From positions 14,142,240-14,206,239 of the forward strand of contig NC_049983.1 in NCBI RefSeq assembly GCF_000003815.2: a DNA stretch of 64,000 nt. Reading direction: 5' to 3'. The stretch is from Branchiostoma floridae. Lineage: Eukaryota > Chordata > Leptocardii > Amphioxiformes > Branchiostomatidae. The notes below the pieces were generated by a model, which saw only the letters and a list, made by a program, of their open reading frames with translations, searched no databases and had not been told where the DNA came from. Shown piece by piece: positions 1 to 64,000 of the stretch. A program made the position numbers and the translations under genes. How positions within the stretch are numbered: the stretch's first letter is position 1; every line of letters begins with the position of its first letter.

Positions 1-200
1 CTTCTATAATATTTGGTCCGCCGTGAGAATTGGTTCACACTCAAAGTCTTCAGAATGGAGTGATCTATGTGATGATAATGACTTGTATTAAGTCGGGCAT
101 CTCTACGTGAGTCTTGACATTGCGATTAAAGTAGTTCCAGATTTGGATGCGGAATGTTACTGCGCTTTTCTGAAAGTCGGACCAATTCTCACGATCCTTC
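1..200. repeat. Left copy of a direct repeat flanking a mariner-type MITE
   Basis: The segment resembles 1109-1260: both carry 'ataa(t/c)atttgg(t/c)ccgccgtga', then 'actatgtgatga'-like text, then 'gtgagtcttg(a/g)catt'. The two copies sit immediately outside the inverted-repeat element at 203-1108. No gene is seen here. Confidence 0.5.
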
Positions 201-202
201 TA

Positions 203-1108
203 CGAGGGGGTTCAAAAAGTAATGCAACAGGTCTTACAACAGGCTCATTTTTTCATGGAATGAGTTGAAATTTGGCACAAAGGTAAAGGCGTATATCATC
301 TTGAGATTGAAATATCTCAATTTGTTTTTCAGATTTTTAGGAGCAACTTAGTTGATTTCAAGATGACCACACCCTTGAAAGCTTGTCAGAACATCAGTTC
401 CTCTAGATCTGACCATCTTATAACTACTAAAGGAAACTAAAATTGTATCTGTATAATAGTGAGTGTCTCTTAAGGTTACATGCCGTTTTTCATTTCTGAA
501 CGCCCAATGGTTCGTCTTGTACAGCTGCTAGAATGGAGTGAGTTGCTACATTGCAGGCAATTTGAATAATAGCCAAATACGTGGTTTGTTGATTAAAGGG
601 CTGTGTACACTGCTTTTTCATTAACTAAAAGATACTAAATTGGCACAAATATTAACTTTTTAAAGACCAAGAAGTGTGCGAATTCTGAGTCCTCTCAGTT
701 GATGAATAGGTCGACTACGGAAATTTTAATCAGCTCACCCCTGATCAACGACCCTGACAACCGCCATCATATATTACTTCACCCCAGGAACGAAAAAATT
801 AAAACTTCAAAAGAAAAAATAGACATGTGGCATGACGAGAAATGCAGCTTTACACATATGCAGTTTCACTTTCTTACAATAGACACAAGTGAGTCAATGA
901 CATTATCAATTACACGTTAACTACCAAGGGTGTGGTCGTCTTGAACTCGACTCAGTCACTTAAAAAAATCCTGACAAACAAATTGAGATATTTCAATCTT
1001 AAGGTGATAATATTATATGCCTATATCATTGTGCCAAATTTCAACTCATTCGATGAAAAAAATTAGCCTGTTGTAAGACCTGTTGCATTACTTTTTGAAC
1101 CACCCTCG
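203..1108. mobile_element. Mariner-like MITE with long terminal inverted repeats
   Basis: The left end begins cgaggggg ttcaaaaagtaatg and the right end is its reverse complement (cattactttttgaaccaccctcg). Similarity continues inward for about 170 bases on each side. The element is flanked by TA dinucleotides at 201-202 and 1109-1110, the target-site duplication expected of Tc1/mariner elements. A 73-codon open frame at 699-920 has no recognisable transposase motif, so I read this as a non-autonomous copy. Confidence 0.75.
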
Positions 1109-1290
1109 TATAACATTTGGCCCGCCGTGAAAGTTGGTGCCCCTCCCACTATCTTGCAAATGGAGGGAACTATGTGATGACCAGGGTCTTGTTAACTCGT
1201 GAGTCTTGGCATTAAGTTGGAACATGTTTCAGAAGTGTTGGCGGAACTATAGGGCAAAGTTGTCGAGCAAGTTGTCGAGCAATCGTGATT
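1109..1290. repeat. Right copy of the direct repeat flanking the MITE
   Basis: This diverged copy of the sequence at 1-200 begins directly after the right TA of the 203-1108 element. Confidence 0.45.
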
Positions 1291-1362
1291 CGTGATTGGA
1301 AGATTCCCATTGAATGCAGGTATATCCATTAGGGTAATTCATTATTGGTTGCGCATTGTACG

Positions 1363-1710
1363 GTGCAATGGCCTAGTGGGAAGAGTGTTCGCCTTGCATT
1401 CGGAAGGTCGTGAGTTCGATCCCGGCCGAGTCATACCAAAGACTATAAAAATGGTACATGCTGCTTTCTCTGCTTAGCACTCAGTATTCGGGAAAAAGTA
1501 TGGAAGTTGAACACACACCACTACCAGTGGACTAGCCCCCTGCTGTAGTGATTGCGTTGTGTGTGGCCCAGGGCTAACGAAACAGAGATGGGCACCGCCC
1601 TATGCGCCAGAAATGGGCACCGCCTTTGGCGCGGGAAGGGTTTAACTTTAACTAATTGTACGGATGGTGGGGAGTGCAGACAGAAAAGGGGAGGTATGGT
1701 AGAAAGGTAA
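1363..1710 (+). mobile_element. tRNA-derived SINE
   Basis: The head resembles a tRNA: an A-box-like 'tggcctagtggg' and a B-box-like 'gagttcgatcc' lie about 40 bases apart. The head ends 'ccggccgagtcatacc'. It is followed by a non-tRNA body starting 'aaagactataaaaatggtac'. Such a head-plus-body arrangement is typical of tRNA-derived SINEs. The cloverleaf is imperfect and a tail follows, so I do not call a functional tRNA gene. The 3' boundary is a guess. Confidence 0.55.
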
Positions 1711-1719
1711 CAACTTAAT

Positions 1720-2109
1720 ATTACCCAACAACCTCTGCATGTATCCTGTTGCACACCCTTTGAAAGCTGAATCTTAAAATAGCCATTTACAAATAGTGCC
1801 CACCCCCACGGGCGAAAGAACTTCTAAATACTGCACGTTAGATATGTCAGACAGAACACATTTTATTTTATAATTGTCCCCTCTACGATCAAGGAAGCCA
1901 ACAAATTCTATACTAATCTATCCAACTTTACATAAAACTACAGCTCTCCTCCGATCACAGAACCCACACATTACAGGAAAAGTGGGATCCTTCGTCTTCC
2001 ACTGTCTCAGAAAAAGAAGTCAATAAGTTATATGTTAGAGTTATCGTCTAGAACAAAAAAGCTGCTTGCTATACTGTTTGCGCTCATACCTTCCGCCCCC
2101 TTTAAAGCC
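1720..2109. other. No gene or recognised repeat
   Basis: AT-rich sequence with no coherent coding frame or clear repeat structure was seen. Confidence 0.4.
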
Positions 2110-3745
2110 CCCTGAAATTTGTCATTGGGAGTTATACGAAAGGCTAAGACGCCTTTTCCCATAAATCGAACGGTCCCAACAAGGTATCACTCAAAATTGT
2201 TAAAATGTTCGCAGCTGAGTTTAGCGAAGTGTTAGCCCACATCTTTAATTCATCTTAAGAAGAAGGATGCGTTCCCACTCAATGGAAGCAAGCGTCTATA
2301 ACACCTGTTTCTAACAAGACACCAGCCACTATTGAAACTTTGAGACCCATATCCTTAACTTCAATTTTCATTAAAACCTTTGAGTCCTATATCACTCAGT
2401 GGGTACTCCAGAATGTTGCCAGAGTGGTGGATACAAACCAGTTTGGTAACAGGAAAGGGATGTCTCATTATCTCACTAGCTTAAATAACTATACATTTCT
2501 TGGTGCCGAAATCCCTAGAGGTGTTCAAACAATCTTACTAACTGAATCTAGTAAGGCTTTCGATAGGATAAATCATACCAAGTTGATAGATAAAATGATT
2601 GCCTGTGGTGTACGGACGTTCATTATGCCATGGATCTTTAGTTTTCTTACCAAACGAAGTCAGTGTGTCCGATACCACAACAAATGCTCAGAAATTTCTT
2701 CTGGAGTGCCACAGGGCACTAAACTTGGTCCGGTTCTATTTTTGATATACATTAATGACGCTCTGAAAGACGATATCTTAAACCGATACAAATATGTTGA
2801 TGTCTGTGCGCGAGAGTCGACTTTATAATGAAGCGTGCCTAATCCAATCCTCACTTGACCAACTCAATACCTGGGCGACTAGAAATGACATGATTTAAAC
2901 AGCGAGAAATGTATTCTCATGACCTTTTCATTCATGAGGAACTGCCCTCCACCCCACAATATCTTACTTGCCGGAAAGTCCCTTAAGTATACAGAATCTG
3001 CTTGTATTCTAGGCCTTTGGTTATCTAGTAATCTAAGATGGGAAAACATGTAGATCGATGTTATAACCAAAAAGGCCAGCTCACGACTTTTCTGGCTAAA
3101 GAAACTAAAAAAAGTCCGGACTCCCTGTTCAAGACCTCTGTGATTTTTACCAAGGTTATATTCGCCCGACCCTTGAATATGCAGCTCCGGTCTGGCACTC
3201 AAATATCACAACGCAACAAGTATTGAAGATAGAACGTATACAGAAGCGAGCACTCAGAATAATCATTGGATCCCAGTATGTATGTGACAACAGCGCCCTT
3301 GACAAATTAGATATGCCGTCCTCGAGGAAAGAAGAGAAACCCTTAGCCTAAAATTCGCGAAGTCGCTACTCCACGACCCAACTTTCCGGCATTGGTTGCC
3401 TCCTACCCTCTTGCCAAAACAAATCGTTATAAAATGAGTCTAATTCCATATTTTGCAGCCCTAGTTAACAAACATTCGAGTTGACCACAAGTTGAAATCT
3501 TCCATCACCATTGTCAACTACTACTCTGTAGTAATAGCTATTTCAGTTATTACTCTGCAGTAATAGCTCATCTGTATTGTCTTACGGTGTTGATGTTAGT
3601 CTTATTACTATGCTTTTTATTTCTATTTTAAGTTTTAATGTACCTGTGTGTATATTCTAATTTCCTGAATATGTAATTCAGCGCGCTATGTATTGCGCTG
3701 CCATGTATTCAGCGATTGGTTGCAATCAATAAACTATCATTATTG
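2110..3745 (+). pseudogene. Degenerate non-LTR (CR1/L2/jockey-like) retrotransposon, reverse transcriptase remnant
   Basis: The clearest open frame (2340-2828) carries reverse-transcriptase landmarks: 'LRPISLTSIF.K.FE', a 'KAFDRINH' block, and 'SSGVPQGTKLGPVLF' before 'IYINDAL'. The catalytic YADD motif is degenerate: the frame reads KYVDVC and then stops. Downstream, further RT/C-terminal sequence continues in shifted frames, with 'SLDQLNTWATRNDM' near 2850 and a 'TLEYAAPVW'-like block near 3175. Several stops and frameshifts interrupt it. The 3' end resembles CR1/L2 tails ('aataaactatcattattg', 3726-3745). It is an inactive 5'-truncated copy. Confidence 0.85.
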
Positions 3746-3747
3746 TA

Positions 3748-4215
3748 TGTCCGTCAATTTATCACTTGCAATAGCTTTTGGGCAGAAATTTGCAATGGAT
3801 GTTGTCTGTCAACAAAATAACTCAAGGACGCCGGCTGGATGGATTGGTTCCATACTTAGTAGCGTGTTGGTGGGGTGTGACAAAAGCTGGAAATGATTAG
3901 ATTTTGGGCCGCATAGCGGCTTCCCTTGGTACCGCAGCGGAACTTCCGGTTTTACAACTCGTGTTCTTAAAAAGCCAATAGATAGCTCTTGTGCTCAAAA
4001 AGAAGTGACGTACGGTTTGTTCCCCTAGCGGCTAGGTTTGGAATTGCAGATTTGCATAATGTCTGCAAAATTGCAAAATTGCTTGATTATGAATGGGAAT
4101 TTTATACTTTGACATATGTAAGCTAATCAATGATGAACATCACCATGCATAAATTATGTAAATGTCTATTTCATAAATCTACAAAAGCTCTAGATATTTC
4201 ATGGAGCAACTCTAT
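3748..4215. repeat. Copy of the dispersed repeat also found at 25397-27569, cut by the assembly gap
   Basis: It shares blocks with the 26570-26830 region: 'ctggatggatt', 'ggcttcccttggtac(c/t)gcag', 'acttccggttttac' and 'agatagctcttgtgctca'. The end 'caaaagctctagatatttcatgga' matches the 3' end of units in the larger array. The 67-codon frame at 3693-3896 inside it is not taken as a gene. Confidence 0.65.
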
Positions 4216-4860
4216 NNNNNNNNNNNNNNNNNNNNNNNNNNNNNNNNNNNNNNNNNNNNNNNNNNNNNNNNNNNNNNNNNNNNNNNNNNNNNNNNNNNNN
4301 NNNNNNNNNNNNNNNNNNNNNNNNNNNNNNNNNNNNNNNNNNNNNNNNNNNNNNNNNNNNNNNNNNNNNNNNNNNNNNNNNNNNNNNNNNNNNNNNNNNN
4401 NNNNNNNNNNNNNNNNNNNNNNNNNNNNNNNNNNNNNNNNNNNNNNNNNNNNNNNNNNNNNNNNNNNNNNNNNNNNNNNNNNNNNNNNNNNNNNNNNNNN
4501 NNNNNNNNNNNNNNNNNNNNNNNNNNNNNNNNNNNNNNNNNNNNNNNNNNNNNNNNNNNNNNNNNNNNNNNNNNNNNNNNNNNNNNNNNNNNNNNNNNNN
4601 NNNNNNNNNNNNNNNNNNNNNNNNNNNNNNNNNNNNNNNNNNNNNNNNNNNNNNNNNNNNNNNNNNNNNNNNNNNNNNNNNNNNNNNNNNNNNNNNNNNN
4701 NNNNNNNNNNNNNNNNNNNNNNNNNNNNNNNNNNNNNNNNNNNNNNNNNNNNNNNNNNNNNNNNNNNNNNNNNNNNNNNNNNNNNNNNNNNNNNNNNNNN
4801 NNNNNNNNNNNNNNNNNNNNNNNNNNNNNNNNNNNNNNNNNNNNNNNNNNNNNNNNNNNN
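4216..4860. other. Assembly gap (N run)
   Basis: 645 unknown bases. Any open frame crossing this interval is meaningless. Confidence 0.99.
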
Positions 4861-4877
4861 AGACAATAGTGGGTACA

Positions 4878-5980
4878 GGTGTGACAGCGTTTTGGGGGGG
4901 AAATCACTAGGGTTCTTTCGCCCCATCACTAGGGATCTGTCGCCCCCCCCCCCCCCGGGGCGAAATCACTAGCGATCTCGCCCTCCCCGGCTAGTGATCT
5001 CGCCCCCCTACCTCGCCCCCCTTTAGCGATTTCGCCCCCCCCCCCAAAAAAACGGGTTTACATGACATTTTAGAAGTTGATTGGTATAAATCACAAAATG
5101 CAGTTTCAGAATGATAAGTACACGAGTTTGATACATAACTCCATTCATAGTATCAATATTAACGTAATTACATGGTAATAAGATAGTTGAACTTGTTTCA
5201 GACAAGGAGGGTTGGGTCCCTTGTATTCCCATTATTGCATATACCTGAGTCTTGACATAAGATGTATTTCATTGTATTCACCTGTCCTCAAGTAACCTAT
5301 ATATCTCCAATATGAAGTCTCTACCATGAAGTGACCACAAAAGAATTATGTAATGTCTTTATTAATTATGCAAATATTAGGTATTAATTAGAATAACGCA
5401 CATTTTGGTATATGCACCTGGCCAAGGGATATCTTCACCTCCAACATGACTGTTTTTTCTAGTATTTAGGAACTGATGCATTTACCCGTGTTTCTTAAGA
5501 CTGGTACTTTACCAGTGTTTGTGTGGCATTTAGCAACAGCTATATCAACTTGCGCGTAGATAGTGTTTATAATGAGAAACTATTATTCACGTGTGTATTT
5601 GTTAGTGCTTTGGTATTGTTTCCAGCACAAGAAAGAAAACACTGTGACAAATTGAAACATATAGCTGACGTATTCCGTACCACAGACGGTGTTGATTTAT
5701 ACGTTCGCAGTAGCACTGTTTTTATGCCACCTCAGCTGCAAAAATTGTCTTTTTCATTTCAATGTCATGTTTGCACCGACCAAAATAGTATCGACTTTCG
5801 AGGTATAACATCTTACGGTACGGTAATAAGGTGCCATATAGGTACCAGGTAACACACCATATACGTTACTTCCCAGGTGCAGTATAGTACCAGGTAGCGC
5901 ACCTGTAATATGTAGTAACCAGCTGCTCTTGGGGGGGGGGGGGCGAAAACGCTAAAGGGGGGCGAGATCGCTGTCACACC
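4878..5980. mobile_element. Non-autonomous DNA transposon with 12-bp inverted termini and G/C-homopolymer sub-ends
   Basis: The ends ggtgtgacagcg (4878-4889) and cgctgtcacacc (5969-5980) are perfect reverse complements. They are flanked by the direct repeat ggtaca (4872-4877 and 5981-5986), a candidate target-site duplication. Just inside each end are runs of G or C interleaved with 'cgaaatcactagcgatctcgcc'-like units. The interior (about 5050-5920) has a 109-codon open frame at 5523-5852 that I do not recognise. It appears inserted in another repeat that continues at 5985. Confidence 0.65.
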
Positions 5981-5984
5981 GGTA

Positions 5985-6400
5985 CAAAACCGATTTTTGG
6001 CATTGGACCGTTACAGGAAAACCGAACCTGAAAAAAATCGGTTCGCCGGATGTTGGACCTATTGGAAAATGAACAGATTATATGATCAGGCATTTACACG
6101 TTTCGGGGCTTACCGGTCGAGGAAATAACAAGAGCAGTTAGCTTTGTAGGATTTCAAAACGCCAGTGGAAGTCGAATGCTCCACAAAACAGATTTCTTTG
6201 TTGCGAAATGGGCCATTGTTTTAAGTATCGTCCATTCACACCATTTAAGAATCGAAAAGCACTTGTACTGATCAAACTCATACTTATACCATTGAAAGAA
6301 GATCAGACAAAGACAAGTTCCTAAAATAGAAAGGCCGACATTTGCTTGGGTGCAAATACAACATATTTCAGCCATACCCATTCCCACGCAACGTTGAACT
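5985..6400. repeat. Dispersed repeat, copy 1 (related to 10566-10910)
   Basis: This and 10566-10910 share, in order: 'ccggtacaaaaccg', 'aaaaaaatcggt', 'gacctatt(g/a)gaaaa', 'gatcaggcatt' and a block from 'tgtaggattt' to 'ttgcattgt'-like text around the word 'ccattgtt'. It is cut on the left by the transposon at 4878-5980. Confidence 0.6.
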
Positions 6401-8440
6401 GTTCCAAGTCACCCCTGCGCAAAAATAGAACATTTTAACAAAGTTATCCTCAAAAGAGAACTAATATTGTGAATTGATTCCAGGTCAAAACAGAGCTTGC
6501 CCAATATACCCCGGGCCCATGTGGAAGAATATAATCTTCCACAGGAGCGCCTATGCATAACTAGTTGGTTATTAGAATCGCAGCAGCTCCTATTTTTCCG
6601 AAAGTGAAAAAAAACACCGCATCTTCCATTCATGACGCCATTCAACAATTTCCACAACGATAACTAGGTCTAAGTACCGTTATAATCTCGTGATGTGGGT
6701 ATATTTATTATGGTGGTGAACTTTTTTTTAATCAAGCAGGTGCAGGTACTGTGTAGTAGGAGTGTTGTTTTTTTCAAGCTGAAAACTTAAATCTTCTTCT
6801 TGTTTTGTATGAGCCATTACATAAACGGAGACGTCTAGAATTTTAAAAGAATTTCACCACCCTAGCTGTCGCTTCATTTCTTTTCTGAAAAATCCCAGGA
6901 CCAACACGTTAACTTGATTTGGCTTTATCTATATATTTCATTTTCCTTCGAATTCTTTGTTAAGTATATACCTCTGCATACCACTGTTAAATTGTTTTGC
7001 TTTGTATGCAATCAGCCATCGGACGTAATCTTGTCTTAGTGTTATATAATTTCCTGCTCGTAGCGTGCGAGACCCGGAGGATAGGAGTTTCTACCTAGTT
7101 CGAGGGTTTCTTTTCGGAGGTCAGTGGTGGTACTCTGGTACTGAGAGTGTTTTATTGGGCTCAAAATCTGGCAGTTTAAAGTTACTTACAATTTGAATGT
7201 ACAAAGTTTACGTCAAAAAACAACAACAACAAGAGTTCGTAGACCTCAGGCCTGCATGAAATGTATTGGGTTTCTGTAGACCTATTGTGTATTTTTGCCT
7301 TTTTGTCTGTGGTACGTGGTTGGAAAAATGAGCTTTTTACCGTGTTGGTTGTGCACCATGCAAAAGTCTGACTCTGAAATTCCATTTTCTGAATTTGTAA
7401 GTTTGGACATGGATGAACATTACTTATTTTGGATTTCTTAAGTATGTAACCAACCACAGTACTTTGAAGTTGTTGAGACGCTACCTTTTTTTGTCTCAGA
7501 TGGCCCATGCACATGTAGTTACTCAATGTACTGACCTAATGCAGCTGCTAAGTCTCCTTGGTTTGTGTTCTTCCAATGATATTCATTAAAGATTTATTTC
7601 TGGGGTGTTATTCACTTGACATTGGAATGTTACTCGCATAATTTGACTAATGATACTTTTATCTGTAGTTCCATAGACATTAGACAATATGAATAGTGGT
7701 AGCCCCCATGCAGCAGCAACAGTTAGTCCCCAGGGTGGTATGATATTTTCATTCAATCCATCCAACCCAAACCTAAATCTCCTGTAGTATCTAAGCCAAA
7801 TTTAACAGCACAATTTACTATGAAAAATGTCCTTGTCAATCCCATTTATAGATGGCAAGCTGCTGGCAATGGAAGCTTTGAAAAGTTCAGAAGCTGTTGT
7901 AGTCAGAGCAAACACCCAGCAAACATCCCCGCAAACCAATGAGCAGTTGCTTAGAAGGGGAATTTCATCATATATTTGCCGCGACAAAATGCAACAAACG
8001 ATACTGAATTCAAAACAGAACCAAGCTAAGCCTCCACCACTTAACCCTGCCTGTACCATAGATTAAGCAGGCCCAAAAACCAAGCGAATATGACTAGCCC
8101 AAAACAACAAATTACCTGTATACAGTATGGAAATGGCATTACCAAAGAAACAAAAAGAAACACAGGACAAATCATACACATACCTTTCTCTTATGCCCAC
8201 ACTCAATACAGTTCTCCTCCACATTAGAAAATTGCATCTTCTTCTGTTTAAGTTCAAGTTCAACCATGATTGCCAACAGGGTAAAGGAACTTGTACCGGA
8301 ACTTAAAACTCAGTACTATACAGCTCTAGAAACACCACAAAGAGTAATAAGCAAACTCCAACTATACCTGACCAACAGATATATAATCTGGCACACTCCC
8401 GTCATCTGGCAAACTGTCAGTGCCACTAAGTAACCTGATA
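6401..8440. other. No supported gene
   Basis: Several short open frames of 60-115 codons occur on both strands (for example 7182-7526 - and 7827-8066 +). None shows a domain, splice-linked partner or signal peptide that I recognise. AT-rich, intergenic or distal intron sequence is the simplest reading. Confidence 0.5.
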
Positions 8441-8449
8441 CATTGAAGG

Positions 8450-9190
8450 TGGCCCAGGCCAGATGATGGTTCTACACCCAACCGTAATCTGTTTTTAAAA
8501 CCAAGCAGATATTGGGAGGATGCCCCAACCACACTAAAACAGGGTCAACCTATACAGTATCAAGTTCAAGCACTAGGAGGCCCAAAATCAAACCTGACCA
8601 CCAGGACACCACAAACAACTCACGTACCAAATGGCAACACAATGGCACCTTNNNNNNNNNNNNNNNNNNNNNNNNNNNNNNNNNNNNNNNNNNNNNNNNN
8701 NNNNNNNNNNNNNNNNNNNNNNNNNNNNNNNNNNNNNNNNNNNNNNNNNNNNNNNNNNNNNNNNNNNNATGTGCCAAATATCATCGCGCCAGCACCAGCC
8801 GTTCAGAAGATATAACTCCGGAAACACCCCTCCCGGACACAAAATTCGACCTGCCGGGTCAAGTTCAAACGCGACAAGGCCCAAAGTCAATCCTAGGCAA
8901 CAGGCAACAACCCCCCACCCATGCACCAAAAATCGTCGCAATCGCGCGTATCGTTCCGGACACACAGCGCCAAAAGTGCCCCCAAAACACCAAAAATGCC
9001 ACCTTCAATGTCAAGGTCAAGCGCCAGGAGGCCCCAAATCACACCTGAGTGTCAGGCTACCACCCCCAACCCAGGTACCAAAAATCGTCGTGCTCGCACC
9101 ATCCGTTCACGAGATACAGCGCCCTACATCCCCGGCTACCGAAAAGTTTCCACCAGCATCAAAACCATACCTGCATACATGCAGGTAACA
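8450..9190. repeat. C/A-rich tandem-like repeat block containing an assembly gap
   Basis: Related units recur around 8560, 8860 and 9010. Each has 'aagttcaa(g/a)c..', 'ggcccaaa(a/g)tca', 'cctg' and 'accaaaaatcgtcg' in similar order. Long open frames on + (up to 185 codons) arise from the low stop-codon content of this C/A-rich sequence. The gap at 8652-8768 lies inside the array, consistent with an assembly break at a repeat. Confidence 0.55.
8652..8768. other. Assembly gap (N run)
   Basis: 117 unknown bases inside the C/A-rich repeat block. Confidence 0.99.
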
Positions 9191-10109
9191 GCACTAGAAG
9201 TACCTACATTTGCTCGGGGATAAATACATGCATTCTCGCCACTGTCAAACTTTAATTACGTATCAAAACTAAACACAAACTGTCCAATTTTCCCGCGTTT
9301 TCCGCCAAGTAAAATTTTGTCGATTGTCTCAACTAACCCTACCAAAGTCAAATCTGCCGAAAATGATTGATAGTGCCATGCGGAATGTTGATGAATTCAT
9401 CGACAAAGACTTATATTCTAACGTTCAATGCACGTGCACCGCCCGCTACCGCTCAAATGACCCTGTCTGAACTCCAAAGCCTCGCAAACTACAATTTTAA
9501 ATCGGGCAAAGGGTGACGCGTGGTCTCTGTAAGGCTGTAATATGCATCTGTTTGTGTATATACGGGATTGCAAGGAACCGCTTATAAATATTAACTAGCA
9601 TTCGCCTTCCTCGTCGCTGATTGGCTGGCTTCATAAAGCAATTACCTCTCGCTATCCCCAGACCGCTGGCACCTGTGGGCTCTGGGGTCACTGGGGTTCA
9701 CGGGAGAAGACCGAAGGAAAAACAATTTCCCCTCAGAAAAGTGCAGAAATTAATAATTTGAAATTGGTTTATGCCAAAAACTTTACTTGGATCATTTTAC
9801 CAACTATCTAATGCCCATCTACACCATATTAAAGGTCATTCCATTGTAATTTAAGGGTACAGGGGGCCAACATACACCGTTTACATGACCTTTAAACCTC
9901 AATAAAATCATTTTAGAGGCAGATATGAAAAAAAAATGAGAAAACAACACCTGTGTATTGACCCACTCTACCCTTCTGCCACATTTCAGATCATTAGGTG
10001 CAGGAACGACGGAGATGATTCGATTTGAAGACTTGACAGGAGAAAGAAACATTACGAATACAACATATTTCACCATACCATATATGGTATGGCTGAAATA
10101 TGAATATGC
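9191..10109. other. No supported gene
   Basis: Only short open frames without recognisable domains were seen. I looked here for the missing 5' exons of the nucleoside transporter and found none. Confidence 0.45.
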
Positions 10110-10565
10110 TTGATTTTTATTTTTTTTATTTTATTGAAATTGCAAACAATACAATACACGTGGGACACAGGCAACGATATGCTGGTGTCGTGGCCCACAC
10201 ATGAATACATAAATACATATGTCATATCAATAAGTACAATTATTAAAATACAATCATTGCATACAATTGAAAATTACAATACATCTATAACTCTGGGTAT
10301 CAATCAGTCAGTCCAGTTTGCCAGTCTTCATTCAAACACACTGAGACTACCAGCTTGCTTTATTGCCTGGGGCAGATCGTTCCAGAGGCAGGAAGCGTGC
10401 GGAATGAAGCTTGACTGGTATGTCTGGGTCCTGCAGCGTGGTATGTGGAGATGGGTAGAGTTGCGAAGCCGTAGGCGTGTCATTAAGTACTGGCACCGTT
10501 TAGTAAACTTTCATGAGGACTCCCTGCTTCGCTACGCATACAACACTGTATTTACTGGTGACTAG
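10110..10565 (-). pseudogene. 3' end of a non-LTR retrotransposon (ORF2 C-terminus and 3' UTR), minus strand
   Basis: On the minus strand the sequence reads 'RRLRNSTHLHIPRC', then 'YQSSFIPHASCLWNDLPQA', then 'IKQAGSLSVFE', then a stop. That is the usual LINE ORF2 C-terminal pattern (SFxPxxxxLWNxLP...F). The 3' UTR follows and ends in AATAAAATAAAA-like A-rich sequence at 10112-10143 (plus strand). The 151-codon open frame on + over the same bases is its antisense shadow. The copy is a 5'-truncated fragment. Confidence 0.75.
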
Positions 10566-10910
10566 GGGTGGGTACCGGTACAGTATACCGGTACAAAACC
10601 GTTTTTTTCTTCTTATTGGACCGGAAAAAAATCGGTGGACCGAATGTTTGACCTATTAGAAAACAAAATAGGTTATTTGATCAGGCATTCAAACGTCTCA
10701 GTCGAAGAAAATAACAGGAGGGAAGTAGAGTAAAGTTTATGTCATTTCTACCAAGGTTTACCGTCAATCGCACAGGGGCTGTTAGCCTTGTAGGATTTTA
10801 GAACGCTAGTGTGAATCGCATACTCCACCAAACATTTTTCTTTGTAGTGAATTGGACCATTGTTGTGAGTACATTCAAGTCACAAGTTTTCAAATACTGA
10901 ATCATGTCCG
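10566..10910. repeat. Dispersed repeat, copy 2 (related to 5985-6400)
   Basis: It starts 'gggtgggtaccggtacagta' and carries the same ordered blocks as 5985-6400. No coding content is seen. Confidence 0.6.
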
Positions 10911-11400
10911 GGTTTAGGTCCGGACCTGGACCTGATCCTCTGGACCTGAACCGGACATGGACATGAATTTTCTGTATAATTAGTATTCCATTGTGCAAGT
11001 CATCACTGAGGCTATCTACATACCAAAAATCATGACGATACGTAAACACGTTCAAGTTATTCTCCTCCAAAGTTTAAAAGGAAACCGACGCCTGCAGTTC
11101 AAAGAAAGCCACTAGGGGGCCCAAACTCACAATAATCGCTCTGTTTCCAAGGGCTATATACCACTCAAAAATCACGACCACAGCATGTCCAGAACATGAG
11201 ATATCAAAAATGGAAGTTCCACTGCAGTACATTAGCAAGCCGCTAGGGTCCCATTAGCGAACTTGACCCTCGTTTTCCCGACCCCTACCAAATATCATCA
11301 GGATCCATCCAAGGCTTCTCGAGTTATATTGTTAGCAGGCGGACGGACGGAAGGACGCACAAGCCCAAAAGATAACCGTAGCCATTCTGGCGAAGGTAAT
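10911..11400. repeat. Degenerate dispersed repeat with short GGAC-rich stretch
   Basis: The block includes 'ggtccggacctggacctgat' near 10918. A longer segment (11065-11370), with 'ccactagggggccc' and 'atcatcaggatccatcc', ends in 'ggcggacggacggaaggac'. It resembles the reverse orientation of the dispersed family seen at 25397-27569. No gene is seen. Confidence 0.35.
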
Positions 11401-11925
11401 TAAATTAACATGAACAATTCTTCATTTGATTTTTGCACCAGGTAGATGACGTCATCAAATCTTTATTGCCCTATAATATTTCTATGAAACTATATTTTTG
11501 ATGTGCATAAAGCTACCAATGTACTCTTAGAATTAAAAAAGATTGGGCCAATATAACGTCATCCATATTTTGCAAACAAATCAAACCTATGATTCTTTCA
11601 TGCCCTGCTGTCAATACCCATCGCAACGACACTGCTTTCCTAACTTATTAATGAGAAAACATTGGAAAGTCATAAAGCCAAGTTAGGCAGGGAAGAAACC
11701 TTAAACTGTGAAGGAATTATACAAAATTTTCAGTATTTTGCGTTCATAACATTAGAGCTGAGAAACACACAACGTCATGCTCATGTGTTCAATCGAGGGA
11801 GATCAATAGCATATGCCTAACTAGTCGATCATTTGTTGCCAATACACATCCAATATCATTAGATGTTATAAAGGTGTGAAGTGAACGAGGTGCTAATCAG
11901 ACCCCCATGTAGTTAATCGTTTTAT
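11401..11925. other. No supported gene
   Basis: AT-rich sequence; no exon fitting the transporter downstream was found. Confidence 0.4.
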
Positions 11926-12170
11926 GGTTCGGTTGCTGTTTTAAGAACTCGGTTGCTGTTTTAAAATTCGATTGCTGTTTAAAGAACTCGGTTGTTGTCT
12001 AAACTTACTAAAGAACTCGATTGCTATTTAAAACTTCGATTGCTGTTTCAAGAACTCGATTGCTGTTTAAAACCTCGGCTGCGATGTGCAGGACTCGGTT
12101 GCGATGTAGCGACTCAATTCGACTGTGATGTTGCAACGGTTGCGACTTAGCGATCGCCTGCGATGTCAGG
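11926..12170. repeat. Degenerate minisatellite, ~20-bp unit
   Basis: At least ten imperfect tandem copies of a unit close to ggttgctgttttaagaactc. The units become GC-richer and more diverged towards the right ('ggttgcgatgtagcgactc'). Confidence 0.75.
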
Positions 12171-12664
12171 TATGTATGCTGTTTCTCGGCGTTAACGACA
12201 ATCGTGTTTTCGAACCGCCAAAACGCGACCGAAATCCGAACGAAAACACGACATAGACATCGGCACCCTCTATTATACAGCCGTGTTATCGATCTTAAAA
12301 AAGCACTCGTCCGGCCGTCAACTTTACTAAAGCCGTGTAAGTTAATTAAAGTTGTTCATAACCAGGCATCAATTATACAGATGTGCAAGACATTTGCATA
12401 ATCCGAATATTTAATGGAGGTATGAGGTCTCCGAACTTTTGTTATGTAAGTTGTGGCGCGCACACGGTATTGGTTTTAACTGCACGACACAACACAGCAC
12501 AACATTTGGTCGGATAAAACGAACTTCAATGCTCATTGTAGTGCTTATGGTACACAAGTATTCAACGACCCATACTACGGTTGCCGTTATTACTACTTAT
12601 CATGTATCATATGCTATTACTTTAATGCTGTGCTTTAATTTTGGCCCACCTTTCTTCTCCTTAG

Positions 12665-15600
12665 GGATTCCTGGCATTCACAGACGATGGGAGGTCCTTT
12701 GTCTTCGGTTCAGGTCTAGTTGTAACAAGCAGCACTGCTAACCTGAGCGAGATCACATCGTTTGCAGACCTGATTGTGACAGCGGCCTATCTTTTGCACA
12801 ACTTTGTATTCAAGGTAAGGTATACAAGGACACAATAAACAGTCACGAAAAAGATACAAAGATACATGTATTGTTGAATTTGAATATTCCCGCAACGTAG
12901 CATTAGCACTTCATTTACTTGTTTACAGCATTTCCAGTATATTTGGTTGCATCTTCCTAATGATGAGTCGTTAGTAATGGTCAGTTAATAGTCGACAATA
13001 GCCTGTGCATCGTGTATGTAATATCGACAGACTTTTCTAATTGAATGTAACAACTGACTGAGATAAGCTCTGATATAAACAATTCTATCCGCAGGCTCTC
13101 CCAATCGTCATCTCCTTCAGCGCGGCAATGTCCGTGCTGTACTACGTGGGCTTAATGCAGATTGTCATCCAGAAGATCGCCTGGATCATGCAGTTCACCC
13201 TGGGCACGTCAGGGCCGGAGTCAATCAGCGCAGCAGGAATCATTTTCGTTGGCATGGTACGTCCAGTTCTGCTGATGGGCTAGATAGATCGGAATCAGTA
13301 ATTGCTTTCTGGTCATCTTTGAGAATCTGCCGTCCTTTTCCCGTAAGACATAGCGAGCTATGTTACCATTAATCGTTATTCTGGTATCCATCATCTTACA
13401 GCTCTTCTGTCCTCTGTGTATTTGCAGAGAGCACAGAAGGGGAACTTGAAGAAAAACTAGGCAGGTCATGGCCTTCGACGAAAATGCAGAATGTTTCCGA
13501 AGAGAAAAAAAAGTGTCAAATATATGATACCCTGGTCACAAGATGTACATATCAGATATATGTATAAAGGGGAAAAATTTGTAAAGGCCCGTAACTACGT
13601 TATCATTGTCTCTATCTTTTTTTTTACTTTTTACATTGATCATTAAGAGATTAACACCCTTTTCCTCAAACGTAACAGACGGAGGCTCCCCTGTTGGTCC
13701 GCCCCTTCCTCCCCACCATGACCAAGTCGGAACTCCACGCGGTGATGACCGGAGGGTTCGGCACCGTGGCCGGCAGCGTGCTGGGAGCCTTCATCTCCTT
13801 CGGCATCAACCCGTCCCACCTGCTGGCCTGCTCCGTCATGGCGGCCCCCACCGCCCTGGCCATCTCCAAGCTGGTCTATCCGGAGACGGAGAGGAAGGGG
13901 TCGAAGAAGGCCGAACGTCTTCAAATTGAAGTTTCGTGAGTTCATCTTCCTACACGTTGTACTTCACATCACACCTAAATCATCAGTAGTCGTGCTCATT
14001 AGCTTATTTTTCCTGGCTAGCCTGTGATACACAATCTCTCGCCATTGGAGGCCCATTGGTCTTCCCCTACGAGACAGGCATGCATTTTCCTGAGGAAGTT
14101 TGAAATAGTATAGTTGTTCAAACGCCGGCAGTTACGGTCTCAACTTTGATAACTATGGCATGAATAGGATGAAAGCATCATAATACTACTCTTAAGGTTA
14201 ACTTGTAATTGTAATGCATATTGCATATCTATTGCGGTTGCAGACAGCAGAGGAACCTATTTGAAGCAGCTGCCTCCGGCGCGTCCGTAGCCGTGACCCT
14301 GGTCAGTAACATCGTGGGGAACCTGATCGTCTTCATCGCACTACTGGGGTTTCTCAACACCGTGCTGTCCTGGCTGGGAGTGATGGCCGGTATCCCCAAC
14401 CTGACGTTTGAGGTTATATTTTGATTCACTACACGGCTTCGGTCACATTTCCAAACCGGGGCCCGGCCGGGAAGCTTTAGGGAACGAAATGTATAATATG
14501 ACAGAAAACAAAACTCACAGAGCATAAGAAAATTACTCATAAGCACACTTTGTGTATATTCCTTGATAAACAACTTTACCGTTTCCGTAAACATCCCGAC
14601 TGGGCCTACTCTTCAAGCAGAGGTTAGGCTCCGGCTGTTATTCTAAACGTTTTTTGGTCGTTTTTATCGGGCTTTCTATTTTGTATTGTATCTTGACAAT
14701 GTAGGTTTGATAATGCAAGATACAATACAAAATAGAAAGTCTGATAAAAACAACTAAAAAACGTTTAAATAGCAGCCGGAGCCTAACCTCTGCTTGGAGA
14801 GTAGACCTGGCCGCGATGTGGAAACGAGATCGTAGCATAAACAAGCACACGGCATACATATGTTATGGTAGAGACTCCGCGATAGGCAGAAATCCCAACG
14901 GTGTCGACAGAAACTCGGATCAGAATCTCTACCAACAGAGTCGGCGATTCTACAGATAGAGATCTGGATTGGGGTTTCAATCGACAGAAACTTCGGTCGG
15001 GATCTCTACCAAATCAGTGTCTCTACCCCCACACATATTTACATGTTACTAATAGATAATTGAGGACGGTTTACCCTGGTCGTGATGGCGCTTTGATATA
15101 AAACTGAATACACTACGTACGTGTGCGGCTGCAAAATGATATGTACAGTAAAACTTGGAAAGAAAAGGGGAACACATACGTTTACGTAACTAGGTTGAAG
15201 TAACGATGTGATTTACGACGAAGAGTACTATTATGAACTGATATGAACTGGCAATCTATTTTGCTGATTAGTTGCTTATGTGTAATGAATTAGTTCACCG
15301 GCTCTATACAATAAAACTTAACATAATTGTCTTCAAGCTGTTACGTAGATCATATCGTATTGTCCCTCAAATCCATATCTTACACATACTTGCAATGCTG
15401 ACTGACTAACTGTTGTGTTCCATAGACTATCTGCTCGTACGTGTTCATGCCGCTCGCCTACGCCATGGGTGTTCCGTGGGAGGACTGCCCGATAGTCGCC
15501 GAGCTGCTGGGCAAGAAGATCTTCACCAACGAGTTCGTCGCCTACCTGGACCTGGCTGACATAATCGCCGCCAAGAAAATATCGGTGAGTATCCATCATG

Positions 15601-17092
15601 TGCTCAACATGTTGAAATGAAATGTTGAGTAGTAATTGTAGTATCTTCTTTATCTATATATTGTTCAACTACTTCTAAAGCTTGGAAAAGACTTTGGATG
15701 ATTTATTTACTTTGTGTGCCTACGATTTCTTCAAAAGGAAAAATGCATCAGTTTTCTACTAAAAACACACTTCGAAACTCTTTGAATGATACAAAAATTG
15801 ACATATTGAGAAGACCATAATGTTTGTTAACCCATGATGATGGTTACGATATTGTATATTCTAATGAAATGCTTGCTTACTTGCTTATACATCTGCAGTC
15901 TCGAGTCGTCCTGTCTCCCCATGTGCCTTTGTCCCACAGTATCAGGAATGTAAATGAAAATAAAATAATCCAAACATCTTCCTTTCAGGCTCGATCAGAA
16001 GCCATCGCGACCTACGCCCTGTGCGGGTTTGCGAACTTCAGCAGTATCGGGATCCAGCTGGGCGGGCTGGGGCCCATTGCTCCCAACAGGAAGGGCGACC
16101 TGGCCGATATGGTACTCAGGGCCATGATCACGGGTGCCTTAGTCAGCGCCCTGAACGCCTGCTTGGCAGGTTTGTAGTCCGTTTATCATCACGCGGTTAT
16201 CATGGAATTGTGATTTTGACATCATCAACATTGCTTAACTTGTAATACTTTTACTAGCTACTCTTGAACATATTGTGCTCCATTTTGCTTCAGAAGGTCC
16301 TTGTTCAGATGCAGTCATTACTGTGATTAATGCAGATTTTTGATCAACAACATTCGCTCTAGGGTTGAAATAACATTGTTTAACGAGACTTGATTATTCA
16401 ACACATTTATTTAGCCCTGAATAGAATTTTAGGACAGAAAAAGGGATGGTTGGAAAAGTTGTGATAACTTGTTTTTTAACGGTTATTTCAATAATTGTCT
16501 ATAGACCAGTGGATTATTGTGATAGGGGAGGTGCTCTCACATTTTTTTCTCTAGTAGACACAAATTTAAATCAATTTTTGAAATCTTTTATTAGTGCAAT
16601 AATGAGATAGAGGGGTGCTATCACATTCTTTCACTAATTGACACAATTGTGTCTATTAGTGAAATAATGCGATAGTACAAAGATTGTGTCTATTAATGAA
16701 ATAATGCGATAGTACCCCTCTATCCCATTATTTCACTAGTAAGAGTACAAAGATTGTCTACTGGTGAAATAATGTGATATCATTGTGGTAACCATTATCA
16801 CGTGTGAAAGTAGTTAACACGTTTTTCAACTGAAACACTTTTAGAACTAAAATAATGGGATAAGTAGACAGTGTTGTTAACGCGGTGCGTCCGCACACTG
16901 CTGCTGCCTTAAATTGGTTAACCAACTGAAGTCTTTTTCGTCTGACGTTCCTCAGGACTCCTGTATCAAGAGGCGACCATTGCTGTCCTCCCGACAGCAG
17001 CAGTGAACACCACCATGGGGTACTTGAACATGACAACTCCTGCACCACCAGCCTGTGCCTATGCTGGCACTCTTCTGGACTGTATGTGTTAA
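12665..17092 (+). CDS. Concentrative nucleoside transporter, SLC28/CNT family (3' seven exons)
   Basis: Sodium-coupled nucleoside importer of the plasma membrane. Exons: 12665-12814, 13095-13256, 13679-13935, 14244-14412, 15426-15584, 15989-16169, 16956-17092. All have AG/GT boundaries and matching phases, giving 404 visible residues to a TAA stop. Diagnostic blocks in order: '[11 protein letters not shown]'; '[15 protein letters not shown]'; '[12 protein letters not shown]'; '[20 protein letters not shown]'; '[16 protein letters not shown]'; '[12 protein letters not shown]', which fits the CNT signature (G/A)xKx3NEFVA(Y/M/F); and '[14 protein letters not shown]'. The ion/nucleoside-site glutamates in GMTE and NEFVA are kept. 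The C-tail is short, with possible N-glycosylation sites (NTT, NMT). The N-terminus and first membrane spans are missing: the model starts in mid-gene and earlier exons must lie farther 5', possibly outside the window. Confidence 0.92.
14602..14809. mobile_element. Hairpin MITE in a transporter intron
   Basis: The arms 14602-14696 and 14714-14809 are near-perfect reverse complements (for example 'gcagaggttaggctccggct' against 'agccggagcctaacctctgc'), with a short ~17-base loop. It lies in the intron between the fourth and fifth visible CNT exons. Confidence 0.8.
16592..16785. repeat. Hairpin/tandem AT-rich repeat in the last CNT intron
   Basis: 'agtgcaataatgagatagag' (from 16592) pairs with its reverse complement 'ctctatcccattatttcact' (to 16738). 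Between and beyond lie direct copies of 'gaaataatgcgatagtacaa'. It is likely a small MITE with internal duplications. Confidence 0.55.
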
Positions 17093-17833
17093 ACATTCTC
17101 GAAGCTGTGCTGTTTTTTTTTTTAGCTCAGCTTAAACGATTAAGTACTGCATTCACACACGCAAACGACCAAAAAAGTTTTACCCTCTGACATTGTATAC
17201 TACATGTATAATGCAATACATGCACAGAACTACAGAATTGATGACAAGAATGGCAACTTTATTGTGAGGCCCAAAACTCTGTTTAAGACTTGATTGTTTT
17301 TTTTGTGGTTGTTTGGCTTTCATTCCTAACACTAAGCAGACTTTGTGAGATATACATTGTGTCTTTCTTCCGGTTCAAGAAATTGGTAGGTCGCGAAGAG
17401 ACAAAGATGTACGAAAATGGAAAGATGGTTTTCTATATCTGCTCACTTGACTCTTTATACATACATTTATGAACATCCAGAACATTTCATTATTATCTTA
17501 AATAAGACAGACTTTGGAATCATGAAAACTTACATATCAGAAATAAACCAGTGAGACGAACTGTTGATAGGTGCTTGCTTCAAATCAAGAATGAAAAACT
17601 GCAAAATGTGTGATTTTATGTTGATCATCATTGAATACGTGTACATGTTTAGATCATGCTATATGCTTTGCATACAGCTCATAATATATGTAACATTACG
17701 TACATACAGCTGCATTAGCATATTATTATTTGAAAAGAAGATTTACATTAGGTATGTCTATTGTACAGCCATCATAGTATGTTGTTTGGTATTAACATTG
17801 GGTAATCAAGTACTCTTTTATCTGAGGATGTGC
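17093..17833. other. CNT 3' flank / probable 3' UTR, AT-rich
   Basis: No exon-like frames were seen between the CNT stop and the inverted repeat. The open frame at 17564-17914 runs into the repeat arm and is not supported. Confidence 0.4.
17542..17547 (+). terminator. Candidate polyadenylation signal of the CNT gene
   Basis: AATAAA lies 450 bases after the CNT stop codon, on the correct strand. No transcript evidence is available. Confidence 0.35.
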
Positions 17834-18939
17834 TTAAGAGTCATTGCACGAGAAAACCAGGCAGAGGCCGAAAGATGGGGGTCGGCCAAATCGGCTCATA
17901 CTTTGTATGTGTGATAGGTATGTGGAACTATGAACAGCCATATACCTAAAACCCTCCAGCTATTTTTCGTTATGGCGTTCTGGGACCCCCCTCAGGGACC
18001 CTCCAAAATCCAACAATTTATGCCTGAAAATTACTGAAATTTCGATGGCTATTCTGGAAAATTTAATTAAGGTACGAACAAAAGTTTTGCATTTCCATAT
18101 AGCATGGGTTTTAAAGTGTTACAGACCAAAAGTTGAAGATGATGCATTAAAGATAAGAGGGTATGCTAGGGGGTTACCTGAACCATTGAAAGCAGAATTT
18201 TTGTCACTGTAAATTTTTGTCATTTTTAAGGCGCAATAAAATCTATGCGCAGCGGGTCTGGTGAATGGTTTTAATGTTGATAGAGAGAGGAACATCTACT
18301 TATTCAAAAACAATCGTCGTCTAATTGGGCCATACATAACGCGAGCCGTGAGAGGGGGGTCTTTATGGGGATTTTTCGGGTTTTGGTCTTTAGTAAATCG
18401 GGTGATTATATTACTCTATGGGGGGTAAGTCATGGCGAATGTTTGCGAAGTTGTTTGTGAACTATGCATAATTGTCAAAATATCATGATTGATAGCCAAT
18501 ATTAATTTGGGCTCCATATGGGGGATTTGGGGATACTATAAAAGGCATTATGCTTATTATATACATGTTTACTGTTACTTTTTAATGTTATTAAACTGGT
18601 ATCTGTTCCTAAATTTCTTGTTCATACCAGCTATGTTATGCATAATGAAGAGGCTCTACATGGGGGTTACCAGGACTCCACAAATGTGATACCATTTGAT
18701 AGAAAGGGCACATGGATGCGGATATACTTCATGCATATTGAAAAATAACATAGAACAAGACCACAACAAAGGTCAAGATTAATGCTTTTGGGGATGGATA
18801 CGTGTACATTATACTTTTTTTCATCAATATGAGTGCATTATAGGTACTGCTATAGACAAACAGCATTACATCAATGGTTTGTTAACATGCCTGACTATTC
18901 ATTCACCACCATAAGGTCATGCTGATTAGGGAACTGATG
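17834..18939 (+). repeat. Left arm of a ~1.1-kb inverted repeat
   Basis: The arm begins 'ttaagagtcattgcacgaga' and ends near 'aggtcatgctgattagggaa'. It is the reverse complement of 19961-21075 over its whole length, with scattered substitutions and small indels. Both arms contain open-frame text 'GSIWGIWGYYK', but the frames diverge through indels, so no protein is claimed. Confidence 0.9.
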
Positions 18940-19960
18940 CAAGTAGGCTAATAAAAAAATAATAAAAAAATGGCCGAAAAAATTTGCACCCATTATGGTG
19001 AGGTGGTGTGGTCAGGAAAGCTGAACAAATGACAAACAGGGTAAGATATACCAAACAACAGATTCTTCATTTTCGTTCTATCACATCTTCTCGTTTGACC
19101 TTGGAATTGACGTTGGCATTTTTAGTAATTAGTACACATTAACGTTTGCTGATGTGTTTGCAATCTACGGCATATATTTGCTCATTATATGCAGAAATAC
19201 TGAATGCAGCTATAGGACTTCCCAGACTATATGCAGAACACAGTGACTGATGATGATTTGCTCATTTTGTAGCTGCTTTGTATGAATTATAGTATGGTTT
19301 AAATCTAAATGTGTTTTTTTTCTGACAATGAAAAAAGCTTATAATTGATGTGCACACCACAAGCCAAAAAACAAAGTCTTTGACGAATCCTTTACAAAGA
19401 ACTACATTAGATTTTAAAAATCTGATTAAACATTTAGCTGTAATTGCTAACAGACCCTGGTAGGACCTAATACTAGACATATTGCAATTGGGTACAAAAT
19501 CTCTTGAAAGCACTCCATCTAAATTTAGTTAATTGACTCCATGTTAGTGGCCACAAATTCTGTGCTTTCTTGCTGTCTCTGTGCTACTGAAAGGCTCAAT
19601 ATTGTAACCTGCTTAGCTGTAATTTTTATAATTTGTTACTTTAATTTATTCTTTCGTAGCGTCAAAAAAGTGCTATATCACCACTTAAACAAAAGTGAAC
19701 TGTCTTCTGCGTTTGAATTTGCGTCTCGACAGTTTACTTGATACTAAGATTGTTCTATATGTAAAGGGTTTGTCATATATTTCGTTTTTGGTTTGTCCTT
19801 ACGGTAATGAATGAATAGCAATTGATGTACAGCACTTTGTAACCTAAACTGTGCGCTATGGTATACCGTAGTTGACATGTGGTCATCATTTAAATAGCCT
19901 TATTGAATATTGACATGAGAAAGGCAACTTTTTCCGGGCATTTCTGTATTCGTATACTCA
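18940..19960. other. ~1.0-kb spacer between inverted-repeat arms
   Basis: Unique-looking AT-rich sequence with short open frames only (19262-19513 - and 19541-19741 +). No transposase motif or other domain was recognised. Confidence 0.5.
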
Positions 19961-21075
19961 CATCAGTTCCACAAATCAGCATGACCTTATAGTGGTGAAT
20001 GAATAGTCAGGCATATTAACAAACCATTGATGTAATGCTGTTTGTCTATAGAAGTACCTATAATGCACTCATATTGATGAAAAAAAGTATAATGTACACG
20101 TATCCATCCCCAAAAGCGTTAATCTTGACCTTTGTTGTGGTCTTGTTCTATGATTCTCAATATGTATGAAGTATATCCGCCTGCATGTGCCCTTTCTATT
20201 AAATGGTATCACATTTGTGGAGTCCTGGTAACCCCCATGTAGAGCCTTCTCATTATGTACGACATAGCTGGTAGGTACAAAGTAATTTAGGAACAGATAC
20301 CAGTTTAATAACATTAAAAAGTAACAGTAAACATGTATAAAATCAGCAAAATTAATTTTATAGTATCCCCAAATCCCCCATATGGAGCCCAAATTAATAT
20401 CGCCAATTAATCATGATATTTCTACAATTATGCATGGTACACAAACAACTTCGCAAACATTCGCCATGACTTACCCCCCATAGAGTAATATAATCACCCG
20501 ATTTACTAAAGACCAAAACCCGAAAAATCCCCATAAAGACCCCCCTCTCACGGCTCGCGTTATGTATGGCCCAATTAGACGACGATTGTTTTTGAATAAG
20601 TAGATGTTCCTCTCTCTATCAACATTAAAACCATTCACCAGACCCGCTGCGCATAGATTTTATTGCGCCTTAAAAATGACTAAAATTTACAGTGACAAAA
20701 ATTCTGCTTTCAATGGTTCAGGTAACCCCCTTGCACACCCTCTTATCTTTGATGCATCATCTTCAACTTTTGGTCTGTAACACTTTAAACCCCATGCTAT
20801 ATGGAAATGCAAAACTTTTGCTCGTACCTTAATTAGATTTTTCAGAATAGCCATCGAAATTTCAGTAATTTTCAGGCATAAATTGTTGGATTTTGGAGGG
20901 TCCCTGAGGGGGGTCCCAGAACGCCATAACGAAAAATAGCTGGAGGGTTTTAAGTATATGGCTGTTCATAGTTCCACATACCTATCACACATAAAAAGTT
21001 TCAGTCGATTTGGCCGACCCCCATCTTCCGGCCTCTGCCTGGTATTGCCTGGTTTTCTCGTGCAATGACTCTTAA
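19961..21075 (-). repeat. Right arm of a ~1.1-kb inverted repeat
   Basis: The arm begins 'catcagttccacaaatcagc' and ends 'gtgcaatgactcttaa', mirroring 17834-18939. The differences between arms argue against an assembly duplication. No clear target-site duplication is visible outside the arms. Confidence 0.9.
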
Positions 21076-21308
21076 ATGTAATTTAGCTTATCTTTATGCT
21101 GAAATGCTGTCATTATTGTGTTTACCACAAAGAAATGGTAATAGTAGGTTCAGACTCTCAACTTTGAATCTTTGCTTTGAAGAGTACAATTAGCATATCA
21201 TTATTACTGGTTGTGTTTATATTGACAATTTGTATTATACGTATGATATCGTTAGAAATAAATCATAAAATTTACATATTGTCCAGAAGTATTTGATAAT
21301 CATTTGAC

Positions 21309-21314
21309 TTTATT
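21309..21314 (-). terminator. Candidate polyadenylation signal of MS4A-like gene 1
   Basis: AATAAA on the minus strand, about 317 bases beyond the stop codon at 21631. Confidence 0.35.
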
Positions 21315-21630
21315 TTACAAACCATTGTTATCAATATCTATAACCTTGTCAAATGCAGGAGCCTCAGTTGAAAAAGCGTCCGATCCTCTACATGAACAAA
21401 CATATCACATCAATGACTTTACCCATTTCACCGTTTAGTCTTACATGTACAACAGTGAGTTAGTGACCATATCTACTATTGTATTCACGTAATTATTAAC
21501 CTGTGTAAAATGTTACACAAAGGAGACAAGGTTGTGGCAAGAACTCTTTGGAAGATTTAGCAACAGTTATAATATCTCAATGATACAAAGGAGATAATCA
21601 AGTACTTGGGAAAGGTCTCGTGTATCAACT

Positions 21631-24217
21631 TTATGCAGGTGTCAGAGTTTTAGACTCTGCAGGCGCTGCCCCAATGTTGGACTGCGGTACGTAAGGTGGC
21701 GGGGCCATAGTTCCATAGTACCCCTGAGTAGGATATGGGCGCTGGGCGACGAACACCTGCTGCTGTGGGTAGGGAACACCTTGTGCTCCTGGAAAAGGTC
21801 AACATGACTTCAGGAAAAACACATCTTGTGAAAATACAAGAACATGTCATAAACAGTGTCTTCCCTTCCAGCATATGATAGCCTGCTGCACACTTGTTTT
21901 ACTGTGGAGCATACATAATCATATTTACATATAAACAAAACATATTTACATAAACGGAAATGACCTTTGTCCCTGTGTGGCCCATTATGCTTATAGCAAA
22001 TAACGTTAAGGTTCTACTGTGAATGTCTGCTACTGAAATTGACAAAAACCTTCTGGGTCTTTGAAAAGGGAACTGTGGATACTGATCATGACTGACATGA
22101 AGAACTGTAGGCCATCATTCAGACTATCCGCCTCATTCTCTCACTGTAAATTCTTTATGAAGAAGATTGTATTTCTTTACATGCATGCATGACTTGATTG
22201 CACAAGCCAGAAAGACCTTTGGTTTTGAGGCTAAAGGTAGGAAGATCAAACTTGAGTAAACAAAACTTCTACACACTCCACATTTATATGAAACTATACA
22301 ATGTATACGACACACTCCAACAATGATCATATGATAAACATAACACTTACCTGGTGGCACAATGACGTATGATGGTTGACCGTTGGGAGACAGTTGGTTG
22401 TATGCTACCGTCTGGAATGATAATCTCAGAGTTGTCAATGGAACATGGTAAAGTATTCTGTTAAAATAGATTTGAAAAAAAAAACAGAACACTTTCATGA
22501 TGCAAAATCCGATGGCTGTGCAAAATGCTAATGTCCAAGCAGATGTTGGGAGAAGTGAAATCATTATAAAGTTTTCCTCGCAAATTTAGTCAAACTGTCT
22601 ACTCCAACAGTCAGATAAGAAAACGAAATTATCTAGCCACCCAACGTCTGCTTGGAGACAAGCTAAATGCCACTACATGTTACTGCTCAAATGCCAGTAC
22701 ATATCAATGAGAAACATAATACTACTCACAGGACTTGCCAGCCCGCTGCAGGACATGATGGAACCTACAAAGGCTATGACAATCTCAGCCAGAGCAAGAG
22801 CACCATTCACTGCATGCAGGGCAATGGCTGGCGATGAACAGGGGTTGTGATAGCTAGAACACACACAAAAAAATTATAAGAGATATGGAATATCAGTCAA
22901 GGAAACAAATGTTGATACAAAGAACAATCACTCTTCAAATCTGTTACCGGAGTTTGAAATAAAGATAGTCTGTTTTGAATTCATCATTCAGATCGAATAC
23001 TTTGTACCTTGCCAACGGCAGACAAAACGCTAGTGTTGGCTATTACTTTTACTGAAGTTCGGTCGGGTATTCAAAACCTGGCAACATTTTTCATAGGCCT
23101 CATACAATTCAGCAATTCAGTACAATGACATTCCGGTGTATCATCAATGTTCTTTAATATCATTGGAGTATGATGTAAGAAGCATATTTTGACAATTGTT
23201 TGTTGCAGTGGTACAAGAACTTGTCTAAACGTTATATATAGGGGATAGAATGATCTGTCACCAAAAATTATGAACAAACATTGTAATTCGTAGCAAAACT
23301 ATGGTCTCACCTTTTATGCTCTCGGTCACAATCCTTTCCATCGACAAGAGCGCCGATAGTGGCGATCAGGAGCAGAGTGATCCCAAAGAAGATGGTTACC
23401 GTTCCACAGACCAAGAACGCCACCATCTGGTAAAGCAAAATCTGACGATGTAAAACAATTGCTAGCGCTACAGACAATACGCAGAATTGTTTGCTCCAAA
23501 GGCCCTCTTTCCACTTTCCACAACGTTATACATTTGTATCACTGAATGACCTAAGTGAGTCGGAAATAAATTGTATTAGCGTGATTCTTGTTTTATAGTG
23601 AGACGACCATGATGCACCATGCAGAATTAAAGAGAAAACAAAACAAAACAATACACACAAAGCATTGAAAATGTCAAATAGTGTAGCCTGTAGTTGAAGG
23701 GACCCAATATCAGTGAGAAGTTGGCACAAATTTCTAGCAACTGACACAATGCAGCAATTCCTTTAGCACCAGTGATCTTTTCATTTGTTAACCTAGCATG
23801 TGGCATTTGACGATAATTGCCAATACCTACCTGACCCTTGCTTGTTGAATTTTTTCCACTGCAAATCCCCACAATGCCACTTACGAGGACCTGTAAGAAA
23901 TAGACACAATCGATGTAACAGCACATCTTCTGTCATACATGATATAATACAAATATGTGTGACACGTATAAAAATCATGGCTAATCAATACTTATCATCT
24001 TCACTTCTGAAAGAAATTGATGTACTCAGAGCTTGTGTTGACACTCATGACTTACCATAACCCCACACCAGATGGGTGTACTGATGTAGTGGAAGATGGT
24101 GAATGCACCCGTCACTCCAAACAGGACATCGGCTACTACACCCAGGATGATGTTGAGAGATCCCAGCACCACTAGGGTCCAGCCAACTCCTTGGACGTAT
24201 TTTCCGTTGTACGGCAT
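21631..24217 (-). CDS. MS4A/CD20-like four-span membrane protein, copy 1
   Basis: Six coding exons in transcript order: 24217-24056, 23890-23831, 23426-23311, 22853-22730, 22411-22351, 21788-21631. All have AG/GT boundaries and consistent phase; 226 residues from MPYNGKYVQGVGW to a TAA. Exon 1 holds the first membrane span ('LVVLGSLNIILGVVADVLFG') and the CD20-type 'P.W.G' turn ('ISTPIWCGVM'). Exon 2 gives 'VLVSGIVGICSGKN'. Exon 3 gives the third span ('FFGITLLLIATIGALV'). Exon 4 gives a loop with two cysteines (DGKDC...NPC) and the fourth span. The last exons encode a cytosolic tail rich in P, Q and Y. This order fits the CD20/MS4A family (Pfam CD20-like), whose members modulate receptor or channel complexes. 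The exact function is unknown. Confidence 0.8.
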
Positions 24218-25396
24218 ATTTTAAAGAAACCTAGTCCTCAGACTGGTTTTAAAAAAAACAGATAGTTACAAAATTAAACAATATACATCATAGCAAGACT
24301 AAATGATCATCTGAAATATATCTTGCAGTGATTTGTCTGTAGCCAAATTTTGTGTTGTTCCTGAATTTTCTGACGAACCAATCTTTATCTTTCTTATCAT
24401 TACACTATGGGAGCAATGGTATTTAGTTTCATAACAGAGTGAACTTAATTTTACCGTACATACAAAGTCTTGCGAATGCAATACAATGAAATACTTAAAA
24501 GTTGGTTGGTTAATTAACTCTGTTCCAAATCAAAACTAAACGCTTATTTTTAGTTAAAAGTTTATAGTTGTGAAAGAATAAATTTAATCTACCATCCAAT
24601 GTGTTGGACTGACAAAGTGCCAAATGGGATCAGGACGAGTTGGCCGCTTACCTGGTGAACTCAGCCTTAAGTGATCTGAAATCAACTCGGCCCAAAATTA
24701 ATTCTGTTCAACTCGACCAGGATTAGGATTAGGGTTAGGGTTAGGGCTAGAGGTGGGCTTAGGAATAGGAATCATGTTGGGTCTAGTTGGTATTGAAAAA
24801 GGGCCCGACATCCAGTCGCCGGCCTAACGTTGCGTATTATATAACGTACTGAGGGTTTGATACGACTGTGTATCGCCTAAAGCACTATCAGTAACACACT
24901 GAACCTTGTTCCGCATTCTATCTCGGCGGATCCTGGCATTACAGCACTATCTTGGCAAGGAGGTTGATCTTGGTGATAGCGAAGGCTGTTAGGTAGTACA
25001 GAAACAACGTGTCGTACCGTGAAAACTTCAGGGAAGAGCAGTCTGACGGGTACACCAGCCGCACTACGTTTTTTTTAGGAAGACGAGATCGACCTGCTGA
25101 CCTTTTACCTCGTGACTGTGCGTCATAGTATTTACACACGTGACCTGTGCCTAGTTAATAAACATGTAGCTAATGTTTAATGCTAATGTCCTGGTCTCCT
25201 GAGACTGGACCATGGAATCAATGACTGGACTGCCGAAGAAGCTAATGTTTAACCTTTAAGATACTCTGGATACCCCTGGTAATCTAGTACTGTGTGGGTG
25301 CAGCTACGTATACATGTAATGTACATTAAAGACATTAAAACATGATTTGGGCGTGATATTTCTTTTGTATTCTTTAATGTCTTGTTTTGTGTTTGT
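24218..25396. other. 5' flank of MS4A-like gene 1; part duplicated upstream of copy 2
   Basis: The stretch about 24887-25396 ('gaaccttgttccgcattcta', 'cagcactatcttgg', 'gtgacctgtgcctagtta', 'ctaatgtcctggtctcctga') recurs at about 33165-33600 upstream of MS4A-like gene 2. It therefore belongs to the duplicated gene unit and may hold the promoter or a non-coding first exon. Three TTAGGG units occur at 24729-24746. Confidence 0.6.
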
Positions 25397-27569
25397 TACC
25401 TCCATGAAATGTCATGGAGGTTATATTTACCTCCATGAAAAAATGGAGGTATAGTTTTGAGTGTGTCTGTGTGTGTGTCTGTGTGTGTGTGTGTGTGTCT
25501 GTGTGTGTGTCTGTGTGTCCGCATATTTGTGGTCAGCATAACTTGAGAACCTCTCGATGGACTACGATGATATTTGGTATGTAGGTAGGGGTTGGGAAGA
25601 CGAAGGTCAAGGTCAATTTTGGGCCCCCTGGTGTGTGGCCTTGGTACTGCAGCGCAACTTCCGGTTTTGCTATCTCGGTGTTCTGAACATGCTATGGTCA
25701 AGATTTTTAAGTATTAGATAGCTCTTGTGCTCAGGAAAAAATTACGTAAGTTTGGGCCCCCTAGCGTCTAGTTTTGGGATAGCAGGGGCATTTTTGTCAA
25801 AAACTTCTGACGAGGATAACTCAAGAAGGAAACAACGGATTTTCATGATTTTTGGTATATAGGTACCTTAGACAATGTTGTACAAGATTAAATACCAATT
25901 ATGCAAAATAAGAGTACATTTGCATAATTAATGAGGATATTATATCATGGCAGTTTTTTCAATGTATCTCTTGTCCTGGATGTGATATGGTCTTGACAGT
26001 TGGCTGGTAGATAGCTTGCAGTGTCATGACAAAGTGGGGCAGGTTTCAGCCCCCTAACATGTAATTTCGGAACTGCAGGGGCGTTTTTGTCAAGACATTC
26101 TAAAGAGGATAACTGCAGAAAGGATTGATGGATTGGCATCATATTAGGCATGCGGGTACCTTAGGCAAAGATGTTCATAATGATATACATTTTATGCAAA
26201 TGAGGACTTAATTTGCATAATTAATGAGGAAATTGTATAATTCCATTGTTTTCAATAACTGGACTTCAATAAATGTAACACATGTTAACTATGATAGGTG
26301 GAATATAAGCAGATACCAAATATGGTAATGAGGAACTTATTTGCATAATTTATGTAAAAATTGCAGAAACGCTTTATGATTAATAATGGGAATTTTATAA
26401 TTGTGACATGTGTACGTTAGTCAATGATGAACAATACGATGCATAAATTATGTTAATGTGTTAGTCAATTGCATGAAATTTACGAAAGCTCTAAATTTTC
26501 ATGGAGGTATGAGGTCGCCGAACTCTAGTTTACCCAGCGTTTGTGTGTGTGTGTGTGTGTCTGTCTGTCTGTCAACAAGATAACTCAAGAACGGCTGGAT
26601 GGATTAGTTTCATACTTGGTGTGTTGGTGGGGTGCGATGAAAGCTAGAAGTGATTAGATTTTGGGCCCACTAGCGGCTTCCCTTGGTACTGCAGCGCAAC
26701 TTCCGGTTTTGCTACCTCGTGTTCTAAACACGCTATGGCACGCTTTTTGAGTGGTAGATAGCTCTTGTGCTCAGGAATAAGGGACATAAGTTTTGGCCCC
26801 CTACCGACTAGGTTTGGGATAGCAGGGGCATTTTTGTCAAAAACTTCTGGAGAGGATAACTCAAGAAGGGAACAATGGATTTTCATGATTTTTGGTATGT
26901 AGGTATCTTAGACAATGTTGTACAAGATAAGATACTAATTATGCAAAATAGGAGTAAATTTGCATAATTAATGAGAATATTCTATCATAGCAGTTTTTTC
27001 AATGTATCTCTTGTCCCGGACATGATATAGTCTTGACATTTGGGTGGTAGATAGCATTAAGTGTCATGACAAAGTGGGGCAGATTTCGGCCCCCTAACAT
27101 GTAATTTTGGAACTGCAGGGGCGTTTTTGTCAAGACATTCCAAAGCGAATAACTGCAGAAAGGATTGACGGATTGGCATCATTTTAGGGGTGCAGGTAGC
27201 TTAGGCAAAGGTGTTCATAATGATATACATGTTATGCAAATGAGGACCTTATTTGCATAATTAATGAGGAAATTGTATAATACCATTATTAGCAATAACT
27301 GGACTTCAATAAATGTAACACTTATTAATTATGATAGATGGAATATAAGCAGATACCAAATATGGTAATGAGGAACTTATTTGCATAATTTATGTAAAGA
27401 TTGCAAAGCCGCTTTATGTTTAATGATTGGAATTTTATACTTGTGACATGTGTATGTTAGTCAATGATGAACAACACCCTCTCGGTAATATGGAATCGAC
27501 TCTAGTCAATTGCATGAAATTTACAAAAGCTCTAAATTTTCATGGAGATATGAGGTCGCCGAACTCTAG
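25397..27569 (+). repeat. 2.17-kb dispersed-repeat block of two ~1.04-kb tandem units
   Basis: The block opens with the hairpin 'acctccatgaaatgtcatggaggt', then a GT/CTGT microsatellite. Two homologous units follow, anchored by 'ttggtactgcagcgcaactt' near 25641 and 26683 (period ~1042). Both carry 'agatagctcttgtgctcagg' and 'atttgcataattaatgag'. Each ends 'tatgaggtcgccgaactcta' plus g (26532 and 27569). Related fragments lie at 3748-4215 and at about 12410. The microsatellites are at about 25457-25520 and 26535-26570. Open frames inside (25396-25701 -, 26644-26886 -) are repeat-derived. Confidence 0.8.
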
Positions 27570-28915
27570 TCTTAAGATAGTTCATGACCCAGATAAAAGT
27601 TTGATCTGAAATGCTAGAAGCAGCAAATGGAAATGAAATTTGCATCACCACAGATACCTGTAGCAGTTTATAAAAATGTATCAGAAAAGTTTGGATTTTT
27701 TTTACAGGTTTTATTTGCATCCTTCAAAATAGGTTAAATTTTGTCTATGTTTAATATATGATCTCCATGTATTTATCATAAGCAGTAAGCAGTGAACAAC
27801 TGATGGCATTATATCAAGTAGCACAATTTATGCTACACACATAAATGTAGTATCAACTTGCTGGCATTCAGTAGCCTGGTATTCAGTCGTAATATAAGTC
27901 TCTTCTCTGCAAATACATCTGGTCCAGCTTGTATTTGCAGAGAGGACAAAAGATACTTGAGAGCTGTAAAAGTGCTGGATACCAAGTAGACATTCATGGC
28001 ACACTGCAATATATAGTCTACAATGCTATTGAGTCAATTTAAATTTAGTAATCTCTCTCTATATATACATATATATATATATGTTACTGATATCTATGAA
28101 ATACAATAAGGGTGCTGTTTAAAAGTGGAATCTCAATTAGAGCCAATTAGAGCAATATAATGCTTGGCATGTCAAGTGAAGCCAGTGTACTCTGGAAACC
28201 TGTATAGCTAGATCACAATCAAAATCAATTTTCATAAGCACTGTTTTTGGTCTTGTACATGTCCGAATCTGGTCCTTTTAAAAGTAATTCTGATTTGAAG
28301 ATCAACCTTTAACTCATCCAACTTTGCTATGTTACCAACCCCATTACAATTTGTACTTAACAGTGTCTCAGTATTGGGTACTGGTATTATGGCATCAAAA
28401 TATGCTATGATGTATTCATACCTGGTTACATTCATAGCAAACTTGGAATGTACACATCTCTAGGTTATCAGCCAACAATGAGTTCTACATCACTATGGTT
28501 GACATGTTTTTTCTGCATAACGTGACATCATAGAAACAGCGGATTGCTCATTCTTCAACGAAGACCGCAGTCCGTCAGTCGAAAATTTGGGTCCAATTTT
28601 TTGTGTTAGAAGTTAAGCTCAGAAAAATGTCAGAAAAGTTACTGTAGTATAGAAACACCAACTGCATACATGTATCTTGTTACACATTACATATATATAA
28701 AAATATCAATTCATAGTCTTCTCACAAAAGTAGATAATACAACATTCACCAAACTGCTAGCAAATGCGCAAACACTTTCAATTGTAATACAAAAACAAAA
28801 CTTGTGCCCATGCACTGACAATGTGGGGGTAAAAGACCCAGTAGCAACAATTATGTATTTTCTTGTGTCATCTTGTTACGCATACGCCTGCTGCCTCTAC
28901 ATACACACATGTAAC
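27570..28915. repeat. Duplicated 3' flank of MS4A-like gene 2 (pairs with 33601-34810)
   Basis: From 'cttaagatagttcatgaccc' up to the stop codon, the sequence matches 33601-34810 nearly base for base, with small indels (for example an extra TA microsatellite at about 28060-28082). A minus-strand AATAAA (27710-27715, mirrored at 33742-33747) suggests that much of it is 3' UTR, about 1.2 kb long. Confidence 0.8.
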
Positions 28916-31900
28916 TTAGGCAGGTGGCTGGGTTTTGGTCTCGGCAGGTGGTTGAGCGGCTGCAGGTGCCTGAGCAGGTGCTGCACCAATGTTGGACTGT
29001 TGCATGTAAGGAGGCGGAGCCTGGGCGCCATAGTACCCCTGCATGGGGGCTGCTGCGGGGTACGGGTGCTGGGCGATGAACACCTGCTGCTGTGGCATGC
29101 CTCCAGCTGCACTGACAGTCGTGTAGGGAACACCTTGTGCACCTGGAACACCTGAATAAGGTCAGCAAAATTTAGAGCTCAGTAACGTGTCTAAAGATCT
29201 AACTGCTAGCTAGAATCTAGACAATAGGTTTAGATACACATTCATCAACACAACATCCGTTCATACATAATACCAAATACATTCATCAAACACATGATGA
29301 TGATAATTACTGCCCTAGTTGTGATATTCTCAAACGATACTACGTGTATGTGTTTGACATTTGTGTACTATCCTGCTATACATCACACTCGAAAACTTGT
29401 GTGAGCTTGAACAATGACAAACAAAATATTATTATTTACCTGTTTGCACAACAACATAAGCAGCTTGGCCAGGCATCGTGTTAGGTCCCTGGTTGTACAC
29501 AACCATCTGAGGAAAAAAAACTTGATTATAAAAATGTACAATCATCACTGTGCTTGTGGGTCATGTGGCATAACTGCAGAGTGTTTGTCCCAGAACCCAG
29601 AGGTCCTGGGACCCTATTCAGACCGGGCTTTTTTGGTCATCCCTGGACCGGGGGGGGGGCTTTTGAGGCCCTCCACTTTGAAGTCCTATAACTCTAAAAC
29701 GACGTGCCGTAGGGCCACCAAATTTTTAGGACATGATATCGACATAATATCTGACAAGTATTTGACGTTTGACGTTACGTTGACGTAAGATGACGTAATT
29801 ATGACGTCATCAATTTGATTATATTGGCCGGACCCATGAAAAAAGGGTATTCTCAGAAAACTTCAAGTTATTCTACCAAAATGTAACAACAAGTGCAGAT
29901 AACAGAATAATAATGTTTATTACGACTTGCGTTGCCAATAGTAACATCAATGACGTCAAAATGACGTCATGAAATGAAATGACGTCATGCACATCTAAGA
30001 TACCAGTTGGGCTCCGCCATATTATATCCACCACCTTGAATTTTTAAAAATACTTTTTTTGCAACAAATAATCACAAAGGGCAATGGAAATAGACTTCAT
30101 TCATCCATTTACATGGTTTTTGATGAAAAAATACCAGGTAGTTATAAATTTTAAGGGATAATTATCACGTTATTCTTGATCTGGCCATACGGTCCGCCAT
30201 CTTGGATTTTGGGCTGATGACGTCATCAAATTAGCATAATTTATGCATATATAATTATGTAAGATATGCTAGATAATATTAGATTTTATTTATGTAACAA
30301 AATAGCAGTAATATAGCAAATAAATGCGAAAAATACATTGTTAGAACCAAAAATAGTGATTTTTGGCAAAACAGCCTGTCAACAAACGGTTGCCATGGCA
30401 ACACGAAAAAATGGAACATTTGTCAAACTTCGTGAAATTGTTGCCAACAATATTTTAGGAAAACTCACCAAATTTGGTGGCTCTAGCGTAAGCCGTTCTG
30501 GCGTTATAGGACATCAAAGTTAGCGCGGGCCTCAAAAGCCCCCCCCCCCCCCGGTCTGAATAGGGTTAATCCTGTCATGTAAAAGTGGGTACCTGACTTC
30601 AGCTGGGGAGGTAAAGGGCAGTGGAAGGAAAGGGATGGGCTCTTCCTTCCAATACCATGCCCCAGTGGATAACAACCCATTGCCACTACAACCTTATTGA
30701 AAGAGGGTATAGGACTACCTCTACCTTTTATGATTGGACAGGCAGTAATATTCACATGCTATTTTCAAAATAACAAACATTTTCAAGGTGATCTTATAGA
30801 TGACATTCTAGCACTTGATAATCCTTTTTTGTGTGCTGCTGAATTGTGTATCTACAATATTGTACTTCAGACTTACAGGGGCATAATTGGGGTTGTTTGA
30901 GCTTGCCGGCCCACAGCAGGGCATGATGGCAGCTACGAAGGCCATAACAATCTCAATCAAGGCCAGCATAATATTCACCACATGCAGGGCTATGGCTGCT
31001 GCTGCACAGTCAGGATCATGGATGCTATGGGAACATTGATATCAACATTAGGAGCAATAGGTATTTAAGAAATAAAAACATATATTGTAAAATATATACA
31101 GACAGTGCTGGAATGTTTCGCTACTCCAGTAGGCAATACTGATTTTATCATATGGATAACAAGTTGTGCCAAAAAACGACTTCATTTTGTGGTCAAGAAG
31201 GTGACTGCACTTATAATTAAGACTTGGTTTATTGCACATTAAAAAAAGTTTACGACAAAATCAGTAAGATAGGAACAGGAGCAAATTTGTGTCATAAAAA
31301 ATTGCCTCTTTTTCCTCCTCAAATTAGTATTCATTTTCCGAATTTTTTTCTGCAATTTGCAAAATGCTCATTTTAATTGCAACTTCTGTGTATGATAAAC
31401 AGTACATGGTCACAAACATTTTTTTTGGTGTGGAAGCAGACAAAAATTACTTGGGTCAGTTGGATGTGATCCATAAACAAAGACAAGGCCTCACCTTGAG
31501 ATCCCGGACCAACGATAACCACGGTAACACCTTGCATCGACGATAGACCCGACAATGCCCAGGGAGAAGCAACAGACTGCAGACATGATGGTGAAGATCC
31601 CCAGTATCATAAGTCCAACCATCTAGCAGAACAAAACCCAGAACATCCCTTAGAATATTACAATGTCTTTCATAGATTGCTTAAGGAGAAGGTCACACGT
31701 GCTGAGCAACTGCATCTTCATCTTGACGCGGACTTGAGGTGATGAGCATAATTTCTTTAAGAAAACAGTCAAGAAATCTTTTGTAACAAGTCTGTTTGCA
31801 GTGCACTTCATGTTCAGAATAAGTAATAATATTTCACACTTAAGGAAGTTGTATAAACACAACTTCATATTAATGATTCCCATGATTGACAAAGAAAGTT

Positions 31901-32936
31901 CATTTTTTGTTTGACAAAACCCAAAAAATTAAGCTTGGCAAGGTCCATGTTCTCAGTATACACTCAGACTGAAGACTTAATGTGAACATGTGATATTCAT
32001 AGCAAATATAAACTACAAGCCAAACAAGCTTAAAGTACTGGAAATGAAATGGCAGATGACATAACATATATGTAATGTTATATTGTTAGATATACATTTA
32101 GAGCATCACGAATATTGTTGATGCATCATCTTGAAACCTTGAAACCTACCAGACCCTTGTTTGTTGGCTTTTTTCCACTGGAAATCGCCAGGATACCAGT
32201 GATGACAACCTGTGAGGAACAAAATACATTAGCTACCACATTTATGCATGAAACTTAGAAAACAATGCTATACAAAATGATCACAACTTGAAAGTGTAAA
32301 AAAACTAGAAAGGCAACCTTTTCATGAAAATGTAGAATGTTTTCCCCTTTTAAGTATTTTGTCAAGCTACTCACACACAATACTATACCATTAGGGTCAT
32401 CCTATATAGTATTGTGTGCGAATGAAAGAAAATAACGTCTACTTGGTTTTTGGATCAGGTCATTAATGTAACGTTAACTACACTATACCATTAGGCTAAC
32501 CCTATAGTATTGAGTGTGAGTAAAAAGAATTGTTCATATTCAAAACAACAGCTACATGTACTATCTAACCTATTCTCTAATTGACTACAAATTTCTCATG
32601 TTATTCAAAAACAGCTAATATCTAACCTAATTTTTGGTTGGCTACTAACAAAAGAAGATAGAAAACAATGTTTTTCCAATGAGATTTTATCAGCTCATAA
32701 AATCTCCTTGGATTTTCCCTACCGGGATTCTGGATCCGGAATTCCGGCAAATCAGGAGACTACAGTGTACTTACAAAAATGCCATTCCATATTGGTGCGC
32801 TGATGAAGTGGAACATGGTGAATGCACCCATGGAGGCAAACGCAGCATCCGCAGCTGTACCCAGGATGATGTTAAGAGATCCCATCACCACCAGGGTCCA
32901 GCCCATCCTTTGGAGGTACTTCCCATCGTACCCCAT
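28916..32936 (-). CDS. MS4A/CD20-like four-span membrane protein, copy 2
   Basis: Exons in transcript order: 32936-32775, 32209-32150, 31622-31495, 31024-30877, 29506-29440, 29151-28916; 266 residues. It starts MGYDGKYLQRMGWTLVVMG and ends ETKTQPPA. Four membrane spans are seen: 'VVMGSLNIILGTAADAAF'; 'IWNGIFVVITGILAISSGKK'; 'LMILGIFTIMSAVCCFSLGI'; and 'IALHVVNIMLALIEIVMAF'. 'APIWNGIFVVITG' followed by 'GKKPTNKGL' is a close fit to the CD20-family core. The loop between spans 3 and 4 has two cysteines (ARCYRG...DPDC). The tail has repeated P/A/Q and QGYYG motifs. Its core is nearly identical to copy 3 and more distant from copy 1. A ~950-bp transposon sits in the intron between exons 4 and 5. 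Confidence 0.82.
29612..30565. mobile_element. ~950-bp inverted-repeat element inserted in intron of MS4A-like copy 2
   Basis: The left end 'ccctattcagaccggg' and right end 'ccggtctgaataggg' are inverted. Both continue inward with a G (or C) homopolymer and 'cttttgaggcc'. The interior is non-coding and rich in 'gacgtcat' (29760-30240). The matching intron of copy 3 is 426 bases rather than 1370 and lacks it, which is effectively an empty site. Confidence 0.75.
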
Positions 32937-33600
32937 GTTTGATTGTAATCCAGTCCTGGTTTGAAGTCAGAGAATTGTTATAGCTATTAGACTACAGATT
33001 GGCACAAAATTTCAAATGTTGACGTTAATGTTACGTGTAAATGTCAGACTATACCATTAACGGTACGTTTTGTTTAGCCGGTGCGACTATACACGAAAAA
33101 CGTATTTACTTGTAATACATAGACGTTGTTTTTCTGTATACAGAACACACTGACTGTTGCTGTGAACCTTGTTCCGCATTCTATCACAGATAGAACGAAG
33201 GATCCAGGCATTACAGCACTATCTTGGTAAGGAGGATAATCTAGGTGATAGAGGAAGTTTTAAGGTAGTACATAAATGAATAAATAACGTGACGCACCAC
33301 GAAAACTTCAGCGTAGAGCTGTGTGACGGGCACCAGTTTGGAAGACGAGATCCACAGCTGACCTTTTACCTTGTGACTGTGGGTTATAGTATTATCACAT
33401 GACCTGTGCCTAGTTAGCAAACATGTGGCTAATGATTAATGCTAATGTCCTGGTCTCCTGAGACTGGACTGCCGAAGAAGCTAATGTTTAACCATAAGAT
33501 ATCCCTGGTAATCTAGTACAGTGTGGATGTGGCTATTGTACATCAAAACATGATGTTGGTGTGATCTTTCTTTTGTTTTCAATGTCTCATTGTGTGTTTG
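32937..33600. other. 5' flank of MS4A-like gene 2, duplicated from the copy 1 flank
   Basis: Bases 33165-33600 match 24887-25396. The segment then runs directly into 'cttaagatagttcatgaccc', which in the copy 1/copy 2 interval is displaced by the 25397-27569 block. No exon is recognised. Confidence 0.6.
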
Positions 33601-34810
33601 TCTTAAGATAGTTCATGACCCAAATAAAAGTTTGATCTGAGATGCTAAATGCAGCAAAATGGGAATGAAATGTGCATCACTGCAGATACCTGTAGCAGTT
33701 TATAAAAATGTATCAACAAAGTTTGGATTTTTTCTACAGGTTTTATTTGCATCCTTCACAATAGGTTAAATTTTGTCTATGTTATATGATTTCCATGTAT
33801 TTATCATGCATAAGCAGTAAGCAGTGAACAACTGATGGCATTATATTGAGAAGCACAATTCATGCTAAACACATAAATGTAGTATCAACTTGCTGGCATT
33901 CATTAGCCTGTTATCCAGTCGTAATATAGCTGCTGAGTCTCTTCTGTCCTCTCTGAAAATACGTCTGCTCCTGCTTGTATTTCAGAGAGGACAGAAGATA
34001 CTTGAGAGCTGTAAATGTGCTGGATACCAAGTAGACATTCATGGCACACTGCAATATATAGTCTACAATGCTATAGAGTCAATCTAAATTTAGGTGCTGT
34101 TTATAATTAAGTGGAATCTCAATTAGAGCAATATAATGCATGGCATGTCACAATCAAAATCAATATTTCATAAGCACTGTTTTTGGTCTTGTGCATGTCC
34201 AAATCTGGTCCCTTTAAAGGTAATTCTGATTTGAAGATCAACCTTTAACTCATCCAACTTTGCTATGTTACCAACCCCATTACAATTTGTACTTAACAGT
34301 GTCTCAGTATTGGATACAGGTATCATGGAGTCAAACATCTGCTATAATGTGTGAATACCTGGTTTATTAATAACATTCATAATAAACTTGGAATGTAAAC
34401 ATCTCTAGACTATCAGCCAACAATGAGTTCTACATCACTATGGTTGACATGTTTTTTCTGCATAACGTGACATCACAGAAACGGCGCGGATTGCTCATTC
34501 TTCAACGAAGACCGCAGCCCGTCAGTCAAAAATTTGAGTCCAATTTTTTGTGTTAGAAGTTAAGCTCAGAAAAATTTCAAAAAAATTACTGTAGGATAGA
34601 AACACCAACTGCATACATGCATCTTGTTACACATTAAATACATATAAAAATATCAATTCATAGTCTTCTCACAAAAGTAGATAATACAACATTCACCAAA
34701 CTGCTAGCAAATGCGCAAACACTTTCACCTGTAATACAAAAACAAAAGTTGTGCCCATGCACTGACAATGTGGGGGTAAAAGACCCAGTAGCAACAATTA
34801 TGTATGTAAC
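33601..34810. repeat. Duplicated 3' flank of MS4A-like gene 3 (pairs with 27570-28915)
   Basis: Nearly identical to the 3' flank of copy 2, including a candidate minus-strand AATAAA at 33742-33747. It contains the hairpin at 33941-33997. Confidence 0.8.
33941..33997. repeat. Hairpin, ~21-bp stem, within probable 3' UTR of copy 3
   Basis: 'cttctgtcctctctg' (from 33941) pairs with 'cagagaggacagaag' (to 33997), with a 14-base loop and one bulged A. The copy 2 counterpart (27901-27953) pairs through a changed 'ctgcaaatac/gtatttgcag' segment. A similar small hairpin lies in a CNT intron (about 13390-13442), so a tiny MITE family is likely. Confidence 0.6.
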
Positions 34811-37801
34811 TTAGGCAGGTGGCTGGGTTTTGGTCTCGGCAGGTGGTTGAGCGGCTACAGGTGCCTGAGCAGGTGCTGCACCAATGTTGGACTGTTGCAT
34901 GTAAGGAGGCGGAGCCTGGGCGCCATAGTACCCCTGCATGGGGGCTGCTGCAGGGTACGGGTGCTGGGCGATGAACACCTGCTGCTGTGGCATGCCTCCA
35001 GGTGTACTGACAGTCGTGTAGGGAACACCTTGTGCACCTGGAACACCTGAATAAGATCAGCAAGGATTAGAGCTCAGTAACATGTAATGTACGTGTCCTG
35101 ATATCTACAGTAACTGCTAGCAAGAATCATACACAATAGGTTTTGATATACATTCTTCAATACAACATCTGTGAGCTTATCATCCATACTACAAAATACA
35201 AATAGCAAACACATGAAGATGATAATTACTGCTCTAGTTGTGATATAATCAAATAATACAAGACAATAAGTAATACTATGTGTTTGACATTTGTGTGCCA
35301 TCCTGCTACAGATGACACTCGAAGACTTTTGAGCTTGAACAGTGACAAATGAAATGTTTACCTGTTTGCACAACAACATAAGCAGCCTGGCCTGGCATCA
35401 TGTTTGGTCCCTGGTTGTACACAACCACCTAAGGAAAAATCATTAGCATTGTCATATAATCATCACTTTGATAGTCTTGTGCTGTTTCCAAAATATCATC
35501 CATTTCCAAGATTATGACATTTTTTAATGACATTGTATCACCTGATATAAACTGTTTTTGTGTGCTGCTGAATTGTGTATCTGTTACAATTGTTATAGAG
35601 CTCATCTGTGTTGGTAGTTATCATAGTGCAATGCTAAACTTTCTTCCAACACAAAGGTATACACCGTATACACGTATCAAATTTTCAATGACTACTGTTG
35701 CATTCTTGCAAGTTTACGTTCTGAAGTGATTGGTCATCAGTATTGATCCTGAAGAAGGCGGCAGTGGTTGTTGAAAATATGATCCGTGTACACCTATGTG
35801 TTGGAAGAAAGTTTAGCATTGTGTTAATTGTTACATTTGTATTTTTCCACTTACAGGGGCAACATGGGGGTTGTTTGAAGTTGCCAGCCCACAGCAGGGC
35901 ATGATGGCAGCTACGAAGGCCATGACAATCTCAGCCAGAGCCAGGAGAACATTCACCACATGCAGGGCAATGGCCGCGGATGTACAGTCATGGCGGTAGC
36001 TGCTATGGGAACAAAACAAAATAGGAGTAAGAACCTGTTGGATAAAATAACTTCTGCAGCCCGCTACAAGAACTCAACAAACAGATATGTCACAAGTTAG
36101 TACATCTTGTAATTGCCATGTGTATGGAAGAAAAAAAACACATTTGTAATACATACAGAGAGTGCTGGAAAGTTTCAGTACTCCACTAGGCCATTTAGTT
36201 ACAATGATGACATCCTCAGGGCATAGCAAAAATGATGTGAGCCTGAGAAAAATTTTTTTGCAAATTTCTATATATAATTATGAGTACATACGCTTTCTTG
36301 TGGAAACACAAAAATTGCTTGAGTGTGATCCACAAACAAAGGCAATGTCTCACCTCCAGGATCCATAACCATAACCCCAACCATAACCACAGCTGGAATC
36401 GACAATAGACCCGACAATGCCCAGGGAGAAGCAACAGACTGCAGACATGATGGTGAAGATCCCCAGTATCATAAGTCCCACCATCTAGTAGAACAAAACA
36501 TCATATTAGAAAGTTAAGGTACATGCAATAGACTACCCCCCCCCCCCAATTGAACTCTCTTCCATTGACGTTTGCTTATGGAAAAGGTCACACATGCTGA
36601 GCAACAACAAGTCTATAGTAAAACAACCTTATAGTACTGTAAAACAATGAAATGGTATATGATACACATTGTACTTAAATATTTACAGCACCACAAATAT
36701 TGTTGATGCAATTCATCTTGAAACTTGAAACCTACCAGACCCTTGTTTGTCGGCTTTTTTCCACTGGAAATCGCCAGGATACCAGTGATGACAACCTGTG
36801 AGGAACAAAATACATTAGCCACCACAATGGGAACGACTTCTGGCGCTAACTGCACGTTGCAGTGACGTGCTGGTCATACAGATAATCGACATACATAAAA
36901 ACTTGCTAAAACACTGACTAGTATCTACTATGGTGCTGAGACTAAACTAGGTGGTGGGTTAAAAAACGGGATAAGATAACGAACGAGTGGAATAGAAAGT
37001 TCAAGGACGTTGTTGGGCGGTGGATGGAAGTTCGTTCGAGATCTGGAGATCTCACTCTGGTTCTCGCAAGATCTCGCGGTGTTCATCACGTTGTTTGCCC
37101 ACAATTCCCCCGTATGACGTCATCTCGTCATACGCCCATGATAGTGTGCATTTTAGTGGAAACTAGGAAAACAATGTTATGACTATGAGGACAAAATTAT
37201 CACAACTTGAAACTAGAAAGGTAACCTTTTCACGAAAATGCAGAATGTTTTCCCCATAGCCTTTTGTCAAGCTACTCATATACAATACTATACCATTACG
37301 CTCAGCCTTTAGTATTGTGTGCCAGTAAAAAACAGTAAAAACCTACAACTACTTGGTTTTTGGACCAGGTAGTAAACTATACTATACCATCAGAATCACC
37401 CTATATTATTGTGTGTGAGTAAGAAACAAATTGCTCATATTCAAAACAACAGCTACTTTGTAACCTAACCTCTGATTGGCTACAAATTGCTCATATTTAC
37501 AACAACAGCTAATACTTTTGTATCTAACGTAATCTACTAACAGAAGAACAATATGTTTTTCCAAAGATCTGATAAAAGCTCCAATGGTTTTTCCATATCA
37601 GAGAAATCATAATGATCGTAAAATCAGGAGACTACTTACAAAAATGCCATTCCATATTGGTGCGCTGATGTAGTGGAAGATGGTGAATGCACCCATGGAG
37701 GCAAACGCAGCATCCGCAGCTATACCCAGGATGATGTTGAGAGATCCCATCACCACCAGGGTCCAGCCCATTCCTTGGAGGTACTTCCCATCGTACCCCA
37801 T
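34811..37801 (-). CDS. MS4A/CD20-like four-span membrane protein, copy 3
   Basis: Exons in transcript order: 37801-37640, 36795-36736, 36484-36354, 36002-35855, 35428-35362, 35046-34811; 267 residues. Start MGYDGKYLQGMGW; end ETKTQPPA. Exon sizes equal those of copy 2 except exon 3, which is 3 bases longer. Exon 2 has the same protein sequence as copy 2, and exon 6 differs by only a few residues. The third-to-fourth-span loop is strikingly different: 'DSSCGYGWGYGYGSW' followed by 'SSYRHDC', a Gly/Tyr-rich insert between the two cysteines. I chose the ATG at 37801 because the same MGYDGKY start occurs in copy 2; an upstream in-frame extension is not conserved. Confidence 0.82.
35629..35822. 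mobile_element. Small inverted-repeat element in an intron of MS4A-like copy 3
   Basis: 'aatgctaaactttcttccaa' on the left is the reverse complement of 'ttggaagaaagtttagcatt' on the right, about 150 bases apart. The interior has 'gaagaaggcggcagtggttg'. No coding content is seen. Confidence 0.65.
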
Positions 37802-38684
37802 GTTTGATTGTATTCCAGTCCTGGTATGAAGTAAGAGAATTGTTATAGCTATTAGACTACAGATTGGCACAAAATTTCACATGTTGACGTTAATGTTACA
37901 TGTAAATAAAATGTCAGACTATACATAATATTACCATTAACGATACGTTTTGTTACATAGATTTCTGGGGTGGATATACAAGGTGTACATACATGTAGAT
38001 GACTATGATTTTTCCTACACTATAAATAATAATATAATAATAATAATAATCTGGTGTATTTTGCCAGCCAGTAGGTACCCAAAGTAATAGTAATGAGGCT
38101 GTTAAACGTGGTCGAGGCACCTCCTCAAGCACAGGACATGTGCGGTGAAAACATTGACTTTTGTTATGGATAGATGTACGTTATAAGCCCATTTACAAAG
38201 TCCAGAACACATGTACGGCGACAGGAATTCTATTTCTAGGTAATATGTCAAAGGTATCAAAAGGCCTCGAAAAAGAAAACAAAACCCGCCTGGACGTTAT
38301 TATGCAAATCGAAAGAATGGTCGAGACAAGGACTGCTTTCTTTTTCGGGGCCTTTACCTTTGGCAAGTTGTTACATGTACCAAGAATTCCTGTCGTGGCA
38401 CATGCGTTCTGACATCTGTGAAAGGAATCTATTTCCTGCTTAGGACCTTTCAGTCCAGCTTGGAGAAGGACATAATTTTGGCCAAACAACACTTCATAGA
38501 GTAACAGCAGCATTTTTGAACCAAAATTTTGTCATAGTTTACGGTAACTATCATGTAAACGTAGCAAATTGGGGTCTCAAGACGCTACAAAGGTCTTAAT
38601 TTCGCTGTGACGCACCTTGACTTCAGGAGAGAGCAGCGACGCACCCTGACAGCAGCACAAAATGGCTTCCACTTTCGGGTGGTG

Positions 38685-38692
38685 TGACGTCA
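38685..38692. promoter_or_regulatory. Palindromic CRE-like site
   Basis: TGACGTCA, the consensus CREB/ATF site, lies about 0.9 kb upstream of the copy 3 start codon among several 'tgacgc' half-sites. A role in transcription is inference only. Confidence 0.3.
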
Positions 38693-39384
38693 CTCACAGT
38701 GACGCATTTGTTGCCACCACCTGTGATGGAAACTAAAGTAGGGCGTAACGTTACTTTGATGTTACTTTTATATATAGCAGCCCTAATATACAATCAAATA
38801 TGCCCACCCATAGTCGCACGGTTCGCAAAAGTTTATGTTAAAACCACATAATGTTCCTTTGAAGCATTTTTTACCACAAGGTGTAAGTTGACTTGCTCAC
38901 GGTCTCACAGTGACCCCTAGTGATCAGAAAGCAAACTGCAGGTATTTCGAGAAAAACTGAAGCTGCAATCATGATTGGCTAAACAGTGTTTATCCTTAAT
39001 ATGATTGGACAAAGGTAACCAATGGTAGACATTTAAAATTGAAGGATAGGGTAAAACACACCGTAGATGTTAAGTTGATGGGCTGGTGACGATCTTGCTG
39101 GTTTTGGCAACGTAAAGGAAAGTCAAATGTTTGTAATTCAGATTTACACCCGGCACTTGTCTTCTGTGCGTTCTAGGGCGTAATCTGCAGTGATGATCTC
39201 TTCTGCAACCTGCCGGTGTTTGATCTATAGCAGGTGTATCCTGTACTTGTAAATCCATGCACAGTGCCCTCATCTCCTGTTCTTCGGGCACAAAATAGAT
39301 GAAACTTTACAGGTCGACAGAAAAGAGAAGCACGTTTGTCAGGCTACAGAAATGTCGATATTTTTTCACATCAATATGATGTTC

Positions 39385-39660
39385 GTTCAGTTTCAGTTCA
39401 GTTTATTTGGAAAAATCGACTTGCATGTACACTTTCCAACATAGCCACATGAAATCTGCTGATTTACAGAGGCGCTGTCCTTGTCATAAAATATGTTAAC
39501 GTTATAAAATACAAGATTCACAAAACAATTAGGTAAAAATGTAATCAATTTAGAATACAGCTTAAGATAGATAAATTATAAAATCAGCTCTTAGAGTAGA
39601 GTTTCAATGCATGGGGCATAAAGGAGTGGTCGTGAAGATCTAGATTTGTTCTACTGAAAA
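39385..39660 (-). mobile_element. Probable LINE 3' UTR fragment
   Basis: 'gttcagtttcagttcagttt' followed by 'atttgg' is, in reverse complement, the kind of AAATAAACTGAAC tail seen at CR1/L2-like 3' ends. No ORF2 residues are readable, so this rests on the tail alone. Confidence 0.35.
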
Positions 39661-40031
39661 AGGCGGTCACTTCTTTACTATAAATGCGCTGTGAATTTGC
39701 TTAATTCAGACAACAAAGTTAAAACAATCCTCCACCATTTTGTGCAGTTTTTTCTGCTGTTGTTGGGCTTGGCTATATGTATTTCTGTATTAAGTTATTG
39801 ACGGGAAAAAGTATGCTCCAACGTTTCCACGTATCGAGGGTTTATGAGATTTTATTTCAAAGAAGCCTCATTTGCGGTAAGAGAAAAAGAAAACACGACG
39901 TGTTTTTGTTGTCGTCCAAAGCCGTACTTCTCGGGTCATCCTGCGTACACACGTTGTTGTGGTCAAACTTGGCCGTCAATTGCTCAACTCAACCAAAACC
40001 GTCCCTTGCTTCAGTAAACATCCCCGAGAAA

Positions 40032-40047
40032 ATGGCGGAGCCGGCTG
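40032..40047 (+). other. Candidate short alternative first coding exon (MAEPA) near the Shisa-like gene
   Basis: A good-context start (gagaaaATGGCGGAG) is followed after 16 bases by a strong donor (GGTAAGAA), leaving phase 1. Exon 2 of the Shisa-like gene (41615) accepts phase 1, so splicing would be in frame but would lack the signal peptide. It may also belong to a different, unseen transcript or be chance. Confidence 0.3.
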
Positions 40048-40453
40048 GTAAGAAATCTAGTGTTTGCCCAGCAGTCGTGCCCTATACACGAACTCCCAAT
40101 TACTGCACTCAACAAGGCGAGGAGATTAGCATCAAGTGGACCTGAGGTGCCACAAAAAGTCGTCCCCACTTCAAAACAGATTACTTCTTTTTCTCGCGTG
40201 TTAAAGAACTATAGCTCTTTGGTAGACACCGTGTGGGTACCGGCTGTGCTATACATGTACGAGCTATTTGAAACAGCAGAGAAATCGTTTGGAAAATAAC
40301 CTTTCAACCATTCAAATTTGATAAACAGTTTTCAGGGCCTCCTGAAGGTGTGAATACGTTCAGAACTGCCTCCAGTGTTTGGAATTGCTTCGATCGCGTT
40401 CCCAGAATATCAGAATACCATTCTGATAACGCTATCAGAAACAGTGCAGTGAT

Positions 40454-43145
40454 ATGGATTTGAGACGGATGCAGTTCACTAATCTTAAGCTTCTTGTCTT
40501 TCTGTCATTCGTCTCAGCGACCTTGTATGAACATGGAGGTAAGCTCATTAATGTAGTATTCTATTACCTATCTTTCCGTTTTACTGGTACATAAAGGTAG
40601 AAGTTAGATCATTCATTCTTACTTGTTTCTTTATGGTTTATGATACAGTCCACATTGACACAACTTTCGTAAGGTCTACTACAACTTTTACTATACATTG
40701 AAACAAACAAGTGGACAACGTTTCAGATGAATTGTATAAGAATAAATGAACATGTTTAGTCTGACGCATCGTTGACAACTAGTTCTAAGGCCTAAACATG
40801 ATTTTTAACTTTATATGTGCTATAATTTTACAAAATAGCACCATGCCACTACTGGCACTGCTGTGTTATGAATTTATGTGTTTGATGTTGCTATTTAAGT
40901 CCCGACTTTGCATTAAGTTTCTACGTATCAAGTTGTAATCTGCGAGGATATCCTAGTGATGATAAAATTCCGGTAATGATCTCAGGTGCAACTGTAGGGT
41001 AAAATAAATTTTGCTAAGTGATATCTAGTACCAGGGGATACCTTGAGTCTAGCCTGGGTACCATCCGGATAGTAGTTCACTTCGACGTTTATTATATACC
41101 ATTTACGTCGATTCTCTGTTATTCTGCTATGGTAGTAGAAGCGAACATATGCATAGGAGCGAACTACTACCCTACTGGTACCCTGACTAGTGGGTCTATG
41201 GAGCTAAACATAACCACTAGACATAGTAGCTAAGTTAGGCCTACGGAAAAATTACATACTAGTATATGTAAGGAGACAATGTTCGTTGCGTTGGAGAGAG
41301 CAAGGACGTTGAAATGCAGATCTTCACGTATGGAAAACATAGAATACTCAAGTTACTGGAAACCGTTAGATGTAGAATATCATCCATTGCGTTGGATAAA
41401 ATGGCAGCGCCGAGACTCACCTGTTTTGACTTTTTCGTCTTTTTAAAACATGACATAAACTACCCCTGCTTTTACAATGAATACCTAAGGTTTTCTGTGC
41501 CACGTAGAGCAGTTTTGCACTTAGTAAGTTAGCCAATTAGTGAACATAGATGTAAAATATCCATAGAGATGTTTGAAAAATTGCAATTCGTGATGTGTTG
41601 CTGTATTTCCTCAGCCGTGCATGCAAAGCTTCAGGGGCCGCAGAGAACATGTTCTCCGTTTTACAACCCTGCGGGGATATATGTCCCAGAGTTCAGCTGT
41701 GACGATGACGTGTACCCATACTGCTGCGGGGTGTGCGACAACAAGTACTGTTGCCGTGACAACTCAAGTCTCATCTGGACCGACTGCGACCAGCCAAGAC
41801 TCCCATTAAGGTACGGATGACACAAGGATGATTGGTTTATCACCAGATGCCACACACATTTGCTAAGGCTGTTTATGTTAACCCTGATGGAAGGGAAACA
41901 TATTGTTTTTGCTCCGTTTCTCCCTCTTCTTCTTCTTCTTCTTCTTCAAGTTTGCCAAACAAATAAGGTCAATGACCTGAACCAGGCGACTGTCACCATG
42001 GTTACTGGTAATGTAGTAGACTACCAAGTAGTGTTCAAGTATATGGTGAAGTTTGCCAAACAAATAAGGTCAATGACCTGAACCAGGCGACTGTCACCAT
42101 GGTTACTGGTAATGTAGTAGACACCACGTAGTGTTCAAGTATATGATGTAGTAAGTGGCAGGACAGGGATGAACAGGCTAGTCACCACATATATTGATGT
42201 GGTTGATTAAGGCTTAGGCTAGGCCATGTGAAAGTAAGCATTATGTATTTGCCTGCAAAATGATAACGTTAACTTAATTTTTCTAGTTTGTCTAGTTTGA
42301 CTACAAAATCCTCTACCGCCTTGCAAATCCGATGTACTTTTCTTTTCATTGGAAAATGGCATTGGTCGAAGTGACGCCTAAACACTGACCATGATTTGTC
42401 TTCCAGCCTGATCATTCAGCTCGGGTTTGCGGTGGTTGCCACCCTGTTCCTTGTGGTTCTCTTGCTGGTCGCTGGGTGGTGTTGCAAGAGATGCAGAACC
42501 AAGAAGGGGCCAGTAGAAGAGAGCGACGAAGAGGATGACATCGACAGCTTTGGCAGCGGCAGAAGAGCGCAGTGTAGGTGTCGGATGTAAACATATCTTC
42601 CAAATATTTTGAGAACTATACACGAAAGCTAAAGATATCAGCCATGTAACAAAATCAAGTTCGTCTATGTTGAATCATTTAAGTGACTGATAGATTTCAG
42701 TATCATGTATATCATTCGGAATGTTAAGACCGCTTCATAAGAATCCACTTTAGTTTTTTTTTAATAACTCATAAGGATCCACTTTCAACAACAGTTTCAT
42801 CAGCACCTTGAGTAGCTCACTTAGCTGTAAGTTCATGTGATGAAAGATTTATGTTTTTATGCGCGTAGTTCTTACACTTATTCTTCCCAATAACGACCAT
42901 TCACATAGCCGAAAATCTCTTCTTGTGCAGATACGAGCGCACGACGCCATGGGTTCTACGCGCCCCCTACCAGATCGAGTGGGTACAGCAGCCGTCGTCC
43001 GTGTCCGTGCGGTTCGCCCGTTCTCCCTGCGCATGCCCAGTTCTGTTACCATGGCTACATGAATCCTGTGACGTACCCCTATCGGTCCCCACACGGATAC
43101 CACGGGAAACAGGCAGCACAGACTATCGTTCTGCAGGACTTCTGA
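40454..43145 (+). CDS. Shisa-like single-pass membrane protein
   Basis: Four exons: 40454-40538, 41615-41810, 42407-42573, 42931-43145; phases match; 220 residues. Exon 1 gives a signal peptide (MDLRRMQ..LKLLVFLSFVSA). Exon 2 gives the Shisa-type cysteine-rich ectodomain: 'CSPFYNPAGIYVPEFSC', 'YPYCCGVCDNKYCC', then 'WTDC'. The YCCG-x-C...YCC core is the family hallmark. Exon 3 gives one hydrophobic span ('FAVVATLFLVVLLLVAGWCC') with a basic stop-transfer (KRCRTKK) and an acidic patch (EESDEEDD). Exon 4 gives a tail rich in P, S, Y and R, ending VLQDF. Shisa-family proteins tune maturation or trafficking of receptors such as Frizzled, FGFR or AMPA receptors. The subfamily cannot be assigned by eye. 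Confidence 0.82.
41047..41190. repeat. Small hairpin repeat in Shisa-like intron 1
   Basis: 'gggtaccatccggatagtag' near 41056 is an imperfect reverse complement of 'ctactaccctactggtaccc' near 41171. It is probably a short MITE. Confidence 0.45.
41948..42146 (+). repeat. Two-copy tandem duplication, 101-bp unit, in Shisa-like intron 2
   Basis: 'aagtttgccaaacaaataag' starts at 41948 and again at 42049. Both copies continue 'gtcaatgacctgaaccaggc' and are almost identical. A CTT microsatellite (about 41928-41947) precedes them. The open frame at 41860-42081 crosses this repeat and is not a gene. Confidence 0.85.
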
Positions 43146-44825
43146 AGAATCAGACTTCCCTCCTTGGTTGTCCAGTCATGCAGTAGCCGGGGATAGAGTT
43201 GATTCAGCTCACCATGTAATGAGAAGACCAGAAAAAAATTACTTTAATAGAAAGTCGCCTTGAACACGCATTGAATCAATCTATGTGGCTTTTTTTTCAC
43301 ACAAAACCAAAACAAGATAGAAACTCATTCAACTACACAAAAACAACGTATGAGGGTACGAGACTATGTGCAGCACAATAATGTCTTCCTTTCATCGCTT
43401 GAAACGATGAAACGCGCGAAGATTCAAGTGCGTAGTTCAAGATGTAGGATTTTCGTCCCAATTATATAAATCCCGATTATCGTTCTTGGAGGGAAATAGC
43501 TACATTGATTTGTATTGGTACAGTTTAAGTCACCGTAAGTTGACATTATCTGGAATATTGATAACGATAACTCACTTTTTTATCTTATTGTGTTTGTATT
43601 GTTCTAGGCATTATCATGATTATGTTGTGTATATATATTCTGCGGGTGGGAAAAGTTCATAAGCTCACTGTAGATCACCGAAATCTAACTCAAGTTCATT
43701 TGCTCTTCATTGTGTTCTCACTACCGTGTGTTCCACGCCTTCTCAATGCGCATTTTCAGCAGTTTGTATTCCTTATATGGGATTTTCTCGGTATGGATGT
43801 GTGCTATTTGTTTACAAATTCGGTAACACTGAAGTTCACTCAAGTTCACTTCACTCCTTACTGACTAAGTCTCATCTCCGGTGCACACCTTCCGGAATTT
43901 GCGTATGTGGAGTTAAGTTTCATCAGCCGTGTAGCCGTCTGCTTTCAGCAAAACTCGCTGTCACTCGCCCTTCCGGACATTCAAGTTCCCGCACCCACAT
44001 AGTGGCTTTGAATAGTGCTTAACAAGTCAAGAACAGAATGACAAAACAGCGACATGGCTTACCTACGTCACGGCAACAGTACTGTTCGGGTGAGTGCAGA
44101 TGAACTGCCGACCAAACTCTGTCTCCCCTTTCTCGTGTACGTGTACTTGTACACTTGTGCACCACTTGGAAGATTGTTGAGACAAGAAAAGAACAACAAT
44201 AGAGTTCAACATGAACACAAAATAAATCACAAAACAAAACAACCCAGACCGAACACGCAACACGGCATACCGTTTGGAGAATGTGAGACCATGATCACAA
44301 CCTTTCTGTCTGAGCAGTTCTGTGTGATTGGCCAGCAGGTGTTTTTTTCTCACAAAAATTCATCAACAAATGTTCGTTAGTTGATGACCCAGAAACAGAC
44401 GTCAGTGTCGTGAGATGTCAGTTAACTGAAGTGAACCCCAATGTATGAGTCAACATTCACAGTGTCAACGGTGATGTTTTAACAGAAAAAAATTTATCAC
44501 GTTTCTGTCATTCACCAAGTCTACACACCTTTCTCCTCCTTGCGTCAGTAGCAAGCGGTGAACACTGATGTAGGGGCACTTAAGAATTGAGTCATTTTGT
44601 AGTCATCCGCATCAATTTTCACCTTTTGTTGTGTTTGCACACTTTTTGAGTAAAATAAAGGTCCGGCAAAACATCAATATCGAATATGAAATGTTGTGTA
44701 TTTTTCGCCTTACTATCATTATCCTAGTGATGCACTTTTCCCTAACGATCCGACTACGTAAGACAATAACAATGGAAAGAAGCCTCGAAGTAGAAGTTTG
44801 GGTTGGCTCACATGGGCTCATATGT

Positions 44826-44995
44826 GTTGTAACATAATTCACAAAATACCGAAAACGGCTACCAATGTCGTAGAATGCCAAAGATGTTAAAGAACAAAAA
44901 TAAAGAATCTGTTGTAACATAATTCACAAAATACCGAAAACGGCTACTAATGTCGTAGAATGCCAAAGATGTGAAAGAACCAAAATATCTAAGAA
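44826..44995 (+). repeat. Two-copy tandem duplication, 85-bp unit
   Basis: 'gttgtaacataattcacaaa' begins at 44826 and again at 44911. Both copies continue through 'accgaaaacggctac(c/t)aat' and 'gtcgtagaatgccaaagatg'. Confidence 0.85.
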
Positions 44996-45442
44996 TCTAT
45001 TATCGAAGAATCTGTTGTTCAGTATACTATATACTCTGTGTGTTCAGTCATTCGTTCGACCTGTCCACAAAGATCTCATAATGAAGACAACATTTTTTTT
45101 CAACTATTCTTATTCGCAAGCTTGCATCAGTTTTGAGGTTCCAGAGGAAGTCTTCCATAAAATCAACTCAACATGGCCTAAGCTGTAGTTTGTTTTCGGC
45201 CTCCGGGTGGGCTCACGTTCTCACTGCTCACACCAGGAGGAACAATAGATTTCCGTACAGGTCCTTACGTAGGAATCCGCAGTAATCCGCATCAAGACGA
45301 CCAGGATGACGTAAGGGTGGGGTAAACAGTAAAATACTTCGCTGGGAAAACCTAAAGTAAAAAGAGTATAACTGTTTTACACTAGACAATGGACAATGGA
45401 CAGAGTGGCAGGCTGTGGTGGCAGTGAAGAGAGAGAGCGAGC

Positions 45443-45540
45443 ACTACAACTACTACTGTACTGCTACAAATAGTAGTAGTTGTAATAGTAGCAGTAGCAG
45501 TAGTAGTAGTAGTGACAGCAGTAGCTAGTATAGTAATAGT
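45443..45540. repeat. Trinucleotide (CTA/TAG) microsatellite with palindromic centre
   Basis: CTA-type units on the left (ctacaactactac) switch to TAG-type units on the right (tagtagtagttgta...agcagtagtagtagtag), so the two halves could fold back on each other. Confidence 0.7.
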
Positions 45541-46755
45541 TATATATGCTTAACCGACATGTTTGATCGGCAACATATATTTTCTTTGCTTTATACGGTG
45601 AATAATAAAGACGTCAGATCTAGCATCATAATTAACGATATAGAGAGTAAAGTAAATAACTCCATAATATGACGCCCAAAGATGAACAACATTTCGAGTG
45701 GTAAAGTGACAAAAATTAAGTCCCTTCTAATGTAGGTGGGTATGACGTAGCTCAGATCGCTCTCAAAATCAGGAAATGCTTTAATTGTACAATATATCAT
45801 ATATGTTATTTAGAAACAAGTAATCCACCCTTAAAAGATATGTAAGGATTTAACATTAACGTTGCTAAGTCGTCACTGATCCCCTTCCAACAAGTGGGTG
45901 GATACGTGTGCTATAAACAAGCCACTTGTCCACGTTTTATCCCCAAAATAGCACGTCAAGCATCGTCAGATTTTACTATGAATCAGTAAGGGTTAGAATA
46001 GCCCGGAGACGGTCAAACAAAGTCTTCCGCCGCGCCTTGGAATGTGCTCTGACGTCTGGAGTGGACATTGTTAGCAGGGGGAGAATGGTCGGTAGGTCGC
46101 TGGGACATCCCCGTGACGTCACACCACTTCAGCCGTATCAAAGTCAGCTAAGAGACCTGCACCCGCGGGACAAACAGGTGGAAGGATAACCTAGGGGTTT
46201 TTTCAAGAAATGTGATGGTGGAAGATATAAGAGCACAGAAATTGTCATATGGATTCCTCAAGTACACAAACTGGCCCACTGTCGTGCCGATTAGGAGCGA
46301 ATATCTAGTGTATCACAGATGTGAATTGTATTTTTTCTCTGGCCAACTTAACACAAACACAAAGTTACAGACCTTTCGCATCACATGATATAGTTGAGAG
46401 ATATTTTGTCATGCCCATATATTTTTGGGTAATTCTTGCCCTCTATAACAAGAGGAAACGTCATCTGATATATAAATATTATGATAAAACGTTCCGCGCG
46501 TAACATGCTGGATCAGCAGTATTTCCTATCAGTGCAAAGTCAGGTGTTTCCATGAACCCCATCAATAGCCTCACCACGTGAACTTTGTTGGCCTGCGCGT
46601 TGAGGACCTGTTTTCTCTCAAAACAAAAGAACGATCAGTACAACCTTATTACCACACCCGGAAGACGGACGTCCGCTTTACGACGAAGTACTTAGCGTCA
46701 AGACCACCTTGCCGCAAAACAGTTGACCTGGAACGCTCAAGACGCCAAGGAACAC

Positions 46756-46763
46756 CTTATAAG
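46756..46763 (+). promoter_or_regulatory. TATA-like box upstream of EGF-like gene 1
   Basis: CTTATAAG lies about 190 bases before the start codon at 46950. Similar elements precede genes 2 and 4 at comparable distances. Confidence 0.4.
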
Positions 46764-46949
46764 TGTGTTGGGACCGCAGCTTGCTCACCAGACACCAGTC
46801 GGCGATTGAAGGCGACACGCACACCCGGCACACACAACTCAGTCTAGCAGGGAGAAAGGGACTCGCTACCGCCATCTGAGGATCACACAGCGGAAGGAAG
46901 ACTACAAACAGGACATTTCCTTGTCACACCGAAACTTTCAGCGACAAAA

Positions 46950-49781
46950 ATGGTGACGACGACAGTTCCTGAGAAGCACCTGAGGTTGATGATACTGACT
47001 CTGTGTTTAGTACCAGCGTTTTCACAAGGTAAGACTTGAACAGACTGTGAACTCTGTGAGCCGATTGATCATACTGTTTAGGAAAACATGTACACGTAGA
47101 CTGTTATACATTTAAATAGCGTTAAAAATTATTATCTGATGTCAAGTGTGGAATTCACTACTCTAGAGCGTGTCAGAATATTTTTCCTCAATCTGGGGGC
47201 ACATTTCCTGTTTATCTGTACATAGTATTGGCGAAGACGAAACGTCCGCGGTTGTTTTTTCCTATTTTGTGTAAGACCCAGGATTAGTACTAATCTACTG
47301 CTTCCCTAGTGCTTCCCAGATATTGAATATCTTAGGCAGATTTTCGACGTTTGAGCCAACTCAGACCTAGGAGGGGCTCTCATGGTTATGGCAAATAACA
47401 ATGCACTTGAGTTAGGCCCAAATATCTTTGAATTCTTTCCTTTGAAGAAATGAAATACCATCTTTTGTTATCTTAACCTATGCCAAGGTCCTTTCAGTGG
47501 TCTTGCTGTTCAAAGTCTGCCATTTATCGAACCTAATCGTCCGAATCACACTTAAGTGATGGTCTATTGTACGATGTCCCTTGATAGACTTCCAATGTTT
47601 CCCGAGCTGTCATTCTGCTTGAACAAAACCTATAACTACTTCAACCTCAAATTCTTGGTTGTCAGGGTCTTCAAAGGTACTAACGTAAGCGTCTAACGTT
47701 TAGAAAACATAAATCTGATCAGACATTAGAGTAAATGTCCCCACCCACAACACTTGTCACGCCCAAGCAGCATGTTTTCTTAATGTCTCTCCGAAGATCC
47801 TTGTCTGCAAACCATGGACGCTGTTCAAACAAGAAAACAAGATAACGCTAATACTTCATTCTGTACTAACAGGATCAAACGAGACCACCGCAGACTTAAA
47901 GTACACCCCAACTTTACCCGGTCGTCTATCACGTCTTTAGAATACTGGTAGAAGGTTTACGTCAAGGGCCTACCGTCCATGGGGTAGACGTACGCATGGC
48001 TTGACAATGACGATAAATAAGCTAAAGGCGGGCTGGTCATTTGTCAAGCTCAGCAAATTTTACGTTGTTGTTTCAGCATCTACTGACGCAAAACAAATTC
48101 AAGCTTCGCAGTGGAATTATTAGAGTGTGAATCAGTTGAGCCGCTAGCAAGCAAAAACCCAGAAAACACAGCAAAATCGAAAAGAGGATAACCACTCTTG
48201 ATTCTTCCATTCCCTAAACGCCCTGTATGTCAGATTTTAACAACCGTACTACGGAGGATGACGTTTTGCTGTGTCGACAAATAGATAGCAGTAGGTAAAT
48301 ACCTGTCGTATGCACAGGTGGGTATGTAAGGTATGCAGGTGGGCGTGACAAAGACATGGACTAAATCACGGACAAATGGATCGTAAAAAGTTCTCACAGA
48401 CGAAGGTATATTTATGGCGCTTACAACATTTACGTGCGGAAGACCTGGCCATAAAACCGTGCCATGGACAAAGATCACATTGGTTTTCAATCATTAACGA
48501 TTGGGGGTCATTCCGTCGAAAAAGGATGAGAGAGATATGTATAAAAACAAGTTGCTGTGTAGCCAAAACAAAAATGAAGGGGAGCAATAGAATTTGATTT
48601 CAGATAATTTCTGCACAAATCTTCACTCTTAACTTTATGTTTCTGTGCGCTCAACTAACTTTTTACTTTTTCACTTGTGTACTTCTACGATCTATTGCTT
48701 TGCTTCTTATTGCTTTTGACAAATGTGCAAAAGTTTAATTTTTCTTCCTCGGTTCTCAGATGGAATTTTCTACGATGACTGCCCTGAGAGTTACAGCGGT
48801 TATTGCCTGAACGGGGGGACGTGTACCATATTACCTGGGCTGCCGGAGGATCAAGCGATCAGATGCAGGTGAGTTCACAACAAAACGCAGTCAGTCAATT
48901 GTTGAGTCGGAGAACAGTTGATCTCTTCATTAAAGCGCAGCCTTTATCTGAATTATGTAAAGACGAAGACCTTCAACAAAATGTCCCATTATCATTGATA
49001 CATACAACACCAAGAAAAATCGAATACAACACGAAACATGATATTGATGAAGTGATAACTTTGACCGTGAACACAGTAGAGATGTCTGTTGTTTGCATTT
49101 CCAGTTGCCCATCTGACAAAGTAGGAGAGCGATGTGAGAACAGCAACCCTAATTCTCAAACTACAGCGAGAGGGCCTGAAGGCGAGATCCGAGCTGTGTA
49201 CATCGTTGTGGGCGTTCTTGGGGGACTCCTGCTCATAGCCACAGTTGCCACAGTGGTCTACTTCTGCAGGTTAGTGTACTGCTATGCCCCTATCTTTCCT
49301 AGAACAGCATCGGCGAGATAAAGTCTTGAATTATGCCTCCTTCCGGCCAGGTATTTTCGTCAACAATACTTCTGTGTTCCCTAAACAAGGTGTGCCCGTT
49401 GGTACCAATATCTCGAATACTTTACAAGGGAGATCATGGTGATAAATCAAGGTTCAAAGTAAACACATGTTAGGAGTCAAATGCTATAGCTAGCTCTTGT
49501 TGCTATCATAGTTTCGTTCCCTTCATCAATCTTGAATTGTATCAAACCACTACTTTGACTAATGAAGTTCAGGTCAGGTCCTCTGTGATTGTCACTTATT
49601 AGCTAATATTCACTCACTATCTTTTTGATCTGTCAAATCTAGAACACAGTAATAACGTAATTTTCCTTGCATTTCTCAACCATTCAGACGAAACAAGCAT
49701 GAAGGCGAATGTGAAGGAGAACAGAAACTTAATGGCGGCGAGATGTCCTCAACGAGCAAAGTCATCACTACAATAGTATAG
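46950..49781 (+). CDS. EGF-family membrane-anchored ligand precursor, gene 1 of cluster
   Basis: Exons 46950-47028, 48760-48868, 49105-49269, 49688-49781; 148 residues. Exon 1 is a signal peptide (LMILTLCLVPAFSQ). Exons 2 and 3 form one EGF domain, 'CPESYSGYCLNGGTC', then 'IRC', then 'CPSDKVGERC'. The spacing C-x7-C-x5-C-x13-C-x-C-x8-C and the GxRC end match ErbB ligands such as EGF and TGF-alpha. The phase-2 intron falls in the single codon between Cys4 and Cys5, as in vertebrate ErbB ligand genes. A short linker, one membrane span ('YIVVGVLGGLLLIATVATVV') and a ~35-residue tail ending TTIV follow. That end fits a class I PDZ ligand, as in pro-TGF-alpha. An optional linker exon may exist at 47873-47920. 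A receptor role is inferred from family resemblance only. Confidence 0.8.
47873..47920 (+). other. Possible optional linker exon in EGF-like gene 1
   Basis: The segment sits between an acceptor (ctgtactaacAG) and a weak donor (GTCGTC). It is 48 bases, phase 1 to phase 1, and would add 'SNETTADLKYTPTLP' between signal peptide and EGF domain without breaking frame. Gene 2 has a phase-1/1 exon at the equivalent place. The poor donor keeps confidence low. Confidence 0.3.
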
Positions 49782-51942
49782 GTGCGTATTTTTAGACAAC
49801 CACATAGTAGTTCCTAATGAATATTTCCTGTGTTTGCAAAGTCCAGGATTCACTGTTACATTTAACGCTGCTGCATGGTAAACGCTGGCATAAGTATAAA
49901 CCGTATTTAATATGCTAAAATATACCATTGTACTTATGACAGTAATTTTATGCATATATGCGTAAAAATGTTTTAAAACCTACAAATCTATAACTTACAT
50001 CTGTCTTCAGACAAAATGCAGCCTCCAAAATTGAAAACGTTCATCTTAATTGTAAATTTGTGATTATAATTACATTTCATTAATTGTATCATCTCTTCTA
50101 TCATTATTTTTCTACAGTTGCACGTGCAGGCTGCCAAAAACGTACTCAAGATTCAGAGGCAACATTATTTATTTCTCATCTATTGTAAAAACAGCCAACT
50201 TTGCCGGGCGTGCCTGATATGTATTCTATTGCTGAGATCTGTACATAATCTAAATATGTTTGTATCTACATATCATGTAAATATATTCTGTACCTCTTAA
50301 CGAAACTCATGATCGCATTTGGTGTCATTGATGACGATATTGTGATAGGTAAGTGAAAACGTGTGAACAGGTCTAGGTGTACAGTAAAATATTTTGGTTA
50401 TTTAAATCCTGATTATCAAATTTGAATACATAGACATAAAATTCATTAGATTGTGTTGAGAGTTGTTTCACACCGCATAGTTCATTTTGACGACTGTTAT
50501 CAGTAAAGTATACTATAAAGTATATCTGTGGCTGTGATAATTATATGTTCACTACTTGTAAATAGCTTGATTGATACCCTAGATATCTAGATTGATACCT
50601 AGAGCAAGGATTGTAGTGACAGATTGAACTGCGTTGACTGAGTTGGAGGCATCCTTCCTTCCCACTTGTCTGTGACAAAATAAAGTATCTCAATACCATA
50701 AAATGCAATGTTTTCTTCTTTAAAAACCACGTGGCTAATGCTTCCAAGCTAGGAACGAAAGAAAAAAATAGTGAAAGGTAAAGGTAAATTCGAGGAGAGC
50801 CCGAGAAGAGCACCGGAACATCGCATTTGATCGATTATGAATACTACATCGCAGTACCTAGAACCGTGACCGCAAATACAAATTATAGCTCTATAAGTCG
50901 TCTCCAAAACATCAATCCTCCCTGGAATTTCATGGACTAAGGACTGTAGAAGAAAAGGAATCGCATTCTAGCGGAAGTTCCCACAGATGTAGAGCAAGGC
51001 TGAAGACCGGAAGCGACGCCAGTGGAAGTCTAAATATAGGAACAGCAAGTGTGCAACCTGGTCTAGCTATAGGTAGAGCCCGGGTCATTGACCGCTACTA
51101 TAAAGTACTTTACATGATGAGGTCTGTCATTATTGGCCCGGTGGTCATGTTTATTATTAGCTTCAAACTATTCGAAAGGCTGCATGGGTGGGCCTTTGCA
51201 AGGTAACGTTGTACTTCGTTTGGGTGACGGTACTGTCAACGTGTCAGATAAAGAAATTATTGCAATTTCTTATACATCGTACTGAATTCGAGTTTGCTGC
51301 CAAGTAAATGTTCAAATGGAGTGCCGACACGCGACAGGATAGAATTCCCGTTCCCTCCTCATACCACAGGTACCCAAGCTTATTGAGCGACATGGGCCGA
51401 TGTCTCTGTTGTGGTTGATGACAACACCTAAGAACGCTTGTTGTTTGTTGTTAGTTTATACTTGAAAGGCGTAATAAACAAATTTGCCTATGGTTACGAA
51501 GAATTTTCCAGATTCTCCAGATAACTCCTGTCCAGGCGAATATCCTGTGGTGTCCACGTCAATGCCCTGCCGTACCCTGATACCCCGCCCTACTCGCACG
51601 CTTAATTGTTCTCACCCACTGACAGTACAGGCAATCCCTTCCATCCAACAAGGAACATCTTTGTGACGTCTTCTTCGACAATGCTGTTCCCGGAAGCCGG
51701 ACGTCTTGTACCCAGGCTTTCTTAGTAACGTCTTGGCGATGAGTGTTCGCAACTTATAAATTGTGCTGTCAACACGGTGTTTAACACATTCGAGTTGTGA
51801 CGACCGTGACACCATTGAGAGTTTCTCCGTGTTTAGGGGCAACATTTGGCATCGCCAGCATCTGGCTCGACTCTCCTGCACCACGGCATAGTTGGAACGT
51901 TTTCAGGCAGTCGTAGTTCATTCTCTTTCTCCGTGACAGAAG
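49782..51942. other. 3' UTR of EGF-like gene 1 and intergenic sequence
   Basis: A plus-strand AATAAA at 50679-50684 is a candidate polyadenylation signal about 0.9 kb after the stop codon. No further exons are recognised. The minus-strand open frames at 50541-50813 and 51612-51884 lack recognisable features. Confidence 0.4.
51753..51760 (+). promoter_or_regulatory. TATA-like box upstream of EGF-like gene 2
   Basis: CTTATAAA lies about 185 bases before the start codon at 51943. Confidence 0.45.
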
Positions 51943-54900
51943 ATGGTAGGAGATAGCATGCAGTACTTGGTGGGGATCTGGATCACTCTGTGTTTGTGTA
52001 GTCAGTACGCAGCACAGTCGCAGACGACAAACGTGACACTGCCGCAGGCGTCTAACACGACCCAATTTGAAGGTGAGTTTCTATGATTCCTTGTGCTTTA
52101 CCTGTGGTACGCATTTCGTACAGCCATATCCAAACAGGACAATTTCTGGTATGTGTTAGGCCCTCAGCTAGTGGGTTTGGCCTTTTGAAATTGTCAGAAG
52201 GAGTAGAATTTTTGCAAATAATGATTAGGATCTCTTACAGACCTCACAAACAAGAAAAATGATTTTTGTGTCCGACACTAGGGGTTATTGGCTCATTGTC
52301 GTATGTACATGTTTAGAGCACGATGACCTATTTCTCCTTCTGATATTGTCGATTTTTAACATTTCTTTAGACTGGATATGTTAGATATTAGAAGGAGAGT
52401 TTATGTGTTTTCGTTCCACATTTTTCGACGTGTTTTCAGTTTTTGCTCGTGGGAATGTTTCTGTCATGAGTGGATATACTTCGCCAGCCCTGCACGTATT
52501 GTCATTCTGTTTGTTGTTGGTTCATGGTCGCGGAATGCCGCACCTCGGGCGAGAAACACCTGGTGATGACTCTGTGACTGTCAAAGTCGTCTGCAAGATA
52601 AGATTAAGAACGACCTAGAAGCTGTTCAAACGACTGTTTTGAGTGACGACGACTGTATATTGGACCTCGAATCCCAGGCTGATAGTGAAGAACACCAAGC
52701 AGAATCAAACACACACGTCTGAAATATAAAATGCGAGTATAGGAATAGTACCTTTATTCAAAACAGGCGAAAGGTGAACGATGTTTTACCGCATTTATTG
52801 GTAAATTGGAAGGCTCCAGAGGACGCCGACGACATGGACGGACTAGAACAAACATGTTTATTACATTACATTGGTACGTGAAAATTGTGACGCAATATTG
52901 GTCATTTTGCAATTCCATTTCCCATTATTCCACTTACGATCTCAGCCACGAACATGTCGCGATCGTTGCTAAACTCTCACCGTGAACAGATTCAAAGAGT
53001 AAGAACCCGTTATAGACTTGATGTTGCCCACCACTAATCTCCCACAGTCTGTCACCATGGGCATCGTTAATCGCTGTGGCAGGGGCTTAGATGTGGTGAC
53101 CCACAACCGCGACAGGGTAATCCCAGGCCATTTCACCTTCCGCGAAATAAGATCCATAGGAACTGTCTTTTCCTGGTAGACTACTTGCGCAAGAGTTTCC
53201 TGGTATTTCCTAACGCACACGTAAACAGACCCCCCACTCCAACGGAATTTGGACATTCCTCTATTGGTCGATAAAGAGACTAGTAGAATATCAGGGATAA
53301 AAATGATGGACAAATCAGTTCTAAAGCAACAACAAGAGTTACTTTAACGAGACAGTACGTCTGTGTGTTGTCCTTTGTCGTCTCGTGTCCGATAACTGGT
53401 AATATTTTGTGTTGCGGCTTTCATACACCCCCAATCTTGGGCCTCCTACCAAACCGACCGCCCACTTGGCCCAGTGCCCACAATCATCCCACCTCCACAA
53501 GTTCACGTGCGAGAGGATGTTGACTAGACCTTGAGGCCCCACAGGCTGCTAGAAAACATTGTTGATATATTAGGAATATCAAAGTAGAACATACCATGAG
53601 TTTTACATGTTGATATTATGACTATCAATATTTGTCGGGGTTGCTTCCGTCGATTCACTCAAAAATGATCTACGAATAGGAAGACTACAATGTCATCAGG
53701 AATGTCGCAACTTTTGTCATTTCAAATGATTTGAACTTTTTGTCACGTCCACAGCAACACCGCAGACTATAACAGTCCATCGGAGATCAACATCCAAAAA
53801 GATTGAAAATGGCACAGGTTAGTGTAATGATTTTGCAATTTCTGTCCGCTTATAGGAATAAAAATACTACATAATGTTCTTTTGTCAGACTTAGAGTATT
53901 TTTTTGTATTCATGAAAGTATGTGCCATTCAAGTCGTGCTCATTTCAAGTCCAAAAGTCATTGTATCATTCGTACTTGTGGTACATTCTTTATCCATGTT
54001 GTACACCTGTCAGGGATCTAGCCAACGTCCTTCCGTCCTTTCACGAAATTTTGCTGCCACTGTACCAGGCAGAGCAGGAGAGCAAAATCTGCCCCTCAAA
54101 GTGCAGGAAATGGACACCTGTACCTGTTTGACCTACATTGTATGTCTATGACCAGGTGAGGAAGCCACTCCGACAACATTGTCAACCGGGCATTTCCAGA
54201 CATGTCCCACGGAGTATGAGGGTTACTGTGATGAGGGAACGTGCAACTATATCGCGGAACATCCGGACCCTAAACAGAGGATAAGCTGCAGGTAAAACTG
54301 ATTGACATTGTCAGAAACCTAGAGACACGTACATAGAGTTTGGTGGGGGTTGCCAACAGGAAGTTTTTCAAAACATCAAAGATGACCGCGATAAATCTGC
54401 TGTAGAATTAACAACCAGATTACTGTGTGTAAAGTAGTAACGTTTTATCAGCATTAAGCTAATGCATAGACCGTCCAAGAACCTTTGGTGGCAAAAGTGA
54501 AATTAGTCTTAACATTAACTTCACTACATCTTATCCCCACATTTTGTAATCATTAGATGTAATCAAATATACAAGTCATTTTAAGACGCGTTTTTTTCTA
54601 TTTCCCCCCCTTCAGTTGCCCCCCGTGGAAACGAGGACAGCGCTGCCAGTTCAGTGACCCTGACTACTCCAGAAAAGACTCTGTGGAACGGGCCCTGCTG
54701 AACAGTTATGTCGTCATCGGTGTCCTGGTGGGACTGCTGGTCCTGGTGGCAATACCTGCGGCGGCTTTCATCTGCAGGTAAGGTTGGCTATAGCCTGACT
54801 AAAATTGCGCTCCTAGCGGCCAGCACTACAGTTGCCGACACCTAGGAGGGGGTCATTAACCCCAGCCAGTGAGAGATTGTGTAAGGCTGGCTAAGGTTGG

Positions 54901-55266
54901 CTAGTGCTTAAATAAGATATCAAACACGGCATTGTTTTTGTTGTTTCATGAATGTCCTCTTTACATGACAACCTGGCAAGTAGAAATTATACTTCTTCAA
55001 GCCAAAGGGAAGCTAGTTCTGAAAGCTGAGGTTGTTTATAAAACTCGAAGGTTGCCATAGTGAATTCTACTATAAAACATCTTACACACTTATTAGTTGC
55101 ACATTTCTAACTCTGGAAAACTTTATCACTGTGTATGAACGTTAATGTAGCAATGCTCCTAACAGGCTACTTTGTTTCCAGACGCTCACGGTCCAGCCGA
55201 GATTCCAACATGAACGCACGGGACATGAGAGAGGCGGGGTCAAGTGCAACTCTCATGGGACCATAG
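51943..55266 (+). CDS. EGF-family membrane-anchored ligand precursor, gene 2 of cluster
   Basis: Exons 51943-52072, 53755-53817, 54156-54291, 54616-54777, 55182-55266; phases agree; 191 residues. A signal peptide ('YLVGIWITLCLCSQYAAQ') is followed by a Thr/Asn-rich linker with N-glycosylation sites (NVT, NTT, NGT). One EGF domain follows: 'CPTEYEGYCDEGTC' ... 'ISC|S|CPPWKRGQRC' (C-x7-C-x4-C-x14-C-x-C-x8-C), split by the phase-2 intron between Cys4 and Cys5. The membrane span is 'VVIGVLVGLLVLVAIPAAAF' and the tail is basic (RRSRSSRDS). It differs from gene 1 by an extra 63-bp phase-1/1 linker exon and a tail ending MGP, with no PDZ ligand. It is probably shed or juxtacrine by analogy with ErbB ligands; the receptor is unproved. 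Confidence 0.8.
52640..53560. other. Intron 1 of EGF-like gene 2; unresolved minus-strand open frames
   Basis: A 114-codon minus-strand frame (52969-53313) is overlapped at its end by a second open minus frame reading 'NDAHGDRLWEISGGQHQVYN', which ends at a GTAAGT. I do not recognise either. It could be a decayed exon of an unrelated nested gene or chance. Confidence 0.25.
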
Positions 55267-55669
55267 ACCAACTGCCTCCATCCATCATCATTATTAGGAT
55301 CTGTGTATTTATTAACATGTTACGAAGGATAAAATGCAAGGCATTTATTTATTCATTACTGACATTAGCATTACATACGTTTAGAGTTTAGCCCAATGGC
55401 ATTCTTCCCCCTGTAGCTCTCTACATCATTGCTAAGTTACAACTTAAAACTTTCGTTCATATTTATACTGACACATGTACTTAGATGGTACGTAATTGAA
55501 CTGTACTAAGAATATGTCCTGTATATATAGAGTTTCAAGCTTGATTTATACCATGGTAACCAGAGTTTGTCTTGATGATACATTGAGGAAGGTTACGTCA
55601 TTTTCACCCTCCATATAGTGATACTTGTACTTGACATAAGGAGTCGTTTCCTCCTTGAATAAAACACGC

Positions 55670-55765
55670 AATGCAAACACACACGTACGCACACGTGCAC
55701 ACGCACACAGTGACACACACACACGCACACACATGCACGCACATACGTACGTACACACACACACA
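55670..55765. repeat. CA/TG-rich microsatellite
   Basis: Imperfect (CA)n interrupted by ACG triplets, e.g. 'gtgacacacacacacgcaca'. The minus-strand Cys/Val-rich open frames at 55546-55895 are its translation and not genes. Confidence 0.85.
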
Positions 55766-55925
55766 GTATAATTTGGATGGTAGAAAATTTATCAGTGCCA
55801 AATATGAAGTACACTACAGTCAAAACGGTGGCGGATAATTGATCTGTATATATTTGAAAGTTATAAATCAACATAAATGTACTCTCTACTGACACATGAT
55901 ACGTCGCTATGACGTAATATTTTTG

Positions 55926-55931
55926 AATAAA
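55926..55931 (+). terminator. Candidate polyadenylation signal of EGF-like gene 2
   Basis: AATAAA on +, about 660 bases after the stop codon of gene 2 and about 120 bases before the opposing signal of gene 3. Confidence 0.5.
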
Positions 55932-56049
55932 ATCTACAATGACTTATAACACCGTTCATGTTCTTTTATTTACACATCTTACTATAAGTAATTTTAAAAC
56001 AACATGGAACCTGCCCAGGTAAACCACACACATATCCACACAGTCAGGC

Positions 56050-56055
56050 TTTATT
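56050..56055 (-). terminator. Candidate polyadenylation signal of EGF-like gene 3
   Basis: AATAAA on the minus strand, about 80 bases after the gene 3 stop codon. Confidence 0.55.
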
Positions 56056-56133
56056 GTACGAATATGGCCCAGTTGTTGTCGATGCCATCAGACATGTCAG
56101 TTCTCCTCGCCAATAGTAGCTCGCTGTGCGTCA

Positions 56134-58191
56134 TCAGTTCAGAGCCGCTGTGCTCCCGTATTCGGTTTTGTCACCAGACTCACCAGGTGTCCGAATGTTG
56201 TAGACAGCTCTACGACGGTACAGCCTGATTAAAAAAACACCGTAGCATGCAGTTATCAACATTTATATGTGACCTTGTGGACGAGGCAAAAAGAAATGTG
56301 GAGCACGTGAAATAAGCGATTGTGTCGAAGAAGATTTGTACAGCATGACTCATCTTTATTTTTCCATTGTTGTGCATCATTGCCCTGTACTATTTCGGCT
56401 TATACATGTAGGTCATTTTGAGATGCTCGGACATACATTGGTTGTCAAGCATGTGTTATCATGATGTTTTATAGCCGTGAAAATCTTAGACGACCCTGCG
56501 GGGCTTACAAAGAAACTTGCACCCTCACCTCCAGCCCAGGTAAGCAGCCCCCAGCAAAACCAGCACAGACAGTACACTGGAGGACACGGCAGCGATGATG
56601 ACAGTGTTGTTAGCCGTTGAACTCCGACCTGCCACCATGCCCCGTCGGAGGTGGATATTGCCGTTCTGGCAACGGTTTCCCACGTAGTCAGGGGTGCAGC
56701 TGTGGTGAGGATGGAAATAAAGGTCACTGACATTCTGTTCCAAATGATGAAATATGAAGTCGTGATAACGTGTTCTGCTTCAAACGTCGGAAAATTGTGA
56801 ACGATCCGGCGGAAAAATCAGTCTACAACATCTATTGTTCACATCCTCTCTGCAGCCACGCCTCTGCTTTTAAACAAATGTCCGATCAATAATCCAGCCA
56901 CTTTTCACTTTTTCTGTAAATTCTTAATCAAGACATGAGTTGAAAATGATCAACAACAAGTCTATAAATGTTTTTAACATTGACATCATATCCTTGTTTA
57001 TAAAATACATTTCTCCGATGAAAACCCTTCGTTTCTTGATTCATTATATGTACCACCAGAAACATGTTGTTTCAATTCACACGTTACATGTGTAGACAAT
57101 ATTCGTGCGAGTTGACAAACAGCGGTCATAGAATATCATGGTCATGTCGACGAATGTGAGAGGACAATTGTAGTACCAACAGAGCTCTCTCTACCTCTGC
57201 GGTTGCACATAAGTGCGGCTTTTCTCCGCTATTACCGTGAGAACGGTTTATATTTTAGCGTGGGGGCATGAAATTCAATGGACAAATGAAAACAAGCGTG
57301 GTTTCAGCACTTGGAACAGAACCTTCGGTGTCTTGGAAATCGGTTGACAAAAATAACAACAACAAATACCCATATATATTTATTTACCCATATATACCCA
57401 TTTCTGAATAAACGAATAAACGAAACGAATATTTCTGTGAGCACAAAGAAACCTGCAGGACGTCCCTACCGACAGAGCGGCCGCTGATGAGGGTCCGGGT
57501 GGTCCGGCAGGTAGAAACAGGTCCCACCGTGCAGACAGTAGCCATCATACTCTGCAGGACACTCGACGTAGTGCGAATGTCCAGTGGTCACAGTTGTTGT
57601 CCTTGTGGCATTTTTTGTAGTAATTTCTTCAATAATCGCATTGCCTGGAGAGATTGATATGTTGATCCAGATGAAAATATGTAGAACTTTGTTTCAAAGG
57701 TGTCACTTTTGTAGAGTTGCATTTTATTCTTGTCTGGAAAAACGTATTGTATTTAGAGCCCCCACCGCTTGTGGTTTGGGCACTATTTATATATAGTTGT
57801 AATGTTTACCTAGTTAGTTATGCAAGCATGATGTTGATATCTATAGTCTGTTGGAATTCATCTTTGCAGATCCACATGACAAGGATAATATCGACAAACT
57901 TTCCTTCAACATTACCGTGCCGCGTTTACTTTATTGTCTGAAAAAAGGCGAAAGAAATGTAACCATAAGCACAGAAATTAGCGTTACTTGAAATACGACC
58001 TGGGAACGTTACCGTATGCTGTTCCCATATACATACCGCTAAACACACGTACGACCCACCTACATATCACAATACACCTGCTGGAACAAACCTTCTGTTG
58101 GGACAACGTTGACTTCCACCGGTTTCCTCGAAAACGCTACCGATGCGGCGGAACAAAGCCAAAGGCAGAGAAGTTGTAGAACGCACCGCAT
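56134..58191 (-). CDS. EGF-family membrane-anchored ligand precursor, gene 3 of cluster (inverted)
   Basis: Exons in transcript order: 58191-58092, 57644-57470, 56699-56529, 56224-56134; 178 residues. A signal peptide ('MRCVLQLLCLWLCSAASVAF') is followed by a Thr-rich linker (TTKNATRTTTVTTGH, with an NAT glycosylation site). The EGF domain is 'CPAEYDGYCLHGGTC' ... 'LC|R|CTPDYVGNRC' (C-x7-C-x5-C-x14-C-x-C-x8-C). The Cys4-Cys5 codon is again split in phase 2, here as CG|C (Arg) rather than AG|T. The membrane span is 'VIIAAVSSSVLSVLVLLGAA' and the tail is short and basic (RLYRRRAVYN), ending AALN. It is transcribed opposite to its neighbours and converges with gene 2. 'HPDP' in the Cys3-Cys4 loop is shared with gene 2, suggesting that these two are the closest relatives. 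Confidence 0.8.
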
Positions 58192-60510
58192 GATGGTTGG
58201 AAATGAACAGGACGTAGCGGTGGTGGTAAAATAATGCTGGACTTTTAGACTTCTCGGAAGTTATGGGTTATTACCTGTGCAGAATTGCGGCCATTCCGGG
58301 TACTTTGTGGTTTACGGATCATGATAAGAAAAAGTAAACGTCACTAGGAAGACGAGGGTTTCAAAAATGTTAAATTCGTTTGAAATATTTCTTAATTTGA
58401 TGGTTTGAAAAAAAAAACACTAAAATTCAGAAACTTTTCAATCAGATATTTCAAACGTTTCCTGTCCTGTCCGGCACTGCCTATTTGTACTCTACATGTA
58501 TAAAGATTTAGATAAGCAAATGTATCATATCATATCATATAGTTTGTCTGATTGTCTGCTCACACGAGCACTCTACGTTATACGGATTTCATTTAATTTT
58601 TTATTTAGGTTCACTAGAAAATACTGACCAAAGAAAATAAAAGAATTTAATAGGGAACCGATATGTACAGCCAACTGTGACACAAACCACAGAACGTAGC
58701 TTAGATAGCCACGAGAATCAAACAAACTCACGTGACGTGACGTACCTACACTGTACCAACAACTAGTTGACTGGTAGTACCAAGCAGGTCTGGTACCAGG
58801 TGTGTTTTACAACAAGCAGATGAGGTTTTAAAAAATAACACTCGTGCTATGTTGTGTTGTTGCTTGAGATTTATCCTACAGTGTAAATGTAATTGATAGG
58901 CATTGATATGGTGTTGACGGTTGGATAAAAGTCCCGAAAAGTATGATACTTTTTCTCATAATGATTAATTCTGTACGTGTCTTAGGCTTAAAAAAAATAT
59001 CAAGGGACAATCAACCAGTCTGTTTATGATTTGAAAGTGGGCATCTTGTGTGTGTCGACCCGAGTGTTGTAATGTTAACGTTCTAGTCGGATATTGAGTA
59101 ATTTGTAATCTAAGTTACATCATACTTTGCACAGCGAGTTCTGAACTCCGGCCAAGATTTGCTGACACTATCTCTGCGGGAGCACAACATTGTCGTCATA
59201 ATCCACTCATGCGGTTTTGAACCGTATCTCCTGATCTTCGCTAATGCTACACGTAACAATGGTTTGAATTATACTATCTACCAGTAGGCTACTATTCACT
59301 AATACCACTGTCCCTCCCACCGCCCCACCCCCCTCTTCTCTGTGTAATAGTAATTCTCCGGTCACTTTCACGCATCGTGAGTTGTCAGGAAATTTTGCCG
59401 ACGGGACTTTCCCTTTTCTTGACGAATTTGATGGATATACGTCATGTTCAATTGACGGTTCCTGTCCTAAATCCACAAGCATATCCGCATGTTAAAGAAC
59501 GTACTATTTTGTTGTGGTTACAATGTAGTTTGTAAAAATTACTGTACGTTCATAGACCTAGTGAGTGTTGACATGGAAATTACATTCGGTAGTTCTGTAG
59601 CAAGATAGAGGTAGGGAAGTAATATTCTATTTTAACTATTACAAAGAAAAAAAAAAGTACATAAACCTATGAGTCTTTATCGATATGAATAGAATGCCAG
59701 ATCATTACGTAACATGCAAATGTCAGGTTAAGAAAAAGTGTACCAAATGTTCCTCAATACCTTACTTTATGCTTCCTGTAAATCTACTCAAAAGTGAAAC
59801 TCATATTATGATTAAAACCAAACATTTCGTTCAGTAACCAGTCATATCAGTGAAAGTGGGGCATCTGTATAAACAGTGGCTCAACTGTTGAGCTGCCCAT
59901 ATGGAACGTTTCCAACATTTGGCGGGAAGTCCCACAGACGCCGTGTCACGGGCGCGTACGTCAAACACTGACCTACTGATGTCTTCAGAAGGTTGGGGGT
60001 TTACAACCATCAAGTCTGGGGAATGCTTTCCAGAAAAAAGCGGGAAAAAGTACAGGGAAGGTCTTGGAAACGGTGAAACAAAGCTTGGTTTAGAATACCA
60101 TGAAAATTGTGAATAGAATTGGGGACCGAACGCAATACTTTCCGGTTTACGGCGAAATTCAGGGATTGGTGTTTTTGTTGCCACCCTCCCATATTCTTTG
60201 CACACAATCGAGCATCCCTTCTAGGGTTGTTACATTTGTAGATTAACCTTTGGCTTTGGTGATCTGTGGGATTGCGGTTCACACTGTTTCCCCAGGAACA
60301 CAGCCAAACCCTGGGGGTGACAAAACATTACGGCGCAGAGTCAGGGGTTACTCGGAGGAGAGGATTTCCGTTGTTTGTTCCCAGTACGTGGGACGTCCCG
60401 CGCTGTGACGCAATCAGGAGGGGGCGGAACTGCTCTATTCATGGACTAGGATGAACAACTTTATCGGAATGTCGCACTCGAATTTAAGACGATGATGCTC
60501 TCTTGGAACG
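58192..60510. other. Shared 5' region between divergent EGF-like genes 3 and 4
   Basis: Genes 3 (-) and 4 (+) diverge across about 2.4 kb. No exon is recognised. Open frames at 59831-60282 (-) and 59901-60116 (+) overlap each other and lack domain features. A (ATATC)n-type microsatellite lies at about 58526-58541. Confidence 0.4.
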
Positions 60511-60518
60511 TTTATAAG
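60511..60518 (+). promoter_or_regulatory. TATA-like box upstream of EGF-like gene 4
   Basis: TTTATAAG lies about 140 bases before the start codon at 60656. Confidence 0.45.
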
Positions 60519-60655
60519 GGAGGGAAAGTTGACAACAAACAGTACTTTGCCGGAGCAACCCTATAGCAGCCAGGATAGTCAGATATTCCCTGCCCTGCTA
60601 CTAAATTTACTTGTATCCCTTTCGCCGCCTCTGATAGTAAATCCCAAGCAGGATC

Positions 60656-62641
60656 ATGACGACATCTGTGCTTGCACGACGCCTTCTGCAGTTCTGCTGC
60701 CTGGTCTGCCTGTCTGCCATTCCGGTGTTCTCACAAGGTAGGTTCACATGCAAATGTTCATTTCATTCTTAGTGTCTTTATGGTGTAATAGATATCAAAA
60801 TTCAAAGGAGCATTTTGTATTTGGCATTTTGTAAACCCTGTGTGTTGTATTTTTCTCGTAATTTCGGTTTTATTTATGGAGATAGTTCCTCTAATTTTTA
60901 CTTTTCTCTCCTAGAAGAACCTTTACAACTAGAGCTGACGTCCCAGGGCGTGCTGTGCGGTCCAGAGTACGACGGGTTCTGTTTGAATGGCGGAGAGTGT
61001 GAGATAATCCCGGACTTCGCCAGGCCCAGATGCAGGTAAGGAAGTTATGCTATTTGCTTCCCTTGGTAATAGATCTATTGATCTTTAAATTCTTGCAACG
61101 ATTTGGACAATTATCTGCAAAATGCTAGTTAACATAAAACAACTTTTTTTTTGTGATTGCGTAGACAATGCATTCAAAACGTTAAATTAATCAACTGCTT
61201 ACAGTTAAGAAGAAAAACGTACGGGTAGTCTAGGTCTTAAATTCGACAACTCAGTACTATTGAAGGTCAAGATGGCGCCCGTAGCCCAAGTGCGTGCCAT
61301 GTTCCAATGAAAGATGAAAGCATGTATGTTCAGAACCATGAATTAATGATGATGTCATTGCGTTATGTAGTGAATTATCAATGAACTTCTTGTCTCGTAT
61401 TCTCCTACGTATGCTATATAGTCATATAGAGGCCGGGAGAGGTATCTAAAGTTAGTGAGACCGACGAGGTCTCTATTGTGATTTACCCTATTTTCGCCAG
61501 CTTTGTAAGACGTTCTTTTAGATTAACGTGAGAACTTTAAGACAGAACACTTCAAAACTGAAACCACCATGTACTGCAAAACTCATGTTGAGGAGAAAAT
61601 ATGTATTTCTACTGTAGCATTTCGACGACATTTGTTACATCAACTCATGTCATTGCTTGTTCAGTGTTAAGAGTAAGCCAATAGCCTGTCCAGTTCGTTA
61701 AGTTTTAACTTTAAACGTTGGATCCACAGTTGCACATGGGAGTACATGGGAGAGCGTTGCCAGAGAGGGAACATCCTGGCCATACAAGCCATGCAGGAGG
61801 AGCTGCGGGACTATTACATCATCATGTCGGCTATGGGCGGGGTCCTGGTGGCACTGATGGCTCTGGGAGTAGGCTACATCATTTACAGGTAGGACAAACG
61901 CACATTCTATTATCAGTCTAAATGTAAAGTACACGCGCCTTTGTCGACGTTTTAGACGATCTACTTTTGTGTTGTATAGCCTGATTCAACGCAGAGGTTA
62001 AATTGCAGCCGGTTGAGCTGTTTTGAAGTAGAGAAAAGGGAAATATATCACATTACTATGGTCACAGGAGGAAAGAGTAGGCGCCGGTATGTCCGTCGTC
62101 TTTAGCTTTGCAAGGAATTCACCCTTGTCTAACTTAGTTTCCTTGTACTGATGGCTAAGTTAGTCTCCTTGAGCTGTGACCAGAGTACTTTTGGCAGCAA
62201 GTCAGTTGGTGTGGTTTAGTGTTTTTTTAAACCATTTTATTGTCGAAAAGTAGGGCTATAAATGCATTTAAGTTCGCGGGGATTTACTTTCGCGGTAGCG
62301 GGAAAATTGAGTTTTCGCGGTGGTTTTAACTTCACGGTAGCACCATCGATTGCAGTCTCATACTATGTACAAGTATAATTGAAAAAAATTCGCGAAAGCC
62401 GCGAACATAAAACCACCGCGAACATTTCTCCATTTACAGTATGTCTGTGTTAAATGTTGCGCTTTTCTGGAGTTTTACTAGATGGCGCTTTATGAATGCC
62501 TCTTACCGAACCGTACCATTGTTGGAGTGTTTGTATTTATTTGTCGTTACTGTGTAACTCGTGTAACATATGTTATATCTTTTACGTTTTGTTCTCCACA
62601 GGAAATGTGGAAAGCCAGATCCAAGACCAGAGTCGGTGTAG
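60656..62641 (+). CDS. EGF-family membrane-anchored ligand precursor, gene 4 of cluster
   Basis: Exons 60656-60737, 60915-61035, 61730-61888, 62602-62641; 133 residues, the most compact member. A signal peptide ('LLQFCCLVCLSAIPVFSQ') and a 15-residue linker precede the EGF domain: 'CGPEYDGFCLNGGEC' ... 'RC|S|CTWEYMGERC' (C-x7-C-x5-C-x10-C-x-C-x8-C). The Cys4-Cys5 codon is split in phase 2. The membrane span is 'YIIMSAMGGVLVALMALGVG', followed by a ~14-residue tail ending RPESV. The phase fixes the last exon's frame; a longer open frame over that exon is out of phase. The terminal 'ESV' could fit an acidic-type PDZ ligand, but this is weak. Gene 4 has the closest juxtamembrane arrangement (few residues from Cys6 to the membrane). 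Confidence 0.78.
62265..62440. mobile_element. Hairpin MITE in the last intron of EGF-like gene 4
   Basis: The left half carries 'ttcgcggggatttactttcg' and 'ttcgcggtggttttaacttc'. The right half carries the inverted 'gcgaacataaaaccaccgcg' and 'aattcgcgaaagccgcgaac'. The repeated TTCGCGG words pair across a short centre. Confidence 0.7.
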
Positions 62642-64000
62642 CATCTGAATCTACGAGTACAATAGTCACCACGTATTCATTACTTTTGTCAATGAAAAAA
62701 GACTCCGACAAGCGAGCAGCGTTTGCGCTCACTAGTAACGCTACTACTGCAGTATTCACAATGTGTACAATACCTTTGTATGGTGTTTCTACTTTTAATG
62801 GTGTGTTAAATTGGTTTTGTACCAAATCGGTTATGTTTAGAAATAATATAATATTCGAATTCGTATTTATTCTTCAATTGTGACTTCAGTTGCAATACTC
62901 TTTGCTTACGTATTGACGGTAGACCATTCGTTCTACGAGAATACCTGGATTTGTTACATGTATTCACATCCAACAATTCATATACATTCATGCATGGTAA
63001 CAATGATTTTTAGTTTAAGAGGTTGATAGTTTTATGAGTGAAAGAATGTAAATATTTGAGTTTATTTATTCATTTTATTTATCTGAATGTACATATTACC
63101 AACGGTTATGAAACAAAAGATGTGAAATAAAGGTAATCAAGGATCTTTATCAAAGTCCATGCTTGCGGTACGTTATTGATACCATAGACCTAGGACTAAG
63201 GCGGCAAGAATGTGCAGCTTACAACATTTCTTTGATTTCTACCTCAAAGTGTATACTTAAGATACATTGGATTTTAATCAAGCAGATTATGCATGGAAAC
63301 ATTCATTTTTTGTCTCAAGACAAATGAACAGTTTTAGATCCATGGGTCAACATACTAAATATTTGATCTCTTACCGTTTATACTTACTCTACTCATAACT
63401 CATTTACATCTTAGTTGTTAAAAATGTTTCCATTGACTTTGGTTTGGGCAACATTTCTTCTCAAGGAAGTTGGAGCAGGGGGCTGTTTGTTCACATAATC
63501 AAAACTCCATTTTGAATCCATGCCCATCGATCCACATACAACCCGTAGAAATCCAGTCATAACATCTTTCTGTTCACAACGGAGCCAACAGAAACTAAGA
63601 AACGTTGCTGAGAAAGCAAACGTCTTACCAACTCCCAGTTATCCTCTGCGAGAATGTAGAGAAGCACATAGCATAAAGAACTTAAAGATGCGCACCGTCA
63701 CTGATAGACCAAGACTGTTGTACAGTGGGGTTAGGTGGAAAGGTTAATTGACACTGTCAGACAGGCTGTGGACAATTCTGTAATACACAGGTCAAATGTG
63801 CTCGCAGAGACGGATGAACTACAAGGGGGGTCTAAAATGGGATAAGGTTGAGAGGTTAACAGCATTATATGCCGGGATCAATGATGTAAAAAAAACACAG
63901 TATCACATCAAGCACCGGGGACATGGACCATTAACGATACATGTAACACGGGAATTAGAGGAACATAAGATCTTTACACAAGGGTAATAGAAAATCCAAA
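62642..64000. other. 3' UTR of EGF-like gene 4 and intergenic sequence
   Basis: After the candidate polyadenylation signal, no exon, signal peptide or EGF half-domain was found up to the window end. Short frames at 63520-63747 and 63796-63987 are not supported. Confidence 0.4.
63126..63131 (+). terminator. Candidate polyadenylation signal of EGF-like gene 4
   Basis: AATAAA about 485 bases after the gene 4 stop codon. Confidence 0.45.

Follow-up and report, generated by a model that had tools for sequence, protein, structure and literature searches.

Four adjoining putative ErbB-ligand genes in a 16-kb stretch of the Branchiostoma floridae genome

A 16-kb stretch of C5 in Branchiostoma floridae carries four adjoining genes (G1 to G4), each modelled from its sequence as a membrane-anchored EGF-like growth factor. 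They lie within the window, the whole 64-kb stretch of DNA analysed here, to which all coordinates below refer. We consider it likely (probability of about 0.78) that they are genuine ErbB-ligand genes that arose by local duplication, mostly in the lancelet lineage, and that they belong to a wider ligand-like family. The gene models are composed as follows.

G1, 46950-49781, + strand: 4 exons, 148 aa
46950..47028, +: G1 exon 1, start codon and leader (putative signal peptide), phase 1 at end
48760..48868, +: G1 exon 2, EGF half Cys1-Cys4, phase 2 at end
49105..49269, +: G1 exon 3, Cys5-Cys6 half, juxtamembrane stretch and membrane span, phase 2 at end
49688..49781, +: G1 exon 4, cytoplasmic tail and stop, C-terminus TTIV
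G2, 51943-55266, + strand: 5 exons, 191 aa
51943..52072, +: G2 exon 1, leader and start of propeptide, phase 1 at end
53755..53817, +: G2 exon 2, propeptide exon found in the G2 model only, phase 1-1
54156..54291, +: G2 exon 3, EGF half Cys1-Cys4
54616..54777, +: G2 exon 4, Cys5-Cys6 half and membrane span
55182..55266, +: G2 exon 5, cytoplasmic tail and stop
G3, 58191-56134, minus strand: 4 exons, 178 aa
58092..58191, -: G3 exon 1, leader, phase 1 at end
57470..57644, -: G3 exon 2, propeptide and EGF half Cys1-Cys4
56529..56699, -: G3 exon 3, Cys5-Cys6 half and membrane span
56134..56224, -: G3 exon 4, cytoplasmic tail and stop
G4, 60656-62641, + strand: 4 exons, 133 aa
60656..60737, +: G4 exon 1, leader, phase 1 at end
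60915..61035, +: G4 exon 2, EGF half Cys1-Cys4
61730..61888, +: G4 exon 3, Cys5-Cys6 half and membrane span
62602..62641, +: G4 exon 4, short cytoplasmic tail and stop

In every model a hydrophobic leader comes first, a single EGF module follows, and beyond the membrane span the protein ends in a short tail; the arrangement described in a first-pass annotation of this DNA is thus borne out by gene models and hydropathy in all four genes. All 13 introns have GT-AG borders. The leader exon ends in phase 1 in each gene, a phase-2 GT-AG intron splits the one codon that separates Cys4 from Cys5, and another phase-2 intron directly follows the membrane span (4/4 in each case). The first-pass annotation had reported both the split EGF domain and the agreement of the other exon phases, and both hold, the 63-nt extra exon being the only addition in G2. 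TATA-like motifs accompany three of the four genes and also occur in 410 of 2000 random 150-nt stretches, so the motif was dropped as evidence.

The spacing between successive cysteines is 7/5/13/1/8 in G1, 7/4/14/1/8 in G2, 7/5/14/1/8 in G3 and 7/5/10/1/8 in G4, as expected from the pattern C-x7-C-x4/5-C-x10-14-C-x-C-x8-C with a GxRC end claimed for them beforehand. All four modules carry Tyr and Gly in the loop from Cys1 to Cys2, an aromatic residue preceding Cys2 (Y, Y, Y and F for G1 to G4), Gly two positions ahead of Cys3 and, as in a published criterion for ErbB ligands, Arg before Cys6. Over 19 residues, hydropathy peaks at 2.2-2.9 in the membrane span and at 1.4-1.9 in the N-terminus, the latter suggesting a putative signal peptide. 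Only 19-22 residues separate Cys6 from the most hydrophobic 19-residue stretch, which makes the EGF module juxtamembrane in all four proteins. A Cys4/Cys5 splice site together with a juxtamembrane EGF is the published mark of ErbB ligands (Stein & Staros 2006), and both are found in G1 to G4.

If expressed, each gene would make a type I membrane precursor whose EGF module, after signal-peptide-directed entry, could be freed by ectodomain cleavage or shown to a neighbouring cell. It would then bind the lancelet ErbB receptor(s) and act as an agonist through dimerisation and kinase activation; matches to ErbB domain IV occur at two sites on C18 and a further one on C1, where the first-pass annotation had assumed a single amphioxus EGFR/ErbB. 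At the fifth position after Cys6, which we take to be that of EGF Leu47, G1 and G2 have Pro, whereas G3 and G4 have Ile. Since this leucine is important for binding of EGF and TGF-alpha, the receptor affinity of G1 to G4 may be low or altered. Some members, G1 and G2 with their Pro first of all, might even bind only weakly or serve as decoys or antagonists in ErbB signalling. We regard this as unlikely, because the GxRC arginine and the aromatic residue are retained in all four and because amphiregulin, which also lacks a leucine at this position, is nevertheless an agonist.

The identity of the modules was assessed by profile searches against PDB sequences, because Pfam EGF matches were below the cut-off of 21.5 bits (G1 13.7, G3 18.3, G4 10.5) or absent (G2). 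An EGF-only profile of the cluster, searched against 177,635 PDB sequences, gave 42 matches at E<=10, and 27 of the 29 at E<=0.002 were ErbB-ligand chains. NRG1 (1.1e-11) and EGF (1.3e-10) scored best, followed by TGF-alpha (1e-6), Spitz (1.1e-6) and then EREG, AREG, BTC, HB-EGF and epigen; the two other matches were PVFP-5 (2.7e-5) and an ant-venom EGF-like peptide (1.3e-4). Urokinase, EDIL3, Notch and factor IX appeared only from E=0.11 upward, Notch at 0.23 and weaker behind those 29 matches, and no selectin was among the 42. Searched singly, each protein had an ErbB-ligand chain as its top PDB match (best E 7.5e-7 for G1, 2.1e-5 for G2, 4.6e-9 for G3 and 7.9e-8 for G4). Placement with Notch- or selectin-type domains had been set in advance as the outcome that would speak against the ErbB-ligand identity proposed in the first-pass annotation; the PDB searches came out for ErbB ligands, in the profile and single-protein rankings alike. 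Judged by sequence, G1 to G4 are thus predicted to be ErbB-ligand genes.

Further members were sought nearby by scanning 104 kb of C5 (10 kb to the left, the window and 30 kb to the right) for EGF halves with the cysteine spacing of G1 to G4 and a GT or AG where the splice site should be, a scan in which cluster-like genes with a different Cys1-Cys2 spacing are detectable by their second half alone. Four first and four second halves were recovered, every one inside the cluster, in addition to two first halves consisting of low-complexity CA repeats. The pattern is incompletely specific, since a sequence at 20.25 Mb of C5 that fits its first half looks like a Notch-like repeat. Elsewhere in the genome we found five more ligand-like loci, all with the phase-2 Cys4/Cys5 intron (5/5), which brings the split-EGF ligand-like loci to at least nine, cluster included. 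Candidates set aside by eye were three matches of the G1 query, on C7 (an EGF-like frame with other spacing), C4 (Notch-like repeats) and C10 (a bare membrane span), and a match of the G2 query on C14 that has no EGF half. No trustworthy Ig domain was found near the 29.55-Mb locus of C3 with a regular expression and by eye.

This Cys4/Cys5 splice site is a general mark of ErbB ligands, and is also found in non-Drosophila spitz, vein and tomoregulins (PMC1618406). Being so general, and present in the five other loci as well, it does not link G1 to G4 with the vertebrate EREG/AREG/BTC/EPGN cluster in particular, on whose origin the first-pass annotation expected such a tandem family to bear. We propose instead that one EGF-TM ligand gene could have given rise to the cluster by local duplication plus one inversion, mostly inside the lancelet lineage and as part of the family of split-EGF loci. 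The cluster would then probably have been built within lancelets rather than being a forerunner of the similar human one, a timing drawn from poorly supported trees that include human sequences.

Two such trees were built, of 21 EGF domains and of 12 EGF-TM stretches, with one well-supported fork in each; for orthology they serve only through the constraints given here. The cluster genes group weakly with other amphioxus ligand-like genes (84/73 in the 21-domain and 59/88 in the 12-row tree) and are not recovered as a single clade; a constraint joining G1 to G4 was not rejected in the 12-row set (p 0.10; all constrained-tree p values are uncorrected for multiple testing). An ancestral chordate cluster is conceivable, but the data lend it no support. 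In its direct form, the C5 cluster would be the counterpart of an ancestral tandem array behind EREG/AREG/BTC/EPGN, with TGFA, HBEGF and EGF derived from it by loss after genome duplication. A tandem row of four EGF-TM ligand genes sharing this intron would suit such an array, as would the close second place of betacellulin among the matches of G2. Several pre-duplication ligands would also fit the pairing of HBEGF with AREG (95/95, 12-row tree) and the rejection of EREG/AREG/BTC/EPGN as one clade (p 0.010, 12-row set). The grouping of the C5 genes with these four ligands survives when the other amphioxus rows are free (p-AU 0.153, or 0.385 without AREG); however, it is rejected when they are held outside (p-AU 0.011). 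The best matches of the cluster, moreover, are mostly of NRG1/EGF type. Finally, among what we take to be marker families of the vertebrate ligand chromosomes, CaMKII lies on C3 and the adducin-like and Sec15 families on C4, so that C5 holds none of the three located, a small sample; a genome search for the anthrax-receptor marker found nothing. With such matches, undecided trees and these few markers, a particular link to the vertebrate cluster is not supported, and we regard direct descent as quite improbable. That the chordate ancestor had a several-ligand array, of which the C5 and EREG/AREG/BTC/EPGN arrays are both remains, appears more doubtful still. If the ancestral array were real, TGFA, HBEGF and EGF would be ohnologous leftovers of its different members, contradicting the published single-gene model.

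G4, perhaps with the whole cluster, is very unlikely to correspond in lancelets to NRG4 instead of to the EGF-type ligands. The global score of G4 with human sequences is higher for NRG4 (116) than for NRG1 (94), EGF (92) or AREG (90), but the comparison spans only about 40 residues and the two are apart in the 21-domain tree. Nucleoside transporter exons lie about 31 kb away, and human SLC28A1/A2 are presumably on 15q, as is NRG4; ETFA, however, which we assume adjoins NRG4 in human, is on C2 and not C5, leaving the NRG4/15q24 idea unsupported. Membrane EGF proteins apart from ErbB signalling, of Notch, selectin or mucin/meprin type, hardly come into question, given the PDB rankings and the Arg before Cys6 in all four, which is replaced or variable in several mucin/meprin/IMPG2-type proteins, even though mucins, meprins and IMPG2, none of them proven ligands, share the splice site (PMC1618406).

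Read as ErbB ligands of mostly lancelet-specific origin, G1 to G4 resemble the neuregulins (NRG1-NRG4), which have the Cys4/Cys5 splice site too, in that NRG1 is among the best matches, also for G1, G3 and G4 singly, in the NGG-type Cys2-Cys3 loop of G1 and G4 and in the long Cys3-Cys4 loop of G1 to G3. They differ from neuregulins in that one exon holds Cys5-Cys6 and the membrane span, the tails are short and a Pfam scan of the four proteins finds no Ig domain. With the vertebrate EGFR ligands (EGF, TGFA, HBEGF, AREG, EREG, BTC, EPGN) they share the juxtamembrane EGF of a membrane precursor, the splice site (PMC1618406), GxRC and the aromatic residue before Cys2, whereas the Cys3-Cys4 loop has 13-14 residues in G1-G3 and 10 in G4, and Pro or Ile replaces the +5 Leu. 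EREG, AREG, BTC and EPGN are themselves clustered in vertebrates (PMC2834686). The insect ErbB ligands spitz (outside Drosophila) and vein have the splice site in common with the cluster (PMC1618406), while Spitz scores below NRG1 and EGF against the cluster profile. Table 2 of Barberan et al. (2016, PMC4914847) gives four EGF-like and one neuregulin-like ligand for B. floridae, which probably include some or all of G1 to G4; against those five, the genome yields nine or more split-EGF loci of ligand-like type. The number of EGFR ligands that preceded the vertebrate genome duplications, one or several, was left undecided by Laisney et al. (2010), because no clear ligand orthologues had been found in amphioxus or Ciona. 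The full coding models of four lancelet EGF-TM ligands and the pointers to five further split-EGF loci make that number testable by whole-chromosome synteny, and the cluster would be an example, in a non-vertebrate chordate, of numerous ligands matched to a small set of receptors.

In the window, which spans bases 14,142,240-14,206,239 of contig C5 (29.55 Mb) of Branchiostoma floridae, the first-pass annotation placed four ErbB-ligand-like genes side by side, each with a leader, an EGF module, a membrane span and a phase-2 intron between Cys4 and Cys5. Gene models were predicted from the DNA by joining exons where GT-AG borders fit.

Predicted genes of the C5 array (GT-AG exon joining; window positions)
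46950-49781, plus strand: G1, 148 aa
51943-55266, plus strand: G2, 191 aa
58191-56134, minus strand: G3, 178 aa
60656-62641, plus strand: G4, 133 aa

All four genes share a leader exon with a phase-1 end, an EGF intron that interrupts, in phase 2, the codon separating Cys4 from Cys5, and a further phase-2 intron directly 3' of the membrane-span coding sequence; G2 has an additional 63-nt exon. The predicted proteins each have a hydrophobic N-terminus and a single EGF module, followed 19-22 residues beyond Cys6 by one strong membrane span. A scan of 104 kb of C5 for half-modules (Cys1-Cys4 or Cys5-Cys6, each on its own exon) with the cluster spacing and a correct splice dinucleotide returned four first and four second halves, all within the cluster, two CA-repeat matches being excluded from the count. 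Since exon models, phases, protein layout and half-module scan agree, the anatomy first described is correct; we add that G3 is inverted relative to the other three genes.

By eye, the G1 tail ends in TTIV, a class I PDZ-type end similar to that of TGF-alpha. TATA-like motifs, which occur in about 1 in 5 random 150-nt stretches, are present at 46758, 51755 and 60513, 143-192 bases 5' of the G1, G2 and G4 start codons; none was found upstream of the G3 start codon. The window also holds a reverse-transcriptase fragment (2340-2828, plus strand, Pfam RVT_1) and exons of a sodium-dependent nucleoside transporter (13676-16174, plus strand, Pfam Nucleos_tra2_C). Shisa_N domain exons flank the cluster on both sides, at 41533-41817 (plus strand) and at 2235-2465 (plus strand) of the stretch L023, the latter match (20 bits) being slightly below the Pfam cut-off of 22.

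Pfam EGF matches of the four proteins are below threshold or absent. Solved structures gave a clear picture instead: an EGF-only profile of G1-G4, run against 177,635 PDB sequences, listed 42 matches at E<=10, and the best 29, at E<=0.002, included 27 ErbB-ligand chains (NRG1, EGF, EGF/TGF-alpha chimeras, heregulin, TGF-alpha, Spitz, epiregulin, amphiregulin, betacellulin, HB-EGF and epigen). The exceptions were PVFP-5, at 2.7e-5, and a peptide of ant venom that is EGF-like, at 1.3e-4. Further down the ranking came urokinase (0.11), then EDIL3, Notch (0.23) and factor IX (1.7), as did a Spitz/LIN-3 construct (0.39). The full-length profile ranked similarly down to E=0.0013, below which membrane-span matches appeared (CD166, EphA2). 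Searched singly, G1, G2 and G4 matched an EGF/TGF-alpha chimera best (7.5e-7, 2.1e-5 and 7.9e-8; betacellulin 2.6e-5 for G2) and G3 matched NRG1 (4.6e-9). As best matches of profile and single proteins are ErbB-ligand chains, the refuting outcome named in the first-pass annotation, domains siding with Notch- or selectin-type EGF repeats, did not occur. Stein and Staros (2006, PMC1618406) characterise ErbB ligands by the Cys4/Cys5 splice site and by the closeness of the EGF module to the membrane; verified ligands, tomoregulins excepted, also carry Arg in front of Cys6. G1-G4 show all three features. Judged by sequence, they are a real four-gene tandem array passing ErbB-ligand tests. The phase-2 Cys4/Cys5 intron, first read as a vertebrate EGF/TGF-alpha/epiregulin-type layout, is present in 4/4 genes but is not specific to that type, because non-Drosophila spitz, vein, tomoregulins, neuroglycan-C, mucins and meprins share the splice site (PMC1618406).

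By analogy with the ErbB-ligand family, each precursor would reach the cell surface, where its EGF module would be cut free beside the membrane, to bind and dimerise ErbB. Receptor affinity is uncertain, since the position of EGF Leu47 is occupied by Pro in G1 and G2 and by Ile in G3 and G4. ErbB domain-IV matches fall at two places on contig C18 and one on C1, the last holding, by eye, cysteine-rich repeats.

ErbB domain-IV-type loci (opposite orientation, 445 kb apart)
C18:10194749 (stretch L045)
C18:10639431 (stretch L044)

The C18 loci share 81-92% identity across their three longest aligned pieces and represent either a duplication or both haplotypes assembled.

Further loci were sought in the 513-Mb genome (431 contigs; Simakov et al. 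2020, PMC7269912, describe an assembly of B. floridae with 19 chromosomes). The G3 query led to two loci on C3 and one on C17, which G1 recovered together with a new one at C6 9.49 Mb; a 30-kb scan around the latter added its neighbour at 9.48 Mb, and G2 gave no additional ligand-like locus.

Split-EGF ErbB-ligand-like loci outside C5
C6:9483501-9491423 (stretch L049), plus strand: tandem pair, the downstream one with the span in the Cys5-Cys6 exon
C3:18175944-18176526 (L029), minus strand: half-modules and junction
C3:29549635-29555392 (L027/L028), plus strand: 5.6-kb Cys4/Cys5 intron
C17:18988026-18988489 (L026), minus strand: Cys3-Cys4 of 8 residues, Cys5-Cys6 exon without span

All five have both half-modules and the phase-2 junction, and are less canonical than G1-G4. 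Cys1-Cys2 holds 13 (C6 9.48), 8 (C6 9.49) or 12 (C3 18.18) residues against 7 in G1-G4, and Cys3-Cys4 holds 15 in C3 29.55, which scored highest with NRG3 (83). As is the case for G1-G4, span and Cys5-Cys6 share an exon in C6 9.49 and C3 18.18; the remaining three loci lack a span in that exon. The genome thus holds at least nine putative ligand-like loci. ErbB-type ligands in lancelets are already in print, as Barberan et al. (2016, PMC4914847) counted four EGF-like and one neuregulin-like in B. floridae; we found no description of the tandem array or the larger number among the listed results of the open-access literature searched.

The array had also been suggested to bear on the origin of the vertebrate EREG/AREG/BTC/EPGN cluster, a tie not supported so far. 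Closest PDB matches are mostly NRG1/EGF, ahead of EREG/AREG/EPGN, with betacellulin close for G2. Neither tree gave strong support: G1-G4 grouped with three other amphioxus genes among 21 rows (84/73), and all six amphioxus rows grouped in a 12-row EGF-TM tree (59/88). Joining the C5 genes to EREG/AREG/BTC/EPGN was rejected when other amphioxus rows were kept out (p-AU 0.011) and not when they were free (0.153, or 0.385 with AREG left out). Among 16 single pairings, six fell below 0.05 (each C5 gene with AREG; G1-EREG; G1-BTC), those with EPGN being least disfavoured (0.23-0.32). The CaMKII, adducin, Sec15 and anthrax-receptor families lie on vertebrate ligand chromosomes in human. In this small sample, CaMKII mapped to C3, adducin-like frames to a pair of C4 sites (separated by eye from further Aldolase_II matches of C4 and C6, 3 of 11 matches opened) and Sec15 to C4, none to C5; the anthrax-receptor family was not found. 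The NRG1/EGF matches, the p of 0.011 and the C3/C4 markers lean against a bolder reading, descent of both clusters from an old multi-gene array. In its favour, the rejection of EREG/AREG/BTC/EPGN as one clade (p 0.010) and published ligand pairs that cut across that cluster (PMC1618406) would suit such an array. Laisney et al. (2010, PMC2834686) propose a single pre-duplication gene and recognise no clear orthologues in amphioxus or Ciona; the evidence leans against the C5 array being that missing link, and the proposed evolutionary tie can now be tested.
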